Virus record (IMG/VR): IMGVR_UViG_3300033148_005240
Coordinates: 1 to 54,487 of that record
Direction: 5' to 3' (one strand)
DNA length: 54,487 nt
Origin: a virus
Shown: one piece after another, positions 1 to 54,487 of the stretch
Layout of the letters: the number at the start of each line of letters is the position of its first letter
Numbering within the stretch: position 1 is the stretch's first letter
Made by a program: the position numbers and the translations under genes
The notes under the pieces: generated by a model
The model's database searches: none
The model's input: only the letters and a program-made list of their open reading frames with translations
What the model was told of the DNA's origin: nothing

Positions 1-159
1 GGTTTGAGAATTTACGCTCAAGGATATTATATTGGCAATGATTATGATAACGGTGAAAATTGTTGTAAAAAAATAATTTATTTTGAACCTTTAAAAAGAG
101 TTAATTTAAAACAGCCCAAAAAACCTCCAACAAGAGGATGGTGTTATATAAATGTCTAA
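1..159 (+). CDS. C-terminal end of an unknown protein (partial)
   Basis: An open frame runs in from the left edge and stops at 157-159, giving about 52 residues rich in Tyr, Asn and Lys with a vicinal Cys pair. The stop overlaps the ATG of the next gene at 152, the tight spacing seen all along this strand, which supports it being the tail of a real gene. No family was recognised and the start lies outside the window. Confidence 0.55.
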   Translation, partial: GLRIYAQGYYIGNDYDNGENCCKKIIYFEPLKRVNLKQPKKPPTRGWCYINV

Positions 160-355
160 ATATTGTATTTGTAATCCTATTTCTAGAGTATTTAATAAAA
201 AAGGAAATTGTAGTTTTTGTGACAAACCATTTAAAAGAATAGTGTTTAGAAGAACTTGGAAAAGAAAGCCCCAAACTCAAATCAAAAAAAGCGATAAAAT
301 ATATAATCGTAAAAAAGCGAAAAGAAAATTAAAGAAAAGATTAAAGGAGGAATAA
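152..355 (+). CDS. small basic cysteine-rich protein, unknown function
   Basis: This 67-residue protein has CxC near residues 5-7 and CxxC near residues 20-23, a pattern that could bind one zinc ion. The second half is almost all Lys and Arg, as in small nucleic-acid-binding phage proteins. Its start overlaps the end of the upstream frame and its TAA overlaps the next ATG (TAATG at 353-357), so the genes are likely translationally coupled. Zinc and nucleic acid binding are inferences from composition only. Confidence 0.55.
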   Translation: MSKYCICNPISRVFNKKGNCSFCDKPFKRIVFRRTWKRKPQTQIKKSDKIYNRKKAKRKLKKRLKEE

Positions 356-495
356 TGATTATAAATATAATATTAATATTCATAGGAGTATTAGCGTATT
401 ATAAAGGATATTACGAAGGATATAAAAAAGCTAAATTTGATTTGGGATGTTCAACAAATAAACCGAAAGATATGAACTACGGAAAAAATAGATAA
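355..495 (+). CDS. small single-pass membrane protein, unknown
   Basis: A 46-residue frame begins at an ATG preceded by AAAGGAGG, a near-perfect ribosome site. The first 15 or so residues are a run of Ile, Leu, Val and Phe that would form an N-terminal membrane anchor, followed by a Lys/Tyr/Gly-rich tail. It overlaps the preceding stop by one base. It could be an inner-membrane accessory peptide; nothing links it to lysis. Confidence 0.5.
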   Translation: MIINIILIFIGVLAYYKGYYEGYKKAKFDLGCSTNKPKDMNYGKNR

Positions 496-514
496 GGAAA
501 GGAGGACAAAGATT

Positions 515-760
515 ATGTTGACAGGAAGAGATGCGACAGGAGATGCAAGGATTCTTGATAATTTAGCTAAAGGTAAAGATGGCGATGATTTACAGATTCA
601 ATTGCTTCGAGGAATAGTTAAAGGTGTATCATTAGTGATAAAGCTTTTGGTAAGCATACGAGGTAATCAAGTAGCTATTATGAAGAAAACAGGGGTAACG
701 CTAAGACAGCCTGAAGATAGGGATAAAGGTAAAAATAGCACCAATGATACAGAAAAATAA
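515..760 (+). CDS. hypothetical phage protein, 81 aa
   Basis: The ATG at 515 follows a strong GGAAAGGAGG ribosome site. The protein has a charged N-terminus, a hydrophobic middle (residues about 34-50, rich in Ile, Leu and Val) that is more likely an amphipathic or packing helix than a membrane span, and a polar tail rich in Lys, Asp and Asn. It is followed by the first noticeable intergenic stretch of this strand. No family was recognised. Confidence 0.5.
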   Translation: MLTGRDATGDARILDNLAKGKDGDDLQIQLLRGIVKGVSLVIKLLVSIRGNQVAIMKKTGVTLRQPEDRDKGKNSTNDTEK

Positions 761-770
761 GGGAAATTAC

Positions 771-809
771 GCTGAAGTATAAGTCTTTAACAGAGATTTT
801 TACTTCAGC
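771..809 (+). promoter_or_regulatory. 9-bp inverted repeat, possible operator or weak terminator
   Basis: GCTGAAGTA at 771-779 is exactly reverse-complemented by TACTTCAGC at 801-809, with a 21-base spacer. It sits just after a stop codon in the only sizeable non-coding gap (761-872) near the left end. There is no T-run after it, so it is not a classic intrinsic terminator; a repressor site or RNA hairpin is possible. Confidence 0.3.
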
Positions 810-852
810 TAACCTTATTATTGTTAAAAGAACAAAAGTTGGTTAGATACTA

Positions 853-882
853 TTGACAATGGGGATAGAAATATGATATACT
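853..882 (+). promoter_or_regulatory. possible sigma70-like promoter
   Basis: TTGACA at 853-858 and TATACT at 877-882 are 18 bases apart, close to the vegetative consensus, and lie in the gap after the inverted repeat. However, an ATG at 873 for a zinc-ribbon peptide falls inside this element. If the element is a promoter, that peptide is made from an upstream transcript, or its start is elsewhere. In AT-rich DNA such matches arise by chance. Confidence 0.25.
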
Positions 883-1043
883 ATATAAGGGAGAGAGAAA
901 TAGATTGTAGACAATGTAAAAAAGGAAAATTAAGACTTGGGAATAATTTTCCTTATAGTAAAATTCTAGTTGTTTATTATAGATGTGATAATTGTGGACA
1001 CGAAATTAAAATAACTTATAGAAAAAATGAAGATAATAATTAA
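873..1043 (+). CDS. zinc-ribbon peptide, 56 aa
   Basis: The frame opens at ATG 873 after a GGGGAT ribosome-site-like sequence. The peptide has CxxC near residues 12-15 and CDNCGH near residues 38-43, spaced as in the small zinc ribbons found in many phages and transcription-related proteins. It ends 17 bases inside the next gene. Zinc binding is well supported by the paired CxxC motifs. The role (DNA/RNA or protein contact) is unknown. Confidence 0.5.
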   Translation: MIYYIREREIDCRQCKKGKLRLGNNFPYSKILVVYYRCDNCGHEIKITYRKNEDNN

Positions 1044-1218
1044 AGAAAATAAAGAACATTATTATTTAAATAAAGCTGAACAGAAATTTTTAGATACTAT
1101 TAGATTTAATTTTTTAAATAAAGAAATACAATCCTCTATTTTTAGAGATTTAATGTCTAATGCTGAAATTATAGATAAAGATAATAACATAAAAGAAAGA
1201 TTAAAAATAGGATTATAA
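1027..1218 (+). CDS. hypothetical protein, 63 aa
   Basis: A 63-residue, mainly helical, Lys/Ile/Asn-rich protein overlapping the upstream zinc-ribbon gene and abutting the resolvase-like gene (stop at 1216-1218, next ATG at 1219). The position argues for a real coupled gene. No motif was recognised. Confidence 0.45.
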   Translation: MKIIIKENKEHYYLNKAEQKFLDTIRFNFLNKEIQSSIFRDLMSNAEIIDKDNNIKERLKIGL

Positions 1219-1494
1219 ATGAAAAATAAAGGTAGGAAAGCGGAAGAGCATTTTATTAAAACAATAAACAGCGGAGCATTTTTCCATGATGCAGATGCTA
1301 CTTCTGATAAATATGCTCTTGAACACAAATATACAGAAAAGAAAAGTTTTAGAATTACTACGGACTTATTAAAAAAAATACATAATGAAGCATTTGACCA
1401 AAACAAATTTCCTTTATTTGGTATTACAATTAAAGAAGGTGAAAGTCTTTGGATGTTAAAAGTAACCATCCTTAAAAAAACAGGAGGAATTTAA
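1219..1494 (+). CDS. putative Holliday junction resolvase-like (PD-(D/E)XK) protein
   Basis: At 91 residues it matches the small phage and archaeal-type resolvase-like proteins. It starts with a KGRKAEEHF segment carrying the conserved early Glu, has a D-A-D-A-T-S stretch, then E-H-K-Y (about residues 34-37), which fits the E-x-K catalytic motif, followed by basic strands. Such enzymes cut branched DNA during recombination and packaging. The assignment rests on motif order and size; a VRR-NUC-like or other small nuclease is possible. It is followed within two bases by the phosphoesterase gene. Confidence 0.45.
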   Translation: MKNKGRKAEEHFIKTINSGAFFHDADATSDKYALEHKYTEKKSFRITTDLLKKIHNEAFDQNKFPLFGITIKEGESLWMLKVTILKKTGGI

Positions 1495-1495
1495 A

Positions 1496-2626
1496 ATGAA
1501 GAAAATATGGACAAAAGAAAAACTTGATGTTTTAAAAATGTATTTAGAAGCTGGAGCTACTTATCGTGAAATCGCCCAAAAACTTAGTCTTACTTATGAC
1601 CAAGTAGAACATGCTGTGAGGAGATACGATTTAAGAGCAGGGGTTAGTAATACTCTCGTATTACCTAAAGATAAAAGTAAGCTAAAAAAAGACGATGTTA
1701 CAAAATTGGCTAGGCTTATCGGACAAAATATCTATGAGAATTATCGGACAATTCAATTGCGAGAGCCAAAAGCGTTAAAAAGTATAGCAAAAAGAGAAGA
1801 ACATTCTATTTTAGATATTTCAGATATTCATGGTGGAATGATTAATGAAGTATTCGACAGCAAATCTGGAAAGAAAGAGATAACCTATAATCAGAATATT
1901 TTTGAAAAAGAGCTTGCTAATTTACAAGAATCTGTATTTCAAATTCATGAAATCCTCAGAAACGCTTATAAATTAAAGGAATTAACTATTTTTTCTCTTG
2001 GCGACCTTATCACTAATGACCGTATATTTCCTGAACAAACTTTTGAAATAGAGAAAGTTGTTGGACTTCAGATATGGGATATGGTTGGATATTTAACTAA
2101 ATTTATCAACAACTTGCTTAAAATTTATGAAAAAATTACTTTTGTTGGAGTAGTAGGAAATCATGGAAGGTCAAATCCTACTCATTATAATGAACCAGTA
2201 GAAAATAATTTTGAATATTTTCTCTATAAAACTCTTCAGAAACAATTTGCCAATACCAAACGAGTAAATATAATCGTTCCTGAAACAAGACGATATATCC
2301 ATAAAATTTATGGTTGGAGACATCTTATAGAACATGGAGATAGTATGAGAGGGTCAAGTCGTAATTATATCGAAAAACAGATTAAAGACCTTAAATTAAA
2401 TGTAGGAGGTTTTGATGTTTTGCATTTTGGACACTTTCATAAATTAGAGGAAATGGAAATTTCTGATAGTGTAATAGTTAAACAGAATGGTTGTTGGATT
2501 CCAAAGGATAATTATGGTTTTAACAAATTTAAAAACTATAGTATACCTAAACAACATTTTTTTGGCTGTAATGTCAAACGCCCTGAAACATGGAGTTATA
2601 AAATAGATTTAAGAGTAGAACAATAA
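1496..2626 (+). CDS. helix-turn-helix metallophosphoesterase
   Basis: The first 45 or so residues form a helix-turn-helix of the AGATYREIAQKL type. From about residue 108 a calcineurin-like phosphoesterase domain follows, with all metal-binding motifs visible: SDIHGG (DxH), LGD, GNHGR, EHGD and GHFH near the C-terminus. Such enzymes use two metal ions to hydrolyse phosphoesters. The DNA-binding front end suggests a nuclease or nucleotide phosphatase acting at DNA. The ribosome site is CAGGAGGAATTTAAA before the ATG. The neighbourhood of recombination-type genes fits a DNA-processing role, but the substrate is not known. Confidence 0.75.
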   Translation: MKKIWTKEKLDVLKMYLEAGATYREIAQKLSLTYDQVEHAVRRYDLRAGVSNTLVLPKDKSKLKKDDVTKLARLIGQNIYENYRTIQLREPKALKSIAKREEHSILDISDIHGGMINEVFDSKSGKKEITYNQNIFEKELANLQESVFQIHEILRNAYKLKELTIFSLGDLITNDRIFPEQTFEIEKVVGLQIWDMVGYLTKFINNLLKIYEKITFVGVVGNHGRSNPTHYNEPVENNFEYFLYKTLQKQFANTKRVNIIVPETRRYIHKIYGWRHLIEHGDSMRGSSRNYIEKQIKDLKLNVGGFDVLHFGHFHKLEEMEISDSVIVKQNGCWIPKDNYGFNKFKNYSIPKQHFFGCNVKRPETWSYKIDLRVEQ

Positions 2627-2640
2627 AATAGGAGGAAAAA

Positions 2641-2880
2641 ATGAATAACCTTACTCCCCGAAGATACGAAAAAGTTGATGCGAATACAATAAAAATAATT
2701 GTAGAACAAGAGAAGGCTATTGATTTAGCTAATCTTATTGCAGGTAAAGACCAATTAACAGCACAGATAAAAGATTTAACTGAAAGATTAAAGAATATTG
2801 ATGAAATTATTGTAGAAGCAAAGAAGTTGGGTATTGTTCCTAAAGTTAAATCTAAAGATGTAAAAAAGAAAGGGAAATAA
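2641..2880 (+). CDS. small coiled-coil protein, 79 aa
   Basis: The ATG follows ATAGGAGGAAAAA, a strong ribosome site. After about 20 residues the protein becomes one long amphipathic helix with leucine/isoleucine spacing typical of a coiled coil, and it ends in a Lys-rich tail. It probably oligomerises or binds a partner. No function can be assigned. Confidence 0.6.
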   Translation: MNNLTPRRYEKVDANTIKIIVEQEKAIDLANLIAGKDQLTAQIKDLTERLKNIDEIIVEAKKLGIVPKVKSKDVKKKGK

Positions 2881-2881
2881 A

Positions 2882-3124
2882 TTGACAGCAGAAATAATTA
2901 AAATTACTAAACAAAGGTCAAAATTTGGAGGAGATGTATATCTGGTTTGTTTTAAATCTTTAATGGGAAAAAGTTATATTTCTTATATTGCTCCTAAGTT
3001 TCGTAATTTTAGTCGTTGGAAAAAAGTTCTTTCCGTAGGAATTACTTTAACTGGTCTTAAATTATCGAGTAAAGGTAAAAATCTTATTGATGCGGATAGT
3101 CGGTTTCAAACAGTAGGAAAATAA
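2882..3124 (+). CDS. hypothetical protein, 80 aa, TTG start
   Basis: The frame begins with TTG two bases after the preceding stop and has no ATG near the N-terminus, so TTG is the likely start. The product alternates short beta-type segments (ITKQRSKFGG, VYLVCFKSL) and basic turns, compatible with a small OB- or SH3-like fold, but no family was recognised. The end lies two bases before an inserted HNH endonuclease gene. Confidence 0.5.
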   Translation: MTAEIIKITKQRSKFGGDVYLVCFKSLMGKSYISYIAPKFRNFSRWKKVLSVGITLTGLKLSSKGKNLIDADSRFQTVGK

Positions 3125-3125
3125 T

Positions 3126-3806
3126 ATGAAGAAATGTTCTAAATGTAAAATCAAAAAACCTATTATCGAGTTTCGTAAAAACAAAACTACTAAAAATGGC
3201 TATACTTATTACTGTAAAGACTGTCTGAAACCTATAAATAAAAAAGACAGAATTAAACATAAAGAAAAAAGGAGGGAATATAGAATTAAATATAAGAAAA
3301 ATCACTACCAAGAAATTAAAAATAAAGAAAAGGAATATCGTTTAAAAAATCGAGATAAATTAAATTTAAAAAGCAAGAAATGGCGAGAAAATCATAAAAC
3401 ATATATTAGAAACTATAGCCAAAAACGAAAAAAGAGGCGAAATAAATATGAACGAGAAAGAAGGGAAAAAGATAAAACATTAAAATTAATTAATGCTATA
3501 AGAAAAAGAATGTGGGAAGTTTTAAAAGGAAAAAAGAAATCTTTTTCATCATTGAAATTATTAGGATGTTCTATAAAACAACTAAAACAGCATTTAAAAA
3601 ATCAATTCAAAATAGGAATGACTTGGGAAAATTATGGGAGAGGTTGGTATGATAGGCAAGAGTGGCAAATAGACCATATTCGTCCTTGTGCTTCTTTTGA
3701 TTTAAGTAAAGCAAGTGAACAAAGAAAATGTTTTAATTATAGTAACCTGCGACCCCTGTGGGCGAAGGAAAATTTAAGTAGAAGTAAAACGAGGAGAATA
3801 ATATGA
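3126..3806 (+). CDS. HNH homing-type endonuclease (family A, copy 1)
   Basis: The 226-residue protein has an N-terminal zinc-finger-like part (CSKCKIKKPI...CKDC), a long Lys/Arg-rich helical linker, a conserved 'LLGCSIKQLKQHLKNQF' module, then the HNH core WQIDHIRPCASFDLSK and NLRPLWAKEN. Five proteins in this window share this build. Such freestanding enzymes nick or cut DNA at a conserved site and copy themselves into phages that lack them. It sits between an unknown gene and a small basic protein gene, with a 4-base overlap into the latter, so it is inserted at a gene junction without breaking a frame. Confidence 0.85.
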   Translation: MKKCSKCKIKKPIIEFRKNKTTKNGYTYYCKDCLKPINKKDRIKHKEKRREYRIKYKKNHYQEIKNKEKEYRLKNRDKLNLKSKKWRENHKTYIRNYSQKRKKRRNKYERERREKDKTLKLINAIRKRMWEVLKGKKKSFSSLKLLGCSIKQLKQHLKNQFKIGMTWENYGRGWYDRQEWQIDHIRPCASFDLSKASEQRKCFNYSNLRPLWAKENLSRSKTRRII

Positions 3807-4069
3807 GTATACATAAATCTTTAAAATCTAAACGGTTTCCTAAAATTCGCACTGTTCGAAAAAGATATGAACGTATTGAGAAACTTAAAAGAACTTTAAA
3901 ATGGGTAGAAGGAATGTCAATTTATGGATTGCCAAAAGAAATTATACGAAGATTAAAATGGAAAATCAAGAAAGAAGAAGTAAAAAAGGAAATAGTTCCG
4001 CTTTACGATTTTATACAGGAAGAGTCAAAGAAGAAGAAAACAAGTCGAGATATTGGTAAAATAAAATAA
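3803..4069 (+). CDS. small basic protein resembling the PVC/Omnitrophota 'small basic protein' family
   Basis: The 88-residue protein begins MSIHKSLKSKRFPK and continues with R-x-V-x-KRYERIEKLK, KWVEGMSIYGLPK and KWKIKKEE. In recalled members of the small basic protein family (I believe TIGR04137) of Chlamydiae, Verrucomicrobia and Omnitrophota, the order is M-S-x-H-x-S-L, R-x-V-L-x-R-x-ERI-x-L, KW-x-EG-S-V-FGLPK, then a Lys-rich tail. The order and spacing agree closely. The function in those bacteria is not established; the charge suggests RNA or ribosome contact. The stop at 4067-4069 overlaps the next ATG at 4069. If correct, it is a host-derived gene and a clue to host lineage. Confidence 0.6.
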   Translation: MSIHKSLKSKRFPKIRTVRKRYERIEKLKRTLKWVEGMSIYGLPKEIIRRLKWKIKKEEVKKEIVPLYDFIQEESKKKKTSRDIGKIK

Positions 4070-4522
4070 TGAAATTTTTAGTGTTAAATAGAAAAGAAAT
4101 GGAAACTTTTGAGACACATATGAAACATATTGTTATTTCTATATGTGCCCCCTGAAGCGAAACCTGTTGAAATTTTTTCAAACAATCCTCCAGAAGGGAT
4201 TTTATATTTAAGATTTCCAGATTTTGATGAACCATATATAAAAGGTTATCCATATAATTATTTATTATTTGATGAATATAATACTAAAGATATTTTAAGA
4301 TTTGTAACTAATTATAAAGATAAAGTAGAACTGATAATATGTCAATGTGAAGCAGGGGTTTCTCGCAGTGCTGGAGTTGCAGGGGCATTAAGTAGAATTT
4401 TAAATAGAAACGATTTTTATCGATTTGAGGTTTATAAAAGGAATGGTTATAGAACCTTAGTTATTTGGGAACATGAACTTAAAGATGAAAATAGATTAAA
4501 GAGAAAATTATTAGAATTTTAA
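4069..4522 (+). pseudogene. dual-specificity-phosphatase-like protein, frameshifted at a C5 run
   Basis: From ATG 4069 the frame reads MKFLVLNRKE... HIVISICAP and hits TGA at 4153. The next frame (open 4130-4522) supplies the rest, including CQCEAGVSRSAGV, the C-x5-R loop of Cys-dependent phosphatases (Cys and Arg both present). Both halves match one known phage/bacterial family, in which HIVISI near the N-terminus precedes the CEAG-SRS loop. The shift falls in CCCCC at 4148-4152; one base less would restore the frame. A separate protein from TTG 4130 is less likely because it would lose the first strands. The enzyme would remove phosphate from proteins or nucleotides. Error, decay or slippage cannot be separated here. 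Confidence 0.6.
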
Positions 4523-4534
4523 GGAATATGTAAT

Positions 4535-5401
4535 ATGAAAATTTTAATTTGTGGAGATTCTCATATTTCTGAGAGAAGTATACCTGAACTAACAGAAGTC
4601 TTTAATGAAATATTAAAAATCAAAGCAGATAGGTTTGTGCAATTAGGTGATTTCTTTGAGCATAATAGACCAACCCCTGCGGAGTTGAGATTTGCCAGTT
4701 CTATCGTAAAAAAATTAAAAAAGAAATTTAAAGATGTTACTATTATTTCTGGCACTGGAACTCATGATTTATTACATGATATTTCAGTGATTGAATTTTT
4801 AAAAGAGTTAGATATTAATGCTGTTAAAGGGGATTATGTTAAAGATAATATATTGTTTGCTCATTACATGCTTCATGAATCCGTATTAGAGTATGGTTCA
4901 GGTAAATGTGGTATTAAAGATTTAGCAAAGTATAATTTTGTATTTTTAGGGCATCAACATAATCCACAAGATATAACAAAAAAAATATTTCATGTTGGTT
5001 CTGTAAGGTATCAAAATTTTAATGAAGTAGTCGATAAATTTAAAAGAGTAGCGATTTTAGAAAACGGTATTGTGAAATTTGTTCCTTTAAAATCTCCTTA
5101 TCCAATGATTGATGTTCATTCTTTAGAAGAATTAAAAAAGATAGAACCTGGTAAAAAGAAAGTTAGATTAATTATAAATAGTTTCGAGCAATTTAAAAAA
5201 GAAGTAAATGAGATAGGACAATGGCGACATAAATTTAATGTGTTTAAGATAAAGTTAGATTTTAAAAACATGCCAACTACTAAACCTGAAAAAATTCTAT
5301 CACAATCTAAAAAATTAAAAGAAATTCTTATGGAAGGTATAAAAAAAGTTAAAGATGAAGATGTTCGCAAACTTTTAAAGGGGGTTTTAGATGAAAAATA
5401 A
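4535..5401 (+). CDS. Mre11/SbcD-like recombination nuclease subunit (gp47-like)
   Basis: The 288-residue protein has the calcineurin-like nuclease motifs DSH (residues 8-10), GD (38-39), a GNHD-equivalent reading GTHD (75-78), a lone His at 110 and GHQH (139-142). The gp46/Rad50-type ATPase lies three genes downstream, so the pair probably forms the exonuclease complex that resects DNA ends for phage recombination. The metal-binding Asn of GNHD is replaced by Thr, which could lower activity or change metal use. The C-terminal region is a Lys-rich helical part suited to contacting the ATPase. It overlaps the next gene by 11 bases. Confidence 0.8.
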   Translation: MKILICGDSHISERSIPELTEVFNEILKIKADRFVQLGDFFEHNRPTPAELRFASSIVKKLKKKFKDVTIISGTGTHDLLHDISVIEFLKELDINAVKGDYVKDNILFAHYMLHESVLEYGSGKCGIKDLAKYNFVFLGHQHNPQDITKKIFHVGSVRYQNFNEVVDKFKRVAILENGIVKFVPLKSPYPMIDVHSLEELKKIEPGKKKVRLIINSFEQFKKEVNEIGQWRHKFNVFKIKLDFKNMPTTKPEKILSQSKKLKEILMEGIKKVKDEDVRKLLKGVLDEK

Positions 5402-6302
5402 ATTAACAAAATATATTAATGCTTGTAAAAAACTTATAGATATGCCTTATAATAAATTGAACCTTGAGAACTATAAAGGCAAAGTATTAAATGCTTATAA
5501 TTTAAAAACTCTTGAATTTATCGATACTAACCCAAAATTACCTATTAAATTAATGTCAAATCAACATGACAATGCTGGCATTATCAAATCCGTTGTTAAA
5601 CCTAATAAAAAAAGAAATATTTATATAGTAGGTAAAGGGATTCTGTTTGATGCAGGAGGGTATGATTTAAAACCAAGTGGTCGGATGGATGATATGAAAT
5701 GTGATATGAGTGGGATGGCTATTGCTTTTGCAGTGGCTTCTTATTTAAAAAATGATAATGTAATTGCCTATTGTCCTGTTTCAGTTAATTTAATTCCCAA
5801 TGGTATAACTCCAGGAGACCAAATTAAGATAGGAAATAAAGAAGTTGAAATAACCAATACAGATGCCGAAGGAAGATTAATTTTAGCCGAAGCATTAACT
5901 CATCTTTCTATCAAAAAGAACGATATAGTTATTACCGTAGCAACTTTGACAGGGGCTTGTGCTTATGCGTTAGGAGAAAAGGCAACTGCATTTATGACTC
6001 CGACCAAAGAGCTGACTAAGAAATATAAAATAGCAGGGGAGAAAGCTGGGGAGCTTTGTTGGCGTTTACCTCTTTGGGATTATTTACAAAAGAAATATTA
6101 TAACAAAAGAAGAATTCGAAACAGTATTAAGGAAATTAAAGCTGGCACTATAGAAGGAGGCTTATTTATCAAACAATTTGTTCCATTTCCTAAGAATTGG
6201 ATTCATCTTGATATTGCCTCAAGTGGCTATGATAATGTAAAAAATCGAGCAACTGGTGAGCCTATAAGAACCCTTGTCGAATTTATTAGAAGGATAAAAT
6301 GA
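5391..6302 (+). CDS. M17 leucyl aminopeptidase, catalytic domain only
   Basis: The 303-residue protein carries the hallmark NTDAEGRL (about residues 155-162), plus KGILFDAGGYDLKPSG and DDMKCDMSG, which hold the zinc ligands and catalytic Lys, and the C-terminal HLDIAS strand. These enzymes remove N-terminal residues using two zinc ions in hexamers. Cellular enzymes have 450-500 residues with an extra N-terminal domain; here only about 50 residues precede the catalytic core. It is a rare gene for a phage and sits inside the Mre11/Rad50 block, overlapping both neighbours. Its substrate may be a phage protein, host peptides or Cys-Gly; this is not known. Confidence 0.85.
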   Translation: MKNKLTKYINACKKLIDMPYNKLNLENYKGKVLNAYNLKTLEFIDTNPKLPIKLMSNQHDNAGIIKSVVKPNKKRNIYIVGKGILFDAGGYDLKPSGRMDDMKCDMSGMAIAFAVASYLKNDNVIAYCPVSVNLIPNGITPGDQIKIGNKEVEITNTDAEGRLILAEALTHLSIKKNDIVITVATLTGACAYALGEKATAFMTPTKELTKKYKIAGEKAGELCWRLPLWDYLQKKYYNKRRIRNSIKEIKAGTIEGGLFIKQFVPFPKNWIHLDIASSGYDNVKNRATGEPIRTLVEFIRRIK

Positions 6303-7051
6303 CCAAAAAACCAAAGAAAATTTTTACATCTGCGAATATAGAAAAACTATTAAGTAATCGATTTGCTCCTCCAGCTTGGGCATTTTTACCTCAAGTAAGA
6401 AATGGAACAGGTTATGCAAGAACAGCTAGAACAGCAGATGCAATTGCAATGAGTCTATATCCTAGTAGGGGATTATATTTAAATGGTTTTGAAATAAAAA
6501 TATCTCGTAGTGATTGGCTTAATGAATTAAAAAATCCAGACAAAGCAGAGGCAATTGCTAAATATTGTGATTATTGGTGGATTGTAGCTCCAAAAGATAT
6601 TGTTAAAATTGAAGAATTACCTTCTAATTGGGGTTTAATGATTCCTTTTGGTGCAACAACTAAAATTGTCAAAGAAGCAAAACAATTGAAATCAAAAAAT
6701 CCTGATAAGCTTTTTTTAGCAGGGGTATTAAGAAAAGCTCAAGAAGTAATTACTCCTACAGCAGAACTAAGAGAAGAACATAAAAAAGGATATGATTTAG
6801 GTAAAAATAATACAGAATCCAATTTTAAATGGGAGAAAGATGAACACAAGAAACTTAAACAGACAGTTCTTGAATTTGAACAAGCAAGTGGAGTTAAAAT
6901 AGATACTTGGCAAGATAGCAAGGAAATTGGAGAAGCTGTTAAATTAGTTTTGAATGGTGAATATCTTAGGATAAAGAAAAATTTACAACGATTACTTAAA
7001 AATGCCGAAGACATTGTTATTGATATAAAAGAAAATTTAGGAAAAAAATGA
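6299..7051 (+). CDS. MmcB-like PD-(D/E)XK DNA repair protein
   Basis: Residues about 60-110 contain GFEIKISRSDWLNEL, then YCDYWWIVAP and WGLMIPFG. These are the core strands of MmcB-related proteins, with E-x-K as the likely catalytic motif. Family members are linked to DNA repair in bacteria and are common in phages. The C-terminal third is helical and charged. It overlaps the aminopeptidase and the Rad50-like gene by 4 bases each, placing it in the recombination operon. Nuclease activity is inferred. Confidence 0.65.
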   Translation: MTKKPKKIFTSANIEKLLSNRFAPPAWAFLPQVRNGTGYARTARTADAIAMSLYPSRGLYLNGFEIKISRSDWLNELKNPDKAEAIAKYCDYWWIVAPKDIVKIEELPSNWGLMIPFGATTKIVKEAKQLKSKNPDKLFLAGVLRKAQEVITPTAELREEHKKGYDLGKNNTESNFKWEKDEHKKLKQTVLEFEQASGVKIDTWQDSKEIGEAVKLVLNGEYLRIKKNLQRLLKNAEDIVIDIKENLGKK

Positions 7052-8484
7052 ATATAAAAACCATCAAATTAACTAATTTTAAGTGTTTTAAGGGGATTAA
7101 ATTCGCATTTGACCCAATGACTCTAATTAGAGGGAAAAATGGCGTAGGTAAGACCACAGCCACGCTGGAAGCCCTTTTATATACTCTATATGGCTACACG
7201 ACCAAAGAATTACTCTCTGATTTGCCTACAAGAGGAGTATCCAAATCTTGTGCTGTAGAAGTAGAATTTACTAGAAATAATCATACTTATATCGTAAAAA
7301 GAGCTTATCCTAGCAAGCTTTTTATTATTAAAGACGGTTCAGTAATTAAATTTAATACTACTGCGGAAGGAAATACTTTTTTAACTGAATTAGTAGGGTC
7401 AAGGGAATATTTTCAGAAATTTAGAGTTATAGATAAAGCTAAAGAAAGTAATCTTTTAGAGCAAGGTAATGTAGCTTTAAAGAGAATTATCTTTGCAGGT
7501 TCGGATGAAATTTTTAATAATATGAGGGTTAGATTATTAGAGATAAAAAGAAAGCGAGAACTCCTTAATAAAGATAGAGTAAAGGTCTCTTCTCATTATC
7601 CTTCAGAAAAAAGATTATCAGTGGTGACAAATAAAATGAAGGAATTAGAGGAACAAGAGACAGATTTGATTAAAACTATAAGAGAATTTGAAACTGATTT
7701 TCGTAAAACAGAAAGAGAAACAGGGAAATTAGAAAATGAAAAAGTCAATTATAATAATCGGAAAAATATATTAAATCGTCCTAGCAAGAAATGTTATGCT
7801 TGTGAACAACTTCTTCCTATTCCTAAAGCTAAAGAAATGTTAGAAGAAGCAAATAAAAAAATCAAAGAAATTAATAATTCTTTAGCAACTAAAAATTCTG
7901 AAATAAAAGAAATGAAAGACCTTATAAATTCTCATAGAACTATAAAAGGCAACATTTCCAATAAATTACAAACCTTATTTGAGTTAAGAAATGAATTAGA
8001 ATCTAGATTAAAGATGAAGGATTTTATTTACACTAATAAAGATGAAGAAATAGTTAAACAAGCGGTGAAAGAATTGGATAATATTTCTTCTTATTATTTA
8101 ACAAAAACTGTTAAAACTTTAACGCCAATAATAAATTCCATTTTACAAAAAATTAATTTTACAATTTCTTTTAATGTAAATAATAAAGGTAAATTTGCAA
8201 TTGAATTACAAAAACCCAATGCCATTTATAAATACAAAGACCTTAGTTGCGGTGAAAAAATCATGCTTCAAATTGCTTTTAAATTGGCTATACTTTTACA
8301 AAATAACGATACAGGTATTATCGTTGCAGATGAAGGGTTTGCTTCATTAGATGAAGATAATTTGCGACATATCTTAGAAATTTTTGAAGGTCTTCCTTTT
8401 CAGCTTTTATTAGTATTGCACCATGCTCCTGATTTAGGAGACAATATAAAAACAATAGATTTAAATAATGAAAAACAAAAGTAA
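7048..8484 (+). CDS. Rad50/SbcC-like ATPase (gp46-like)
   Basis: The 478-residue protein has a Walker A GKNGVGKTT at about residues 29-37, two coiled-coil arms with a zinc hook CYAC near residue 249, an ABC signature LSCGEK near 400, Walker B IIVADEGFASLDED near 425 and an H-loop LLVLHHAP. This order is diagnostic of Rad50/SbcC. With the nuclease subunit at 4535 it would process DNA ends for recombination-dependent replication. It is shorter than cellular SbcC (about 1000 residues), as usual for phage gp46. A homing endonuclease gene begins 17 bases before its stop. Confidence 0.9.
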   Translation: MNIKTIKLTNFKCFKGIKFAFDPMTLIRGKNGVGKTTATLEALLYTLYGYTTKELLSDLPTRGVSKSCAVEVEFTRNNHTYIVKRAYPSKLFIIKDGSVIKFNTTAEGNTFLTELVGSREYFQKFRVIDKAKESNLLEQGNVALKRIIFAGSDEIFNNMRVRLLEIKRKRELLNKDRVKVSSHYPSEKRLSVVTNKMKELEEQETDLIKTIREFETDFRKTERETGKLENEKVNYNNRKNILNRPSKKCYACEQLLPIPKAKEMLEEANKKIKEINNSLATKNSEIKEMKDLINSHRTIKGNISNKLQTLFELRNELESRLKMKDFIYTNKDEEIVKQAVKELDNISSYYLTKTVKTLTPIINSILQKINFTISFNVNNKGKFAIELQKPNAIYKYKDLSCGEKIMLQIAFKLAILLQNNDTGIIVADEGFASLDEDNLRHILEIFEGLPFQLLLVLHHAPDLGDNIKTIDLNNEKQK

Positions 8485-9166
8485 ATATAATAATTATAGT
8501 AAAAATAAATATTGTAAATGTGGAAAATTGATTACTAATTTTGCAATGGACTGTAGAAAATGTGCCGATAGACAACATAGTTTACAAATGAAAGGGAATA
8601 AAAATTCTATGTATGGAAGTAAACGAATAGGTAAGGAAAATCCTTTCTTTGGTAGAAAACATAACGAAAAAACAAAGCAAATAATGAGAAAATTTCGTTT
8701 AGGTAAAAAACATACACAAAATACTATTAAAAAAATAAAAAAACACGCTACTAAATATTGGTTAAATAAAAAACGTCCTAAAAAAACTTGTCAAAAAATT
8801 AGCAAAACTCGAATAGTTCGTAAGGTTGCTAAAGGGAGAAAAAATCCTCATTTTGGAAAACCAGCTTCTCAAGCAAAAAAGATAATATACAAAAAGATTT
8901 TAATGAGAAGTTCTTGGGAAATAGCTTATGCCAAATGGTTAGATAAAAATAATATTAAATGGTCATATGAATCTAAAACTTTTGATTTAGGGAATTCTAC
9001 TTATACTCCCGATTTTTATTTACCTAAACAAAATAAATATATAGAAATTAAAGGATATTATAGAAAAAGTTTTATCAAAAAATTTCAAAGATTTAAAAAA
9101 TTATATCCAGAAATCAATATCCAAATTGAGAATAAAAAATTGTTAAAAAAAGAAGGAATAATTTAG
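8468..9166 (+). CDS. homing endonuclease with NUMOD3 repeats and Vsr-like nuclease domain
   Basis: An N-terminal zinc pair (CKCG, CRKC) is followed by repeated NUMOD3 DNA-binding modules of the N-x-MYG/P-x-FG type (about residues 42-65 and 120-130), then a C-terminal domain with RSSWEIAYAKWLD, YTPDFYLPK and IEIKGY. The last part matches the PD-(D/E)XK core (E...D...ExK) of very-short-patch-repair-like (EDxHD) homing endonucleases. It is unrelated to the five HNH copies. It overlaps the end of the Rad50-like gene by 17 bases and ends in TAG. It probably moves by cutting the cognate site in related phages. Confidence 0.75.
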   Translation: MKNKSKYNNYSKNKYCKCGKLITNFAMDCRKCADRQHSLQMKGNKNSMYGSKRIGKENPFFGRKHNEKTKQIMRKFRLGKKHTQNTIKKIKKHATKYWLNKKRPKKTCQKISKTRIVRKVAKGRKNPHFGKPASQAKKIIYKKILMRSSWEIAYAKWLDKNNIKWSYESKTFDLGNSTYTPDFYLPKQNKYIEIKGYYRKSFIKKFQRFKKLYPEINIQIENKKLLKKEGII

Positions 9167-9169
9167 ATA

Positions 9170-9355
9170 ATGAATAAAATAAAACAAAGATTGGTTTGGT
9201 TATTACTATTGTCTACTTCTTTTTTAACATTGTTAATTTTAAATGGATTTAAGTGGAAATATTTTTCGAATCTCTTTAAAAATTACAAACAAGTTCTAAA
9301 AAAAGGTAGCAAATATACAGAAGATGGGGACTATTATTTAACTCGTAAAAACTAA
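9170..9355 (+). CDS. small single-pass membrane protein, 61 aa
   Basis: After a short basic N-terminus the segment at about residues 9-26 (LVWLLLLSTSFLTLLILNG) is a convincing transmembrane helix, with a Lys/Tyr-rich remainder probably facing the cytoplasm. It could be a lysis accessory or membrane adaptor, but the sequence shows neither a holin signature nor a neighbouring lysin. Its TAA overlaps the next ATG (TAATG). Confidence 0.5.
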   Translation: MNKIKQRLVWLLLLSTSFLTLLILNGFKWKYFSNLFKNYKQVLKKGSKYTEDGDYYLTRKN

Positions 9356-9486
9356 TGAAACATAAATTAATAAAATATAAAATACAATTAAAACAATTAA
9401 ATGAAATTATAGAGTATTTTATCAAAAAGAGATTTAAACTATTACAAAAAATAGCTAAAATAAAAAAGAAAGAACCAAGAAAATGA
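9355..9486 (+). CDS. very small basic helical protein, 43 aa
   Basis: A 43-residue frame in perfect TAATG and ATGA overlap with both neighbours. It is almost entirely Lys, Ile, Leu and Gln in a heptad-like pattern, so probably a single basic amphipathic helix. Only the tight coupling supports it as a gene. Confidence 0.4.
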   Translation: MKHKLIKYKIQLKQLNEIIEYFIKKRFKLLQKIAKIKKKEPRK

Positions 9487-9641
9487 ACCAATATTTTGAT
9501 ACAGAACGGATTGTTTGTTTGGCTTGTGGACATATATGGAAACTTAATTCAGATAAACCAATTACTGATGAACAACATTGGAATTGGGTAAGAGATATGC
9601 TAAGAGAACATAATGAAATAAAAAAAGGGAAAGATGAATAA
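9483..9641 (+). CDS. small CxxCGH protein, 52 aa
   Basis: The start ATG overlaps the upstream stop (ATGA) and the end overlaps the sulfotransferase start. The peptide contains CLACGH (residues 12-17) and later His residues (about 32 and 43), which could complete a zinc site. It contains several Trp residues in a helical second half. No family was recognised. Confidence 0.45.
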   Translation: MNQYFDTERIVCLACGHIWKLNSDKPITDEQHWNWVRDMLREHNEIKKGKDE

Positions 9642-10218
9642 ATTATTTTTTATAATTGGTATGAGACGTTCTGGAACTTCAATATTGAGAGATTTAATTT
9701 CAAAACATCCTCAAGTTGATAAAATTTTATTTGAACCCTATGAACTTTTCCATGCCATTGCAGTGTCTCATTTAGGAAGATATAAAAACGACCCCTATGT
9801 TAAAAAAATAATAAACGATTTTCGTAATACCTCTGCAAAATATAAAGGAGCTAAGTTCGCCCTTAATGCTGGAATAGAAGCTATGACTTGGAGAAGATTG
9901 GCTTTAGTATTTCCTGAAGCAAAATTTATATTTATTGTTAGAAATGCCGAACAAACTTATAAATCTTGGATAGGACAGGATTTTAATAGTGTAAGAGGTT
10001 TATGTTCTAAAGAGTTATATATGGGATTTAGACATCATATAGTAGATAGTTTTGTTCATTTTGAAGAAAAAAATTTAAATAATAGTAGTATGGTATCGTA
10101 TGAATTTTTAGTAGAAAATCCTGATGAAGAATTAAAAGAAGTATGGAAAATTTTAGGAATTGAACCTATAACTGGATTAAAACAATATATGAAAAAACCT
10201 AAAAATTGGAGTAAATAA
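9634..10218 (+). CDS. sulfotransferase (first copy)
   Basis: Residues 6-17 read IIGMRRSGTSIL, the 5'-phosphosulfate-binding loop of PAPS-dependent sulfotransferases, and AKFIFIVRNAEQTYKSW near residue 110 is the 3'-phosphate-binding strand with its conserved Arg. The 194-residue length is compact for the family. It would move sulfate from PAPS to a sugar, lipid or protein hydroxyl. The next genes encode a nucleotidyltransferase and an APS kinase that could supply PAPS. The ribosome site AAAAGGG lies just before ATG 9634. The acceptor is not known, but the glycan genes around it suggest a polysaccharide. Confidence 0.8.
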   Translation: MNKLFFIIGMRRSGTSILRDLISKHPQVDKILFEPYELFHAIAVSHLGRYKNDPYVKKIINDFRNTSAKYKGAKFALNAGIEAMTWRRLALVFPEAKFIFIVRNAEQTYKSWIGQDFNSVRGLCSKELYMGFRHHIVDSFVHFEEKNLNNSSMVSYEFLVENPDEELKEVWKILGIEPITGLKQYMKKPKNWSK

Positions 10219-10709
10219 TGAATATATTGGATATTATGTATGAGCCAAATAAAAATAAATATTCTATTTTAGAAGAAAATGGACATAGAAAAGAAATTAC
10301 AAAAAAAGAATTTTATGAAATTTTAAAATCAAATAAATCAAAGGTAGAATTTACTGGAGAATGGAGTTTATTTATAGGAAGATGGCAACCTTTACATGAA
10401 GGGCATATAAAATTAATGAGAACAGTTTTAGATAAAGGAGGGAAAATTTGTATAGGTATTAGAAATACTAAACAGGATGAAAAAAATCCTTATAATGTAA
10501 AAGAACGAATTGAAATGATTAAAAAAGTTTTTGATAAAGAAATTAAGGAAAATAAAGTAAAATGGGTATCTTTACCTGATATAAAAGAGATTTGTCATGG
10601 CAGAAAAGTAGGTTGGGGTATTACTGAAATAATTTTAGACAAAAAGACTGAAACGATTTCAGCAACAGAAATAAGGAAGCAAAATGAAAAAAAGGAAAAT
10701 TCATCGTAG
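10218..10709 (+). CDS. HxGH nucleotidyltransferase, possible partner of APS kinase
   Basis: The core has IGRWQPLHEGH (residues about 52-62), the HxGH nucleotide-binding motif of the cytidylyl/adenylyltransferase superfamily, and ISATEIR near the C-terminus, matching the ISSTxxR motif. It resembles NadM-like adenylyltransferases more than classical ATP sulfurylase, with about 45 extra N-terminal residues. Its place between a sulfotransferase and APS kinase suggests adenylylation of sulfate or activation of a polar head group. Sulfate adenylylation is inference only. It overlaps the next gene by 26 bases. Confidence 0.7.
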   Translation: MNILDIMYEPNKNKYSILEENGHRKEITKKEFYEILKSNKSKVEFTGEWSLFIGRWQPLHEGHIKLMRTVLDKGGKICIGIRNTKQDEKNPYNVKERIEMIKKVFDKEIKENKVKWVSLPDIKEICHGRKVGWGITEIILDKKTETISATEIRKQNEKKENSS

Positions 10710-11430
10710 AAATTTTAGTTTTCAGGGAATTATTTATAGAATTTTTGTAATTTGTGTAAATGCCTTATTTTTTAAAGTTGGAGCTAAACAAGCCATGCAA
10801 AATTATGGAGCATTAGGGGCTTCTTTAATTTGGAACAGTATTAATATGGCATTATACTTTTTTTATCATGGGATATTTTTAAAATTATTTTCTTTAGAAA
10901 TTAAAACTAAAGGAGCAGTGGTTTGGTTTACTGGACTTCCTTGTTCGGGTAAAACTACTATTGCAGATGCAGTAGCAATTGTATTAAAAAAATTAGGAAA
11001 AAACGTGGAAAGATTAGACGGTGATGTTGTCCGTAAAGGGAAATTAAGTGATGATTTAGGCTTTTCACAAGAAGATAGGGATAAAAATATAAATAGAGTA
11101 AATTTTGTAAGCAAACTTTTATCAAGAAATGAAACTATAGTTTTAGCTTCTTTTGTTTCTCCTTATCGAAAAGTAAGAGATAAAATAAGAAAAAATGTTA
11201 TAAATTTTATAGAAGTTTATGTAGATACTTCTTCTGAAGAATGTGCTCGAAGAGATGTTAAAGGAATGTGGAAACTTGCTAAAGAAAAGAAAATAAAAAA
11301 TTTTACTGGTTATAATGCCCCTTATGAACGACCCTTTAAAAATGAGATTACTGTTTGGACTGAATTAGAAACCATAGAACAAAGCACTCAAAAAGTAATT
11401 AATTATCTTAAACAAAAAAAGCTTATATGA
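10684..11430 (+). CDS. cysC: DUF2061-adenylylsulfate (APS) kinase fusion
   Basis: Residues about 15-75 contain two hydrophobic segments in the DUF2061 style, which would anchor the protein in the membrane. From about residue 78 an APS kinase domain follows: WFTGLPCSGKTT (P-loop), ERLDGDVVRKG, GFSQEDRDKNINR and the FTGYNAPYE substrate loop. APS kinase phosphorylates adenylylsulfate to PAPS, the donor used by both sulfotransferases here. Membrane anchoring would place PAPS synthesis next to glycan assembly. The kinase motifs are clear; the absence of a recognised canonical ATP sulfurylase leaves the APS source open. Confidence 0.85.
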   Translation: MKKRKIHRRNFSFQGIIYRIFVICVNALFFKVGAKQAMQNYGALGASLIWNSINMALYFFYHGIFLKLFSLEIKTKGAVVWFTGLPCSGKTTIADAVAIVLKKLGKNVERLDGDVVRKGKLSDDLGFSQEDRDKNINRVNFVSKLLSRNETIVLASFVSPYRKVRDKIRKNVINFIEVYVDTSSEECARRDVKGMWKLAKEKKIKNFTGYNAPYERPFKNEITVWTELETIEQSTQKVINYLKQKKLI

Positions 11431-12122
11431 AAACTAAATTTTGTAGCAAATGCCATAAGAGAAAAAATATAATAGAATTTCATAAAGATAAAAATAGGAA
11501 ATACAGAAGACATGCTTATTGTAAAGAATGTAGACAAACTTTTAATATGAAAACTCGTAATAAATTAAGAAAAATAAATAAGAAAATATGTTGTCATTGT
11601 AAGCAAATTTTACCTTTAAATGCCTTTTCAAATGATAAATTATCTTTAGATAGTAAAACTTTTATATGCAAAAAATGTAAATATTATGTAGATAAAAAAT
11701 ATCGATTGACAAATAAAGAAAATATTAGAAAAAAGAAGAAAGAATATAAAATAAAAAATAGAACAAAAATATCTTTACATTCAAAAAATTATAATAAAAA
11801 GAAATATAAAATAAATTTAAATTTTAGATTGTTAAATATTTTGAGAAGTAGAATATACTTGGCATTAAAAGAAAAACATAAATCGTTGTCAACAATAAAG
11901 TTGATAGGTTGTTCCGTTAAAAAATTACGAAAATATTTAGAAAAACAATTTAAAAGAGGAATGACTTGGGGTAATTATGGTTTATATAGTTGGCATATTG
12001 ACCATATCAAACCATGTGCTTCTTTTGATTTAAGTAAAGTAAATGAACAGCAAAAATGCTTTAATTATAAAAACTTACAGCCCTTATGGGCAAAAGAGAA
12101 TTTAAGTAAGGGGAAATCATAA
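11427..12122 (+). CDS. HNH homing-type endonuclease (family A, copy 2)
   Basis: Two CxxC-type fingers (CSKCHKRKN...CKEC and CCHCKQ...CKKC) precede the Lys/Arg-rich linker and the HNH core WHIDHIKPCASFDLSK with NLQPLWAKEN. It is the copy with a duplicated finger. The start overlaps the APS kinase stop (ATGA) and the TAA overlaps the next ATG (TAATG), so it is neatly slotted between two sulfation genes without damage to either. It is presumably a selfish invader rather than part of the sulfation pathway. Confidence 0.85.
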   Translation: MKTKFCSKCHKRKNIIEFHKDKNRKYRRHAYCKECRQTFNMKTRNKLRKINKKICCHCKQILPLNAFSNDKLSLDSKTFICKKCKYYVDKKYRLTNKENIRKKKKEYKIKNRTKISLHSKNYNKKKYKINLNFRLLNILRSRIYLALKEKHKSLSTIKLIGCSVKKLRKYLEKQFKRGMTWGNYGLYSWHIDHIKPCASFDLSKVNEQQKCFNYKNLQPLWAKENLSKGKS

Positions 12123-13108
12123 TGAAATTAATAACGATTGGAGGACACAGAAAATCAGGAACTACCTTGCTTGCTAGTCTTTTGGATGGACATCCTAACC
12201 TTTTTGTTTATCCTTATGATTTACATTGGACATACAGTTTTTATCCAGAATATATAAAATCCAAATATTCTAAAAAAGAAAAAATAACGCAAATTACAAA
12301 TATAATTTTACCAGACCTTTATCAGATTTTAGAAAAATGGGTAAAATATGATAAACAAACAATTCAAAATAAAATAAAACCAGAGATTGAAAGAAGAATT
12401 AGAAATTATTTACAAAATAAAAATTCCACAAAAGATTATTTAGATGCACAAATAAAAAGTGTAGTTGCAGTATTAGGTAAAGAACCCAATAACACAATTG
12501 TAATAAAAGATACCCATTGTGAAGTTTATGCGAATTTATTATTTAATTTTTATCCAGATTCTAAATTTGTTAATATAATTAGAGACCCTAGAGATAATTT
12601 TGCTTCTATTTTAACTGGATGGGATAAACATTATAAAAATCAATACGATAGTAAAGAAAGATTATTAAGAGATTTTATAGATAGGGGGTATTTATGTATG
12701 AGAATGGCAAAGGATAATGCGATTAAATTTGGCGTTGGTAAATACATAACCATTCGCTATGAAAATTTAGTGCAATATCCAATACAAGTCATGGCAGAAT
12801 TATGTCAATGGATAGGAATTAGAGAATCTCTTTTAAATCTTAATCCGACTTTTTGTGGAGTAGAGTGGAAAGGAAATAGTTTTACGAAAACTTACAAAGG
12901 AATCAGTAAAAACAGAATTGGTATTTACAAAGAAATATTATCAAAATATCAGAGAAAAGTTATTGAATATTATTTTGGAGACTTAATGGAATCTTTTGGA
13001 TATGCTCTCGATTATAAAAAAGAAGAATGTGTAAATGCAATTAGAGAACATTATAAATGGCTTAATGCTAATGGATTCCACTCTGGAAAACCTTATAGGA
13101 AATATTAA
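12122..13108 (+). CDS. sulfotransferase (second copy)
   Basis: The N-terminus TIGGHRKSGTTLLASLLDGH is the PAPS 5'-phosphosulfate loop, and KFVNIIRDPRDNFAS near residue 152 is the 3'-phosphate strand. With 328 residues it is a full-size Sulfotransfer_3-like enzyme, longer and different from the copy at 9634, so the two probably sulfate different positions. It is followed, overlapping by one base, by the AEP transaminase, tying sulfation and phosphonate genes into one transcript. The acceptor is unknown. Confidence 0.85.
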   Translation: MKLITIGGHRKSGTTLLASLLDGHPNLFVYPYDLHWTYSFYPEYIKSKYSKKEKITQITNIILPDLYQILEKWVKYDKQTIQNKIKPEIERRIRNYLQNKNSTKDYLDAQIKSVVAVLGKEPNNTIVIKDTHCEVYANLLFNFYPDSKFVNIIRDPRDNFASILTGWDKHYKNQYDSKERLLRDFIDRGYLCMRMAKDNAIKFGVGKYITIRYENLVQYPIQVMAELCQWIGIRESLLNLNPTFCGVEWKGNSFTKTYKGISKNRIGIYKEILSKYQRKVIEYYFGDLMESFGYALDYKKEECVNAIREHYKWLNANGFHSGKPYRKY

Positions 13109-14235
13109 TGAAAAAAATTAAAAGAAATATTATATTAACCCCAGCACCAGCTACAACAACTGATACTGTTAAATATGCTCAAGTTGTTCCTGATATTTGT
13201 CCAAGAGAAAAAGAATTTGGAGAATTAATGAATAATATTAGACAAGATTTAATAAAAATTATTCATGGAGATAAGAAATATACTTCTATATTATTTACAG
13301 CTTCAGGAACTTCAATTATGGATGCTGTTATTAATTCTGTTATTCCTAAAAGTGGGAAATTATTAATTTTAGAAAATGGGGCTTATGGTAAAAGAATAGA
13401 ACAAATTGCAGAAGCATATAATATAAAATATAAAACTTTAAAAGTTAAATGGGGAACATCTTTAGATTTGAAATATTTAGATGAATATTTAAGTTGTTAT
13501 TGCAATGCTTTTTCCGCAGTAGCAGTTATTCATCATGAAACAACTACAGGTATTTTAAATGATATTGAAGCTATAGGAAAGATAGTCAAAAAATATAAAA
13601 AAGTTTATATTATAGATACTATTTCCAGTTTTGGAGGGATACCTATCAATATTAAAAAAATAAAAGCAGATTATATTATGGGTTCGGCAAATAAATGTTT
13701 ACAAGGGATGCCTGGTATTTCTTTTGTTATAGCTAAAAAATCTGAATTAAAGAAAATAAAAAATTATTCTGTAAGGTCTTATTATTTAAATCTATGGCGT
13801 AATTATGAATATTTTGAAAAGAAAAAACAAACCCCATTTACTCCAGCTATTCAATGTATTTATGCTTTGAAACAAGCATTAAAAGAATATTTTAAAGAGG
13901 GAGAAGGTAATAGATGGAAACGCTATCAAAAAAATTGGATAATTTTAAGTATAGGTATGGAAGAATTAGGGTTCGAACCTTATTTAAATTTTGGTTTAGA
14001 AAGTAGAATTGTTACTACTTATTATGAACCTAAATCCCCTTATTATAAAAGAAAAAAATTTAATTTTAATAAATTTCATGATAAATTAAAACAAAAAGGC
14101 TTTACTATTTATCCTGGAAAATTAACAGATGAAAAAACTTTTAGATTAGGAAATATTGGAGACATAACAAGAAAAGATATTAAAAAATTTTTAAAAGCAG
14201 TAAAGAAGGTGAAAAATGATTGTTTTATCTCATAA
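13108..14235 (+). CDS. phnW: 2-aminoethylphosphonate transaminase
   Basis: This class V aminotransferase of 375 residues has NIILTPAPATTT at the N-terminus, TASGTSIMDAV (cofactor phosphate loop), YIIDTISSFGG (Asp contacting the pyridoxal ring) and SANKCLQGMPG near residue 195, where Lys binds PLP. The last motif is typical of PhnW. In the biosynthetic direction the enzyme aminates phosphonoacetaldehyde to 2-aminoethylphosphonate (AEP). The mutase, the decarboxylase subunits and two LicD genes follow, so synthesis rather than breakdown is expected. It overlaps the next gene by 20 bases. Confidence 0.85.
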   Translation: MKKIKRNIILTPAPATTTDTVKYAQVVPDICPREKEFGELMNNIRQDLIKIIHGDKKYTSILFTASGTSIMDAVINSVIPKSGKLLILENGAYGKRIEQIAEAYNIKYKTLKVKWGTSLDLKYLDEYLSCYCNAFSAVAVIHHETTTGILNDIEAIGKIVKKYKKVYIIDTISSFGGIPINIKKIKADYIMGSANKCLQGMPGISFVIAKKSELKKIKNYSVRSYYLNLWRNYEYFEKKKQTPFTPAIQCIYALKQALKEYFKEGEGNRWKRYQKNWIILSIGMEELGFEPYLNFGLESRIVTTYYEPKSPYYKRKKFNFNKFHDKLKQKGFTIYPGKLTDEKTFRLGNIGDITRKDIKKFLKAVKKVKNDCFIS

Positions 14236-15184
14236 ACAAATAACTTCTTTAAATATCACTTTTAATGAATGTTTAAATGCCATAGTAGATGTTTTAAAAG
14301 AACACGCTAAGAAGCGAGTTTTTATGCCATCTAAAGTAAGTATTACTCCTGAAGAAGGGATATTTTTCACATCAATGCCTTCTTATGTTCCGAAATATAA
14401 TATGTCAGGAATTAAATGGGTAAGTCGTTTTCCCAAAAATAGTAATAAAAATATTCCAAAAGTAATTAGCACTTATTTACTAAATGATATGATTACAGGG
14501 CATCCTTTAGCAGTAATGGAAGCTAGTTGGCTTACTGCTATGAGAACAGGAGCAATGGCTGGCTTAACTGCTAAATATTTTGCTATTCAAGAAGCCAAAA
14601 CCCTTTCAATTATAGGAGCAGGGGTGCAATCAGTAGCTTGTTTACAATTTATAAAATTACTGTGTCCCCAAATTAAGAAAATAAAAATTTATAGATATAA
14701 GAATACCACAATTCGATTTATTAAAAGATTTAAATCGTCAAAATTAATTTTTGAAATTTGTTCATCAATTAAAAAAACAATAGAAAATTCTGATATTATT
14801 TTAACAGCAACTACTTATGCAGATAAACCTTTTATCAATCCAGAATGGTTGAAACCAGGAATTTTAGCATTACCAATTCATCATAGAGGTTGGGAAAAAT
14901 GTGCTATGAAATTTGATAAAACTATTACAGATGATAAAAAACAAACTTTATATTATAAATCAAAAGGAGAATTTAGCGGAGGATTACCGACTATTTATGC
15001 AGAATTAGGCGAGATTATTTTAGGCAAAATAGCAAGGTCTAATAATAGAGAAAAAATTATAGCTTATAATATAGGAATAGCTATTTGCGACATTGCTTTA
15101 GCTAAAATAATATACGAAAAAGCAGTAAAAAAAGGAATTAAAAATCAACTTTTTAATGATTATAAAATAGGATTTTATTTATGA
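14216..15184 (+). CDS. ornithine cyclodeaminase/mu-crystallin family protein
   Basis: The 322-residue protein has the family's substrate region with GIKWVSRFP and MEASWLTAMRTGAMAGL, then a Rossmann NAD-binding motif IGAGVQS (about residues 137-143). Members include ornithine cyclodeaminase, alanine dehydrogenase and imino-acid reductases. Its position between AEP transaminase and PEP mutase suggests an NAD(P)-linked step on an amino- or imino-compound, perhaps N-modification of AEP or reduction of an aldehyde. No member of this family is known to me in AEP synthesis, so the role is open. Confidence 0.75.
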   Translation: MIVLSHKQITSLNITFNECLNAIVDVLKEHAKKRVFMPSKVSITPEEGIFFTSMPSYVPKYNMSGIKWVSRFPKNSNKNIPKVISTYLLNDMITGHPLAVMEASWLTAMRTGAMAGLTAKYFAIQEAKTLSIIGAGVQSVACLQFIKLLCPQIKKIKIYRYKNTTIRFIKRFKSSKLIFEICSSIKKTIENSDIILTATTYADKPFINPEWLKPGILALPIHHRGWEKCAMKFDKTITDDKKQTLYYKSKGEFSGGLPTIYAELGEIILGKIARSNNREKIIAYNIGIAICDIALAKIIYEKAVKKGIKNQLFNDYKIGFYL

Positions 15185-15837
15185 AAAAGAAAATAATAGT
15201 ATATGCTAATGTAGTATGTGACATGCCTCATAGGGGACATATCGAATTTTTTCGAAAAGCAAAAGCTTTAGGAGATTATCTTATTGTAGGAGTGCATCCT
15301 GATAATATAACTCAAGAATATAAAAGAAAACCTATAATGTCTTATGAAGATAGGCTAGAAATTTTAAAGTCAATTAAAGAAATAGATTTGGTAATTAAAG
15401 ATTGTAGAGATAAAGAATCTCCTACAATATACGAAAATTTAAAAAAATATAATGTCGATATAATAGTTCATGGAGACGATTTCATACCTTCTTATACAAA
15501 AAAAGTAGAAGAGATGGGAATAAAACCGATATTAGTTCCTTATTATCCAAATTTATCTACTACTAAATTACTACAAAATATTAGAAGCAAAAATACTCTA
15601 AAAAATGCTTTAAAAGAGAAAGAAAAATTAATAATAATATCTGCTAATGATGCAATTACAGCGAAACTAGTAGAACAATATGGATTTGATGGGATTTGGA
15701 TTTCTTCCTTTGAAACAAGTGCTAGATTAGGATTAGTAGATAATGAAACTATAAATTTAACAGATATGATAAATATAGCTAGACCAATTGTAGAATCTGT
15801 AAATATTCCTGTTATAGTGGATGCCGATACAGGATAA
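15181..15837 (+). CDS. pepM: cytidylyltransferase-PEP mutase fusion, N-terminal fragment (frame broken)
   Basis: Residues 1-130 form a nucleotidyltransferase domain with HRGH (residues 17-20), as in ethanolamine- and choline-phosphate cytidylyltransferases. After a short linker the PEP mutase barrel begins: GIWISSFETSA, LGLVDNET (catalytic Asp/Asn) and IVDADTG, where TAA stops the frame. The barrel continues in another frame from 15837. The nucleotidyl domain suits activation of AEP to CMP-AEP; the mutase turns phosphoenolpyruvate into phosphonopyruvate, the first C-P bond step. Compared with the family, about 25 bases including the GYGN loop are missing at 15835-15840. If real, only the nucleotidyltransferase may still work. 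Confidence 0.8.
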   Translation: MKKKIIVYANVVCDMPHRGHIEFFRKAKALGDYLIVGVHPDNITQEYKRKPIMSYEDRLEILKSIKEIDLVIKDCRDKESPTIYENLKKYNVDIIVHGDDFIPSYTKKVEEMGIKPILVPYYPNLSTTKLLQNIRSKNTLKNALKEKEKLIIISANDAITAKLVEQYGFDGIWISSFETSARLGLVDNETINLTDMINIARPIVESVNIPVIVDADTG

Positions 15838-16418
15838 CAGTTAAAGAATTAGAAAAAATCGGAATATCTGCTGTTTGCATCGAAGATAATATATTTCCAA
15901 AATCTAATTCTCTTTGGGGAGACAAAATTCCTATAGCAGGTATGAAATTTTTCGGTGCAAAAATCAAAGCAGGAAAGGATATTCAAAAAACAAAATATTT
16001 TTGTATTGTAGCAAGAACAGAAGCTCTCATTAGAGGATATGGCAAAAAAGAAGCTTTAAAAAGAGCCAATTATTATGCAGATTGTGGTGCAGATTTAATT
16101 TTAATGCACAGTAGGGATAAAACTGGAAAAGAAGCATTAGAAATTCCTAAATATTGGAAAAGAAATATTCCTTTAATAATTATACCTTCTAAATTCCCAC
16201 AAATTACAAACAAACAATTATTTAAAGCAGGGTATTCTGTAATAATCTTTGCTAACCAAACTCAAAGAGCCAAAATATTTGGAGTTAAAAAAATATTACA
16301 GATATTGAAAACTAAACAAACTGCAAAATCATTGGAAAATTATATAGCAACTTTAGATGAATTTCGTAGTTTAACCCCAATAGAAGAAACAAAAAGAAGA
16401 AAATTAAAATATGAATAA
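15837..16418 (+). pseudogene. pepM: PEP mutase, C-terminal part continuing the gene at 15181 (frame broken)
   Basis: Reading from ACA at 15837, before the first ATG at 15942, gives TVKELEKIGISAVCIEDN then IFPKSNS, the EDK-FPK-NS gate and catalytic loop (Glu and Lys present), then IVARTEALIRGYG with the substrate Arg, and MHSR with the His. These are diagnostic PEP mutase motifs. Translation from ATG 15942 would omit the EDN-FPK-NS part, so a separate active protein is unlikely. The stop lies in the start region of the decarboxylase gene (8-base overlap). A direct re-read of bases 15800-15860 would settle whether the gene is broken. Confidence 0.8.
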
Positions 16419-16758
16419 AAAATTTGATTTCATAGCAGGAGTGCCTTGTAGCAAATTTAAAGGAATTGTAGATTATAATAAAATTTTAATTTCTACAAGA
16501 GAAGATGAAGCGTTAGCTATGGCAGTTGGGGCATATTTGGTTGGGAAAAAATCAATGACTTTTATGCAAAATAGTGGTTTAGGCAATTGTGTAGATGTTA
16601 TAACTAGTCTTTTGAAACCTTATAATATTTCTATTCCCTTATTGATAAGCGTTAGATATAATCCTGAACATCATAGATTTATGGGTTTAATAACAAAAAA
16701 ATTATTAAAACTTTTAAATTATAATAATTACAAATTAATAGAGAAAGATAATGACTAG
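16411..16758 (+). CDS. phosphonopyruvate decarboxylase, alpha (TPP pyrimidine-binding) subunit
   Basis: The 115-residue protein has IAGVPCSKFKG, then STREDEALAMAVGAYLVG, where the Glu activates thiamine diphosphate, and FMQNSGLGNCVDVITSL. These match the N-terminal half of phosphonopyruvate decarboxylase (Ppd) and the alpha subunit of sulfopyruvate decarboxylase (ComD). The beta half is the next gene with an 8-base overlap. Next to PEP mutase and AEP transaminase, phosphonopyruvate is the likely substrate, giving phosphonoacetaldehyde and CO2. Most bacterial Ppd enzymes are single chains of about 380 residues, so the split form is unusual. Confidence 0.8.
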   Translation: MNKKFDFIAGVPCSKFKGIVDYNKILISTREDEALAMAVGAYLVGKKSMTFMQNSGLGNCVDVITSLLKPYNISIPLLISVRYNPEHHRFMGLITKKLLKLLNYNNYKLIEKDND

Positions 16759-17224
16759 AAAAGAAGCTATAAAAAATATTGTAAAAGCAGTAAAAAAAGG
16801 AGATATTATTGTTTCTTCTACAGGTATGACCAGTAGGGAATTATATAATATAAAGGATAGACCTTTAAATTTTTATATTATGGCATCGATGGGTAATACT
16901 CTTGCAGTAGGATTGGGAATGGCTCTTAACACTTCTAAAAAAGTTATAGTAATAATAGGAGATGGGGAAGCATTAATGGGATTAGGAAGTTTTATAACTT
17001 TAAATAAATTGAAACCAAATAATTTAATAGTTTATGTCTTAAATAATCAAGAACATGCTTCTACAGGTGGACAAATAACTTCTTCTCTTTATTGCAGATT
17101 TCAAAGTTTAGCTCCTTTCAATGTTATAAATGTTCCTATAGATAAAGGCAAAGGTAATGCCCTAAGAATCCCATTATCTTGCAAAACAATAAAAGAAAGA
17201 TTTATGAGGGCTTTAAATGAGTAA
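16751..17224 (+). CDS. phosphonopyruvate decarboxylase, beta (TPP diphosphate-binding) subunit
   Basis: The motifs STGMTSRELY, FYIMASMGNTLAVGLGMAL and IIGDGEALMGLGS, the GDG...N metal/TPP site with YVLNNQEHASTGG, define the C-terminal half of Ppd/ComE-type decarboxylases (157 residues). The active enzyme would be an alpha-beta assembly with the protein from 16411. The irreversible decarboxylation it performs drives C-P bond synthesis forward after the unfavourable mutase step. It overlaps the first LicD gene by 8 bases. A sulfopyruvate substrate cannot be excluded from sequence, but the neighbours argue for phosphonate. Confidence 0.82.
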   Translation: MTRKEAIKNIVKAVKKGDIIVSSTGMTSRELYNIKDRPLNFYIMASMGNTLAVGLGMALNTSKKVIVIIGDGEALMGLGSFITLNKLKPNNLIVYVLNNQEHASTGGQITSSLYCRFQSLAPFNVINVPIDKGKGNALRIPLSCKTIKERFMRALNE

Positions 17225-17792
17225 GCTTATTGGATTAAAAAATTATCTTTTTAAAATGGCAGATGTATTAAAAAAATATAATGTCGAATTTTTCTTATCT
17301 TCTGGAACTCTTTTGGGAGCAATTAGAGATAAAGATTTTATTAAAGGAGATATTGATATTGATATAGGAGTTAAAATTAATTACTTTAAAGATAACAAAT
17401 TGCTTGCAAAAGTATGTGCAGATTTAAAAAAAGTTAATATTTATCCTCATATAAATTGGAATGATTTTGCTTCTACATGTTTTTTAAATTCTAATAAAAT
17501 ACCTTTGGATATATATTATTATAATAAGAAAGGAAAATATTATAATATTTATTTAAAAGATAAAATAAGTAGATTTCCACAAGAATTTATAGATTCATTA
17601 GATAAAATTATTTTTTTAGGTAGAGAATTTAAAATTCCTCATAATCCTGAAAAATATTTAGAATATCTTTATGGTAAAGATTGGAGAATTCCTCAAGTTG
17701 GGAAAAAGGGAACAAGTAATAAAATACCTTATAAACATTATACTCTAATAAGTTATCATTCGATTATACCATTATATAGAAAGCAAAAATGA
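17217..17792 (+). CDS. LicD-family phosphotransferase (first copy)
   Basis: The sequence FFLSSGTLLGAIRDKDF followed by GDIDIDIGV is the LicD/fukutin core, a nucleotidyltransferase-fold site with a DxD metal triad. LicD proteins transfer phosphocholine from CDP-choline to sugars; related enzymes transfer other CMP-activated head groups. Directly after the AEP genes, the attractive substrate is CMP-AEP, giving an AEP-decorated glycan. The protein has 191 residues, and a paralogue follows with a 4-base overlap. The donor and acceptor are inferred from context. Confidence 0.75.
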   Translation: MSKLIGLKNYLFKMADVLKKYNVEFFLSSGTLLGAIRDKDFIKGDIDIDIGVKINYFKDNKLLAKVCADLKKVNIYPHINWNDFASTCFLNSNKIPLDIYYYNKKGKYYNIYLKDKISRFPQEFIDSLDKIIFLGREFKIPHNPEKYLEYLYGKDWRIPQVGKKGTSNKIPYKHYTLISYHSIIPLYRKQK

Positions 17793-18370
17793 ATAAAATT
17801 AAGGCAAAACAATTATTATTCAAAGTAATAGAATCTTTAGAAGAAAATAATATCGATTATTTTTTAGAAGCTGGAACATTATTAGGAGCTATAAGAAATA
17901 AGGAATTTATTAAATACGATAAAGATATAGATATAGGAACAACTAATAATTTTTTCGATGATTATAATAAATTTCAAGCTTTTTTGGCTTCTTTATATAA
18001 GAGAGGTTTAAAAGTTCCTTTAATTAGAGGTAATTGGTCGATTAAAATAAAGGGAGACGATTCTTTACATGTTGATATTGATAGATATTTTTTAAATAAG
18101 AAGAAAGATATTTATTATTGTATAGATTTAAGTAAGCAACATATCAGATATTTTCCAATGGAAATAATATCGGAAAGAAATGGGTATACGTTTTTAGGTA
18201 AAGAAGTTAAAATACTTTTAAATTACAAATCTTATTTAAATATTTTATATGGTAATGATTGGAAAAAACCAAAAAAGAATTTTTATACTAATAATAATAC
18301 TCGGAAATATAACTTAAATAAAAGACTTACAATCGAACATATAATAACGGTAGAAAATGAAGAAATATAA
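17789..18370 (+). CDS. LicD-family phosphotransferase (second copy)
   Basis: This 193-residue paralogue of the preceding gene has FLEAGTLLGAIRNKEFI and KYDKDIDIGT, and shares with it the C-terminal Y-x-x-x-LYG-x-DW motif. Two copies in a row suggest transfer to two different sugar positions or acceptors. The order transaminase, mutase-cytidylyltransferase, decarboxylase, LicD, LicD mirrors a full make-activate-attach route. It overlaps the next gene by 14 bases. Confidence 0.75.
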   Translation: MNKIKAKQLLFKVIESLEENNIDYFLEAGTLLGAIRNKEFIKYDKDIDIGTTNNFFDDYNKFQAFLASLYKRGLKVPLIRGNWSIKIKGDDSLHVDIDRYFLNKKKDIYYCIDLSKQHIRYFPMEIISERNGYTFLGKEVKILLNYKSYLNILYGNDWKKPKKNFYTNNNTRKYNLNKRLTIEHIITVENEEI

Positions 18371-19325
18371 ACTATTAATATTAGGTTATCCAGTAAAAAA
18401 TAAGAAACAAATTAATTTATGTTTTTCAATGCTTACTTATGGATTGGAACAAGCTTTTAAACAAATGGGGCATGTCACTTTAATCGAAAGCGATTATTTT
18501 ACAAAGACTAATAAAAATTATAGTGGACTTTCAATGCCAAAATTAGATTTATCAAAAATACCAAATGTAGATTTTATTATAGTAATAAACTATCATCCTT
18601 TCTTTACTCAAGAAAATATATCGTTATTAAAGAAGAAATGTAAAAAAGTTATATCATTCTTAGAAATAGGAGAATTATCGGATTTTTCTTTTATGTTCAA
18701 AAATACTTCTTTCAAACAGGATAAAGATAAAACAGAAATAATTTCAGCCCCTTATATTTCTAATTTTTATTCTAATGTTCCAAAAGAATCTAAGTCGATT
18801 TTATTAGACCATATATATTTAAATGCTTGGAAAAATGATAAAATCAACCATTATGCTTGGTCAAAAAGAATTTGGACTTGGCTGGAAGAAATAAAAAATG
18901 AATATAAAATATATAGTTTAATTTCTCGTTCTATAGAATTGAAATGCGGTAATCCAAAAGAAGAACATTTAAAAACATTACCTAAATGGATTATTCCTAT
19001 ACAAGCGACTAACTATATCGATTATTTAAAGAAAACTCAAACAATGGAAACTTTTATAGTTACCCATGTGGGCAGTTATAATTTTAGTGTAATTGACATG
19101 TTAGTAAGAGGTATAAGGGTATTAAGTCCTGTTGAAGCAATACCTAAATTTAATATCGATAGATTTAATATTCCAATTTTTAATAATAGAATAGAATTAT
19201 TGAGACTAATCAATGCTCCAATAAACAAAGACAAATGGAATAACCAAATACAAAAATGCACAGGTATGAAAAAAGTAGTTTCTATTATAGACAATAAAAT
19301 TCAAGGATGGTTAAATGAAAAATAG
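18357..19325 (+). CDS. putative GT-B-like glycosyltransferase
   Basis: The 322-residue protein starts with a Rossmann-like strand (KLLILGYPV), has an N-terminal half with helix/strand alternation, and a C-terminal half with THVGSYNFSVIDMLVRGIRVLSP, which resembles the donor-binding end of GT-B enzymes, where a Gly-rich loop and an acidic residue precede 'G-x-R-V-L'. No exact family was recognised, so the call rests on fold pattern and the glycosyltransferase gene next to it. Confidence 0.45.
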   Translation: MKKYKLLILGYPVKNKKQINLCFSMLTYGLEQAFKQMGHVTLIESDYFTKTNKNYSGLSMPKLDLSKIPNVDFIIVINYHPFFTQENISLLKKKCKKVISFLEIGELSDFSFMFKNTSFKQDKDKTEIISAPYISNFYSNVPKESKSILLDHIYLNAWKNDKINHYAWSKRIWTWLEEIKNEYKIYSLISRSIELKCGNPKEEHLKTLPKWIIPIQATNYIDYLKKTQTMETFIVTHVGSYNFSVIDMLVRGIRVLSPVEAIPKFNIDRFNIPIFNNRIELLRLINAPINKDKWNNQIQKCTGMKKVVSIIDNKIQGWLNEK

Positions 19326-21015
19326 AAAACCCACATGTTCAATAATAATACCTTCTTTTAAAAGGGCACATTTACTAAAGTGGGGATTATATTCTTTATC
19401 TCAACAAAAATGTTCTTATTCTTTTGAAATTATAATTTTAAATGATGGAATTCCTGATGATACGGAAAAGGTATGTAAGCTATATGAAAACAAGTTAAAT
19501 ATTAAATATATTTTTACAGGACAAAGAAATTTAAAAGATACTACTTTTTGGAGATGTCCAGGTTATGCAATAAATATAGGAGTTAAACAAGCTAAAGGTA
19601 AATATATTATTTTAACCTGTCCCGAAATTTTTCATTTAGATAACCACGCCATTGAAAAAGTAATTAAAAATTTGATAAAAAAGAAAAAAAAACTAGTTAA
19701 AACTTTTGGTAAAGATGATAGAAAAGGTTTATTTTTAGAATATATCGAAAATACTAAAGGAGAAATAATAGATAAATCTAAAGTAAATTCTTTAAGAGGA
19801 TTACAAACTCATCTTCCTTTCTTTTTGGGAATAAATAAAAAAGATTATTTGAATATTGGAGGATATGATGAAGGTTTTATTGGTTGGGCTTACGACGATA
19901 CCGATTTCATTGCAAGATTAAAAAGATATGGATGTAGTTATATAAAAATAAATTCTACAATTATTCATTTATATCATCCTCGTCATAGAATAGGATTAAA
20001 AAGTATTATGCAATTATATCATTATAACAAAGATTTATATAAGAAACATGAAAAAGAAGGGGTTATATTTGCTAATGTTGGAAAAGATTGGGGACAAATA
20101 AAAGACAGTAAAGATAACAAAAAATTAGTAAAACTGTATACAGAAAGAGAAATGAAATGGAATTTAAAAAAGATACCTAAAATAGCCCATTTTTATTGGG
20201 GAGAAGAAAAACTTCCCTTTCTTAGATATTTAACAGTATATTCTTTTATTAAATTTAATCCAGATTGGAAAATAAAATTTTACGTCCCGAAATTTCCTAC
20301 TAAACAAAAGACCTGGAAAACTAACGAACAAAAATATCAATTAACAGGAACTGATTATTTTTCTAAGTTAAAAGATTTAGGGATAAAAATTTATCCTGTA
20401 GATATGAGAAATATAGGAGTAACCAATAAGATTTCAGAAGTGCATAAATCGGATTTTTTAAGATGGCATTTATTGTCATCTGTTGGAGGGCTTTGGTCAG
20501 ATATGGATATAATATATTTTGAATCTATGAAACAAATGAAAATTAATAAGGAAAATTTTAATCAAACTGACACTGTTGTTTGTATAGGAAAAGATTATGG
20601 ACATTCTATAGGATTTATGCTATCTTCTCCTAAAAATAAATATTTTAAGTATATTTATAAACAAGCTCGTAAAAGATTTGACCCTCTTAATTATCAAGGT
20701 ATAGGAGTTAAATTATTAAATAGTCAGTTTTCTTCTACTGAAGCTATAAACAAAATGTTTCCAGTGTTATTTCCTAAAAATATTCCAGAATCTACAGTTT
20801 ATCCTTATAATGCCACTAAAATAAATGAAATATATACAGAGCCTAATTTATGTAGAATAACAGAAGATACTATAGGATTACATTGGTATGCTGGACATCC
20901 TTTAGCTGGTAGAATGGTAAATAAAGTTTGTGAAGAAAATTGGCAAAAATTTGATAAAGTTATAGGTTTAAGTATGAGAAAAGTGTTAGACGATAAATTT
21001 AATGGGAGAGATTAA
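19315..21015 (+). CDS. two-domain glycosyltransferase (GT2 plus GT32-like)
   Basis: Residues 1-250 are a GT2 domain: CSIIIPSFKRAHLLKWGL, ILNDGIPDD, and GGYDEGFIGWAYDDTDF, matching the galactosyltransferase-type acceptor motif. From about residue 290 (KIAHFYWGEEKLPFLRYL) a second domain of the GT32/DXD-sugar type follows, with SDFLRWHLLSSVGGLWSDMD holding the DxD metal site, and HWYAGHP near the end. At 566 residues it could add two sugars in sequence. It is followed two bases later by the UDP-GlcNAc 2-epimerase gene. Sugar specificity cannot be told. Confidence 0.8.
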   Translation: MKNRKPTCSIIIPSFKRAHLLKWGLYSLSQQKCSYSFEIIILNDGIPDDTEKVCKLYENKLNIKYIFTGQRNLKDTTFWRCPGYAINIGVKQAKGKYIILTCPEIFHLDNHAIEKVIKNLIKKKKKLVKTFGKDDRKGLFLEYIENTKGEIIDKSKVNSLRGLQTHLPFFLGINKKDYLNIGGYDEGFIGWAYDDTDFIARLKRYGCSYIKINSTIIHLYHPRHRIGLKSIMQLYHYNKDLYKKHEKEGVIFANVGKDWGQIKDSKDNKKLVKLYTEREMKWNLKKIPKIAHFYWGEEKLPFLRYLTVYSFIKFNPDWKIKFYVPKFPTKQKTWKTNEQKYQLTGTDYFSKLKDLGIKIYPVDMRNIGVTNKISEVHKSDFLRWHLLSSVGGLWSDMDIIYFESMKQMKINKENFNQTDTVVCIGKDYGHSIGFMLSSPKNKYFKYIYKQARKRFDPLNYQGIGVKLLNSQFSSTEAINKMFPVLFPKNIPESTVYPYNATKINEIYTEPNLCRITEDTIGLHWYAGHPLAGRMVNKVCEENWQKFDKVIGLSMRKVLDDKFNGRD

Positions 21016-21017
21016 TT

Positions 21018-22091
21018 ATGAAAATAATTACAATTTTAGGAACTAGACCCGAAATTATCAGGCTTTCTCGGATTATACCTAAACTTGATAAAGTTTGTAA
21101 ACATATTTTAGTGCATACAGGACAAAACTATGATAAAAATCTTAGCGATATTTTCTTTAGGGATTTAGGTCTAAGACAACCTGATTATTATTTGGGAGCT
21201 AAAGGAAGTATGGGCGAACAAATCGCTACAATTCTGCGAGAAGTTGAGAAGATATTTATGAAAGAGAAGCCAGATAAAGTTTTGGTATTGGGTGATACAA
21301 ATTCAGGATTATCTACAATTATAGCAGAAAGAATGAAAATACCCTGTTTACATATGGAAGCTGGTAATAGGGCAGGGGAACGCATACCAGAGGAGATAAA
21401 TAGGCATATTATAGATAGTGTATGCACTATTAATGCCCCATATACCGATAAATCTAAAGAAAATTTATTACGAGAAGGATTCAATCCTAAAAAAATAGTG
21501 GTATCAGGAAATCCGATATTAGAAGTAATTAACTACTATAAGCCACAAATCGATAAAAGCAATATATTAGAACAGTTGAATTTAAAAGCTAAACAATATA
21601 TGCTTGTTACTGTGCATCGTCAAGAAAATGTCGATGATGTAAAAAGATTTAATAAGATAGTTCAAGCATATAATTCGATAGCTGAAACAGGTATACAAGT
21701 TATTATTTCAACACATCCTCGCACTCGAAGTAAAATGAATAATTTAAAAATTAAAATACATCCAAATGTGAGATTTTTAGAACCTTTTGGATTTTTTGAT
21801 TTTATTACTCTTGAAAAAAATGCTAAAGTTATATTAACCGATAGCGGAACTGTTCAAGAAGAAGCTTGTATATTGCATATTCCTTGTGTTATAACAAGAA
21901 AAGCAACTGAAAGAATGGAAACTATTGAATGTGGAGCTACTATTTTGGCTGGAATAGAAAGTAAAAATATTTATGAAAGTTATAAGCAAGCAATGGAGAT
22001 GAATATAAATTGGATAGCACCTAAAGAATATTTGGATGAAGATGTAAGTGATAAAATTATTAATTATCTTTCAAATAAATGGGAATATTAA
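21018..22091 (+). CDS. UDP-N-acetylglucosamine 2-epimerase, non-hydrolysing (WecB/WbjD-like)
   Basis: The 357-residue protein has ILGTRPEIIRLS, HTGQNYD, GDTNSGL, HMEAGNRAGERIPEEINR (the active-site His and Glu region), VTVHRQEN and LTDSGTVQEEA, all in family order. These enzymes invert C2 of UDP-HexNAc sugars. Together with the 4,6-dehydratase and RmlD-like genes just downstream it fits the last step to UDP-L-FucNAc (WbjD/CapG) or UDP-L-QuiNAc (WbvD). A plain WecB giving UDP-ManNAc is the alternative. An HNH gene separates it from its pathway partners. Confidence 0.85.
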   Translation: MKIITILGTRPEIIRLSRIIPKLDKVCKHILVHTGQNYDKNLSDIFFRDLGLRQPDYYLGAKGSMGEQIATILREVEKIFMKEKPDKVLVLGDTNSGLSTIIAERMKIPCLHMEAGNRAGERIPEEINRHIIDSVCTINAPYTDKSKENLLREGFNPKKIVVSGNPILEVINYYKPQIDKSNILEQLNLKAKQYMLVTVHRQENVDDVKRFNKIVQAYNSIAETGIQVIISTHPRTRSKMNNLKIKIHPNVRFLEPFGFFDFITLEKNAKVILTDSGTVQEEACILHIPCVITRKATERMETIECGATILAGIESKNIYESYKQAMEMNINWIAPKEYLDEDVSDKIINYLSNKWEY

Positions 22092-22092
22092 G

Positions 22093-22734
22093 ATGAAAAG
22101 AAAAAAATGCACTTGTTGCAGAAAATTAAAAAAGTTATCCCAATTTTCTATTCGTAAACAAAATAAAGATAATCATGATTCTTGGTGTCAAGAATGTTAT
22201 AGAATAAAAAGTAGGGAATATGGTAAAAAACATTTAAAACAAAAATTAGAATATAACAAAAAATGGAGGAAAGAAAATTCAGAAAAATATCATAAATCAA
22301 ATAAAGATTATTACGCTAAAAATAAAAAAATAATGAATAAAAGAGTTAAATTATGGAAAATAAATAATTCGAAAAAAGTTAAAAAATGGAGAATAAAAGA
22401 TTATAAATATAGAATAAATAATGATATAAGTTGGAAAATATTACGGAATTTACGAACCAGAATACATCATGCTTTAGTTCGTGAAACTAAAAGTAAACCG
22501 ACAATAAAATTATTAAACTGTTCTATAAAAAAATTAAAATATTATATACAAAAACAATTCAAAAAAGACATGACTTGGAATAATTATGGTAAATGGCATA
22601 TAGACCATATTAGACCTTGTGCTAGTTTTGATTTATCTAAACCTGAAGAACAAAGAAAATGTTTTAATTATAAAAATTTACAGCCATTATGGGGTAAAGA
22701 AAATCAATCAAAAGGGGCAAAATATGAAAAATAA
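22093..22734 (+). CDS. HNH homing-type endonuclease (family A, copy 3)
   Basis: From ATG 22093 the protein has CTCCRKLKKLSQF and CQEC fingers, the basic linker, LLNCSIKKLKYYIQKQF and the HNH core WHIDHIRPCASFDLSK with NLQPLWGKEN. An upstream in-frame start at 22048 lies inside the epimerase gene and would add unrelated residues, so 22093 is preferred. It starts one base after the epimerase stop and overlaps the dehydratase by 11 bases, thus it is inserted at a gene junction within the sugar pathway. Confidence 0.85.
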   Translation: MKRKKCTCCRKLKKLSQFSIRKQNKDNHDSWCQECYRIKSREYGKKHLKQKLEYNKKWRKENSEKYHKSNKDYYAKNKKIMNKRVKLWKINNSKKVKKWRIKDYKYRINNDISWKILRNLRTRIHHALVRETKSKPTIKLLNCSIKKLKYYIQKQFKKDMTWNNYGKWHIDHIRPCASFDLSKPEEQRKCFNYKNLQPLWGKENQSKGAKYEK

Positions 22735-23707
22735 TTTATTTAAAAATAAAAGAATTTTAATTGTCGGAGGCACTGGGAGTTGGGGATATTGTTTAACTAA
22801 AAAACTTTTGAATTTAGAACCATCTCAAATAGTAATATTTTCAAGAAACGAATTTAATCAGGTAAAAATGGCAAGGTTCTATAATAATAATAAATTGAAA
22901 TTTATTATAGGAGATGTTAGAGATTTCGAAGCTATTAATAACGCTTGTAAAAATATAGATATGGTTTTTCATTTGGGAGCATTGAAACATGTAATTTTAT
23001 GTGAAAAATTTCCAAACGAAGCGATTAAGACCAATATTATAGGAACTGAAAATGTAATAAAAGCTTCTATTAATAACAATATAAAGAGAGTAATAGATGT
23101 ATCTTCGGACAAAGCTTGCGAACCAGTGCAAGTTTATGGAGCTACTAAATTAATAGGAGAACGATTAATTATACATGCTAGCACTTCACAATCCAATACC
23201 AAATTTATGGTTATTCGTTCAGGTAATGTATTAGGTTCGGCAGGGTCTATTTTGGAGTTTTGGATAAACCATGCAAAAAATAAGAAAGCGATTCCTTTAA
23301 CTAATCCTTCAATGACTAGATATTTTTTAACCCTATCCCAAGCAATAGATTTACTTTTTGTTGCAATAAATTCAGATATTAACGGAGGTAAATTCGTTAT
23401 GAAAATGCCAGCTTTAAAATTAATAAATCTTGCAGAAGTTATTAATGAATACTATAATAATAAAGCTGGTGTTAAAATTATAGGCATTAAACAAGGGGAA
23501 AAAATTCATGAAAGCTTGGTTTCGAAGCACGAATCTTTAAATACTTTCATATATAACGATAATTATTATTTGATTATGGATAACCCTACTCATGATACAG
23601 TAAATTATTATAAAAAAGTAACTTTTAAAGAATATAATTCAGCTACTAATTTAATGACTAAAGAAGAGATTAAAGAATTACTTAAAAGGGGAGGATATTT
23701 AAAATGA
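22724..23707 (+). CDS. UDP-GlcNAc 4,6-dehydratase (WbjB/CapE/WbvB-like)
   Basis: From ATG 22724 (ribosome site AAAGGGGC) the 327-residue protein has ILIVGGTGSWG (NAD loop), GDVRDFEAI, HLGALKHV, SSDKACEPVQVYGATK (Tyr-xxx-Lys catalytic pair) and GEKIHESLVSK, the pattern of short-chain 4,6-dehydratases acting on UDP-GlcNAc, including CapE/WbjB, which also epimerise C5. The longer frame from 22619 runs inside the HNH gene and adds non-homologous residues. With the RmlD-like reductase downstream it would make a UDP-L-deoxyaminosugar. Confidence 0.85.
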   Translation: MKNNLFKNKRILIVGGTGSWGYCLTKKLLNLEPSQIVIFSRNEFNQVKMARFYNNNKLKFIIGDVRDFEAINNACKNIDMVFHLGALKHVILCEKFPNEAIKTNIIGTENVIKASINNNIKRVIDVSSDKACEPVQVYGATKLIGERLIIHASTSQSNTKFMVIRSGNVLGSAGSILEFWINHAKNKKAIPLTNPSMTRYFLTLSQAIDLLFVAINSDINGGKFVMKMPALKLINLAEVINEYYNNKAGVKIIGIKQGEKIHESLVSKHESLNTFIYNDNYYLIMDNPTHDTVNYYKKVTFKEYNSATNLMTKEEIKELLKRGGYLK

Positions 23708-23892
23708 AAAAAATAAGACCGATTCCATATCGACCATTAGGTAAATTAATTATATCAGCAACAGGATTACGGAAAATGGCTAATGCTCTCCAGAAAAAAC
23801 ATAAAACCAAAGGAGATGTTTTGGTAAATGCTTATGTAGAATATTGGATGGAGAAAAATAAAGCCAAATATACTATAGGGATTAAAATTTAG
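23704..23892 (+). CDS. small hypothetical protein, 62 aa
   Basis: A basic 62-residue protein with a short beta segment and a central helix (ISATGLRKMANALQKKHKT), starting in a 4-base overlap with the dehydratase after a GGGGAGG ribosome site and ending in TAG that overlaps a GTG start. No family was recognised. The overlaps on both sides indicate that it is translated with the sugar genes. Confidence 0.5.
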   Translation: MKKIRPIPYRPLGKLIISATGLRKMANALQKKHKTKGDVLVNAYVEYWMEKNKAKYTIGIKI

Positions 23893-24743
23893 TGAATAAA
23901 AAGAAAATTCTTATTATCGGTAGCAGGGGTATGGCTGGTCATACTATCTTTAAATATTTGAGGTCGTTAAATAAATATTATTTAATAGATATAGCTCGAC
24001 AAAAATTAACTCCTAACACATTGTCGATAGATGTTAAGAAACAGCCGAATTATCTGAGACGTGTAATCGAAAATTCTCAACCTGACGTAATAATTAACTG
24101 TATAGGAATATTAGTAGATGCTTGTAATAAAGACCCTGAAAATGCTATCTGGATTAATTCTTATTTCCCTTATTATCTCGCTAAAATTACCGCAAACACA
24201 AAGACGAAAATCATTCATCTTTCAACAGATTGCGTTTTTGATGGTCAATTTCAAGGTAAATATACAGAAAAAGACCTACCAACTGAAACCAATCTTTATG
24301 GAAGAACTAAAGCAATGGGTGAGATTAATAACGATAAAGATTTAACATTGAGATTGTCTATTATAGGAGATGAATTAAAAGAGAATGGCACTGGGTTATT
24401 TAATTGGTTTATGAAACAAAAAGGAAATGTTTATGGATATGCTAGAGTAATTTGGGACGGAATTACAACTCTCGAACTTGCCAAACAATTGGATAAAATT
24501 ATTAATACCAAATTAACAGGGCTTTATCATCTTGCTCCTGATTTTAATATAAGCAAATTTAATTTATTAGCAAAAATAAATAGAATATGGGATAGAAAAG
24601 ACGTTTTAGTTATTCCGAGATTTAAAGTTCAACAAAATAAAACTTTGGTTAATAATCGTAAAGAAGAATATGACCCTAAAATACCTGATTATGAAACTCA
24701 ATTAATAGAAATGAAGGAATTTATTGAAAGGAAAGAAAAATGA
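23892..24743 (+). CDS. RmlD-like NAD(P)-dependent sugar reductase (WbvR-like)
   Basis: The frame begins with GTG 23892 overlapping the upstream TAG. The 283-residue protein has IIGSRGMAGHTIF, VIINCIGIL, HLSTDCVFDGQFQGKYTE and LYGRTKAMGE with the catalytic Tyr-xxx-Lys, as in RmlD. It lacks the C-terminal cupin of CapF/WbjC (about 370 residues), so of the known UDP-L-aminosugar pathways it is closer to WbvR, which reduces the 4-keto intermediate to UDP-L-RhaNAc. With the epimerase this would lead to UDP-L-QuiNAc. A dTDP-rhamnose role is less likely because no RmlA, RmlB or RmlC was recognised. Confidence 0.75.
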   Translation: MNKKKILIIGSRGMAGHTIFKYLRSLNKYYLIDIARQKLTPNTLSIDVKKQPNYLRRVIENSQPDVIINCIGILVDACNKDPENAIWINSYFPYYLAKITANTKTKIIHLSTDCVFDGQFQGKYTEKDLPTETNLYGRTKAMGEINNDKDLTLRLSIIGDELKENGTGLFNWFMKQKGNVYGYARVIWDGITTLELAKQLDKIINTKLTGLYHLAPDFNISKFNLLAKINRIWDRKDVLVIPRFKVQQNKTLVNNRKEEYDPKIPDYETQLIEMKEFIERKEK

Positions 24744-24952
24744 ATAATTTTGGTTATATGAATATAAAGACAAATTTATTAGAAAGAAGCAAAAGAATAC
24801 TTAACAAAGTTGTTAATAGTAGAAATAATGGAAAATTTGCAAGCGGTTGGAAAAGAGAAGGTTTTTCTACAATTCAAGATTGGGCTAAAAAAGAAATTTC
24901 TTTAATAGATTGGGAATTAGAAACAAGAAAGAGATATTTTAATAATGAATAA
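24740..24952 (+). CDS. small hypothetical protein, 70 aa
   Basis: A 70-residue, basic, helical protein in 4-base overlap with the reductase and 8-base overlap with the next gene. It contains an NGKFASGWKREGFSTIQDW segment that looks like a compact globular core. It may be an accessory to the glycosyltransferases, but there is no direct evidence. Confidence 0.5.
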   Translation: MNNFGYMNIKTNLLERSKRILNKVVNSRNNGKFASGWKREGFSTIQDWAKKEISLIDWELETRKRYFNNE

Positions 24953-25754
24953 AATCAGATTTCCTCGTCGAGAAAATCAAAGATACTATAGGTATCACTA
25001 TACTTTTCTTCTTAACGTATTCAAAGAAGCTGGAATTAATGTTCAATTATGCCCTTCTACAGAATTAGATACTACTAGATTCACTATAAATATTGATGGG
25101 GAAAATGTTTGCATAGATTTTTCAGACCATACTGAATTATATAAAGACCATAAAAAATATAAACATTATTTTAAATATCATTATACCGAAGGGCTACACG
25201 AAAAATATTCTAATGTATATCCTTTAAGTCCTATTAGTTTTTTAAATTGGGATAATTATTTCTTTAATGATATTAAATATACTTGTAATAATAATATTAT
25301 TTTAAATAATCAAAGACCTTATGCTGGTGCTTTAGAAAGACGTAGAAAAGTGCAACACTTATTAAAAAGTGCGTATAAATGGAGAAATCTAGATTTTAAA
25401 TTAACTGACCAAAAAACTTATTGGGAAAAAATTAATAATTGTTTGGTTCATGTCTTCGTGCCAGGTGCAAGAAATGATATGCTAGATAGAGGACAATTTC
25501 AGTATATGGCATTTGGTTGTTGCACAATTTCTCCCATATTAAAAACAAAATTACCTTACAGTCAAGAGTTAGTGCCAGGTTATCATTATATCGAGATTAA
25601 ACCTGATTATTCTGATTTAATAGAAAAAATAGAATGGTGCAAAACTCATAGGAAGGAATGTATTAAAATAGGACAGAACGCTAAATATTTATTTACAGCA
25701 TTTTGTAGACCTGCTAAGATAGTTAGATGGATGGAGCTATGTTTAAACAAATGA
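24945..25754 (+). CDS. putative glycosyltransferase, GT-B C-terminal-like
   Basis: The 269-residue protein ends with a typical GT-B donor half: VHVFVPGARNDMLDRGQFQYMAFGCC (an 'all the same glycan gene' pattern, where the region chosen for display gains prominence), VPGYHYIEIKPDYSDLIEKI and a closing helix with REC/GQNAKYLF. This resembles spore-type or CgeB-like transferases in which G-Y-H-Y/E-x-x-D-L positions bind the nucleotide. The N-terminal half is divergent. The last bases overlap the next gene. Confidence is moderate. Confidence 0.5.
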   Translation: MNKIRFPRRENQRYYRYHYTFLLNVFKEAGINVQLCPSTELDTTRFTINIDGENVCIDFSDHTELYKDHKKYKHYFKYHYTEGLHEKYSNVYPLSPISFLNWDNYFFNDIKYTCNNNIILNNQRPYAGALERRRKVQHLLKSAYKWRNLDFKLTDQKTYWEKINNCLVHVFVPGARNDMLDRGQFQYMAFGCCTISPILKTKLPYSQELVPGYHYIEIKPDYSDLIEKIEWCKTHRKECIKIGQNAKYLFTAFCRPAKIVRWMELCLNK

Positions 25755-26383
25755 CAATACCAATTATAATATCATATTTTACTCGTAATACTCCATATGA
25801 GAAGGTAATGAATACTCATTTACTTCCTTCATTAAAAAAGTTTGATTTACCCTATGATATTGAGGCTGTAGAGGACTTCGGTAACTGGCAGAAGAATACG
25901 TCCTATAAAGCCCAATTCGTGTTCCAGAAGCTCTTACAGCACCAAAGAACAGTGGTTTTTATCGACTCTGATGCCACTATAGAACAATATCCCTCTTTAT
26001 TCACCCAAATACCTCCTGAATTCGATATAGCGTGCCATTACCAAAATTATATATTACAATGGAGAGGAAGAACAGATGGTAAAAGATTTGACCTATTAAG
26101 TGGGACTTTAATGTTTCGTTATAATGAGAAAGTCTTATCTTTAGTTCGTAAATGGATAGAAAGGACTAAAACTTCTAATAAGTGGGAGCAAATTATTTTG
26201 CAGAAGTTGACCGAAGAAAATAAAGATATAAAAATATTTTCACTCCCTGTTACGTATTGCACAGTAAATACACATAAAAATGAAATACCTTCTTATATTA
26301 AAAAAGAAGAAGTTGTAATAAGACACTGGCAAGCTAGTAGGAAATATAAATCAAGAAGAAAAGGAGATTGGACAAAGAAATGA
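25751..26383 (+). CDS. GT-A fold glycosyltransferase-like protein
   Basis: From ATG 25751, which overlaps the upstream TGA (ATGA), the protein begins MTIPIIISYFTRN, a first strand of a GT-A fold, has a basic YKAQFV helix, VVFIDSDATIEQYP with the DxD metal motif near residue 68, and a C-terminal HWQASRK. In-frame starts at 25727 and 25739 are possible but lie inside the previous gene. It probably transfers a sugar from a UDP donor. Confidence 0.6.
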   Translation: MTIPIIISYFTRNTPYEKVMNTHLLPSLKKFDLPYDIEAVEDFGNWQKNTSYKAQFVFQKLLQHQRTVVFIDSDATIEQYPSLFTQIPPEFDIACHYQNYILQWRGRTDGKRFDLLSGTLMFRYNEKVLSLVRKWIERTKTSNKWEQIILQKLTEENKDIKIFSLPVTYCTVNTHKNEIPSYIKKEEVVIRHWQASRKYKSRRKGDWTKK

Positions 26384-27051
26384 ATAAACCCATACAGTGC
26401 ATAATTCTAGGTGGAGGTTCAAGTATCCAGGAAGGGATAAAGAAAAATCTATGGTCTCGTATTAAAAATAAATTCGTTATAGGTATAAATTATTCTTATC
26501 ATCATTTTACCAATCCTACTTTTCAAGTTTATCTTGATTATAAATTTTATAATGGAAATAAAAAAGATGTTGATAATCTTCCTCTAATAATAACAAAACC
26601 AGGCAAACAATTACCTTCAAATACTATTCAAATTAAAACAATGTCCAATTACAAAAGAGATATTAGACAAGGTTGTTATAAAGGAAGTTTAAGTGGAATT
26701 TATGCGGTTTCATTAGGAATTTATTTACTTGATGTAGGGGAGATTTTTCTTTTAGGATATGATTTTTGTGGAATAGGAAAAGACAAAAAAGGTAGAGCAA
26801 AGACACATTATTATGAAAATATTGAACATAGAGGTAGGGGAAAAGTTAATTATTATAGTAATAAAACCAGATGGAATAAAGATTTTGCTCCATTTATAAA
26901 TGAAAAAAAAGTTAAAATTTATAATGTAAGTTTACAATCTAAAATCACAAATTTCCCTAAAATTTCATATGACCAGTTCTTTAAAATGTTAAATGGGCAG
27001 GGGTTTGACCAAAAACAGTTAAGACAATATATTAAGGAAAAATTAAAATGA
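26380..27051 (+). CDS. DUF115/MptE-like Rossmann protein
   Basis: From ATG 26380 (ATGA overlap, AAGGAG site 14 bases upstream) the protein reads QCIILGGGSSIQEG, a nucleotide-binding turn, then FVIGINYSYHHF, FQVYLDYKFY, GSLSGIYAVSLGIYL and IFLLGYDFCG. This is the pattern of DUF115-like proteins, which are common in glycan clusters and phages and may act as sugar or head-group transferases. The TTG at 26368 is an alternative start. Its exact reaction is unknown. Confidence 0.55.
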   Translation: MNKPIQCIILGGGSSIQEGIKKNLWSRIKNKFVIGINYSYHHFTNPTFQVYLDYKFYNGNKKDVDNLPLIITKPGKQLPSNTIQIKTMSNYKRDIRQGCYKGSLSGIYAVSLGIYLLDVGEIFLLGYDFCGIGKDKKGRAKTHYYENIEHRGRGKVNYYSNKTRWNKDFAPFINEKKVKIYNVSLQSKITNFPKISYDQFFKMLNGQGFDQKQLRQYIKEKLK

Positions 27052-27530
27052 TTCGTAAAGGTAATATTTTATTAATCGCAAATAAATTCGACCCTATTAG
27101 TTATATTATCAAATATTTTACTCATAGTAAATGGTCACATGCTTGTTGGTGTCTAAATGAATCTAAAATATTAGAATCAAGAACAAGTGGGATTATTATT
27201 ACTCCTATTAAAAAATATTTGAATAAAAAAATTTATAAAACTAAATTATTATCTCTCAAAGGAATATCAAAAGATAAAATAAAAAACGCTATGAAAACAG
27301 GATTAAATTATGAAAGAGGGAGAAGTTATTTCCAATTTCTTTGGACATTAGTATTAATAGGATTTGGATATGCAAGAAGAAGACCTATAATGAGTTGTTC
27401 GGGATTAATTGCTAACTGTTTAAGTCAGGTAGGGTTTTATTTCAAACAATATAAGAATCCGCTTTTAATTACTCCAGCCGATATTGACCAATCTAAACAT
27501 ACAATTAATATAACTGCTAAAGAATTATAA
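27048..27530 (+). CDS. permuted papain-fold (YiiX/NlpC-P60-like) hydrolase
   Basis: The order is permuted: the His-containing strand WSHACWCL lies at residues about 29-36 and the likely nucleophile Cys in MSCSGLIANCLSQVG near residue 117, as in YiiX-type proteins. A hydrophobic segment (YFQFLWTLVLIGFGYA) precedes the Cys. Such proteins hydrolyse amide or acyl bonds of cell-wall or lipid substrates. It is the last gene of the + strand, 4 bases overlapping the upstream gene and 15 bases before the convergent structural gene. It is the only candidate for a lysis-type enzyme seen here, but that role is uncertain. Confidence 0.6.
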   Translation: MIRKGNILLIANKFDPISYIIKYFTHSKWSHACWCLNESKILESRTSGIIITPIKKYLNKKIYKTKLLSLKGISKDKIKNAMKTGLNYERGRSYFQFLWTLVLIGFGYARRRPIMSCSGLIANCLSQVGFYFKQYKNPLLITPADIDQSKHTINITAKEL

Positions 27531-27545
27531 AAAAGAATTAAATTA
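27531..27545. other. convergent transcription junction
   Basis: Only 15 bases separate the stop of the last + strand gene from the stop of the last - strand gene. The gap is A/T-only apart from one G and shows no GC-rich hairpin, so termination here is not explained by a visible intrinsic terminator. Confidence 0.6.
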
Positions 27546-29645
27546 TTATAATCCTTCTTCTCCTTTTATTGCGGTAGGAATTAAAGGAATAACAGAAGGA
27601 AGATTAGCTACTGGTTCAAATCCAAAATATTGCGAATGGAATCCCTTGTCATGACTCCAATTATAAGAATCGATAGTTGCAGAATAATATCTATTTGAAT
27701 CTCCTCTAGGCATATCATAGTTAATTACTGGAGTTTTAATTTCATTATAACTACTAGGAACATTATAATAATTAATAATTATATAACAGCCCTTATCTAT
27801 ATAACTGGTTTTTTGTTCTTCAGTTAAATCTAAAACTATATAGCCACTAGCATACCATTTTTTGACAGGAATTTCTTTAGCATAAAGAACTACATCGGCA
27901 TTAGCGATATTAATTGTTATCCTATCTCCAAGTTGTCCACCACTAAAATAAATATAATTATTATTAACTGCAAAAATTTTATCTTGATTAGTATAATTTC
28001 CTAAATCTGCATATTCTACCCTGTCCCATGTATTACCCTGTATTGTCAATTTTACTGATTTATCAATCGTGTCAGGTTTTAGATATAATTGAAATGATAT
28101 TTTTTTAACTCCTGTTGTATAACTGTGTTTTTCTTCAGCAATAAAATCTACTCCATCCTCTTTTGCTAATAAATAACTGTTTCCGAATTTAATATCTACC
28201 CATTGAGTGTAAAAACCTAAAGGGTCATATATAGTTTCCATTACTTCTTGGGTAATATTGATATTAAATTTCAAATCTGAATTTTCGGTTAGCACTCTTG
28301 TTAATTCTAGCTTTTTCTTTTTTGATAGTAATTTTCGGGTTCTTTCTTCGGCAGTATCTGTATTTGATAAGCTCCAATTAGTAGGAACAAGAATAGAATG
28401 ATTTCCTGTTATATTTGTTCCTTGAAGAGAAATAGATTCTAAATAACTATTTCCTCCTATTTGGTCAAGTGCACAAGGAAGCATTGGAGGGCTCACTAAT
28501 GCGGAGTTGTCCATTTTTCTTTCATGAAATCCGTCTTCAATTATACCAGAAGATTGTGTTAAAGGAGAGACTTGATTACGAAAATAATATTCCCAAGTTC
28601 CCCCACATTCTGAACGAGTAGCTTGTGATAATTTTCCTGAAGTAGAACTATCTTCAAGAAAACCACAAGATTTTATTTTTGGTTGAGAAAATTTTTCAAA
28701 AGTATCTCTGTCTATCACACAAGGATAACCATAAGTTTCATCAACTAAAGTAGGGATTATATTAAATTCTTGTAATTCATAACTTTCTATTTGACCTATA
28801 TCTGCGGAGGGGTCTGGATAAACAGCAACATCCATCATAAAAGTATTGTAATTATTATAAGAACGATAAGCGTTCATTCCTTGTCGTCTATGACTTCCCC
28901 TCGTTCCTAACCATTCATACCAAAAACTTCCAAGTTTAACTTGTTGATAACTGCCATGAGGTTGTTCGCCTCCTACAGTTCTTAATTCGTATTGGTCTGC
29001 ATCATATTCGTGATATGCACCACAACTATCTTCTTCTTGATAATTTATACTCCAACTATTGAAACCCTGCCAATAAAAGAATTCTTGTTGACAACTAAGA
29101 GCATAACAAGCAACAATTAAATCATTATTATAAACTGTATTAGCATTAATAAATCTATTCACAAGAAGCATAGTAGGGGCAACAGAAAGATAATGCCTTA
29201 AATCTTCTATATGAACAGCCTTTATATATACACGTTTTCGAGTTTCTAAATTAGGGTCATGCCAATCTAATTGATGATTATTTTCGTTATATTCATTACC
29301 TTCTTCATCATAATTAAAATATTGTTCTTTAGTCTGACCAGTAATCTCTAATATTTTTTCTGTAGATTCTCGCAATTCCAATATATGAGACTTATACATA
29401 TCAATAAAACGACTTACATTTGTATTTATTTTAGTAAAAGTTGTCCTTTTTCCTATAGGAATTCCAACACTTATTTCTTGTTCTTTTCGGAGGTCTTGTA
29501 ATTCTGTGATATGAATAGGTTTAATATAAGTAACCCCTTTATAATTTTCTCCAGCTTGACCTTTTGGAGTTCTTATTGGGTCATCGATATAACTGGGGGG
29601 GTCTAATTTAGAAAAACAGCGTGGACAACGTTTCTCTTCAGCCAT
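27546..29645 (-). CDS. large structural protein, distal tail or fibre (unknown family)
   Basis: The 699-residue protein starts with a CPRCFSKL zinc-knuckle-like motif, then YIDDPIRTPKGQAGENYKGVTYIKPIHITELQ, a signature I associate with phage virion proteins. The rest is rich in Tyr, Asn, Thr and beta-strand segments with many aromatic residues, suggesting a fibre or receptor-binding protein. The ribosome site AAAGGAA precedes ATG. It is the last gene of the structural transcript after the tail hub and an HNH insertion; this fits a distal tail component. No enzyme motif was seen. Confidence 0.6.
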   Translation of the reverse strand: MAEEKRCPRCFSKLDPPSYIDDPIRTPKGQAGENYKGVTYIKPIHITELQDLRKEQEISVGIPIGKRTTFTKINTNVSRFIDMYKSHILELRESTEKILEITGQTKEQYFNYDEEGNEYNENNHQLDWHDPNLETRKRVYIKAVHIEDLRHYLSVAPTMLLVNRFINANTVYNNDLIVACYALSCQQEFFYWQGFNSWSINYQEEDSCGAYHEYDADQYELRTVGGEQPHGSYQQVKLGSFWYEWLGTRGSHRRQGMNAYRSYNNYNTFMMDVAVYPDPSADIGQIESYELQEFNIIPTLVDETYGYPCVIDRDTFEKFSQPKIKSCGFLEDSSTSGKLSQATRSECGGTWEYYFRNQVSPLTQSSGIIEDGFHERKMDNSALVSPPMLPCALDQIGGNSYLESISLQGTNITGNHSILVPTNWSLSNTDTAEERTRKLLSKKKKLELTRVLTENSDLKFNINITQEVMETIYDPLGFYTQWVDIKFGNSYLLAKEDGVDFIAEEKHSYTTGVKKISFQLYLKPDTIDKSVKLTIQGNTWDRVEYADLGNYTNQDKIFAVNNNYIYFSGGQLGDRITINIANADVVLYAKEIPVKKWYASGYIVLDLTEEQKTSYIDKGCYIIINYYNVPSSYNEIKTPVINYDMPRGDSNRYYSATIDSYNWSHDKGFHSQYFGFEPVANLPSVIPLIPTAIKGEEGL

Positions 29646-30219
29646 TTCCGATTCCTTTCTTTAAATTCTCTTTCGCCCATAGGGGCTGTAAATTCTTATA
29701 ATTAAAGCATTTTTGCTGTTTATTTTCTTTACTTAAATCGAAAGAAGCACAAGGTATTTTATGGTCTATATGCCAACCATATAGACCATAGTTACTCCAA
29801 TTCATACCTTTTTTAAATTGATTTTGTAAATGTTGTTTTAATTGTATTATAGTGCATCCTATTAATTTTTCGGTTTTAATAGATTTCATATTATTTTTTA
29901 AAGCAATATTTACTCTACTTCTTAAATTTGCAAGAATTTTAATATTTATATTATTCTTTCTTCTTTCTCTTGCATATTTATTAATTTCTTTTTTATTATT
30001 TTTACGCTGTTTTTTACGTTGTTCTTTTATTTTATCAAGATTTTTTTCATAATATTTTTTATGTTTTTTTTGGATTTCTGTTCTATTTTTTTGATAATAT
30101 ATTTTACCGACTTTCCCTAAACATTTTTTACAACAATAACAATAATTATCTTTTCTTGATTTATCAATGGAAAATTTATCGATATTTTTCTTTATATAAC
30201 ATTTAGTGCAAATTTTCAT
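29638..30219 (-). CDS. HNH homing-type endonuclease (family A, copy 4)
   Basis: From ATG at 30219 the protein has CTKCYIKKN and CCKKC fingers, a basic linker, LIGCTIIQLKQHLQNQF and the HNH core WHIDHKIPCASFDLSK with NLQPLWAKEN. An open frame to 30318 would overlap the preceding gene, so the start at the finger is preferred. It ends 8 bases inside the 699-residue structural gene. As with the other copies, it occupies a junction within an essential region. Confidence 0.85.
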   Translation of the reverse strand: MKICTKCYIKKNIDKFSIDKSRKDNYCYCCKKCLGKVGKIYYQKNRTEIQKKHKKYYEKNLDKIKEQRKKQRKNNKKEINKYARERRKNNINIKILANLRSRVNIALKNNMKSIKTEKLIGCTIIQLKQHLQNQFKKGMNWSNYGLYGWHIDHKIPCASFDLSKENKQQKCFNYKNLQPLWAKENLKKGIGNG

Positions 30220-30238
30220 TATCTTTTTATTTTTCTTA

Positions 30239-30442
30239 TTAGTCCTTATAGATTGCATAATGTTTCCAAGTTTTACTAATTCCATCAAAAACCTTATCGA
30301 CATTATCCCAATAATCAAAATTCCCGATTTTTGAATGAGGATTTTTTATACCATTTTCCACTATTTCTGATAATTCTTCCATTCTAGCCAGTAAAAATTC
30401 ATTTTGTTTTTTTAACAATTCCAATTGTTTCTTTATTGTCAT
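30239..30442 (-). CDS. small coiled-coil protein, 67 aa
   Basis: The first 35 residues form a leucine/glutamate-rich coiled coil (KKQLELLKKQNEFLLARMEEL), followed by an aromatic tail with WDNVDKVFDGISKTW. It may be a trimeric tail accessory. A strong AGGAGGAAG ribosome site precedes ATG. It lies between the tail hub and the HNH gene. Confidence 0.55.
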   Translation of the reverse strand: MTIKKQLELLKKQNEFLLARMEELSEIVENGIKNPHSKIGNFDYWDNVDKVFDGISKTWKHYAIYKD

Positions 30443-30456
30443 ACTAACTTCCTCCT

Positions 30457-33114
30457 CTATTCCCCATGACTAGGAATACTTACGCTACGTTTAAAGTATC
30501 TTCCATTTTCTAATTCTAAGGATACTTTCCAATTTGATAGATTATAGGAAATGGAAACAATATTTAACGGATTATTTATAATTCCATCTATCATAATTCT
30601 TTTAGATAAATTTATATCATAAAAACAAATAGTATCTAATGTTAATTCTATATTACCCTTTGTTTTTATATCACAGTTTTTACTTAGTTGCCAATTCGCA
30701 TAATCTTTGGCAAAATCTGTATCGTCCCATGAAGGGACATAGGTATATTCACTAGGATTGCCATTCGAATCTCTAGCAGAAACATACCATCCTCCATTTT
30801 GAATATTTAGTCCAGACAAACTCAAATCATCTAAAATGGTCTCTGAATAATCTCCGCACTTTGTAGTGAAAAACATTAAAGGATTGGATACATCACTTGA
30901 GGGGTCGTCTCCTGGGTCTTCTGTGCGAGAATAATATTGTTTTTTATATATGGCAACAGTGACTATAGGTTTTCTAATCGCTATTTTTTTACCAGTATCG
31001 TCTGTCTGGTAAAAATAAATTCTTTCATTAAATGTTAATTCTCCTTTTTCATAATCTATGGTAAAACCTTCTGTTAATTCTAATTCAGTGGGGTTAGTTC
31101 CTATCGACGATAATGTTAAAGGAACAGAACTTTTCCAATTACCAACAAAAGGAATACGAATAGTAACTCTTGGGGCAAATCTATCTGACCAATTTTCCAA
31201 ATTTGGGTCTAAACCAAATAAATCATATTTAATAAACACATCTTTATATAAATCATTTTCGTCAATAGGATGATTAAATACTCCACTTGTTCCTACTTGA
31301 GGAATAATATCTCCATTATTATCTATATGAGCAGGTTCATAATCATCTGTTGCTAATCTTGCGTAATTTTCTCCCCCGAAATTATCCCATGCAGAAAAAC
31401 AAGTGCTTCTATATTGGAAAAATTTATAACCAGCATATGTTTTTGTTCCTCCAGAATCATTAAATCTTCTAACAGTTTGATTTCCCATTTGAACTCTGAA
31501 TTTATTTACTATTTTTTCTATAGAGTCACTAAAAGAATGTTTTATTACTTGATATAATCCTAAATTTTTTCCTATTTCTTGTTTTTCTAAATTAATTATA
31601 TCGCCTTGTCCTGATACCCACAATTTTTTACTATTATCTGTCTCATAAAACCAACCATAATTTCCAGCATTAGATACTAAATGTGAAATACAGTCAGATT
31701 CACCAGTTCCAAATAAGTTCTCAGTTTGTGGTATGAAATTTCCAATCCCAAAACTTGCTCCGCAAGCAGACAATCCTTCTGATATGGTATTATAATAAAG
31801 TTCTTGATTATCTGTAGGCTTATGACCCACAGAAAAATATTTTTTGGTTTTATTTTGTTTCCAATATTTATCTTGACAACTGATTTTTATAGAATCTGGA
31901 CTATCTGTTGGATTAATTTGAGTAATATATCCTTTATATAAAGTCCAAATATGATATTTAATTTCAACTACAGATTCTTGAGTGGGTTTTGTATTATCAT
32001 AAGGTCTACCTAAAACAAATTCTGCTGTATGGGAAGTATTGATAGATTTTGATATTGTAATACTATTTACATCTACATCGGTTTGTTCTACACTATCTAT
32101 ATAAAGTCTTATATAAGTCTTGCCTAAAGAAATAAAACCTGCATCGCCAGCAACTTGCCATGACTTTAAAAATCTAATATCATTAGTAATGTCGGATTTA
32201 TTTTCTGCCAAAGTTCTAATGTCATTAGTAATGTCGTTTATTTCAGATTTACAAAAAGAAATTATATTATTGATATATTTTCTTATTGTAAATATTAAAG
32301 TAGTAACTATACTATCCGAAAGAAAAGTAGTATCTTTTAAATTACTGCGAATAACAAATTCATAGTCTTCATTAAGGGCTAAACCTTCATCTTCTTCGGA
32401 AGTATATCCTTTTAGGATTTCATCTGAAAGAGTAAGAGTATCTGATAATCGTTTAGTTTCTTTGGGAATATTAGCTACGATTTTATCTGAAAGAGTAAGA
32501 GTATCTGATAAATAAAGCTGTTCTGTTGGTAGTAAGTTTAAGTTTTTTATATATCCTGTGTAAGTGCTTCCACTACCGCTTCCACCAAGCCTTTGTAAGC
32601 AAAAAAGATAACGAAAATCTACTTTTTCATGTAAATCTAATTGTAAAGTGTCTAATAAATTTGTTCTATTAATATCGTCGTAAATATAACAATAAAGTCT
32701 TCCATAATCTCCAATGGATTCATCTCGTTCTATAGTTAAATAATAATCCGTAGATTCTGAATAATTACCAGAATCGTCATATTCATTACTATCATTTCGT
32801 TCATAAAGTGTAATTAATTTATTACCCCCATAATTCCTTAAAGCTATTCCTAATCCATCAACACAACTTTTAAAATCGGTAATAGCATTAGTTAATGACC
32901 AAATGATAGCTCGTCCATAACCTCCAGTATCGGCAGAAATGTTTACTTGTATTTGATGAAATAAATCTTCATCAAAATAATCTAAAGTAAAATCTTTATA
33001 AACCCAAGTATTTGCTCCATTATCTAAAGTATCAAAAGAACAAGTGTCTGAAGTAATAGTCAAGTCACTATTAGGGTCTACTTTTGTATATGTAGTTAAA
33101 TTCTCATAAGCCAT
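30457..33114 (-). CDS. tail hub/fibre protein with LamG-like N-terminus
   Basis: Residues 1-200 look like a beta-sandwich lectin module (LTITSDTCSF, WVYKDFTLDYF, GYIKNLNL). They are followed by LSDTLTLSD repeats, then from about 370 a phage tail-hub region with ITISKSINTSHTAEFVLG, WTLYKGYITQINP and ISCQDKYWKQ, resembling the gp27/Tal-type domain that closes siphovirus tails. At 885 residues and placed after the tape measure and Dit-like genes it is the best candidate for the tail-tip hub. The repeat part is coded by near-identical DNA. Confidence 0.65.
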   Translation of the reverse strand: MAYENLTTYTKVDPNSDLTITSDTCSFDTLDNGANTWVYKDFTLDYFDEDLFHQIQVNISADTGGYGRAIIWSLTNAITDFKSCVDGLGIALRNYGGNKLITLYERNDSNEYDDSGNYSESTDYYLTIERDESIGDYGRLYCYIYDDINRTNLLDTLQLDLHEKVDFRYLFCLQRLGGSGSGSTYTGYIKNLNLLPTEQLYLSDTLTLSDKIVANIPKETKRLSDTLTLSDEILKGYTSEEDEGLALNEDYEFVIRSNLKDTTFLSDSIVTTLIFTIRKYINNIISFCKSEINDITNDIRTLAENKSDITNDIRFLKSWQVAGDAGFISLGKTYIRLYIDSVEQTDVDVNSITISKSINTSHTAEFVLGRPYDNTKPTQESVVEIKYHIWTLYKGYITQINPTDSPDSIKISCQDKYWKQNKTKKYFSVGHKPTDNQELYYNTISEGLSACGASFGIGNFIPQTENLFGTGESDCISHLVSNAGNYGWFYETDNSKKLWVSGQGDIINLEKQEIGKNLGLYQVIKHSFSDSIEKIVNKFRVQMGNQTVRRFNDSGGTKTYAGYKFFQYRSTCFSAWDNFGGENYARLATDDYEPAHIDNNGDIIPQVGTSGVFNHPIDENDLYKDVFIKYDLFGLDPNLENWSDRFAPRVTIRIPFVGNWKSSVPLTLSSIGTNPTELELTEGFTIDYEKGELTFNERIYFYQTDDTGKKIAIRKPIVTVAIYKKQYYSRTEDPGDDPSSDVSNPLMFFTTKCGDYSETILDDLSLSGLNIQNGGWYVSARDSNGNPSEYTYVPSWDDTDFAKDYANWQLSKNCDIKTKGNIELTLDTICFYDINLSKRIMIDGIINNPLNIVSISYNLSNWKVSLELENGRYFKRSVSIPSHGE
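32422..32511 (-). repeat. 27-base direct repeat inside the tail hub gene
   Basis: The same 27 bases occur at 32422-32448 and 32485-32511, 36 bases apart, coding LSDTLTLSD twice on the - strand. A second pair of similar segments (about 32162-32185 and 32214-32236) codes DITNDIR twice. Perfect DNA identity in a coding repeat suggests recent duplication or recombination. Confidence 0.75.
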
Positions 33115-33162
33115 TTAAAATATTTCACCACCTTAATTATTTATAGTTAGTTTTTATTTATA

Positions 33163-33618
33163 TTATGAAACAGTTATTGTAATTTTTACATATAAATCAG
33201 TATCAACATCAACATTTTTTGCTGTAAACTTAAATCTATCCAATAAAGTATCTCCTGTTTCAGTAGCATTATCTCCAACTCCAGCTTCAGTTATAGCATA
33301 TTCTTCACCTGTTCCAAAAGTAAAAGTGTTTTCAAATGTAACTTTATAACTTGCTTCATAAGCAACTGTCGCCAAAGCTCTATCTACTTCTGTCTGGAGA
33401 GAAGTATCTGTAGCTTGAGCAGTTGCAGTTCCTGTTCCTATACCAATATAATTAAAACCTGTTAAACCAGTTCCAATTCCTTCACCAATAAGTTTTGCAA
33501 CTCTTTCTTTACCAGAATTAACAATTATATTTTTAACTTCTTCCCTATCTACAATTGAACCATCTTTTCTTCTAGTTTCAATTATAGCATTTCCTCTTAA
33601 CTTAATTCCGTCTTTCAT
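33163..33618 (-). CDS. tail fibre-type structural protein, 151 aa
   Basis: The protein begins KLRGNAIIETRRKDGSIVDREEVKNIIVNSG, a phrase typical of small phage tail proteins, then FNYIGIGTGTATAQATDTSLQTEV and a beta-rich end with FTAKNVDVDTDLYVKITITVS. This matches a family found near tail tips, often annotated tail fibre. Ribosome site AAAGGAGGC lies before ATG. The size and Gly/Thr-rich beta pattern support a virion role. Confidence 0.65.
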   Translation of the reverse strand: MKDGIKLRGNAIIETRRKDGSIVDREEVKNIIVNSGKERVAKLIGEGIGTGLTGFNYIGIGTGTATAQATDTSLQTEVDRALATVAYEASYKVTFENTFTFGTGEEYAITEAGVGDNATETGDTLLDRFKFTAKNVDVDTDLYVKITITVS

Positions 33619-33633
33619 TTAGTTTGCCTCCTT

Positions 33634-34020
33634 TTATTTCCATCCTTCAAAATTTAATTTCTTTATCCATTTATTTTCTTCTTTATAAATTGTCCTTTTA
33701 ATATCTCCTATTTCATGTTTTGAATTTTTAAATAAAGCTATCTTATAAGTAGTTATAAAACCCTTTTTTTTCCCCATAATATAAACAAATTCAATTCTTT
33801 TTTTACCTTTGGTTTTTCCATGAATATCTTCTGTTACCTCAATCATTTGATAATATTTTTCATAACCTTCTAAACAAAGTCTATTACCATCTGGTAAAGT
33901 ATAAAAGATACGTTTTATTTTTTTATTAGGAATATCACTCCACTTAGTATTATGATAATCTCCACCAACGAAAATGGATTTATCTTCAAATATAATATTA
34001 TAAAGTATAAATTTTTTCAT
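33634..34020 (-). CDS. hypothetical protein, 128 aa
   Basis: A basic protein rich in Lys, Tyr and Ile. It begins KKFILYNIIFEDKS and has alternating strands. It sits between two virion proteins in the distal tail region, with a ribosome site AAAGGAG. No family was recognised; it differs in composition from its Thr/Gly-rich neighbours, so it may be a regulatory or inserted gene rather than a structural one. Confidence 0.5.
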   Translation of the reverse strand: MKKFILYNIIFEDKSIFVGGDYHNTKWSDIPNKKIKRIFYTLPDGNRLCLEGYEKYYQMIEVTEDIHGKTKGKKRIEFVYIMGKKKGFITTYKIALFKNSKHEIGDIKRTIYKEENKWIKKLNFEGWK

Positions 34021-34032
34021 TTTTACTCCTTT

Positions 34033-34689
34033 TTATAGGTAAGTATATCTTACTGTTAATACAAAAGTTTCAACTGCTGGAGTATCGTAATTGGCTGGAA
34101 TTACTATAGCTAAATTTGCATATAATTCGGTAGTTTCGCCTGTTGCAGGAGCATTTAACGCCCCATTTCCGTTATTTAATAATAACACATCTGTTCCTGC
34201 TATTGATGCAACTGCTGTTCCTTCCCAACCAGCTCCAGGGTCTCCCAAAGTTGTGCAAACTGCTTTTACAAAAGAATCTTCCCCTGTTTCTACGCCAAGC
34301 ACGTTTTTATCAACAGAATTATGATTAGAATCATCCCACGCTTCTAATTGAGGTTCAGTAGCAGTTGCCCCATCAAAAGAAAAAGCAAATACATATCGTT
34401 TATTTTCACCCATACCTTCTACTTCTTCAAGAATACCGTTTCCACCATCTCCATCATAATCAAACAGTAAACAATGTGCCACTTTAACATCGGCATCTGT
34501 AATAATAGTAGAAGCTTGATTTAATTCATCTTGACTAGGTTCAGCTTCTCCAGCTTTAACATCATCACTACCAGCAGTCCAAATTAGATAATCATTAATT
34601 AAATCTACATCTATATAGTCTGCTCCAGTTTCTCCATAAGATATATCAGGGTCTCCTTTATTCACTCTAAAAGTTAAGTTTGTTGCCAT
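34033..34689 (-). CDS. virion structural protein, 218 aa
   Basis: The protein is acidic and beta-rich with Gly/Asp/Ala-rich loops (KGDPDISYGETGADYIDVDLIN, DYDGDGGNG, VLLLNNGNGALNAPATGE) and ends in VETFVLTVRYTYL. Composition and position between the distal tail genes suggest a tail or fibre-related component with Ca-binding-like loops. A ribosome site AAGGAG precedes the ATG. No named family was recognised. Confidence 0.55.
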   Translation of the reverse strand: MATNLTFRVNKGDPDISYGETGADYIDVDLINDYLIWTAGSDDVKAGEAEPSQDELNQASTIITDADVKVAHCLLFDYDGDGGNGILEEVEGMGENKRYVFAFSFDGATATEPQLEAWDDSNHNSVDKNVLGVETGEDSFVKAVCTTLGDPGAGWEGTAVASIAGTDVLLLNNGNGALNAPATGETTELYANLAIVIPANYDTPAVETFVLTVRYTYL

Positions 34690-34736
34690 AAATATTTCTC
34701 CTTATTTTAAAATATTTTCTTTTCTTAATTTTTCCT

Positions 34737-35156
34737 TTAATAAGCAATAACCAAAAAATCAATCTCATAATCCTGACTTGAAGTGCGAAAACTCTTCGGG
34801 AAGCGGATTTCAGAATTTCTAAAAACAGTATACGACCAATCATTTATCCACGAAACTCCTTCTAGATGTTTCATAGTTAAAGTTGCAGTATCAGTTGTAA
34901 TTGCAGTTCTCATTTCATTAATAAGAGTTGTTAAATCTTTATATCCATCGGCATCTATTAATTTACCTCTAACAGTAATCACTTGCGATTTTTTTCCACC
35001 TTTAATTCTGATACTTCCATCTCCCCTAGTTCCTTTGATTATAATATCTTTTGAAGCAGGTTCAGGGTCGGATACTTGTTGAACATAATTAAATACATAT
35101 TCTACAGCCCCTGTTATTTGTTCTTTAAATGTTATTCTTACTGTATAATCAGCCAT
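34737..35156 (-). CDS. distal tail (Dit-like) component, 139 aa
   Basis: Directly downstream of the tape measure gene, the position where siphoviruses carry the distal tail protein. The 139-residue product has FKEQITGAVEYVFNYVQQV, IIIKGTRGDGSIRIKGGKKSQVITVRG and YEIDFLVIAY, a beta-barrel pattern consistent with the Dit N-terminal domain. The call rests on synteny plus fold pattern. Ribosome site AAGGAGA precedes the start. Confidence 0.5.
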   Translation of the reverse strand: MADYTVRITFKEQITGAVEYVFNYVQQVSDPEPASKDIIIKGTRGDGSIRIKGGKKSQVITVRGKLIDADGYKDLTTLINEMRTAITTDTATLTMKHLEGVSWINDWSYTVFRNSEIRFPKSFRTSSQDYEIDFLVIAY

Positions 35157-35168
35157 TTTTATTTCTCC

Positions 35169-37850
35169 TTATAAGGATTGTAATCCTTCATCTATACGTT
35201 TTTTAATATCTTGACTATCGAGCATGTTTTTTAATTTTTCTTTGACTTGTTTTCCAGCTTCTTCTGCGATGTCTTCGCTAGTAGGGACTTCTATATGAAT
35301 ATCCCCAAGAGATATGGTTATTCCTGCTTTAGCAAATTGTGCTTGTATTTTTCGTCTTTCTTCATAATTCTCATAACCTGATTTTTCCCATACTCCAGGT
35401 CTCGTTTTTCCTAAACCTTGTTCTACCATAAAATTTTCTAAGTTCAACTCTGATATTTTTCGTTGTCCTTCTTCTAGCCAATTTTGCCAAAAAAGTTTAG
35501 GGGTATCTACTGCAAATGTTTGTGCAATTTCTTTAAAAGTTCTTTCTTCCATATCTTCTAAAGCTATAGGTTTAACAGGTTTTTCTCCTTCTGAAGCTCC
35601 TTTTCTTACCCATTCATAATATTCCTCTTTATATTTTGCAAGGGCTTCAGTTCTGGCTTCCCATACATCAGGAGAAATATATTTATCCAAATCAAATTCT
35701 CTTCTTAAACTTTCGCCCATTGCTCTCTTTTGTCTAGCAGAAAAATGTTGCCAGAATTTATCAATTACAGTAAAATCTAATGGGTCTTTTATAGCTCTAC
35801 CTAATTCACCAGGAGTCATTTTTACCAAATCCAACATGCGTTCTATCTGTTTTCTTTCCTCTGCGTTAGCTTTGGCATATTGTTTATATATATTACTGGC
35901 TGTGTTTAATTCTTTTTGTTTTGCTTTCTGCAAAGCCACTGCTTGTTGAAGTCTTAATTTTTCACTTTGAAGTAAAAATTGTGCTGGCAATATAGAATCT
36001 TCATCTGTCTTTAATTGTTGCATTTTAATATTTAATATTTGAAGCTCCGATGCCCCCATTGCTTTTAATAAATCAACACCAGCCGATTGCATTGTTTTAT
36101 AAATTTGTTTTGCATGTTGTTCTCGTTTTTCTAAAACTTTATTGTGGGCTTTTGCCAAAGCCAAAGCCTCGTCATCGGTTAGCTCTCTAAATGCGTTTAA
36201 AGCTTTTAAAGATTTTAATTCGGCTTCGGCTATATCTAATTGATGCACTCCTCGAGCTTTTAATAGTGCTGTAGTATGACGAATTATTTCGGCTGATTTT
36301 TTCTTTTGTTGTATATCAAATTCCCCTATTTTTTTGTCTTCTTTTGCTAATCTGTTACGTTTTTCTGCTCCTTCATCTGCCAATTTCTCGGCATCTAATT
36401 GTTCCTCTAAATATTCTACAGGAGCTACGAAACCATATATTCCACCGCCCAGCATATGTTGAATTTGTGTAATAGCTTCAACTATTTCTTTATATTTTAG
36501 ACCTATAGTGCCAGGATTTAATATTTCTGCGACAGTAACTCCTTTTTTCGCAAACTCGTCTAAGACCAATATCCCATTAGATATATTTGTAAACAACCAA
36601 CCTAAAGAATCTCCTAAAGCTTTAGCAGGGATGGCTAAATCTTTAAGGGCTTCGTTAAAAGCCATTAAAGCCTTAGTCCAACCATCAGCCCCAAATGCTC
36701 CTGTGACAAATTCATTTGTTAAAACTGCAAAAATATTTTTCATTCTTTCGCCTTGTGCGGTAATTGTTCCCATTCTTATTTTGTTCATAGCTTCTGCGAA
36801 TCCTTCAGCTCCTAGTCTGGCTAATTTTATAGTTTCTTCTAATTCCTCAAAATGACTAACTAATATTCTTACAACTACACCAGCCCTTGTTGCAAATACC
36901 TCTTGGAGGGCTTGACCCTGTTTTGCTGTAATTTGAGCTGTTTTGCCCATAGCTTCATGAATTTGTTTTATAGTATCTAAAAAATTGATTTGTTGATTGG
37001 GGTCAAAAGTTATTCCAAAAATCGAAGCCAATTTTTCAGCATTTTTAGTCAATTGTAAAATAGCTCTACCTGTTAATCGACCAGTTCTCCCTGCTCTTAA
37101 TAAACGAGTATTTAAAAAACCTAACAAAGTCACTATATCTCCAAACTCGTCAGATAAGCCTGATAAATAGGGAGCTAATTTAGTATAAGATTGGACTAAT
37201 TCGCTTAATTGAACATCCTGTGTAGCATAGGTGTAAGTTAATATGTCAGCTATTTTTGTAAATTTCTCTGTGATAGTCATATTTTCATCTAAGAATTTTC
37301 CCATAGTGTTATATGCACCAGCGACAGCTCTAGCGGTATCTTTTGCATTATTACCAGTTCCAATCATAGCATTTACTGTAGGAATAAATCCAGCCATAGC
37401 TTCTTCGGCTGATAAGTTTGCAGTTTGTAAGAAGTAAAAAGCCTCTGCCAAATCTTTAATACTTGCTCTGGAATTTACAGCAGTATCTAAAATTTGACGT
37501 TTAATAGCTATCATATCGGCTTCTATTTGGGAAGATGTCCCATGTAATACTGTGCGAATCCTTGCCATTCCTTCTTCTAAATCTAAATTAGCTCTTACCA
37601 TATCTCCAATAGTTCTTATAAATCCCATCATAATACTTCTTAACATCATCCAAACAGGAGCAACTATTAAAGCCCTTTTAGTGGCTTTGGTCAACATATC
37701 ATTAAAGGATTGGGTTCGTCCAATCGCTGTTTTTGTAGTCTTAGCGTATTTACTTGTCCCTGCTTCCATCTGTTGTAATCCAGCTACAACAGCTTTATTC
37801 CCTGATATAGTTGCAAGGAAACTGATTAAATATTGTCTCGCATTAAGCAT
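35169..37850 (-). CDS. tail tape measure protein
   Basis: The 893-residue protein has the usual tape measure layout: KRALIVAPVWMMLRSIMMGFIRTIGDMVRANLDLEEGMARI near residues 55-100 (the TP901-type core), long Ala/Glu/Lys helices through the middle and a hydrophobic central region (ITKFINNLL-type and GNGILVLDEFAKK segments). It fixes tail length and passes into the host. Length suggests a tail of roughly 130 nm if 0.15 nm per residue holds. It follows the chaperone-like genes and an HNH insertion and is followed by the Dit-like gene. Confidence 0.88.
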   Translation of the reverse strand: MLNARQYLISFLATISGNKAVVAGLQQMEAGTSKYAKTTKTAIGRTQSFNDMLTKATKRALIVAPVWMMLRSIMMGFIRTIGDMVRANLDLEEGMARIRTVLHGTSSQIEADMIAIKRQILDTAVNSRASIKDLAEAFYFLQTANLSAEEAMAGFIPTVNAMIGTGNNAKDTARAVAGAYNTMGKFLDENMTITEKFTKIADILTYTYATQDVQLSELVQSYTKLAPYLSGLSDEFGDIVTLLGFLNTRLLRAGRTGRLTGRAILQLTKNAEKLASIFGITFDPNQQINFLDTIKQIHEAMGKTAQITAKQGQALQEVFATRAGVVVRILVSHFEELEETIKLARLGAEGFAEAMNKIRMGTITAQGERMKNIFAVLTNEFVTGAFGADGWTKALMAFNEALKDLAIPAKALGDSLGWLFTNISNGILVLDEFAKKGVTVAEILNPGTIGLKYKEIVEAITQIQHMLGGGIYGFVAPVEYLEEQLDAEKLADEGAEKRNRLAKEDKKIGEFDIQQKKKSAEIIRHTTALLKARGVHQLDIAEAELKSLKALNAFRELTDDEALALAKAHNKVLEKREQHAKQIYKTMQSAGVDLLKAMGASELQILNIKMQQLKTDEDSILPAQFLLQSEKLRLQQAVALQKAKQKELNTASNIYKQYAKANAEERKQIERMLDLVKMTPGELGRAIKDPLDFTVIDKFWQHFSARQKRAMGESLRREFDLDKYISPDVWEARTEALAKYKEEYYEWVRKGASEGEKPVKPIALEDMEERTFKEIAQTFAVDTPKLFWQNWLEEGQRKISELNLENFMVEQGLGKTRPGVWEKSGYENYEERRKIQAQFAKAGITISLGDIHIEVPTSEDIAEEAGKQVKEKLKNMLDSQDIKKRIDEGLQSL

Positions 37851-37853
37851 AAA

Positions 37854-38417
37854 TTATACTTCCTTAATTAGATGTTTATGTTTTCTTAAATTTTCCTCAG
37901 CCCATAAAGGCTGTAAATTAGTATAATGAAAACATTTCTTTTGTTCACTCGGTTTATTTAAATTAAAATTACAACAAGGGATAATATGGTCTATATGCCA
38001 ACCATATCTCCCATAGTTATTCCAAGTCATTCCTTTTTTGAATCTTTTTTCTAAATGTTGTTTTAATTTTTGTAAAGAACATCCTAATAAATTTTTAGTG
38101 CTATCTATTTTAACTTTTCCTCTAATAACTCTATTTAATCTGCATCTTAAAACATGCAATAATCTAAAATTTAAATCAATTTTTCTTCGTTCTCTAAAAT
38201 AATCTCTTATATATTTTTTATGTGTTAAACGATAATAAATATGATATTCTTTACGTCTTTCTTGTATTTCTATTTTATTATCTTTGTTATATTTTCTGTC
38301 ATATTGTTTTTTATATTGTATTCTATTTTGCTCGAAACAATCATCAGAACAATAGTTTTTATGTCTTCTAGTTGATGTAAAATTTTTACCACAATATTTA
38401 CATATTTTATTTTTCAT
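37854..38417 (-). CDS. HNH homing-type endonuclease (family A, copy 5)
   Basis: A finger KICKYCGKNFTSTRRHKNYCSDDC opens the protein, differing from the other copies. The linker, LLGCSLQKLKQHLEKRF and the HNH core WHIDHIIPCCNFNLNK with NLQPLWAEEN follow. The variant Cys and Asn near the catalytic part indicate a more diverged copy. It is wedged between the tail chaperone-like gene and the tape measure gene (4 bases to the tape measure start), a place normally without inserts. Confidence 0.85.
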   Translation of the reverse strand: MKNKICKYCGKNFTSTRRHKNYCSDDCFEQNRIQYKKQYDRKYNKDNKIEIQERRKEYHIYYRLTHKKYIRDYFRERRKIDLNFRLLHVLRCRLNRVIRGKVKIDSTKNLLGCSLQKLKQHLEKRFKKGMTWNNYGRYGWHIDHIIPCCNFNLNKPSEQKKCFHYTNLQPLWAEENLRKHKHLIKEV

Positions 38418-38420
38418 TTC

Positions 38421-38765
38421 TTACTTCCCTCTAAAAATAACTGAAGACATACCGCCAGATGTATTCACTTCTTTTTTATTTGATTTATTTTTTCCCTTAT
38501 CGTCTTTTGATTTTCTTCTTAGTAACAAATAAGCATCTGTTCTTATATCATCTGCAATTACTTCTTCGCTTATATAATTTTTACCCTCTGCTAAATCTCG
38601 ATATAACATATTATAGATTTCAAGAAAATAAAGAAACCAATTTTGAACTTTAGACAAATCGGAATCATTGCTAAATAATTTTAGACTTCCTAATTCTTTT
38701 GCTCTATTATATAAAATCTGACATCTATCAGATTTAGCTAGTTTTCTTAGTATCGTTAAATTCAT
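38421..38765 (-). CDS. tail assembly chaperone-like protein (second of pair)
   Basis: From ATG at 38765 (an alternative ATG lies at 38777) the protein is helical and ends in a basic flexible tail. It overlaps the 3' end of the gene at 38734-39408 in another reading frame, directly before the tape measure gene. This is the arrangement in which many phages make a long and a short chaperone, sometimes by frameshifting. No clear slippery heptamer is visible in the overlap. Function is inferred from position only. Confidence 0.5.
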   Translation of the reverse strand: MNLTILRKLAKSDRCQILYNRAKELGSLKLFSNDSDLSKVQNWFLYFLEIYNMLYRDLAEGKNYISEEVIADDIRTDAYLLLRRKSKDDKGKNKSNKKEVNTSGGMSSVIFRGK

Positions 38766-39408
38766 AATTATGTCCATACATTAAATGATTTATAAAATAA
38801 AAAGTTTTATTAATTAAATCATCATTCTCTGATTTTTCAAAGTCTTCATAAGAATTAAAATGTTTAGTCCATTTATCTTTTTCTTGTCTCTCTAATACTC
38901 TATAGGCAGTATAAGAATTTACATGAATTAAAAGTTGGTCTTCAATCGAATAAACAAGTAAATCTGTTTTTTCCAAAGATAAATTATACATTTTTTCTTT
39001 AGTTTTATCAATTTCATTTTTTAATAGTTGTATTGATTTAGAATCTGTTGTTTTTGCTAATCTCAACAATAAACTTTCATAATCTCCTTGTGCTCTTTTA
39101 ATATCGTCATCCATTTTATTAATATCTATACCTTTTTTCTTATAATTTTGTATCCACTGTTTTCTAAATAAAAAACTATCATCTGCCACTAATTCCATAT
39201 ATTTTTTTCGCCTAATATGGTCTATCTCATGTTCTTCGCCTAAAGTTGGCTTTCTAACTCTAAAGGACTTTCCACCAGATTCAAAAACTATTTTATTATC
39301 TTTAACAACATTTTCCATCTTGGTAGTTTCCTCTATTTCCTGAATAGCTTTCATACCTTCTTTAGCAAACAGATGCTTCTCTGCTTTTTTATTTTTGTTT
39401 TTGTCCAT
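38734..39408 (-). CDS. tail assembly chaperone-like protein (first of pair)
   Basis: From the ATG at 39408, preceded by AGGGAGGAAA, the protein has an N-terminal KAEKHLFAKEGMKAIQEIEE part, a beta segment (KIVFESGGKSFRVRKPTLGEE) and long helices to the end, the layout of gpG-type tail chaperones. A start at 39489 would add residues from the hairpin region and is rejected. It lies after the tail tube gene and a small gene, and overlaps the second gene of the pair by 32-44 bases. Confidence 0.6.
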   Translation of the reverse strand: MDKNKNKKAEKHLFAKEGMKAIQEIEETTKMENVVKDNKIVFESGGKSFRVRKPTLGEEHEIDHIRRKKYMELVADDSFLFRKQWIQNYKKKGIDINKMDDDIKRAQGDYESLLLRLAKTTDSKSIQLLKNEIDKTKEKMYNLSLEKTDLLVYSIEDQLLIHVNSYTAYRVLERQEKDKWTKHFNSYEDFEKSENDDLINKTFYFINHLMYGHNYEFNDTKKTS

Positions 39409-39423
39409 TATTTCCTCCCTTAC

Positions 39424-39464
39424 ATAAAAAATCCCAAAGTAAGAAACTATTCCTCTTCTTTGGG
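39424..39464 (-). terminator. rho-independent terminator with U-tract
   Basis: On the - strand CCCAAAG (39464-39458) pairs with CTTTGGG (39439-39433) and is followed by ATTTTTT (39432-39426). The 18-base loop is long but the U-tract is clear. It lies just after the stop of the 77-residue gene and upstream of the chaperone-like gene, so it would cut transcript levels between tail tube and tail assembly genes. Confidence 0.55.
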
Positions 39465-39680
39465 TTTCGATTCGAATTTCACGCCACAATCAAAAGATGT
39501 TATAAGTGCTTTAATATTTCTAGCATTTTCATAAATTAATTCTTTGACAGACTTCTTTATATCTTCTTTATTTTCTAAAATTTCAAACCTCTTGCACACT
39601 ATACCCACAAGAGTTCTAGAAGTCTTTGCCAATATATTATCTAAAAAGGTTTCTGTAATTTTATATTCTTCCATTTTCAT
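39447..39680 (-). CDS. hypothetical protein, 77 aa, between tail tube and chaperones
   Basis: The protein is helical with MEEYKITETFLDNILAKTSRTLVGIVCKRFEILEN and ends in a Lys/Glu tail. A similar-sized gene is found between tail tube and chaperones in many phages but no sequence family was recognised. Its stop codon lies inside the terminator hairpin just downstream. Confidence 0.55.
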   Translation of the reverse strand: MKMEEYKITETFLDNILAKTSRTLVGIVCKRFEILENKEDIKKSVKELIYENARNIKALITSFDCGVKFESKPKEEE

Positions 39681-39701
39681 ACCTTTCCTTACGTTTTTAT
39701 C

Positions 39702-39738
39702 GGAAGGGGAACTTGGGAAAACCCAACTTTCCCCTTCC
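39702..39738. terminator. strong GC-rich hairpin downstream of the tail tube gene
   Basis: GGAAGGGGAA...TTGGG pairs with CCCAA...TTTCCCCTTCC around an AAAA loop, giving a stem of about 15 bp with one bulge. It begins 16 bases after the tail tube stop, in a genome that is otherwise A/T, so it is conspicuous. The - strand 3' side is A-rich rather than U-rich, while the + strand side is T-rich, so it may act as a transcript-stabilising or processing hairpin for the abundant tube mRNA, or terminate by another mechanism. Confidence 0.6.
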
Positions 39739-39753
39739 TTATTATATATTATT

Positions 39754-41001
39754 CTATAGTGTCCATTTTATCTTATTATTTTCATCAGCAGAAATGATTA
39801 AACTTTCACCTTCAAGGGTGTTATCTTTTTTAACATATTCATTAATTCCAGCTCCACCACGAAGTTCTGTCGCTGTTAATCCAGTAGCTTTAAATCCATA
39901 TAAGAAAGTGCCTTTAGTATTATCACTAAAAATTTTCACTATCAATACACATTTATCTGAAAGATTTTCCACATCAATTATACCTATGTCTGAACCATGT
40001 AAAGCATCTTCAAGTGTGAAATCTTCAAGAATTTGACCTAATGTAACTGAAACTGTTGAATTTCTAATTCCTCTTGCAACAACATCTTTATTACCAATTT
40101 CTCTAACATCTTCTCTATCAAATCTAACATCAAGAGTAACACTCTGCAATCTGTAAACATAACTAGAAGTAAGGTCTCCACCAGTTGCAGGAACATAAAG
40201 ATAAATTGAAGCAGAATCTCCAAGTAATGCCGAAGCATCTATATCATTTTCTGTAAACTGAACATCGGGAGCACTTAATGAACTATAAAACATTTTAATT
40301 ATATCGCCAGCTTCAGCACTTACAAGAGTAAGCGTTCCAGCAACATAACTATAATCTGTAGTTATTGTCAATTCAGTAGAAGTTGTTCCTCTAACTCTAA
40401 CAATCCTAAAGAAATAACTTTCAGAAGTATTCGGGTCTTCTACAGGAACTTGTTCAAAATCTGCCCCTGTTCCAAAAGTAATCTCAGTATCTCCACCTGA
40501 ACCACAAGTATAAGCTTGATAAATCAAATATTTATTACCATCTTTCAAAATCTTATATTTTTCTCCAACAAAATCAAAACTTCTTTCTATTCTCGCTTGG
40601 GGGTCTCCAATTGAAAATGAAAAACCAGCAACTCTTAGTGCTGGATAATATAATGTTCCAGTAAACGTATCATCATCATCTGTTAAATAAGCACATATAT
40701 CAAAATACGGAGTTTTGAAATCAGAAATATCTATTTCAGTCTCTCCATTATTTCCTAATACATCACTATTAACCAATTTCTGATAAAATTCTATAGAACC
40801 ATTATCTAACTGTGTTAATCTATAACCAACTGTAGGACTTTTCGTCAACCAACCAACAGGCAAAACTCTACCTATTTCTTCTACCTTTTCTTTATTAAGA
40901 GAAACTGTAGGGTCAATCGCTTGTGCCCTATCTATCTCCGAAGGAACTGTATCTCCATTTATCGGAAATATTCTAGGTTTGTATTTACTCGAATGTTGCA
41001 T
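39754..41001 (-). CDS. major tail (tube) protein
   Basis: The 415-residue protein is acidic and beta-rich, with an N-terminal tail-tube-like region (SSKYKPRIFPINGDTVPSEIDRAQ, VGWLTKSPTVGYRLTQLDNG) and a C-terminal part RFDREDVREIGNKDVVARGI, TVSVTLGQILEDFTLEDALHG, the type seen in HK97/lambda-like tube proteins. It is preceded by ATAGGAGGTAGT, one of the best ribosome sites in the window, and followed by a strong hairpin; both fit an abundant virion protein. Position before the chaperones and tape measure supports the call. Confidence 0.72.
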   Translation of the reverse strand: MQHSSKYKPRIFPINGDTVPSEIDRAQAIDPTVSLNKEKVEEIGRVLPVGWLTKSPTVGYRLTQLDNGSIEFYQKLVNSDVLGNNGETEIDISDFKTPYFDICAYLTDDDDTFTGTLYYPALRVAGFSFSIGDPQARIERSFDFVGEKYKILKDGNKYLIYQAYTCGSGGDTEITFGTGADFEQVPVEDPNTSESYFFRIVRVRGTTSTELTITTDYSYVAGTLTLVSAEAGDIIKMFYSSLSAPDVQFTENDIDASALLGDSASIYLYVPATGGDLTSSYVYRLQSVTLDVRFDREDVREIGNKDVVARGIRNSTVSVTLGQILEDFTLEDALHGSDIGIIDVENLSDKCVLIVKIFSDNTKGTFLYGFKATGLTATELRGGAGINEYVKKDNTLEGESLIISADENNKIKWTL

Positions 41002-41110
41002 TTTACTACCTCCTATGTAGTTTTTTATTTTAGTGTTACTTTTTCCACCTTTGAAATTTCACACTTACTTACTATTTAAAACTCCTTACATTCTATCTTT
41101 TGAAATTATT

Positions 41111-41416
41111 TCAAATATTTTTTTTCGGATGACGTTCATCGCAGATGGCTTTTCTAACAGCTAGACCTTTATCAATATGACCTAATCGCCTAAAAATCTT
41201 ACCCAAATCTTTTTTTAAATCTATTTTGATGTCTTTATTCTCGTCTTTTAATTCTTTAATATCTTGATTTATATGCTTTAAATCATTCTGAACAATTTTG
41301 GTAGTGGTAACTTTTGTTATAATAAAGTTAAATACACTACCTACCAAAGCTAAAAGAGATACACTCGCAGGAACTAAAAATCTCCAATCTGTTATAAGTT
41401 TTATGTCAAAATTCAT
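41111..41416 (-). CDS. single-pass membrane protein with coiled coil
   Basis: Residues about 10-35 (WRFLVPASVSLLALVGSVFNFIITKV) form one membrane helix, then a coiled coil (IKELKDENKDIKIDLKKDLGKIF) and a basic end. This resembles XhlA-type or spanin-like accessory proteins, although no lysin lies next to it. Its start abuts the upstream gene's stop (41416 shared base). A 17-base palindrome (TTTGAAAT, one base, ATTTCAAA) spans its stop codon at 41099-41115. Confidence 0.5.
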   Translation of the reverse strand: MNFDIKLITDWRFLVPASVSLLALVGSVFNFIITKVTTTKIVQNDLKHINQDIKELKDENKDIKIDLKKDLGKIFRRLGHIDKGLAVRKAICDERHPKKNI

Positions 41417-41883
41417 TATACTTCTATCCTTCCAAGAGTTGTTGTTAAACTAATTAAAGCTCTATAACGGTCATGCACAACATCAGAATCAAAATCTAAT
41501 GGAGTTACTTCAATATTTGTAAATCGAATTCTACCATTGGCAGTTTTACTCTTTACTACTCCATCCTCGATAACAAAATCGTAATAGATACAACCGCCTT
41601 TAATTTTTTCTACAATATAATCACAAAAATCTTCTTTTTGACCGTCTGATGTGCAAAATATATCTATAAGAATCTGGACTTCTCTAATAGTAGAATTTCC
41701 ACCGATTTCGGCTTTATCGTGTCTTGTATTATTTGCTCTTATACATACAACAGGTAAATCAATGGAATACACTCTACTAAATGATTTTTCGATTGAAACA
41801 TTTGTCCAATCTGCATTAAAATGAGTTGTAAGAAAATCAATAATACTTGCTTCTATATTTCTACTAGGTCTATAATTTCCCAT
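41416..41883 (-). CDS. tail completion/neck protein candidate, 155 aa
   Basis: The 155-residue protein begins YRPSRNIEASIIDFLTTHFN and alternates strands and helices (PVVCIRANNTRHDKAEIGGNSTIREVQILIDIFCTSD), the build of minor tail-terminator proteins (lambda gpU-like). It lies between a gp10-like protein and the tail tube gene, the usual place for a terminator. Position plus length support it, and sequence similarity is not provable here. Confidence 0.55.
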   Translation of the reverse strand: MGNYRPSRNIEASIIDFLTTHFNADWTNVSIEKSFSRVYSIDLPVVCIRANNTRHDKAEIGGNSTIREVQILIDIFCTSDGQKEDFCDYIVEKIKGGCIYYDFVIEDGVVKSKTANGRIRFTNIEVTPLDFDSDVVHDRYRALISLTTTLGRIEV

Positions 41884-41910
41884 AAATCTTCTCCTTAAAA
41901 TATGTTTTCA

Positions 41911-42432
41911 CTATTTCCCCATTCTAATACGAGCTAATAAAATATTTAGATTAGCGTTAAGCCGAACTTTCGTCGCAGATATATAATTCATAGGTCTCAC
42001 TATCGATTTGGGATACATTCCAAATCCGCTACCATCCGCTATATTAAATTTTTCTACTCCACCTTTTAATGCTGAACTTGGTTTATTCCCTTCAAAACTT
42101 CCTGGCACGAATTTTCCTTTAAATGGAACAAAAGGTTCTCCTGAAATCATTTTACCGTAGTTAGTAACATACCAATATTTAGGTAACGAAGGAATAAATC
42201 CTATTCCCCAAGAAACTAATCCAGTCGATGTAAAGCCTTGAAATTTCATAGCTTTAGCAAGCTTACCAGTTCCTCCACGTCTGCGACGTTTGCGATTAAT
42301 ATAATTGCTCATGTAAACTGCAAGGCGTTGTCCCATGATATATGCTGAATTTTGAAAAATAAACCAATCTTTTCTAATTGTTTCATCATATATTTCTTTT
42401 GCGGAAAATTTTGGGACAACGGTCATTCTCAT
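41911..42432 (-). CDS. HK97 gp10-like neck protein candidate
   Basis: The 173-residue protein has long helices with AYIMGQRLAVYMSNYINRKRRRRGGTGKLAKAM, a basic element typical of gp10/tail completion proteins, and ends in RVRMGK-type residues. The region KFQGFTSTGLVSWGIGFIPSLPKYWYV supports a compact virion fold. It lies one gene before the probable terminator in the usual connector order (adaptor, closure, gp10-like, terminator, tube). No exact family can be named. Confidence 0.5.
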   Translation of the reverse strand: MRMTVVPKFSAKEIYDETIRKDWFIFQNSAYIMGQRLAVYMSNYINRKRRRRGGTGKLAKAMKFQGFTSTGLVSWGIGFIPSLPKYWYVTNYGKMISGEPFVPFKGKFVPGSFEGNKPSSALKGGVEKFNIADGSGFGMYPKSIVRPMNYISATKVRLNANLNILLARIRMGK

Positions 42433-42548
42433 TGTTTTGATTCCTGTTCCATAAAATACATTTTCCCATTTTTTATATAAATGGCATAAACTTTCTCTTT
42501 ATCCGTCCAGTAGTCTACCACAATATATACTCTTTTTGATTCCTTCAT
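42429..42548 (-). CDS. very small protein, 39 aa
   Basis: A 39-residue frame starting at 42548, two bases after the stop of the upstream gene, and ending in an ATGA overlap with the next gene. It reads as two beta hairpins (RVYIVVDYWTDKEKVYAIYI, NGKMYFMEQ). The tight coupling on both sides makes it a probable translated gene. No function can be assigned. Confidence 0.45.
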   Translation of the reverse strand: MKESKRVYIVVDYWTDKEKVYAIYIKNGKMYFMEQESKQ

Positions 42549-42550
42549 AG

Positions 42551-42907
42551 TTAAACTTTTTTAATGTAAATATAAATTCTACAATAATTTCCTTCTTCTC
42601 TAATTTGCATTTTGCTATTTGTTTTCCAACCTTCATAATAATCAGTATCTCCTACAATTTGTATCTTTCTGGACATTTCAAGTATTGGTCTATCTTTTTT
42701 TCTTATGATTATCTCCTTTGCTTTATCGGTTATAATTCCTGGCATTGCGTATTGAACTTTAGCAGTTGTTAAATCTGTTATTATCGCAGAAATAACCACA
42801 AACCCTCTTTCTGTTAAATCTACTGTTTTTTCATAAGGGTCATTTATAGTTTCTTGTTGAAAAAATATTCTAATTTTTTTGTTCATTTCGTTAAATAATT
42901 CGTCCAT
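42551..42907 (-). CDS. head closure/connector candidate
   Basis: From ATG at 42907 the protein has KIRIFFQQETINDPYEKTVDLTERGFVVISAIITDLTTAKVQYAM and ends in beta strands (GNYCRIYIYIKKV), resembling small head-closure proteins of the HK97/SPP1 gp16 type. An ATG 12 bases upstream is also possible. It lies between the large LamG gene and the gp10-like gene. The assignment is by fold pattern and order only. Confidence 0.5.
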   Translation of the reverse strand: MDELFNEMNKKIRIFFQQETINDPYEKTVDLTERGFVVISAIITDLTTAKVQYAMPGIITDKAKEIIIRKKDRPILEMSRKIQIVGDTDYYEGWKTNSKMQIREEGNYCRIYIYIKKV

Positions 42908-42909
42908 AA

Positions 42910-45222
42910 TTAATTCCAAAATACTCCTGTTCCATGTATTTTTAAATCTTTATTATTATGAGTTATAATTTTATAAGCCATATGTGTTCCTGACCCCATA
43001 CCAGTAACATCCAAATTTACTATTCCTGATAAAACTCTTTTTGTTCCTTCGTAATTTCCTTCATCTTCTAAAGTTACTTGTTCCCAAGTTGCTCCTGTTC
43101 CATTTTCTCTAGTTACATACGCCTTCAAATCCACATTGAGTGAGATTGCATCCACGTTCTCTTGGAAGATTATAATCCTAGATTGTGAAGGACTTGCTTC
43201 AGCAGTTTGTGAATTACTGATAAGGGTCATATTTTGGGTTAATCCTACAGCATACATATTATCTATATAAAAAGTATTATCATTAGAACCTGTATCGCTA
43301 GATATAATTTTTATTATAATTGAATCAATATCGTCTTTATTTGCACTAGAAATACCTGATATATCCCAAGTAATAGTTTTCCAACTATCTTCTTCTCCTG
43401 TTTCTATTGTTATATTTTTAGTAGAAGTCGTGCCTCCACTATCGTGTATTTGTATTTGTAAATTAGTCCCTACTTCTGAAGCATAAACATCTAATTTTAT
43501 AGTATTGTAATTAGTTAAATCTAAATGATTCTCTGTTCCTAAAGTTTTAGTTATTGTTTCATTTAGAGAATCCCCCACATCTGCTATAGCTTTTAAAGAA
43601 TAAGAACCTTGAGTTTTTATTGTATCTTCTGAATAAATATTTAAAGAACCATCTACAGGTTCTGCATATTCTTCTATAGGAATATCTATAGTGTCATTAG
43701 GAGTATCATTTGGAGTTGCGTTAAATATATTGCTTTTGTGTATCCTTAATTCATCCATGTATCCATCTAACCATCTACCAGGGGTAGAATCAACCATAGC
43801 ACCAATACCAAGAATCCCATCAAAAGTAGCTGTGGCTGTATTAGAAGCATAAGCCACCTGCGTTCCATCAAGATATATGCCCCACAATGTATTCGGGTCA
43901 TCCCAAACTTTACAAAGAGCCACATGATGCCAGTCAGTATCAGTAAGAATATCATTTGCAGAATCAAAACTTATAATATTTGAATTATTAGTTCGAACAG
44001 TAAATCTAAGTAATCTTTCCGTATCATTCCGATAAAATATCCAATTGTTTTCGTTATTGTCATTTTCGCATTGAGCAATGAAGGTTTCGTGAACTGACCC
44101 CCCTGTTGTATTAAACTTTACCCACAAATCTATTGTATAATCTTGGGAAGCACTACCTGCAATATCCCAATCTACATTATCAGCATAATAAATATAACCA
44201 CTATCTCCATCAAATAATCCTGAAGCACTCCCCCATTTTTTAACATTGGTTTTAGTTTGAACAGTAGCAACTACTGTAGCGTTACCATGTTCTGCTGGAG
44301 AAGAATCTGTAAAAATAACACCTTCATCTTCACCATTACAATGAAGCATTAATACAGTATTTGCATCTATTCCTTCTCCTGTTATTTCAGGGTCTGAACT
44401 AATCCAAGAAGCTCTAGCTAGCTCATCAGAACTGTATTCTATATAATCCAATTCTAAATTTTCTATAGAAGTCGGTTGATAATAATCACTACCTGTAGAA
44501 TAGTCTTCATTAATAGATTCTTCAGTATCTATTCCACTTTCGTCTTCGTATTCATCAATAAATCCATCTACTAAATTATAAATAGATAAAGAATCTCGCA
44601 CAGCATCTTTAAAAAAGTTAAGCATTATATTTTGTTCAATACGGTCTGCAATTTTAAGTTTAGAGTCTTCATATTTTATTGTAAAATCGTCTACACTGGT
44701 AGACAAATCGGGCACATTATTATCTACATATGCTTTTATACTTTGTTGAGTAGCAAGCATTTTATCAGAATTACTTGCCATATCGTCTTCATCTTTTACA
44801 TCTGATATATCAGCCACTGATGGAAAATTTATATTTTTTCCATTTAAATCCAAATCTCCCCCAAGTTGAGGAGTTGTATCTTCTGATAAATTTTCAAGAT
44901 AAGTTCCTAAATCACTTATATCCGCTTCTACTAAAGCTCTCGATTCCCAACTATCTCCATCAGCTATCAATACATTCTTATTGGTTGGGGTCGTAACTCC
45001 TACATCTGATAATTCTGATAATTGAGATGCTCCACCAGAAGGTGCTTCGGCTTTCCATTTACCAGAGGCATTATCATAAGTCAATACATTATTATCAGCA
45101 GGAGTTCCAGTATCAAAATCCACATCTAATAAATCAACTAAATTACCACCTGCAATTGCACCATCGACATAAGTTTTTACTGCTTTTTCTGTAGGCACTG
45201 CTAGGTCACTATTCCCTGCCAA
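42910..45222 (-). CDS. LamG-domain virion fibre, C-terminal part of a probably frameshifted gene
   Basis: Starting from TTG 45222 the frame reads AGNSDLAVPTEKAVKTYVDGAI, then 'LSELSDV', repeated fibre phrases and a jelly-roll LamG/concanavalin domain (residues about 285-480: VLMLHCNGEDEGVIFTDSS, YTIDLWVKFNTTGGS, WHHVALCKV, GYMDELRIHKS). The same frame is open further upstream (to about 45272: DGKLTLVSGVAINEF), where it meets the end of the preceding gene. The two read as one fibre of about 1,195 residues cut by a one-base shift. The TTG has no good ribosome site. LamG domains bind carbohydrate. Confidence 0.7.
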   Translation of the reverse strand: MAGNSDLAVPTEKAVKTYVDGAIAGGNLVDLLDVDFDTGTPADNNVLTYDNASGKWKAEAPSGGASQLSELSDVGVTTPTNKNVLIADGDSWESRALVEADISDLGTYLENLSEDTTPQLGGDLDLNGKNINFPSVADISDVKDEDDMASNSDKMLATQQSIKAYVDNNVPDLSTSVDDFTIKYEDSKLKIADRIEQNIMLNFFKDAVRDSLSIYNLVDGFIDEYEDESGIDTEESINEDYSTGSDYYQPTSIENLELDYIEYSSDELARASWISSDPEITGEGIDANTVLMLHCNGEDEGVIFTDSSPAEHGNATVVATVQTKTNVKKWGSASGLFDGDSGYIYYADNVDWDIAGSASQDYTIDLWVKFNTTGGSVHETFIAQCENDNNENNWIFYRNDTERLLRFTVRTNNSNIISFDSANDILTDTDWHHVALCKVWDDPNTLWGIYLDGTQVAYASNTATATFDGILGIGAMVDSTPGRWLDGYMDELRIHKSNIFNATPNDTPNDTIDIPIEEYAEPVDGSLNIYSEDTIKTQGSYSLKAIADVGDSLNETITKTLGTENHLDLTNYNTIKLDVYASEVGTNLQIQIHDSGGTTSTKNITIETGEEDSWKTITWDISGISSANKDDIDSIIIKIISSDTGSNDNTFYIDNMYAVGLTQNMTLISNSQTAEASPSQSRIIIFQENVDAISLNVDLKAYVTRENGTGATWEQVTLEDEGNYEGTKRVLSGIVNLDVTGMGSGTHMAYKIITHNNKDLKIHGTGVFWN

Positions 45223-45269
45223 TGTTCCATCTGAAGAAAATTCATTAATAGCTACTCCACTGACTAAAG

Positions 45270-46508
45270 TTAATTTACCATCGCTTCTGTATAATCCGCA
45301 GAGGTTAGATGATAATATTCTCCAGTAGTTCCACCTTGTAATCCTGTTAAAGCATTATGATTAGTTGTGCTGATTTCTACTCTTGAAATAACTTCACTTC
45401 GCCAGTCGATATAATCATCACCTTCATCAGTAGAAATAACCCTTGCTTTCATCGTATTGTTATAATTATCTCTAGTTTGAAAAATTACAGTAGCTATGGG
45501 TCTAATTTCAGGAAAAAGAATATCATTTAATATAAGTTCTCGTATTTCTGATTCAGCTCCTGTTTGAGCTTTCGTTTTAGTTGTATAAGTATCCTGACCT
45601 ACTATTGCAATCATTGGTTTATCTTTTTCAGTAGTCGCAAATATGTGGCATAATACGAATTGAAGATTACCTACTTCAGTTAATTGCCAAGCACCACCAG
45701 TATATTCATTCCAAGCAAGTCTATCTTCGCCTGTTGAGCCTGTTTTTAAGACACTATATCCTGTATTAATCGTTTTATTCCAAGTAGGAGTAGCTCCTGT
45801 CATATAATAGATAGGAAGTCCAATAGTTGAAATTATAGCAGAAATATTGAAAAATAAATCTTCATCAGTAACTTCTCCAGTATCTATTCCAAATTGAGCA
45901 TCTTCATTATCATTACCATTTTGGTCAACAGAAAGAGTATTTAATCCTAGTCCCGATAAATATCTTAACCCTTCAGTAAAATGTAAATATGTATGAGTAA
46001 CTGGTGACATGTTTTTACCATGTCGTTCTTCGCCAATGTAAATACCTTCATTATCCGTAGCGTTCCAATAAACAATACTAACAAGAGCTTTAGTTTCTAT
46101 GAGAGAAACAATAGTTGTATATGAAGGATTGGCTACAGTTGTTAAGGTATCTCCATCATAATAAATAAAATGCACACCTTCCACATCTGTTATTTGAACG
46201 GTATCGCCAGTTGAGGAATATTTGACTCCTGCAATCCAATAATTAAAGGGAACACCTGTTGCTGTTGGTTGAATAGATAATGTTCTATCAGGGGTGGAGT
46301 CTGTCCAAGTCAATTCACTGTCTGTTCTATTCTCAAATCCATTTTGATTCCATTCAGATACTGTTGGAACTGCTATCCATGTAAATTTTTTAGTTGCAAA
46401 ATCATATTTAGGAACATAATTATCTACTTCAGAATTAGTAGATGCTAAATCTTTTGGAAATAAATCATCGTCCTTAAATTGACTCCCTCTAATTCGAGTT
46501 CTTCCCAT
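45270..46508 (-). CDS. fibre protein, N-terminal part of a probably frameshifted gene
   Basis: The 412-residue protein begins MGRTRIRGSQFKDDDLFP, like the gene at 47000 (NTRIRGIQILDKG), a shared attachment motif. It then has 'PKYDFATKKFTWIAVPTV' and 'THTYLHFTEGLRYLSGLG', phrases common in phage fibres, and ends GEYYHLTSADYTEA followed by MVN and a stop. In homologous fibres the phrase continues 'D-G-...-GVAINEFSSDGTLAGNS', which is exactly what the downstream frame supplies. A missing base near 45275 explains both ends. It is coupled to the small upstream gene by a one-base overlap. Confidence 0.7.
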   Translation of the reverse strand: MGRTRIRGSQFKDDDLFPKDLASTNSEVDNYVPKYDFATKKFTWIAVPTVSEWNQNGFENRTDSELTWTDSTPDRTLSIQPTATGVPFNYWIAGVKYSSTGDTVQITDVEGVHFIYYDGDTLTTVANPSYTTIVSLIETKALVSIVYWNATDNEGIYIGEERHGKNMSPVTHTYLHFTEGLRYLSGLGLNTLSVDQNGNDNEDAQFGIDTGEVTDEDLFFNISAIISTIGLPIYYMTGATPTWNKTINTGYSVLKTGSTGEDRLAWNEYTGGAWQLTEVGNLQFVLCHIFATTEKDKPMIAIVGQDTYTTKTKAQTGAESEIRELILNDILFPEIRPIATVIFQTRDNYNNTMKARVISTDEGDDYIDWRSEVISRVEISTTNHNALTGLQGGTTGEYYHLTSADYTEAMVN

Positions 46509-46660
46509 TATTTATTTTCCTTCTTTAAATTTTCATAATCTTTTTTAGAAATTATACCTTTTTTTATTAAAAGTATAATCAAATTTTCTAACAAAGATTG
46601 ATATTTCTTTTTATTATTTAATTCCTTAATTTTTTTAATATTACGAATTCTTCTAATCAT
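46508..46660 (-). CDS. small basic protein, 50 aa
   Basis: A 50-residue frame from ATG 46660 to TAA at 46508, overlapping its neighbours by one base each (TAATG both sides). It is Lys/Ile/Leu-rich and predicted helical. The double coupling supports it as a translated gene in the fibre operon. No function can be assigned. Confidence 0.5.
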   Translation of the reverse strand: MIRRIRNIKKIKELNNKKKYQSLLENLIILLIKKGIISKKDYENLKKENK

Positions 46661-46950
46661 TATTCCTTTTCCTTTGTATTGGATTCTTTAAGCAATTGTG
46701 TTAATACTAAAATACTTCCATTAAGTTTAAATATTTCTCCAGTATTTATTTGAATATTTTTTTTCCAACTTTCAATAGCTTCTAAACCTTTTTTCTTTTG
46801 TTCTATAGCCCATTCTAATTTTTCTTGTATATTTTTTCGAAGTCTTATATTATCTTTTTTACGAATTTTTTCCATACGTTTTGTAGTTTTATCTATTTTA
46901 GCTTTTTGTTTTTTATTTAATCGATTATAATTTTTACCTCTAGGTTTCAT
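46660..46950 (-). CDS. basic coiled-coil protein, 96 aa
   Basis: A strongly basic N-terminus (PRGKNYNRLNKKQKAKIDKTTKRMEKIRKK) precedes a long amphipathic helix. This composition recalls phage head or tail assembly chaperones or DNA-binding small proteins. A TAATG overlap couples it to the next gene. No family was recognised. Confidence 0.5.
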   Translation of the reverse strand: MKPRGKNYNRLNKKQKAKIDKTTKRMEKIRKKDNIRLRKNIQEKLEWAIEQKKKGLEAIESWKKNIQINTGEIFKLNGSILVLTQLLKESNTKEKE

Positions 46951-46999
46951 AATATTCCTTTTTTAAGTTGTAATTTGATGTGTTTTTTAGATTTTTAGA

Positions 47000-47596
47000 T
47001 TACGTTATAATATAATCAGCAATAACTAAGTCAGAAGCATCAACCGCTTCAGCAAAAACTATGCTCGAACCATCAATCGTATAATCTTCACCAGTTCCAG
47101 GCTGTTGCAATAATCCATTGAGATATATATTAACTGTATTAGCAACAGGACTATTAGCGAGAGTATAATCAGTGTCTGAACCTGTATCAGGTTCAAGAAC
47201 TTCATTCCTAATTATATCATCATCAGTAATAACATCCCCGAAATCATCAACAGATAAAACACCAGCAGTAGCTGTTAAGCCAGTTCCAGCTATAGCAGTT
47301 ATAAGGTCAGCAATAGTATCTCTTTTAGTAGCATCTGAATCGGAATTATCAGTAATAGCTATACTATCAGAAGCAACATCTACTACAACTTCTCCAACTT
47401 CATTCAGGTCAACTTCTAAAGAACCATCACCATTTTGAGCTATACCGACACCAGCTACATCAGCGTTAATTTTATCCTTATCAACAGCATCATTGTTTAT
47501 CTGCAACGTCTCAATCGCACTATCAGCTATTTGAGCAGTATCTATGCCTTTATCTAAAATCTGAATTCCACGAATTCTTGTATTTCTATTTGCCAT
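47000..47596 (-). CDS. fibre or head-decoration protein, 198 aa
   Basis: The start NTRIRGIQILDKGIDTAQIADSAIETLQINNDAVDKDKINADVAG is a classical phage fibre repeat region, followed by beta strands and a C-terminal 'NTVNIYLNGLLQQPG-type' phrase common in virion proteins. It shares its N-terminal motif with the protein at 45270, implying attachment to the same site. Ribosome site AAGGAGGAAAAA precedes ATG. Confidence 0.65.
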   Translation of the reverse strand: MANRNTRIRGIQILDKGIDTAQIADSAIETLQINNDAVDKDKINADVAGVGIAQNGDGSLEVDLNEVGEVVVDVASDSIAITDNSDSDATKRDTIADLITAIAGTGLTATAGVLSVDDFGDVITDDDIIRNEVLEPDTGSDTDYTLANSPVANTVNIYLNGLLQQPGTGEDYTIDGSSIVFAEAVDASDLVIADYIIT

Positions 47597-47643
47597 TAAA
47601 TTTTTCCTCCTTAAATAATATTTTCATTTTTAAGGTTCATTTT

Positions 47644-47718
47644 TCAATTTTCGGATTCTTTCGAATCAATTAGGGAATTTAACCTTTCCCAACACATCAA
47701 ATCACTCATTTTCATCAT
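47644..47718 (-). CDS. possible leader-like peptide, 24 aa
   Basis: In the 129-base gap between two genes an ATG at 47718 opens a 24-codon frame (MMKMSDLMCWERLNSLIDSK...) ending at 47644. There is no strong ribosome site. It could be a leader peptide or chance. The gap otherwise holds only short imperfect hairpins. Confidence 0.2.
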   Translation of the reverse strand: MMKMSDLMCWERLNSLIDSKESEN

Positions 47719-47725
47719 TAATTTT

Positions 47726-48004
47726 TTAAGTTTTATTTCGAAAACCAGACCCACCACAATCAATACAAACTTTATAACCTTGTCGTAATTTTGCACCGCA
47801 TGGACAATTTTCTAAAATTTTATTATCTTTTAAAGTTTTAAATAATTTATATAAATTTTCGTAAGTATTATTCATAATCTCTTGTCTAAAATAGCGAAAT
47901 TCCTTAGTGCGTTTATCAAATTTAAATTCCACTAAATCTAAAATTTTCTTCATGGTATTAAGACTTTTTAAGAATATTTCTCTGGCAATTTGTATTTTTT
48001 CCAT
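47726..48004 (-). CDS. zinc-binding protein, 92 aa
   Basis: After a helical N-terminal half the protein carries CPCGAKLRQGYKVCIDCGGSGF, a four-Cys zinc ribbon resembling a DnaJ-type CxxCxGxG unit. Such small proteins sit in phage head operons, where they may aid folding or assembly; this is inference. A ribosome site AAGGAATA precedes ATG. Confidence 0.5.
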   Translation of the reverse strand: MEKIQIAREIFLKSLNTMKKILDLVEFKFDKRTKEFRYFRQEIMNNTYENLYKLFKTLKDNKILENCPCGAKLRQGYKVCIDCGGSGFRNKT

Positions 48005-48021
48005 TATTATTCCTTACTTTT

Positions 48022-48372
48022 TTAAACCGAACTTTCAAGATATTCTACTTCTACATAATCAAGTGCAAGGTCTATAGAATCTAAAAGAGTAAATAACCTA
48101 TTTGAGTCTTCTTGAATTTGAGAAATTTTTTCTTTTATACCATTTATATATACTTTCAAACTGCCTGAAGCGTAAAAAGAAGATGTTTGAAATTGTAACC
48201 CACTTACATGAGTAGGAACTTCTTGCTTTAAATTAGATTCTGTATATCTTCTATAATAATCTAAAATATCTATGACTTTTAATTCGACTGTAATTATTTC
48301 TTTTTCTACGAGTTCGACATTGATTAATTCTTTTTCAATAATTTCTACTTCAAAATTTCCTTGCAATGCCAT
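48022..48372 (-). CDS. hypothetical virion protein, 116 aa
   Basis: The N-terminus repeats a 7-to-9-residue beta motif three times (VEIIEKELIN, VELVEKEIIT, VELKVIDIL), and the middle SGLQFQTSSFYASGSLKVYINGIKEK matches phrases in phage fibre and neck proteins. A ribosome site is present. It is likely a virion component in the head-tail region, but its location is uncertain. Confidence 0.55.
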   Translation of the reverse strand: MALQGNFEVEIIEKELINVELVEKEIITVELKVIDILDYYRRYTESNLKQEVPTHVSGLQFQTSSFYASGSLKVYINGIKEKISQIQEDSNRLFTLLDSIDLALDYVEVEYLESSV

Positions 48373-48382
48373 TATATTTTCC

Positions 48383-48727
48383 TTATTCTCTCGTTTTTCT
48401 AACCGATTCTATTATTTTCAACTTTCCTTGACAAAATACCCCTTCTTGGTCATCATCGTCTTTCCAGTCCACACTGAAATAATAATTCCCTGCATCTATA
48501 TTAGTATCAATAGCTTCTAAAGTTATTAAAGTTTTGCCTTTTTTAGGGTCGCTATGAGAAGTAATTGTTTTTGAAATTTTTGCATTAGCATCTGAATCAT
48601 TCATATTAGATTTAGCAGTAAAATAAACTGTCCAATCAGTTATATCCTGATATACTCCATTTTTTTTGAATGTTAATTCATAAATTCTAGTAGTTTTTTT
48701 GGTAATTTCTAAGTCTTTATGTGTCAT
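48383..48727 (-). CDS. Ig-like/BppU-N-type virion protein, 114 aa
   Basis: The sequence DLEITKKTTRIYELTFKKNGVYQDITDWTVYFTAKSN followed by beta strands and ISFDWKDDDDQEGVFCQGKLKII-type ending fits the small immunoglobulin-like domain of the BppU N-terminal family, in which D-I-T-x-x-T-x-x-F-T/x-K is conserved. These domains decorate capsids or baseplates and can bind host sugars. Confidence 0.65.
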   Translation of the reverse strand: MTHKDLEITKKTTRIYELTFKKNGVYQDITDWTVYFTAKSNMNDSDANAKISKTITSHSDPKKGKTLITLEAIDTNIDAGNYYFSVDWKDDDDQEGVFCQGKLKIIESVRKTRE

Positions 48728-48745
48728 ATCTTTCTCCTTATATTT

Positions 48746-49327
48746 TTAATCCCACTCTAGCACATTTGATACTCCCAAACCGAGAGTAAACCTGTTAATT
48801 AATTTTTCTATTCTGTCTTCTTTTGAAATTCTATGACTATATCTTACAGTTAAAGTCGGTAAAATATATTGAGTCCAATCTGGTTTAATTAAAATCGAGG
48901 CTATTAATACTATAAGGTCAAGGGTGCGATTGTCAGGCGTGGGAAAAATGTCTCCATTCTCTAATTCAAAATCATTTTCGCTAGCATCGAATACACTCAT
49001 CCACACTAAACTTGCTTTAATCCATTCATCTAATTCTGTAGTGCTATATTTATAATAGGTATAATAAATAATTATAACATCCCCATTCACTAAATCATTT
49101 CCAGTATTAGGAGTAATTTCTACTTCATATAATTCGGAATCAAAAGAATATTCCCCTAAACCAAGTGGCACTCCATTTTTAGTAACTTGAGTTATAGATT
49201 CTATATTTTCTTCAGCAAGGGTGAAAATAGCAGGATTAGTATAGGTAAAACTTTCTTTATCAGATTTTATAATATCATTTACAAGTGCTCTAATTTTTGC
49301 TCTTAAAGTTTCTATTGTTGATAACAT
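48746..49327 (-). CDS. head-tail adaptor candidate, 193 aa
   Basis: The 193-residue protein, with helical ends and an internal beta-hairpin region (ESITQVTKNGVPLGLGEYSFDSELYEVEITP, GDVIIIYYTYYKY) followed by helices, resembles gp6/gp15-type connector proteins that bind the portal. It comes after the capsid gene in transcription order, as in HK97-type genomes. The call depends on gene order and fold pattern. Confidence 0.55.
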   Translation of the reverse strand: MLSTIETLRAKIRALVNDIIKSDKESFTYTNPAIFTLAEENIESITQVTKNGVPLGLGEYSFDSELYEVEITPNTGNDLVNGDVIIIYYTYYKYSTTELDEWIKASLVWMSVFDASENDFELENGDIFPTPDNRTLDLIVLIASILIKPDWTQYILPTLTVRYSHRISKEDRIEKLINRFTLGLGVSNVLEWD

Positions 49328-49328
49328 A

Positions 49329-49526
49329 TTATTTTACTCCTTTAATTTTTATTCCTCCAAAAAATCCAGCTCTCACTCTAGTTACTAAATCGCAATGAGA
49401 GTTGTCACAAATTATAACCTGTTTGCTTTTATCAAAATATCTAAATATAGTGCCTTGTTTACCGCAAATATCACATTTCTTATTTTCGAACCAACTTTTT
49501 CTTTTAAAATTTCTATTCTTCTGCAT
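49329..49526 (-). CDS. zinc-finger-like small protein, 65 aa
   Basis: Basic protein with CDICGKQGTIFRYFDKS and ICDNSHCDLVTR, four potential zinc ligands in CxxC...CxxxxC spacing. Overlaps the GNAT-like gene by 14 bases. Similar small zinc fingers follow capsid genes in many phages, with unclear roles. Confidence 0.55.
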   Translation of the reverse strand: MQKNRNFKRKSWFENKKCDICGKQGTIFRYFDKSKQVIICDNSHCDLVTRVRAGFFGGIKIKGVK

Positions 49527-49986
49527 TATCTTTCCTTATTTTTTGAGTAGGTTGTGAAATATATTGTCTAAATAATAATGCCTCGACTCCTCTATCTTTT
49601 AAATATCTAAAACCATTTCTTTCTAAAACTCTCATTAAAGGATTTAATTTTTTAATTTTTGCATATAAATCGGTTTTAATTGACCAATTTACTATTTTAA
49701 GCAATCTACTAGCAGAATTTTCGTCTTTGGCTAAAATTTTTAAATATATTCTTTTTGCTTTGTCCGAAAACCCATATATTAGAATTATTCCATCTTCTTC
49801 TCCAAAAATTATTTTATCGCCTTTTTGAAGACATTCAAATAAAATATCTTGATTTTCTCGAAGGAATAATCTTAAATTTGACCGAGTAACATAAAAATCT
49901 TTATAGATGTCTGTAATTTCATTCAATAAATTTTCAATAATTACTTTATCTTTTTTTGATAATTTGCCAGATTTAAATTGTATCAC
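49513..49986 (-). CDS. GNAT-like acetyltransferase-fold protein
   Basis: The 157-residue protein has the GNAT layout: IYKDFYVTRSNLRLFLREN, then IIFGEEDGIILIYGFSDKAKRIYLKILAKDENSASRLLKIV, a beta-bulge region ending in helix, and 'LERNGFRYLKDRGVEALLF', a C-terminal strand in which N-G-F is frequent. Many phages have such a gene beside the capsid gene. Acetyl-CoA binding residues are weak, so it could be a structural derivative. Overlaps the upstream HNH gene by 14 bases. Confidence 0.5.
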   Translation of the reverse strand: MIQFKSGKLSKKDKVIIENLLNEITDIYKDFYVTRSNLRLFLRENQDILFECLQKGDKIIFGEEDGIILIYGFSDKAKRIYLKILAKDENSASRLLKIVNWSIKTDLYAKIKKLNPLMRVLERNGFRYLKDRGVEALLFRQYISQPTQKIRKDNAEE

Positions 49987-50659
49987 AAGATTCCTCCATA
50001 TATTTTTGAAAATATTTTGTCCAATATTTTCTATTTGTATTTGTTCGTCTATGGCAACCCATACATAACGATATTAAATTATTTAAAATACTATTTTCTT
50101 TATTATAATCGATATGATGACAATCTAATTGCTTGCCATTTTCTAATTGAGAACAACCACATTCCCTACATTTATAACCATCTCTAAATCTAACTTGCTC
50201 TTTTAAAGCATTATCGAATTCTGCACCGTATTCTGAATTCTCTCCAGGAATACCTGTTCCCCCTGCACTACAAGAACGACATAACCCTGAACCATAAAAC
50301 CAAGACCAGTAACTAATTTTTTTATTACAATTTTTACAATGATGAATTTCAGTATATCTACCGTCTATATAATTTCCGTTTTTATTTCCAATTCTTTTAC
50401 TATTAATTTTACTTAAATCTGGTCGCTTATGACCTTTTTTAGATTCACTTATTTTTAATCGAACTTCTAATTTTTTTGAAGGATTTTTATTGCCTGAAAT
50501 ATCTGCATGTGCTTCGGATTTATTTCTTATTTTAATATTAAGTCTCTTTAAATTTCTCCAAATAGTTGAAGGACTGTGATTAGTTTCTTCAGCAATTTGC
50601 TTTAAAGGTTTTTTATTTATTTTATATTTTTTTATTAAAAGTTGTTTTGTTAATTTCAT
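49973..50659 (-). CDS. HNH homing endonuclease with NUMOD/HTH front (family B)
   Basis: Unlike the five family A copies, this protein begins with a helix-turn-helix (KPLKQIAEETNHSPSTIWRNLKRL), continues with a NUMOD3-like GNKNPSKKL segment and two zinc knuckles (CKNC, CRSC), then an HNH domain of the common RFRDGYKCRECGC...LDCHHIDYNKEN...LCMGCHRRTN type. It sits between the capsid gene and the GNAT-like gene, overlapping the latter. It is probably a mobile element that exploits the conserved capsid region. Confidence 0.82.
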   Translation of the reverse strand: MKLTKQLLIKKYKINKKPLKQIAEETNHSPSTIWRNLKRLNIKIRNKSEAHADISGNKNPSKKLEVRLKISESKKGHKRPDLSKINSKRIGNKNGNYIDGRYTEIHHCKNCNKKISYWSWFYGSGLCRSCSAGGTGIPGENSEYGAEFDNALKEQVRFRDGYKCRECGCSQLENGKQLDCHHIDYNKENSILNNLISLCMGCHRRTNTNRKYWTKYFQKYMEESCDTI

Positions 50660-50679
50660 TTTTGCCTTACTTTTAGAAT

Positions 50680-50709
50680 CTTAGGGGAAGTTTTGAGGCT
50701 TCCCCCAAG
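50680..50709 (-). terminator. hairpin downstream of the capsid gene
   Basis: CTTGGGGGAAG and CTTCCCCTAAG (as read on the - strand) form an 11-bp stem with one mismatch around an 8-base loop, 13 bases after the capsid stop. No U-tract follows. It is one of the very few G/C-rich hairpins in the window and probably stabilises or ends the capsid message. Confidence 0.55.
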
Positions 50710-50721
50710 AATAATTATCGA

Positions 50722-51663
50722 TTAGAGAATATCGGTAGCGTCGCACAAACATAGAGCCTTCGGGTTAGTGATTGTCATGGCTATCGATTCATATCCATAT
50801 ATCCCATAGGCGAGTGTCTTAACATTTGCATCTGTAAGAACAGGTGTCGGATTGACAATAACTGCTCTTTGAGCTGTCTCAACAGTTGCTCCCATTAACT
50901 TAGCTATATCAGCAGAAATCTTCCTTCTTACGAATTTTACAGGTTTGCCATCGGCAATTCTGCTATTTCTTGCAACAAGAATCATCTTTTTCTTAGCTAA
51001 AAGGTCTACACTATTAAGCTGACCAAATACCTTAACAACTTCGATTCCGAGACGTTTTAGTGTCTCCAGAATACCTATCCTATATTCAAACGTAGCAACA
51101 TTGTCTTTATCATAGGTGTCCAGCTTTTCTTTCACTGTTGACCCACAAAGAAGAACAAATTTATCTCCATAATCTTCAACTAGGTGTTTCATCTCTAAAA
51201 TAGCATCGTAAAGGTCTAATCCTGTTACGCTAACTACTTCTGGTAATACACCTGGAAATGCTCCTGCTGTCAAATTAACGATAGCATCCATTATATTTTT
51301 AACTTCTTTCTTATCCATCGACCTTGTAATAGAAGCTTTTCTTCGAGCTAATACTTGTGTATTATCAGTTTCTCCAAGAATTTCATCTATCTCAACATAT
51401 TCTAACTTCGAACTTAATCCACTAAATGTAATCTCTGCATCACCTGTCGGGGTCTTTTTAACTGCATTAATCGTTCCAGCACCATCAACAGCGTAAACTG
51501 CATCACCGTAGTTAGGGTCAAATTCAGTGTATCTCCACACCTTTTCGCCCACTTCGGCTGTCATTACGTCTGCTATCGCAGATAACTCAAAAGGAACTGG
51601 TTTACTTGGGTCTATCGGTTGTCCAACTTGCTTTGCAATTTCTAAAAAAATATTGTTATCCAT
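50722..51663 (-). CDS. major capsid protein (HK97 fold)
   Basis: The 313-residue protein follows the protease/scaffold gene and precedes the connector genes, the normal place. It has a beta-rich E-loop region (EKVWRYTEFDPNYGDAVYAVDGAG), a spine helix with KKEVKNIMDAIVNLTAGAF, a P-domain with DLYDAILEMKHLVEDYGDKFVLLCGSTV and a C-terminal strand region, IYGYESIAMTITNPKALC, all typical of HK97-type capsids. Its base composition is less A/T-biased than its neighbours, as expected for a very highly expressed gene. A hairpin follows the stop. Confidence 0.8.
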   Translation of the reverse strand: MDNNIFLEIAKQVGQPIDPSKPVPFELSAIADVMTAEVGEKVWRYTEFDPNYGDAVYAVDGAGTINAVKKTPTGDAEITFSGLSSKLEYVEIDEILGETDNTQVLARRKASITRSMDKKEVKNIMDAIVNLTAGAFPGVLPEVVSVTGLDLYDAILEMKHLVEDYGDKFVLLCGSTVKEKLDTYDKDNVATFEYRIGILETLKRLGIEVVKVFGQLNSVDLLAKKKMILVARNSRIADGKPVKFVRRKISADIAKLMGATVETAQRAVIVNPTPVLTDANVKTLAYGIYGYESIAMTITNPKALCLCDATDIL

Positions 51664-51772
51664 TATATTTTCCTCTTATACTTTATTTTTAGGTATATCT
51701 TTTTCTTTTCTATCTGTTTTTGCATTTATCTTTGCTAAATATCTTTACTATCTTATTCCGATAGCTGGATTA

Positions 51773-53899
51773 TTATTCTGATGTTTTAAACGCTTCATCA
51801 TCAATAGCTTTACGCTTTTTAGCATACCATTTATCGTCATGTTTATATTTCTTACCAGATATATCATTACCTGTATTTAATTCGGTAACTTTAGCTTTGG
51901 TTAATTCTTTTTCAGCCTTTACTTTACCAAATTTATCGTCATTAAGAATTTCTTCATCTGTCAACTTAGTATCGCCTAATTCCTGTCGCCTTGCTATAAT
52001 CGTTTTAGCATTTTCAGCATATAATTTAACTTTATTTTCAAGAGAGGTTTTCTCTTTTCTTAAAGTCTTTATCATTTTAGCAAGTTTTTTAATACCGGCT
52101 TTAAAACGGTCTTCCTTAGATATTTCTACTTTAGGTTTTTCCGTTTTAGATATAAGGTCGGCTTTTTCTTTTGGTGTTGCTTTCTCAGTTGCTTCAACCT
52201 TAATCTCTTTTTTAGGCTCAACTTTAGGTTCTTCGGCTTTAGGAGTTTCCTTAGCTTCTGGCTTCTCTATTGCCTTTTCAACCTTCTTATCTTCTTTCTT
52301 CTCCTCAACTTTAGGCTCTTCAACTTTTTCGACAGTTTTGGGAGTCTTTTCCGCTTTTGGAGTTTCTTTAGCTTCTTCTTTTTCTTCAACTTTAGTTTTT
52401 TCTGTTACAGTAGTAGCTAAAACATTTACTTCTTTATCGTCTTTTTTTGAAATATCCGTATCATTAACTTTATCCTTTTTAGGGATTTCAGCTTTAATTT
52501 CCATCTTTTCTTTTTCTTTACCTTCAATCTTTACTTCCTCTGTAACTTCCTTTTTAGCAATTTTATCCATTTCTTTCTTAACTTCAATCTTCTTTTCAGA
52601 AGCTTTTTTAACTTCTTTCTTCATTTCTTTTCCTCCTTCTTCCGAAGATTCCTTTGACTTATCTATTTCAGTTTCCTTTTTAGGAATGACTTCTTCTATT
52701 TTTGTAATATTTTTATATCTATCGTGACTTATATCGTAAGAAAATGTTAATCCACATCTCTTACATTTAATTGACCTTGTTTTTACTGACGAAACTCCAG
52801 CTACATAAATCGGAGTATGACATTGTAAACAACTTACTTTACTTGTATAAAGAAAATTAAAATCATCAGCAATATTATGTTCTTTCTTAGTTGCAAAAGT
52901 TAAATCATATTCTTTTGAACAACCCATACATCTAACTTTATTTTTATCTTCTTTCTTAGATAAAATTAACCAATTATTCATTTTACAACTTGGACATAGC
53001 ATTTTAAAATCTTTAATTTGGGGAGGGTAAATCATATTTCCGCTTTTGTCTAAAATTGCAAAACATTTCGGGCATTTGATTTTATCTATTACACCAGAAT
53101 CAAATTCTTCGCCACAATTTGAACATTTAATTTTAGAAATAGTTTGAGTTGTCTTTTCTTCCAATTCTTGTTTAGTAATAAAACGCTCTGTCCCATCTTT
53201 TTGAATTTCTTCAGCTTTAACTAATTCGCATTTACCATTTTTACAAGTAATTATTTCATCCTCTTTATGTTTAGAAGCATAAACTAATTCTAAATTTAAT
53301 TCTTTTTTATTTTTTGCAATAGCAAGCACTTTAGCATCTTTAAATGCTGGTTCATTATTCTTATCTTCATATATAAGTGCTCCACCTGCTATTTCCATTT
53401 GATGTAATTCATAAGAACCGTCTTCTTTAATAGTTCTTTTATCTTTTGGACTCCAAATTTCAAAAGAAGTAGAAAGCTTTTTCTTTTTCATTAATGTTTT
53501 AGCTTCTTCAAATTCTTTTTCAAAATTTGTTTTATAATAAATACCATAGGCATTTATTTGACTATCTTTCTGTTTATACCTATAATCTATATAATGTCCA
53601 ACCACAAACCTTCTTTCATGATTGATATTTATAGGTTTCCCTACTATTTGAGGAAGAACACGCAATAATTCTTTTTTAGGAAGAATAGCTCCATTTGAGT
53701 TAGGTTGGTCAGTAAAGGCATATATCGTCTTAAAAACAGCCAAATCTCTCGAACCTTTAATTTTAATACCCCTTGCTTCAGCTATCTTTTCTATTTCGTT
53801 CTTTTCTTTACTGCCTTCTTCAAGAATAATGGTCTCTGAATTCTCTTCAAAATCATTTAAAAATTCTTGAACCTCTACATTAGTTATTTTTTTATCCAT
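51773..53899 (-). CDS. prohead protease with zinc ribbons and scaffold tail
   Basis: The 708-residue protein has three parts. Residues 40-215 contain GRFVVGH-type (HERRFVVGHYIDYR) and LSTSFEIWSP segments, suggesting the His and Ser of a prohead serine protease. Residues about 235-390 carry repeated CxxC pairs (CSNCGEEF, CPKCFAIL, CPSCKM, CMGCSKEY, CLQCHTP, CKRCGLTF), up to three zinc ribbons. Residues about 420-640 are Lys/Glu/Pro repeats, the scaffold-like part, followed by a coiled coil. It would scaffold the procapsid and cut it. Start ATG with ribosome site AAGGAGGAAATAA. Confidence 0.72.
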   Translation of the reverse strand: MDKKITNVEVQEFLNDFEENSETIILEEGSKEKNEIEKIAEARGIKIKGSRDLAVFKTIYAFTDQPNSNGAILPKKELLRVLPQIVGKPININHERRFVVGHYIDYRYKQKDSQINAYGIYYKTNFEKEFEEAKTLMKKKKLSTSFEIWSPKDKRTIKEDGSYELHQMEIAGGALIYEDKNNEPAFKDAKVLAIAKNKKELNLELVYASKHKEDEIITCKNGKCELVKAEEIQKDGTERFITKQELEEKTTQTISKIKCSNCGEEFDSGVIDKIKCPKCFAILDKSGNMIYPPQIKDFKMLCPSCKMNNWLILSKKEDKNKVRCMGCSKEYDLTFATKKEHNIADDFNFLYTSKVSCLQCHTPIYVAGVSSVKTRSIKCKRCGLTFSYDISHDRYKNITKIEEVIPKKETEIDKSKESSEEGGKEMKKEVKKASEKKIEVKKEMDKIAKKEVTEEVKIEGKEKEKMEIKAEIPKKDKVNDTDISKKDDKEVNVLATTVTEKTKVEEKEEAKETPKAEKTPKTVEKVEEPKVEEKKEDKKVEKAIEKPEAKETPKAEEPKVEPKKEIKVEATEKATPKEKADLISKTEKPKVEISKEDRFKAGIKKLAKMIKTLRKEKTSLENKVKLYAENAKTIIARRQELGDTKLTDEEILNDDKFGKVKAEKELTKAKVTELNTGNDISGKKYKHDDKWYAKKRKAIDDEAFKTSE

Positions 53900-53928
53900 A
53901 AAATTATTTCCTCCTTGATTTTTTACTT

Positions 53929-54487
53929 TTATATTTTATTAATAGATACTAATGTCATATAACTATCTGGAATACCTATTAAAATTTTCTGTGTTCCTGC
54001 TTTATGATGAAAATAAACTTCTAAAGTATCTCCTACCTCTAAATGTAAAGTATTAAAAATATTTATAGTTCCAATATCTGCACCTATAGCAGAATCTTCA
54101 TATTGATTAAATAAAAATGTTTCGTTTTTATAAATAGCTAAACTTATAAATGTTTGGTCTCCTGTTTAAAGACCAGCATTAGACATTATTGTATAATATC
54201 CTTCTTCTTTAGCTGTAAAAGTGCCATTATTAAATTCATTATTTGTATCCCAATCTTTAGTATTAAATTCAATCTTAGTATCTGTATCATTAGGTATCCA
54301 TTGAAATTGAGTTAATCTAGCTCTTACTCTTGCTCCTGATACTGGTTCGCCCCCCCCCCCCTCCGTCGGGGGTGGATATTGTCCAATCTGAAGATGTTAA
54401 TCCAGTAGAAACATATATTTTTTTATTTATTATATCCATATACAATTGAGTTATATATTCAGGAGTTATTATTCCTATAGGAGAACT
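53929..54487 (-). pseudogene. fibre protein with C1q/TNF-like end, broken by G12 tract and in-frame TAA (partial)
   Basis: Reading from the right edge: SSPIGIITPEYITQLYMDIINKKIYVSTG is the common phage fibre phrase, then STPDG and a G12 run (54350-54361 as C on +). After it the frame shifts; one G fewer would join PDGGGG to EPVSGARVRARLTQF. That frame continues through a jelly-roll (FTAKEEGYYTIMSNAGL), has TAA at 54166, then continues in the same frame as TGDQTFISLAIYKN to 53932. Q would be expected at the stop (CAA to TAA). The end resembles C1q/TNF folds that bind host surface sugars or proteins. The N-terminus lies beyond the window. Confidence 0.6.

Follow-up and report, generated by a model that had tools for sequence, protein, structure and literature searches.

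The PVC signature protein, the small basic protein of family TIGR04137, has served to mark out members of the PVC superphylum. It has been described as exclusive to these bacteria (PMC3444138), and PMC7203096, citing Lagkouvardos et al. 2014, presents it as binding RNA and as a possible substitute for ribosomal protein L30, which is missing from the PVC group. The other relevant systems are ribosomal proteins encoded by viruses. For example, bS21 and bL12 encoded by viruses are incorporated into ribosomes (Mizuno et al. 2019, PMC6375957), as described in a paper whose text does not mention uL30. Here, we describe a TIGR04137 homologue encoded by a phage, found in a window of 54,487 nucleotides (the whole stretch of viral DNA that was analysed), which comes from an environmental sample. 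Our literature searches by family or locus name, which covered few subscription papers, returned no report of viral copies. As far as these searches reached, a viral lineage within TIGR04137 is unreported, while the family itself and phage-encoded ribosomal proteins are already known.

The gene lies at positions 3803–4069 on the plus strand and is intact from ATG to TAA. Its product of 88 amino acids (pI 10.45) begins MSIHKSLKSKRFPKIRTVRKRYERIEKLKRTLKWVEGMSIYGLPKEIIRRLKWKIKKEEV... and contains every motif quoted in the earlier note that assigned it to TIGR04137, namely MSIHKSLKSK, RYERIEKLK, KWVEGMSIYGLPK, and a basic tail. The ribosome-binding site region (GAGGAGA; 3786–3802, plus strand) is directly 5' of the ATG, and the gene shares four bases (ATGA) with the end of the upstream HNH gene. 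Against the TIGR04137 HMM, for which NCBIfam sets a curated cut-off of 50 bits, the ORF scored 52.2 bits (E = 3.9e-14). A six-frame search of the window returned it as the sole TIGR04137 match (52.3 bits, E = 3.2e-15), and neither Pfam nor PHROG gave a significant family match. With a score above the cut-off and no better-matching phage family, the assignment to TIGR04137 held. When the profile was built from 48 cellular copies only, the window protein scored 59.9 bits; because the best of 2000 shuffles reached 10.0 bits, basic composition is ruled out as the source of the match. All invariant columns of the conserved MSxHxSL...R.V..R.ER...L...LPK core are kept in the window protein. Twelve columns, including R16, V18, R21, E23, R24, L43, and K45, were invariant over 23 aligned viral, Omnitrophota, and Planctomycetota copies, so the viral protein retains the core conserved in cells. 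At the level of sequence homology, these comparisons show that the phage ORF at 3803–4069 encodes a homologue of the PVC signature protein.

Copies also occur in four other IMG/VR records: L002/L024 (25 kb), L023 (100 kb), L025 (54 kb), and L026 (20 kb). The L026 copy passes the TIGR04137 cut-off (53.2 bits), and those of L023 (42.7 bits), L025 (41.1 bits), and L002 (40.6 bits) fall below 50, so that three of the five viral copies are under the curated value. No copy was found in 50,697 GenBank phage records or 72,556 plasmids, and further viral scans with Omnitrophota-type sequences as queries yielded nothing. The viral copies share a GLPKE motif and a lysine/glutamate-rich tail, whereas cellular copies have Ala/Pro/Lys tails. 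To place them, we used a tree in which the 5 viral copies were set among 33 from Omnitrophota and 15 from Planctomycetota, the two PVC phyla that it covered. The five viral copies made up one side of a branch (95/97) against the 48 cellular copies, in a short alignment in which L002 has a long branch. By path length, the Omnitrophota copies were nearest to the viral ones. GC content was 28.1% for the gene and 28.8% for the phage. Values of dN/dS between the window copy and the others were approximately 0.17–0.36, with dS near saturation; dN was well below dS in most pairs, and the ratio for the L026–L002 pair was near 1. Since all five viral copies group together on the tree, we take them, for this phage group, to show an old viral lineage that has been maintained in a replication/recombination cluster. 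Recent capture or contamination was considered and is ruled out by the separate branch, the synteny, and the base composition. The earlier note had spoken of an unusual captured gene; a one-off capture does not fit these data, and what stands is a viral gene on an old branch, with a conserved place in several phages.

The gene is not found throughout these phages. For example, in L027, whose exonuclease is 67% identical to that of the window, the exonuclease gene is followed by SbcD with the TIGR04137 gene missing, and there is no copy in its 25 kb. Since L027 does without the gene at the same place, phages of the wider group can dispense with it. Kept in several records and missing in this one, the gene is accessory, long established in a phage group but not universal.

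The surrounding genes, all on the plus strand, form a cluster that recurs in the related records. The first is a small zinc-ribbon-like basic protein (152–355), followed by a small conserved phage protein with an RGNQVAIM motif (515–760); both have matches in L025, L026, and L023, the former in the same order. A conserved protein of 91 amino acids (1219–1494), nuclease-like by eye and with no Pfam match, is 44–55% identical in L025, L026, and L027. Next are an exonuclease/phosphoesterase with an N-terminal HTH (1496–2626; phrog_284, 2e-37), also 89% identical in L025 and 74% in L026, a small coiled-coil protein (2641–2880) that is 33% identical to the product of the gene preceding the TIGR04137 copy in L023, and an 80-amino-acid conserved phage protein (2882–3124; 59% identity in L025 and 64% in L026). 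Directly upstream of the TIGR04137 gene is an endonuclease VII-like HNH endonuclease (3126–3806; phrog_1035, 5.4e-12). Because synteny places no such gene at the corresponding position in L025 or L026, it is probably a mobile insertion and outside the module. The window contains five paralogous HNH endonucleases (3126–3806, 11427–12122, 22048–22734, 29638–30318, and 37854–38417); the paralogues are 42–50% identical to the first and scattered over both strands, like free-standing homing endonucleases. Downstream are genes for a dual-specificity-phosphatase-like protein (4130–4522; PF00782 at 0.0029, under the cut-off, and phrog_5614), an SbcD-like nuclease subunit (4535–5401; phrog_100, 2.3e-11, and PF00149; also in L025 and L027), and an SbcC-like ATPase subunit (7048–8484; phrog_77, 2.9e-32; 62% identical in L025). 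A cytosol aminopeptidase gene (5391–6302; Peptidase_M17, 2e-62) is inside this SbcCD region and is missing there in L025.

The copies of L025, L026, and L023 sit in the same cluster as that of the window, preceded by the zinc-ribbon-like and NQVAIM genes, and the exonuclease and 80-amino-acid genes are common to the window, L025, and L026. The L025 copy has the phosphatase-like gene directly downstream, with SbcD and SbcC genes after it. The L026 copy is downstream of a DNA polymerase gene; in L023, a DNA polymerase B gene precedes the copy, and genes that read as SbcC/SbcD-like follow it. The L026 polymerase (487–4773, 1428 amino acids) appears by eye to hold two inteins when set against the 781-amino-acid family B polymerase of L023. 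The setting in L002 is a different one, with a gene for peptide deformylase, a ribosome-linked enzyme, a few genes upstream of the copy, and ClpP genes. Terminase phrog_2 was found in none of the records, so the packaging genes are either divergent or outside the fragments.

Elsewhere in the window, the phage carries aminoethylphosphonate pathway genes (13108–17224), comprising an aminotransferase (TIGR03301, 425.9 bits, over the cut-off), a cytidylyltransferase–PEP mutase, and a phosphonopyruvate decarboxylase that is split in two. The PEP mutase is disrupted, with a stop and a frame change between its two parts (15181–15837 and 15942–16418). Two LicD/cholinephosphotransferase-like genes come after the pathway. 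Two sulfotransferase-like genes (the one at 12122–13108 recognised by eye) and an APS kinase gene (5.1e-52) are found at 9634–13108, and their predicted activities suggest sulfation of some surface compound.

The earlier note had also read the gene as a clue to a PVC host. A search of 84,980 species genomes recovered 19 relatives, every one of them from Omnitrophota (3) or Planctomycetota (16), and the Omnitrophota profile outscored the Planctomycetota profile for four of the five viral copies. Our best inference is that the hosts belong to the PVC group and are most likely Omnitrophota, which agrees with the earlier reading and stops short of proof of the host phylum. CRISPR spacers, which the note had named as a further check, did not add to this. 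When 20 kb of the window (34488–54487) was compared by blastn with 384 Omnitrophota genomes, 20 loci were inspected and none was in a repeat array; the matches were short AT-rich stretches, apart from one shared protein domain (L070). There, a tail-type protein (42910–45222) shares a 138-base stretch with 72% DNA identity with an Omnitrophota genome (L070, 3–2360), in which the counterpart is a large protein adjoining a RecQ-like gene. As a clue to the host, this shared stretch is only suggestive. The capsid-like protein was found in 0 of 384 Omnitrophota and 0 of 392 Planctomycetota genomes in a search run without a positive control, so that this empty result carries little weight. The exonuclease had one match among 334 Omnitrophota genomes (L065), at 26% identity too distant to name a host, and no prophage was found.

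As to what the protein does, a link to the ribosome or translation, raised in the earlier note, is plausible, with the support being indirect. A TIGR04137 match was present in 264 of 285 Omnitrophota genomes (258 passing the cut-off), at one per genome among the matches listed, and was absent from 14 control genomes at E 0.001. The uL30 profile (TIGR01308) had no match in any of 117 Omnitrophota or 15 Planctomycetota genomes; in the control set, 10 of 14 genomes had one. This absence supports, without proving, a replacement of uL30 by the TIGR04137 protein. We give nearly even chances to the reading that the phage homologue is kept in phages of PVC hosts, most likely Omnitrophota, where it would act on the host ribosome in the role of uL30 and bias translation. 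During infection, a phage-made copy of this small, highly basic protein would be produced, bind rRNA, and replace or supplement, on the large ribosomal subunit, a host copy that itself would stand in for the missing uL30. Translation may then be biased towards phage messages, as is thought for phage bS21 and bL12. Both the ribosome binding and the bias are steps that we infer. The single TIGR04137 gene in nearly all Omnitrophota genomes, together with the missing uL30, argues for this reading, as does the peptide deformylase gene near the L002 copy. However, the window neighbours are DNA-processing rather than translation genes, and the cellular gene in Omnitrophota is often directly preceded by a SPOR-domain gene (L003, L035, L043, L044, and L053) and not by a ribosomal one.

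The main rival, and a serious one, is nucleic-acid binding in phage replication. The product would then be a general DNA/RNA-binding protein that works off the ribosome, with the exonuclease and SbcCD, in replication or recombination. In the window and in L025, the gene sits between those for the exonuclease and SbcD, which is consistent with this, as are the polymerase genes upstream of the L023 and L026 copies, the SbcC/SbcD-like genes that follow in L023, and the net charge of the protein (+13.7 to +18.6). Lagkouvardos and colleagues also reportedly saw unspecific DNA/RNA binding by the cellular protein. Yet phage neighbourhoods bring together early genes of unlike function, the L002 copy has peptide deformylase and ClpP genes around it instead, and the invariant core is that of a near-universal, single-copy cellular protein. 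We judge this explanation somewhat unlikely. Alternatively, the phage may use the protein for takeover, in competition with the host's version: as a decoy or inhibitor, it would block or retarget the host function through its phage-specific C-terminal part. The distinctive tail of the viral copies would suit such a role, but the core residues have been retained and nothing points to loss of the conserved surface, and we think this improbable. Passive cargo from the host with no function in the phage, or host DNA joined through an assembly error, might be imagined for a small gene that is missing at the same place in L027, but it is very improbable given five records, a conserved gene order, a separate branch, phage-like composition, and dN below dS in most pairs.

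Under any reading, the viral copies affect how the family is used. Because phages carry this marker protein too, a TIGR04137 match on a metagenome contig is no longer proof of a PVC cell. The same match may serve as a simple sequence flag for phages of mostly uncultured PVC hosts. Phages have retained a version of their own, which suggests that the protein sits at a control point, such as the ribosome or the nucleoid, and offers a new handle on its role in PVC cells.

Compared with the cellular TIGR04137 protein (CT421.2 in Chlamydia trachomatis), the phage copies have the same N-terminal core of 45–50 residues, invariant residues, basic character, and length range. They differ in being phage-encoded, with VRKR-like and GLPKE motifs, a C-terminal tail and branch of their own, and a place in a phage gene cluster. 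The uL30 protein (TIGR01308) is the proposed functional counterpart, with the PVC genomes tested lacking it and having TIGR04137. The window protein has no sequence match to uL30, and two AlphaFold models of low confidence (pLDDT 64 and 63) predict a helix at about residues 21–31 and no L30-like sheet. Foldseek found no match for the phage protein model (pLDDT 64), and we found no solved structure or ribosome chain of the TIGR04137 family; the models decide nothing on fold or function. Phage-encoded bS21, bL12, and other ribosomal proteins (PMC6375957) are similar in that a small host protein of the translation type is carried by phages, apparently under purifying selection, and in the exchange proposed on host ribosomes. 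Unlike them, the TIGR04137 protein is a putative rather than a proven ribosomal protein. We hold only tentatively, as possible and somewhat doubtful, that phages of uncultured PVC bacteria carry a superphylum-specific ribosome-associated protein and remodel host ribosomes with it. If this is true, PVC phages would have a lineage-specific equivalent of phage bS21, and the gene would mark them directly at the sequence level.

Follow-up and report, generated by a model that had tools for sequence, protein, structure and literature searches.

A phosphonate-type operon on a viral contig

We analysed a viral contig of 54,487 nucleotides (IMG/VR record IMGVR_UViG_3300033148_005240, positions 1 to 54,487; hereafter, the window). 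A single plus-strand operon (13108–18370) encodes a 2-aminoethylphosphonate (AEP) transaminase and a PEP mutase with a fused cytidylyltransferase, together with the two phosphonopyruvate decarboxylase (Ppd) subunits and a pair of LicD transferases. Profile searches matched each of these to the family proposed in the initial annotation, at the same coordinates, but that gene list was incomplete, having overlooked an ornithine cyclodeaminase (OCD)/mu-crystallin gene at 14216–15184. Its description of one overlapping operon holds at the gene junctions, which overlap by 1–20 nt, but not within the split mutase, where there is a gap. Chance can be ruled out for the operon because of the family E-values and because the same gene order recurs in a second virus, the sister record L002 (82% nucleotide identity), in which the mutase is intact.

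The first gene (13108–14235) encodes a PhnW-type AEP transaminase of 375 residues that carries the SANKC lysine site within the catalytic sequence SANKCLQGMPG. It scored 425.9 bits against TIGR03301, above the curated equivalog cut-off of 360.8, and among solved structures it is best matched by the AEP-transaminase half of a cytidylyltransferase–transaminase fusion (6pd1, E = 4e-88). The product of the OCD gene, an NAD(P)-dependent enzyme of 322 residues (PF02423, E = 4e-55), has an archaeal alanine dehydrogenase as its nearest solved relative (1omo, E = 1e-37) and is 88% identical to its L002 counterpart (dN/dS 0.16). As an alanine dehydrogenase it scored 163.8 bits against TIGR02371, under the equivalog cut-off of 409.15, and a Thr replaces the Arg of 1omo immediately ahead of the MP motif. 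It may act for the transaminase as an alanine dehydrogenase or as an imine reductase.

The following frame (15181–15837) joins a cytidylyltransferase-like domain with an HxGH motif (PF01467, 72.7 bits) to the N-terminal part of a PEP mutase (PF13714, 66 bits; both above cut-off), and the C-terminal part lies at 15942–16418 (PF13714, 61.1 bits). Alignment with the DNA of L002, which encodes an intact fusion of 418 residues, revealed 25 bp fewer in this record directly after the metal-binding DADTG motif, a frame-shifting deletion that leads to a premature stop at 15835–15837. The proposed fusion is therefore borne out by its families and by L002, but is frame-shifted here. The C-terminal frame is open from 15783 to 16418, with the loop EDNIFPKSNS in frame just upstream of the ATG at 15942. 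In L002 a single PF13714 domain holds the Mg ligands and the loop residues K120 and N122; in the window these are spread over two frames. Programmed frameshifting across the break was considered and rejected, because the residues following DADTG would be missing from the product and no obvious slippery sequence was seen.

Of the positions compared with Mytilus PEP mutase, S46, D58, D85, D87, E114, K120, N122, S123, L124, R159 and H190 are all kept, and the sole change is K116 to N. The usual signature EDKxxxxxNS is absent and EDNxxxKxNS stands in its place, as EDNIFPKSNS in the window and L002 and as EDNVYPKTNS in another viral record, L179. The bacterial sister group has EDNVYPKRCS, and EDN variants are also seen in bacterial PEP mutases that adjoin Ppd and PhnW. 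The L002 mutase scored 245.1 bits against TIGR02320, under the equivalog cut-off of 319.55, yet this was the top-scoring of all NCBIfam models.

Both halves of a probable Ppd were found at the expected positions. The alpha subunit (16411–16758; 115 residues; N-terminal thiamine pyrophosphate (TPP) domain) matched TIGR03297 (E = 4.7e-23, 81.8 bits) and TIGR03845 (E = 1.4e-20, 73.8 bits), had no match in a Pfam search and recurs among other viral contigs. The beta subunit (16751–17224; 157 residues; TPP-binding GDG...NN) matched TIGR03846 (E = 2e-37, 128.8 bits) and TIGR03297 (E = 1.3e-34, 119.8 bits), all four scores lying under the model cut-offs; its best solved relative is 9iz3, ‘phosphonopyruvate decarboxylase beta subunit’ (E = 2e-18). 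We chose Ppd over sulfopyruvate decarboxylase because of the PEP mutase in the same context.

The operon closes with two LicD-family proteins, a phospho/phosphono-transferase at 17217–17792 (PF04991, 54.8 bits) and a second transferase at 17789–18370 (48.9 bits), both above the gathering cut-off of 22.6. They align with 38% identity and share a conserved Asp motif, and the nearest fold to an AlphaFold model of the first (pLDDT 72) is FKRP with CMP/CDP-ribitol (E = 3e-8), in keeping with the family first assigned. A LicD sequence alone cannot fix the donor or the acceptor.

Overlapping the operon end is a gene for a 322-residue protein (18357–19325) that matches neither Pfam nor NCBIfam and is 88% identical to its L002 counterpart; its structure model was discarded (pLDDT 39), and its position makes a glycosyltransferase possible. 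Further downstream, on the same strand, is a glycosyltransferase with a family-2 domain and a DXD sugar-binding domain (19315–21015; PF00535, PF02709, PF04488), a homologue of which is fused to Ppd beta in L179. It is followed by a UDP-GlcNAc 2-epimerase of the WecB/CapG type (21018–22091; TIGR00236, 283.7 bits against a cut-off of 210; best solved relative CapG, 7ya2, E = 4e-100), an enzyme of the UDP-GlcNAc 4,6-dehydratase/5-epimerase type (CapE/FnlA/PseB-like; 22619–23707; PF02719, 275 bits; best solved relatives 4j2o and CapE, 3vvb) and an RmlD-type nucleotide-sugar reductase (23892–24743; PF04321, 93.6 bits). For the dehydratase/epimerase-type enzyme, position 22619 is the listed start of the reading frame, and the real start is probably later. 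The nucleotide-sugar genes look like a UDP-L-FucNAc-type set.

PEP mutase genes in other viral records

C–P bond synthesis together with transferases had initially been thought rare or undescribed in phages. The route is not unique to the window: PEP mutase was also detected in around 27 further IMG/VR contigs, almost all of which have Ppd as well, and the cultivated Vibrio phage Va2 carries both. We did not come across any publication that describes phosphonate biosynthesis in phages. IMG/VR scans with the single Ppd-beta protein gave no matches, and alignment queries were required.

A short Fe-alcohol dehydrogenase (Fe-ADH) accompanies PEP mutase in 22 other viral records, predicting that these make 2-hydroxyethylphosphonate (HEP). 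Within this set of records, PhnW is limited to the window, L002 and a T4-like contig, L184, in which PepM–Ppd–PntC–PhnW adjoins head protease and major head genes. None of the sampled records combined the two enzymes (3 PhnW records without ADH, 21 ADH records without PhnW), and the window and L002 gave no match to the phage Fe-ADH profile. Among these records, the fate of the aldehyde is therefore the variable part. A viral AEP pathway, as first proposed, is upheld in the window by PhnW, but the majority of viral versions look HEP-type.

Several candidates were set aside. The Acinetobacter ‘phage MD-2021a’ record, with a match to PhnW or PEP mutase, has gene content that looks chromosomal, and some Listeria and Staphylococcus ‘phage’ matches to these enzymes are unannotated records. 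L185, with the motif LEDQTIPKRCG and a branch of 5.9, was not accepted as a PEP mutase. Monophyly of a second viral clade (‘EHF’ type, L019–L037) was not taken as a sign of a single viral origin, because the genome scan was not aimed at bacterial relatives of that type.

A proposed route to a phosphonate-decorated glycan

We propose, with a probability of roughly 60%, that this is a phage-borne phosphonyl-tailoring operon through which AEP, a rare carbon–phosphorus compound, is made, converted to CMP-AEP and attached by LicD enzymes to a phage-directed glycan that includes a UDP-L-FucNAc-type sugar. The proposal builds on what was observed: the families of the enzymes, the layout of the operon, its conservation and its setting in a phage. 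As predicted from the named families, PEP mutase would convert phosphoenolpyruvate to phosphonopyruvate, which the two-subunit thiamine enzyme would decarboxylate to phosphonoacetaldehyde, drawing the unfavourable mutase step forward. PhnW would transaminate the aldehyde to AEP, with the OCD/mu-crystallin enzyme perhaps regenerating the amino donor or modifying the amine, and the mutase-fused cytidylyltransferase domain would yield CMP-AEP. The two LicD enzymes would transfer the AEP group to a glycan built by the downstream-encoded glycosyltransferases and nucleotide-sugar enzymes. We infer this attachment and its acceptor, most likely on the infected cell surface or the virion, as well as receptor masking, altered recognition by phages or predators and a benefit to the phage. 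Homology supports the enzyme families, the AEP route and the logic of nucleotidyl activation put forward initially, and the resemblance of the LicD model to a CMP/CDP-ribitol enzyme supports the LicD-family assignment. Against the proposal we count the mutase and Ppd scores under the NCBIfam equivalog cut-offs.

Another phosphonate might instead be CMP-activated, either HEP, formed with the help of a dehydrogenase from the host, or AEP that the OCD enzyme has modified on its nitrogen. The fused domain is of the Fom1 (PF01467) type, the characterised member of which uses HEP rather than AEP and yields CMP-HEP (PMC6697681), and this also counts against CMP-AEP; the nearest solved matches of the domain include 5x3d, deposited as a PEP phosphomutase domain. 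The HEP-type look of the Fe-ADH records and the confinement of the OCD gene to the window and L002, among records tested, point the same way. With PhnW above its equivalog cut-off and Fe-ADH lacking in both the window and L002, we regard this alternative as unlikely, albeit plausible.

The 25-bp deletion could also mark a decaying passenger, a set of formerly useful genes now broken in this phage. The frame-shifted mutase also counts against our main proposal, since the phage of this record, if correctly assembled, may fall short of completing the route. We nevertheless consider decay improbable: all remaining operon genes are intact, the mutase is whole in L002, an assembly error is possible, and comparison with L002 gave dN/dS values of 0.066 (15181–15837) and 0.12 (15942–16418), indicating purifying selection on both mutase halves.

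A function in phosphorus storage or scavenging would fit the many phosphorus-acquisition genes carried by phages (PMC10987575), but is very unlikely for genes that build C–P bonds rather than break them and that neighbour LicD, glycosyltransferase and nucleotide-sugar enzymes, with a Ppd-beta–glycosyltransferase fusion in L179. That bacterial capsule loci were misclassified as viral is barely credible despite the capsule-like genes and two human faecal ‘phage’ contigs that resemble bacterial phosphonate loci (L009 and L010, excluded from the viral count): the window carries tape measure, tail fibre, recombination and exonuclease PHROG matches, affirming the phage origin first assigned, L002 matches phage DNA polymerase, UvsX, primase and RuvC-like proteins, the operon of several relatives lies beside terminase, capsid, head protease, tape measure or tail genes, and mutases from five viral records form a clade of their own (support 100/100).

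Relation to known systems and implications

PEP mutase–nucleotidyltransferase fusions are common, and CMP-AEP is made by PntC (Rice 2019, PMC6697681). The PntC/AEP clusters of the bacterial phosphonyl-tailoring (Pnt) pathway in Treponema, Olsenella and Atopobium likewise group PEP mutase, AEP-forming enzymes, a nucleotidyltransferase and LicD-like or glycosyltransferase genes (Rice 2019, PMC6697681); the window differs in being phage DNA, in its PF01467-type rather than MobA-like nucleotidyltransferase, and in its two short Ppd subunits, extra OCD gene and EDN mutase motif. The bifunctional Fom1 of fosfomycin biosynthesis shares the N-terminal PF01467 domain and C-terminal PEP mutase, but serves an antibiotic through CMP-HEP, whereas in the window AEP is suggested by PhnW and a glycan by LicD. 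AEP also decorates a capsular polysaccharide of Bacteroides fragilis (PMC6697681), a bacterial case with no phage. Flandersviridae gut phages carry licD, with a proposed host surface change and superinfection block (Benler 2021, PMC8008677), but only with ispD-like genes and without C–P bond synthesis. In Va2 (MW073017.1), PEP mutase and a Ppd-like TPP protein are encoded apart, the mutase is unfused and very divergent, and neither a PhnW nor an Fe-ADH match was found.

The window operon is one version of a wider phenomenon. Tentatively, and at somewhat less than even odds, we envisage a modular phage phosphonoglycan system with at least two, probably three, separate PEP mutase acquisitions, in which the head group is HEP (Fe-ADH) or AEP (PhnW), the cytidylyltransferase is of the PF01467 or MobA type, attachment is by LicD or a CDP-alcohol phosphotransferase and the product forms a coat on virions or on infected cells; the lineage of the window would add a phage-made aminosugar and possibly sulfation. 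C–P bond synthesis accounts for a large and poorly understood share of marine and soil phosphorus chemistry. One hypothesis holds that surface phosphonates shield bacteria from phages and grazers (PMC8931226). Phage HEP and AEP versions adjoining virion genes suggest that phages, too, draw on this surface chemistry, perhaps for rival exclusion or virion disguise, and that they may repaint surfaces with a chemistry previously unknown from them. The operons are short and clonable, which makes the idea testable, and viruses join the possible sources of environmental phosphonates.

A phage operon of phosphonate and glycan genes

In the window, an IMG/VR virus record of 54,487 bases, the operon (13108-18370, plus strand) lies between exonuclease, SbcC/SbcD-like and other DNA genes on the left and tape-measure and tail-fibre genes in the right half (PHROG matches). 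It forms part of a series of glycan genes that extends from about 9.6 to 27.5 kb. Open reading frames and family matches give the order 2-aminoethylphosphonate (AEP) transaminase (PhnW), ornithine cyclodeaminase (OCD)/mu-crystallin, a cytidylyltransferase–PEP mutase fusion, phosphonopyruvate decarboxylase (Ppd) alpha, Ppd beta and two LicD proteins. The PhnW-type transaminase scores above its equivalog cut-off, and successive genes overlap by 1-20 nt up to 19325, the sole exception being a break within the mutase. The initial annotation, which proposed that the phage makes, activates and attaches AEP, did not list the OCD/mu-crystallin enzyme; beyond the window and its sister virus contig, L002, this gene was found in 0 of 24 other records. 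Each reaction of the route is predicted from family membership, and CMP-AEP would be the product.

The second LicD gene is followed by a 322-aa protein without a known family, a two-domain glycosyltransferase, a UDP-GlcNAc 2-epimerase and finally an FnlA/CapE-like dehydratase and an RmlD-like reductase. Among solved structures, these last three are best matched by CapG, WbjB/CapE-type enzymes and RmlD-type reductases, respectively, which suggests synthesis of a UDP-L-FucNAc-type sugar; we infer the final step, because the reductase matches RmlD, not CapF. An amidase of the permuted papain-like kind (peptidase C92, YiiX type; 27048-27530) closes the glycan run, and a short frame in the sister contig (L014 8247-8732) looks similar.

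Directly upstream of the operon (9634-13108) is a possible sulfate make-and-attach route: two sulfotransferases (9634-10218 and 12122-13108), an NMNAT-like nucleotidyltransferase (10218-10709) and an APS kinase with a hydrophobic N-terminal extension (10684-11430). L002 retains both sulfotransferases but has neither the kinase nor the nucleotidyltransferase at this place. Genes that by match or appearance resemble endonucleases (HNH, endonuclease VII or I-TevI zinc finger) are dispersed over the window (3126-3806, 8468-9166, 11427-12122, 22048-22734 and 49973-50659), two of them within the glycan run. In L002 (11608-12828), Ppd beta follows in frame, as a fusion, an HNH homing-endonuclease-like sequence that replaces its start codon, giving 406 aa in one frame. 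In both viruses, a gene with a cytosol aminopeptidase family M17 catalytic domain (window 5391-6302, Pfam match; L002 3718-4626) is flanked by SbcD-like and SbcC-like genes.

An EDN-type mutase and its viral relatives

The mutase frame ends at 15837, directly behind DADTG, and the remainder continues in a different frame; DNA comparison showed that 25 bp present in the sister contig are absent here. Given dN/dS of 0.066 and 0.12 in the two mutase halves and 0.12-0.35 in the other operon genes compared, this loss is a recent event or an assembly error. The window sequence was left unaltered, and mutase analyses used the intact L002 protein. In a comparison with Mytilus PEP mutase, all the catalytic and metal residues checked are kept except K116, which is N, so the protein falls outside the EDKXXXXXNS signature that served as a PEP mutase filter in Rice 2019 (PMC6697681). 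The closest bacterial proteins (Nitrospira and Nitrospinota, 41-44% identity) share the EDN variant, and Ppd and PhnW adjoin the EDN-type mutase in most Nitrospira loci. An EDK-based filter would overlook this whole branch.

L002 (101,595 bp) has phage replication genes and the same order, PhnW-OCD-CyTPepM-PpdA-PpdB-LicD-LicD-GT. A scan with fused mutases returned 19 more viral records (L019-L037, 32-35% identity), a DADTGYGN-type alignment scan added L179 (67%), L180-L183 (46-56%) and L184 (36%), and a Ppd-beta scan added L193; L031/L032 and L182/L183 are near-duplicates. In L022 (contig end), L030 and L180, no Ppd was seen close to the mutase. Several records have a phage gene within a few kilobases of the operon: terminase large subunit in L181 and L182, head protease and major head protein in L179 and L184, and tape measure in L180. 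A member of one conserved protein family (cluster c5; up to about 390 aa, no Pfam match), possibly an alkaline-phosphatase-superfamily transferase, directly precedes or follows the fused mutase in L021 (6827-7987), L020, L027, L029, L033 and L035, and L179 has a similar-looking protein (13809-14858). Among cultivated phages, only Vibrio phage Va2 showed both PEP mutase and Ppd; there, ribonucleotide reductase genes lie between the PEP mutase and Ppd-like genes (104837-110942), and this proximity to nucleotide metabolism might indicate another use, even DNA modification.

In a careful tree, the L002, L179, L180, L181 and L182 mutases make up a single long-stemmed clade (100/100) whose sister is the Nitrospira/Nitrospinota group, and L184 groups with Bacteroidia and Bacillota. 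For these viral records, the separate positions imply that PEP mutase entered viruses at least twice.

Proposed attachment and apparent exchange of the head group

Phage genes reported so far serve to acquire phosphonate or phosphate; they include phnW, reported as a gene for mineralisation (PMC10987575), and genes for C–P cleavage. LicD in phages is already known. In the open-access literature (subscription papers and preprints were outside the search), no account of phages that encode the biosynthesis of phosphonates came to light.

LicD occurs in 6 of 25 records tested, including L002 and L184. The predicted LicD1 structure (pLDDT 72) matches FKRP, including its CMP and CDP-ribitol complexes, and LicD would be the AEP transferase, with a glycan as acceptor and the surface as destination. 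L180-L183 carry a CDP-alcohol phosphotransferase in place of LicD, with a separate small cytidylyltransferase in at least L181-L183. The strongest sign in the sequences of joint action between the phosphonate pathway and glycan assembly comes from L179, in which a single 722-aa frame joins Ppd-beta to a glycosyltransferase 49% identical to that of the window (19315-21015).

A short iron-containing alcohol dehydrogenase repeatedly adjoins Ppd or the mutase in viral records; whole-record searches found it in 21 of 26, and also in L193. In the records other than L193, PhnW was limited to the window, L002 and L184, and none of these three has the dehydrogenase. The two enzymes are thus mutually exclusive in the sampled records (naive Fisher value 0.004, ignoring kinship; the window and L002 represent one event and L184 another). 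In established chemistry, the dehydrogenase yields 2-hydroxyethylphosphonate and PhnW yields AEP; given this chemistry and distribution, one head group appears to have been swapped for another in the lineage of the window.
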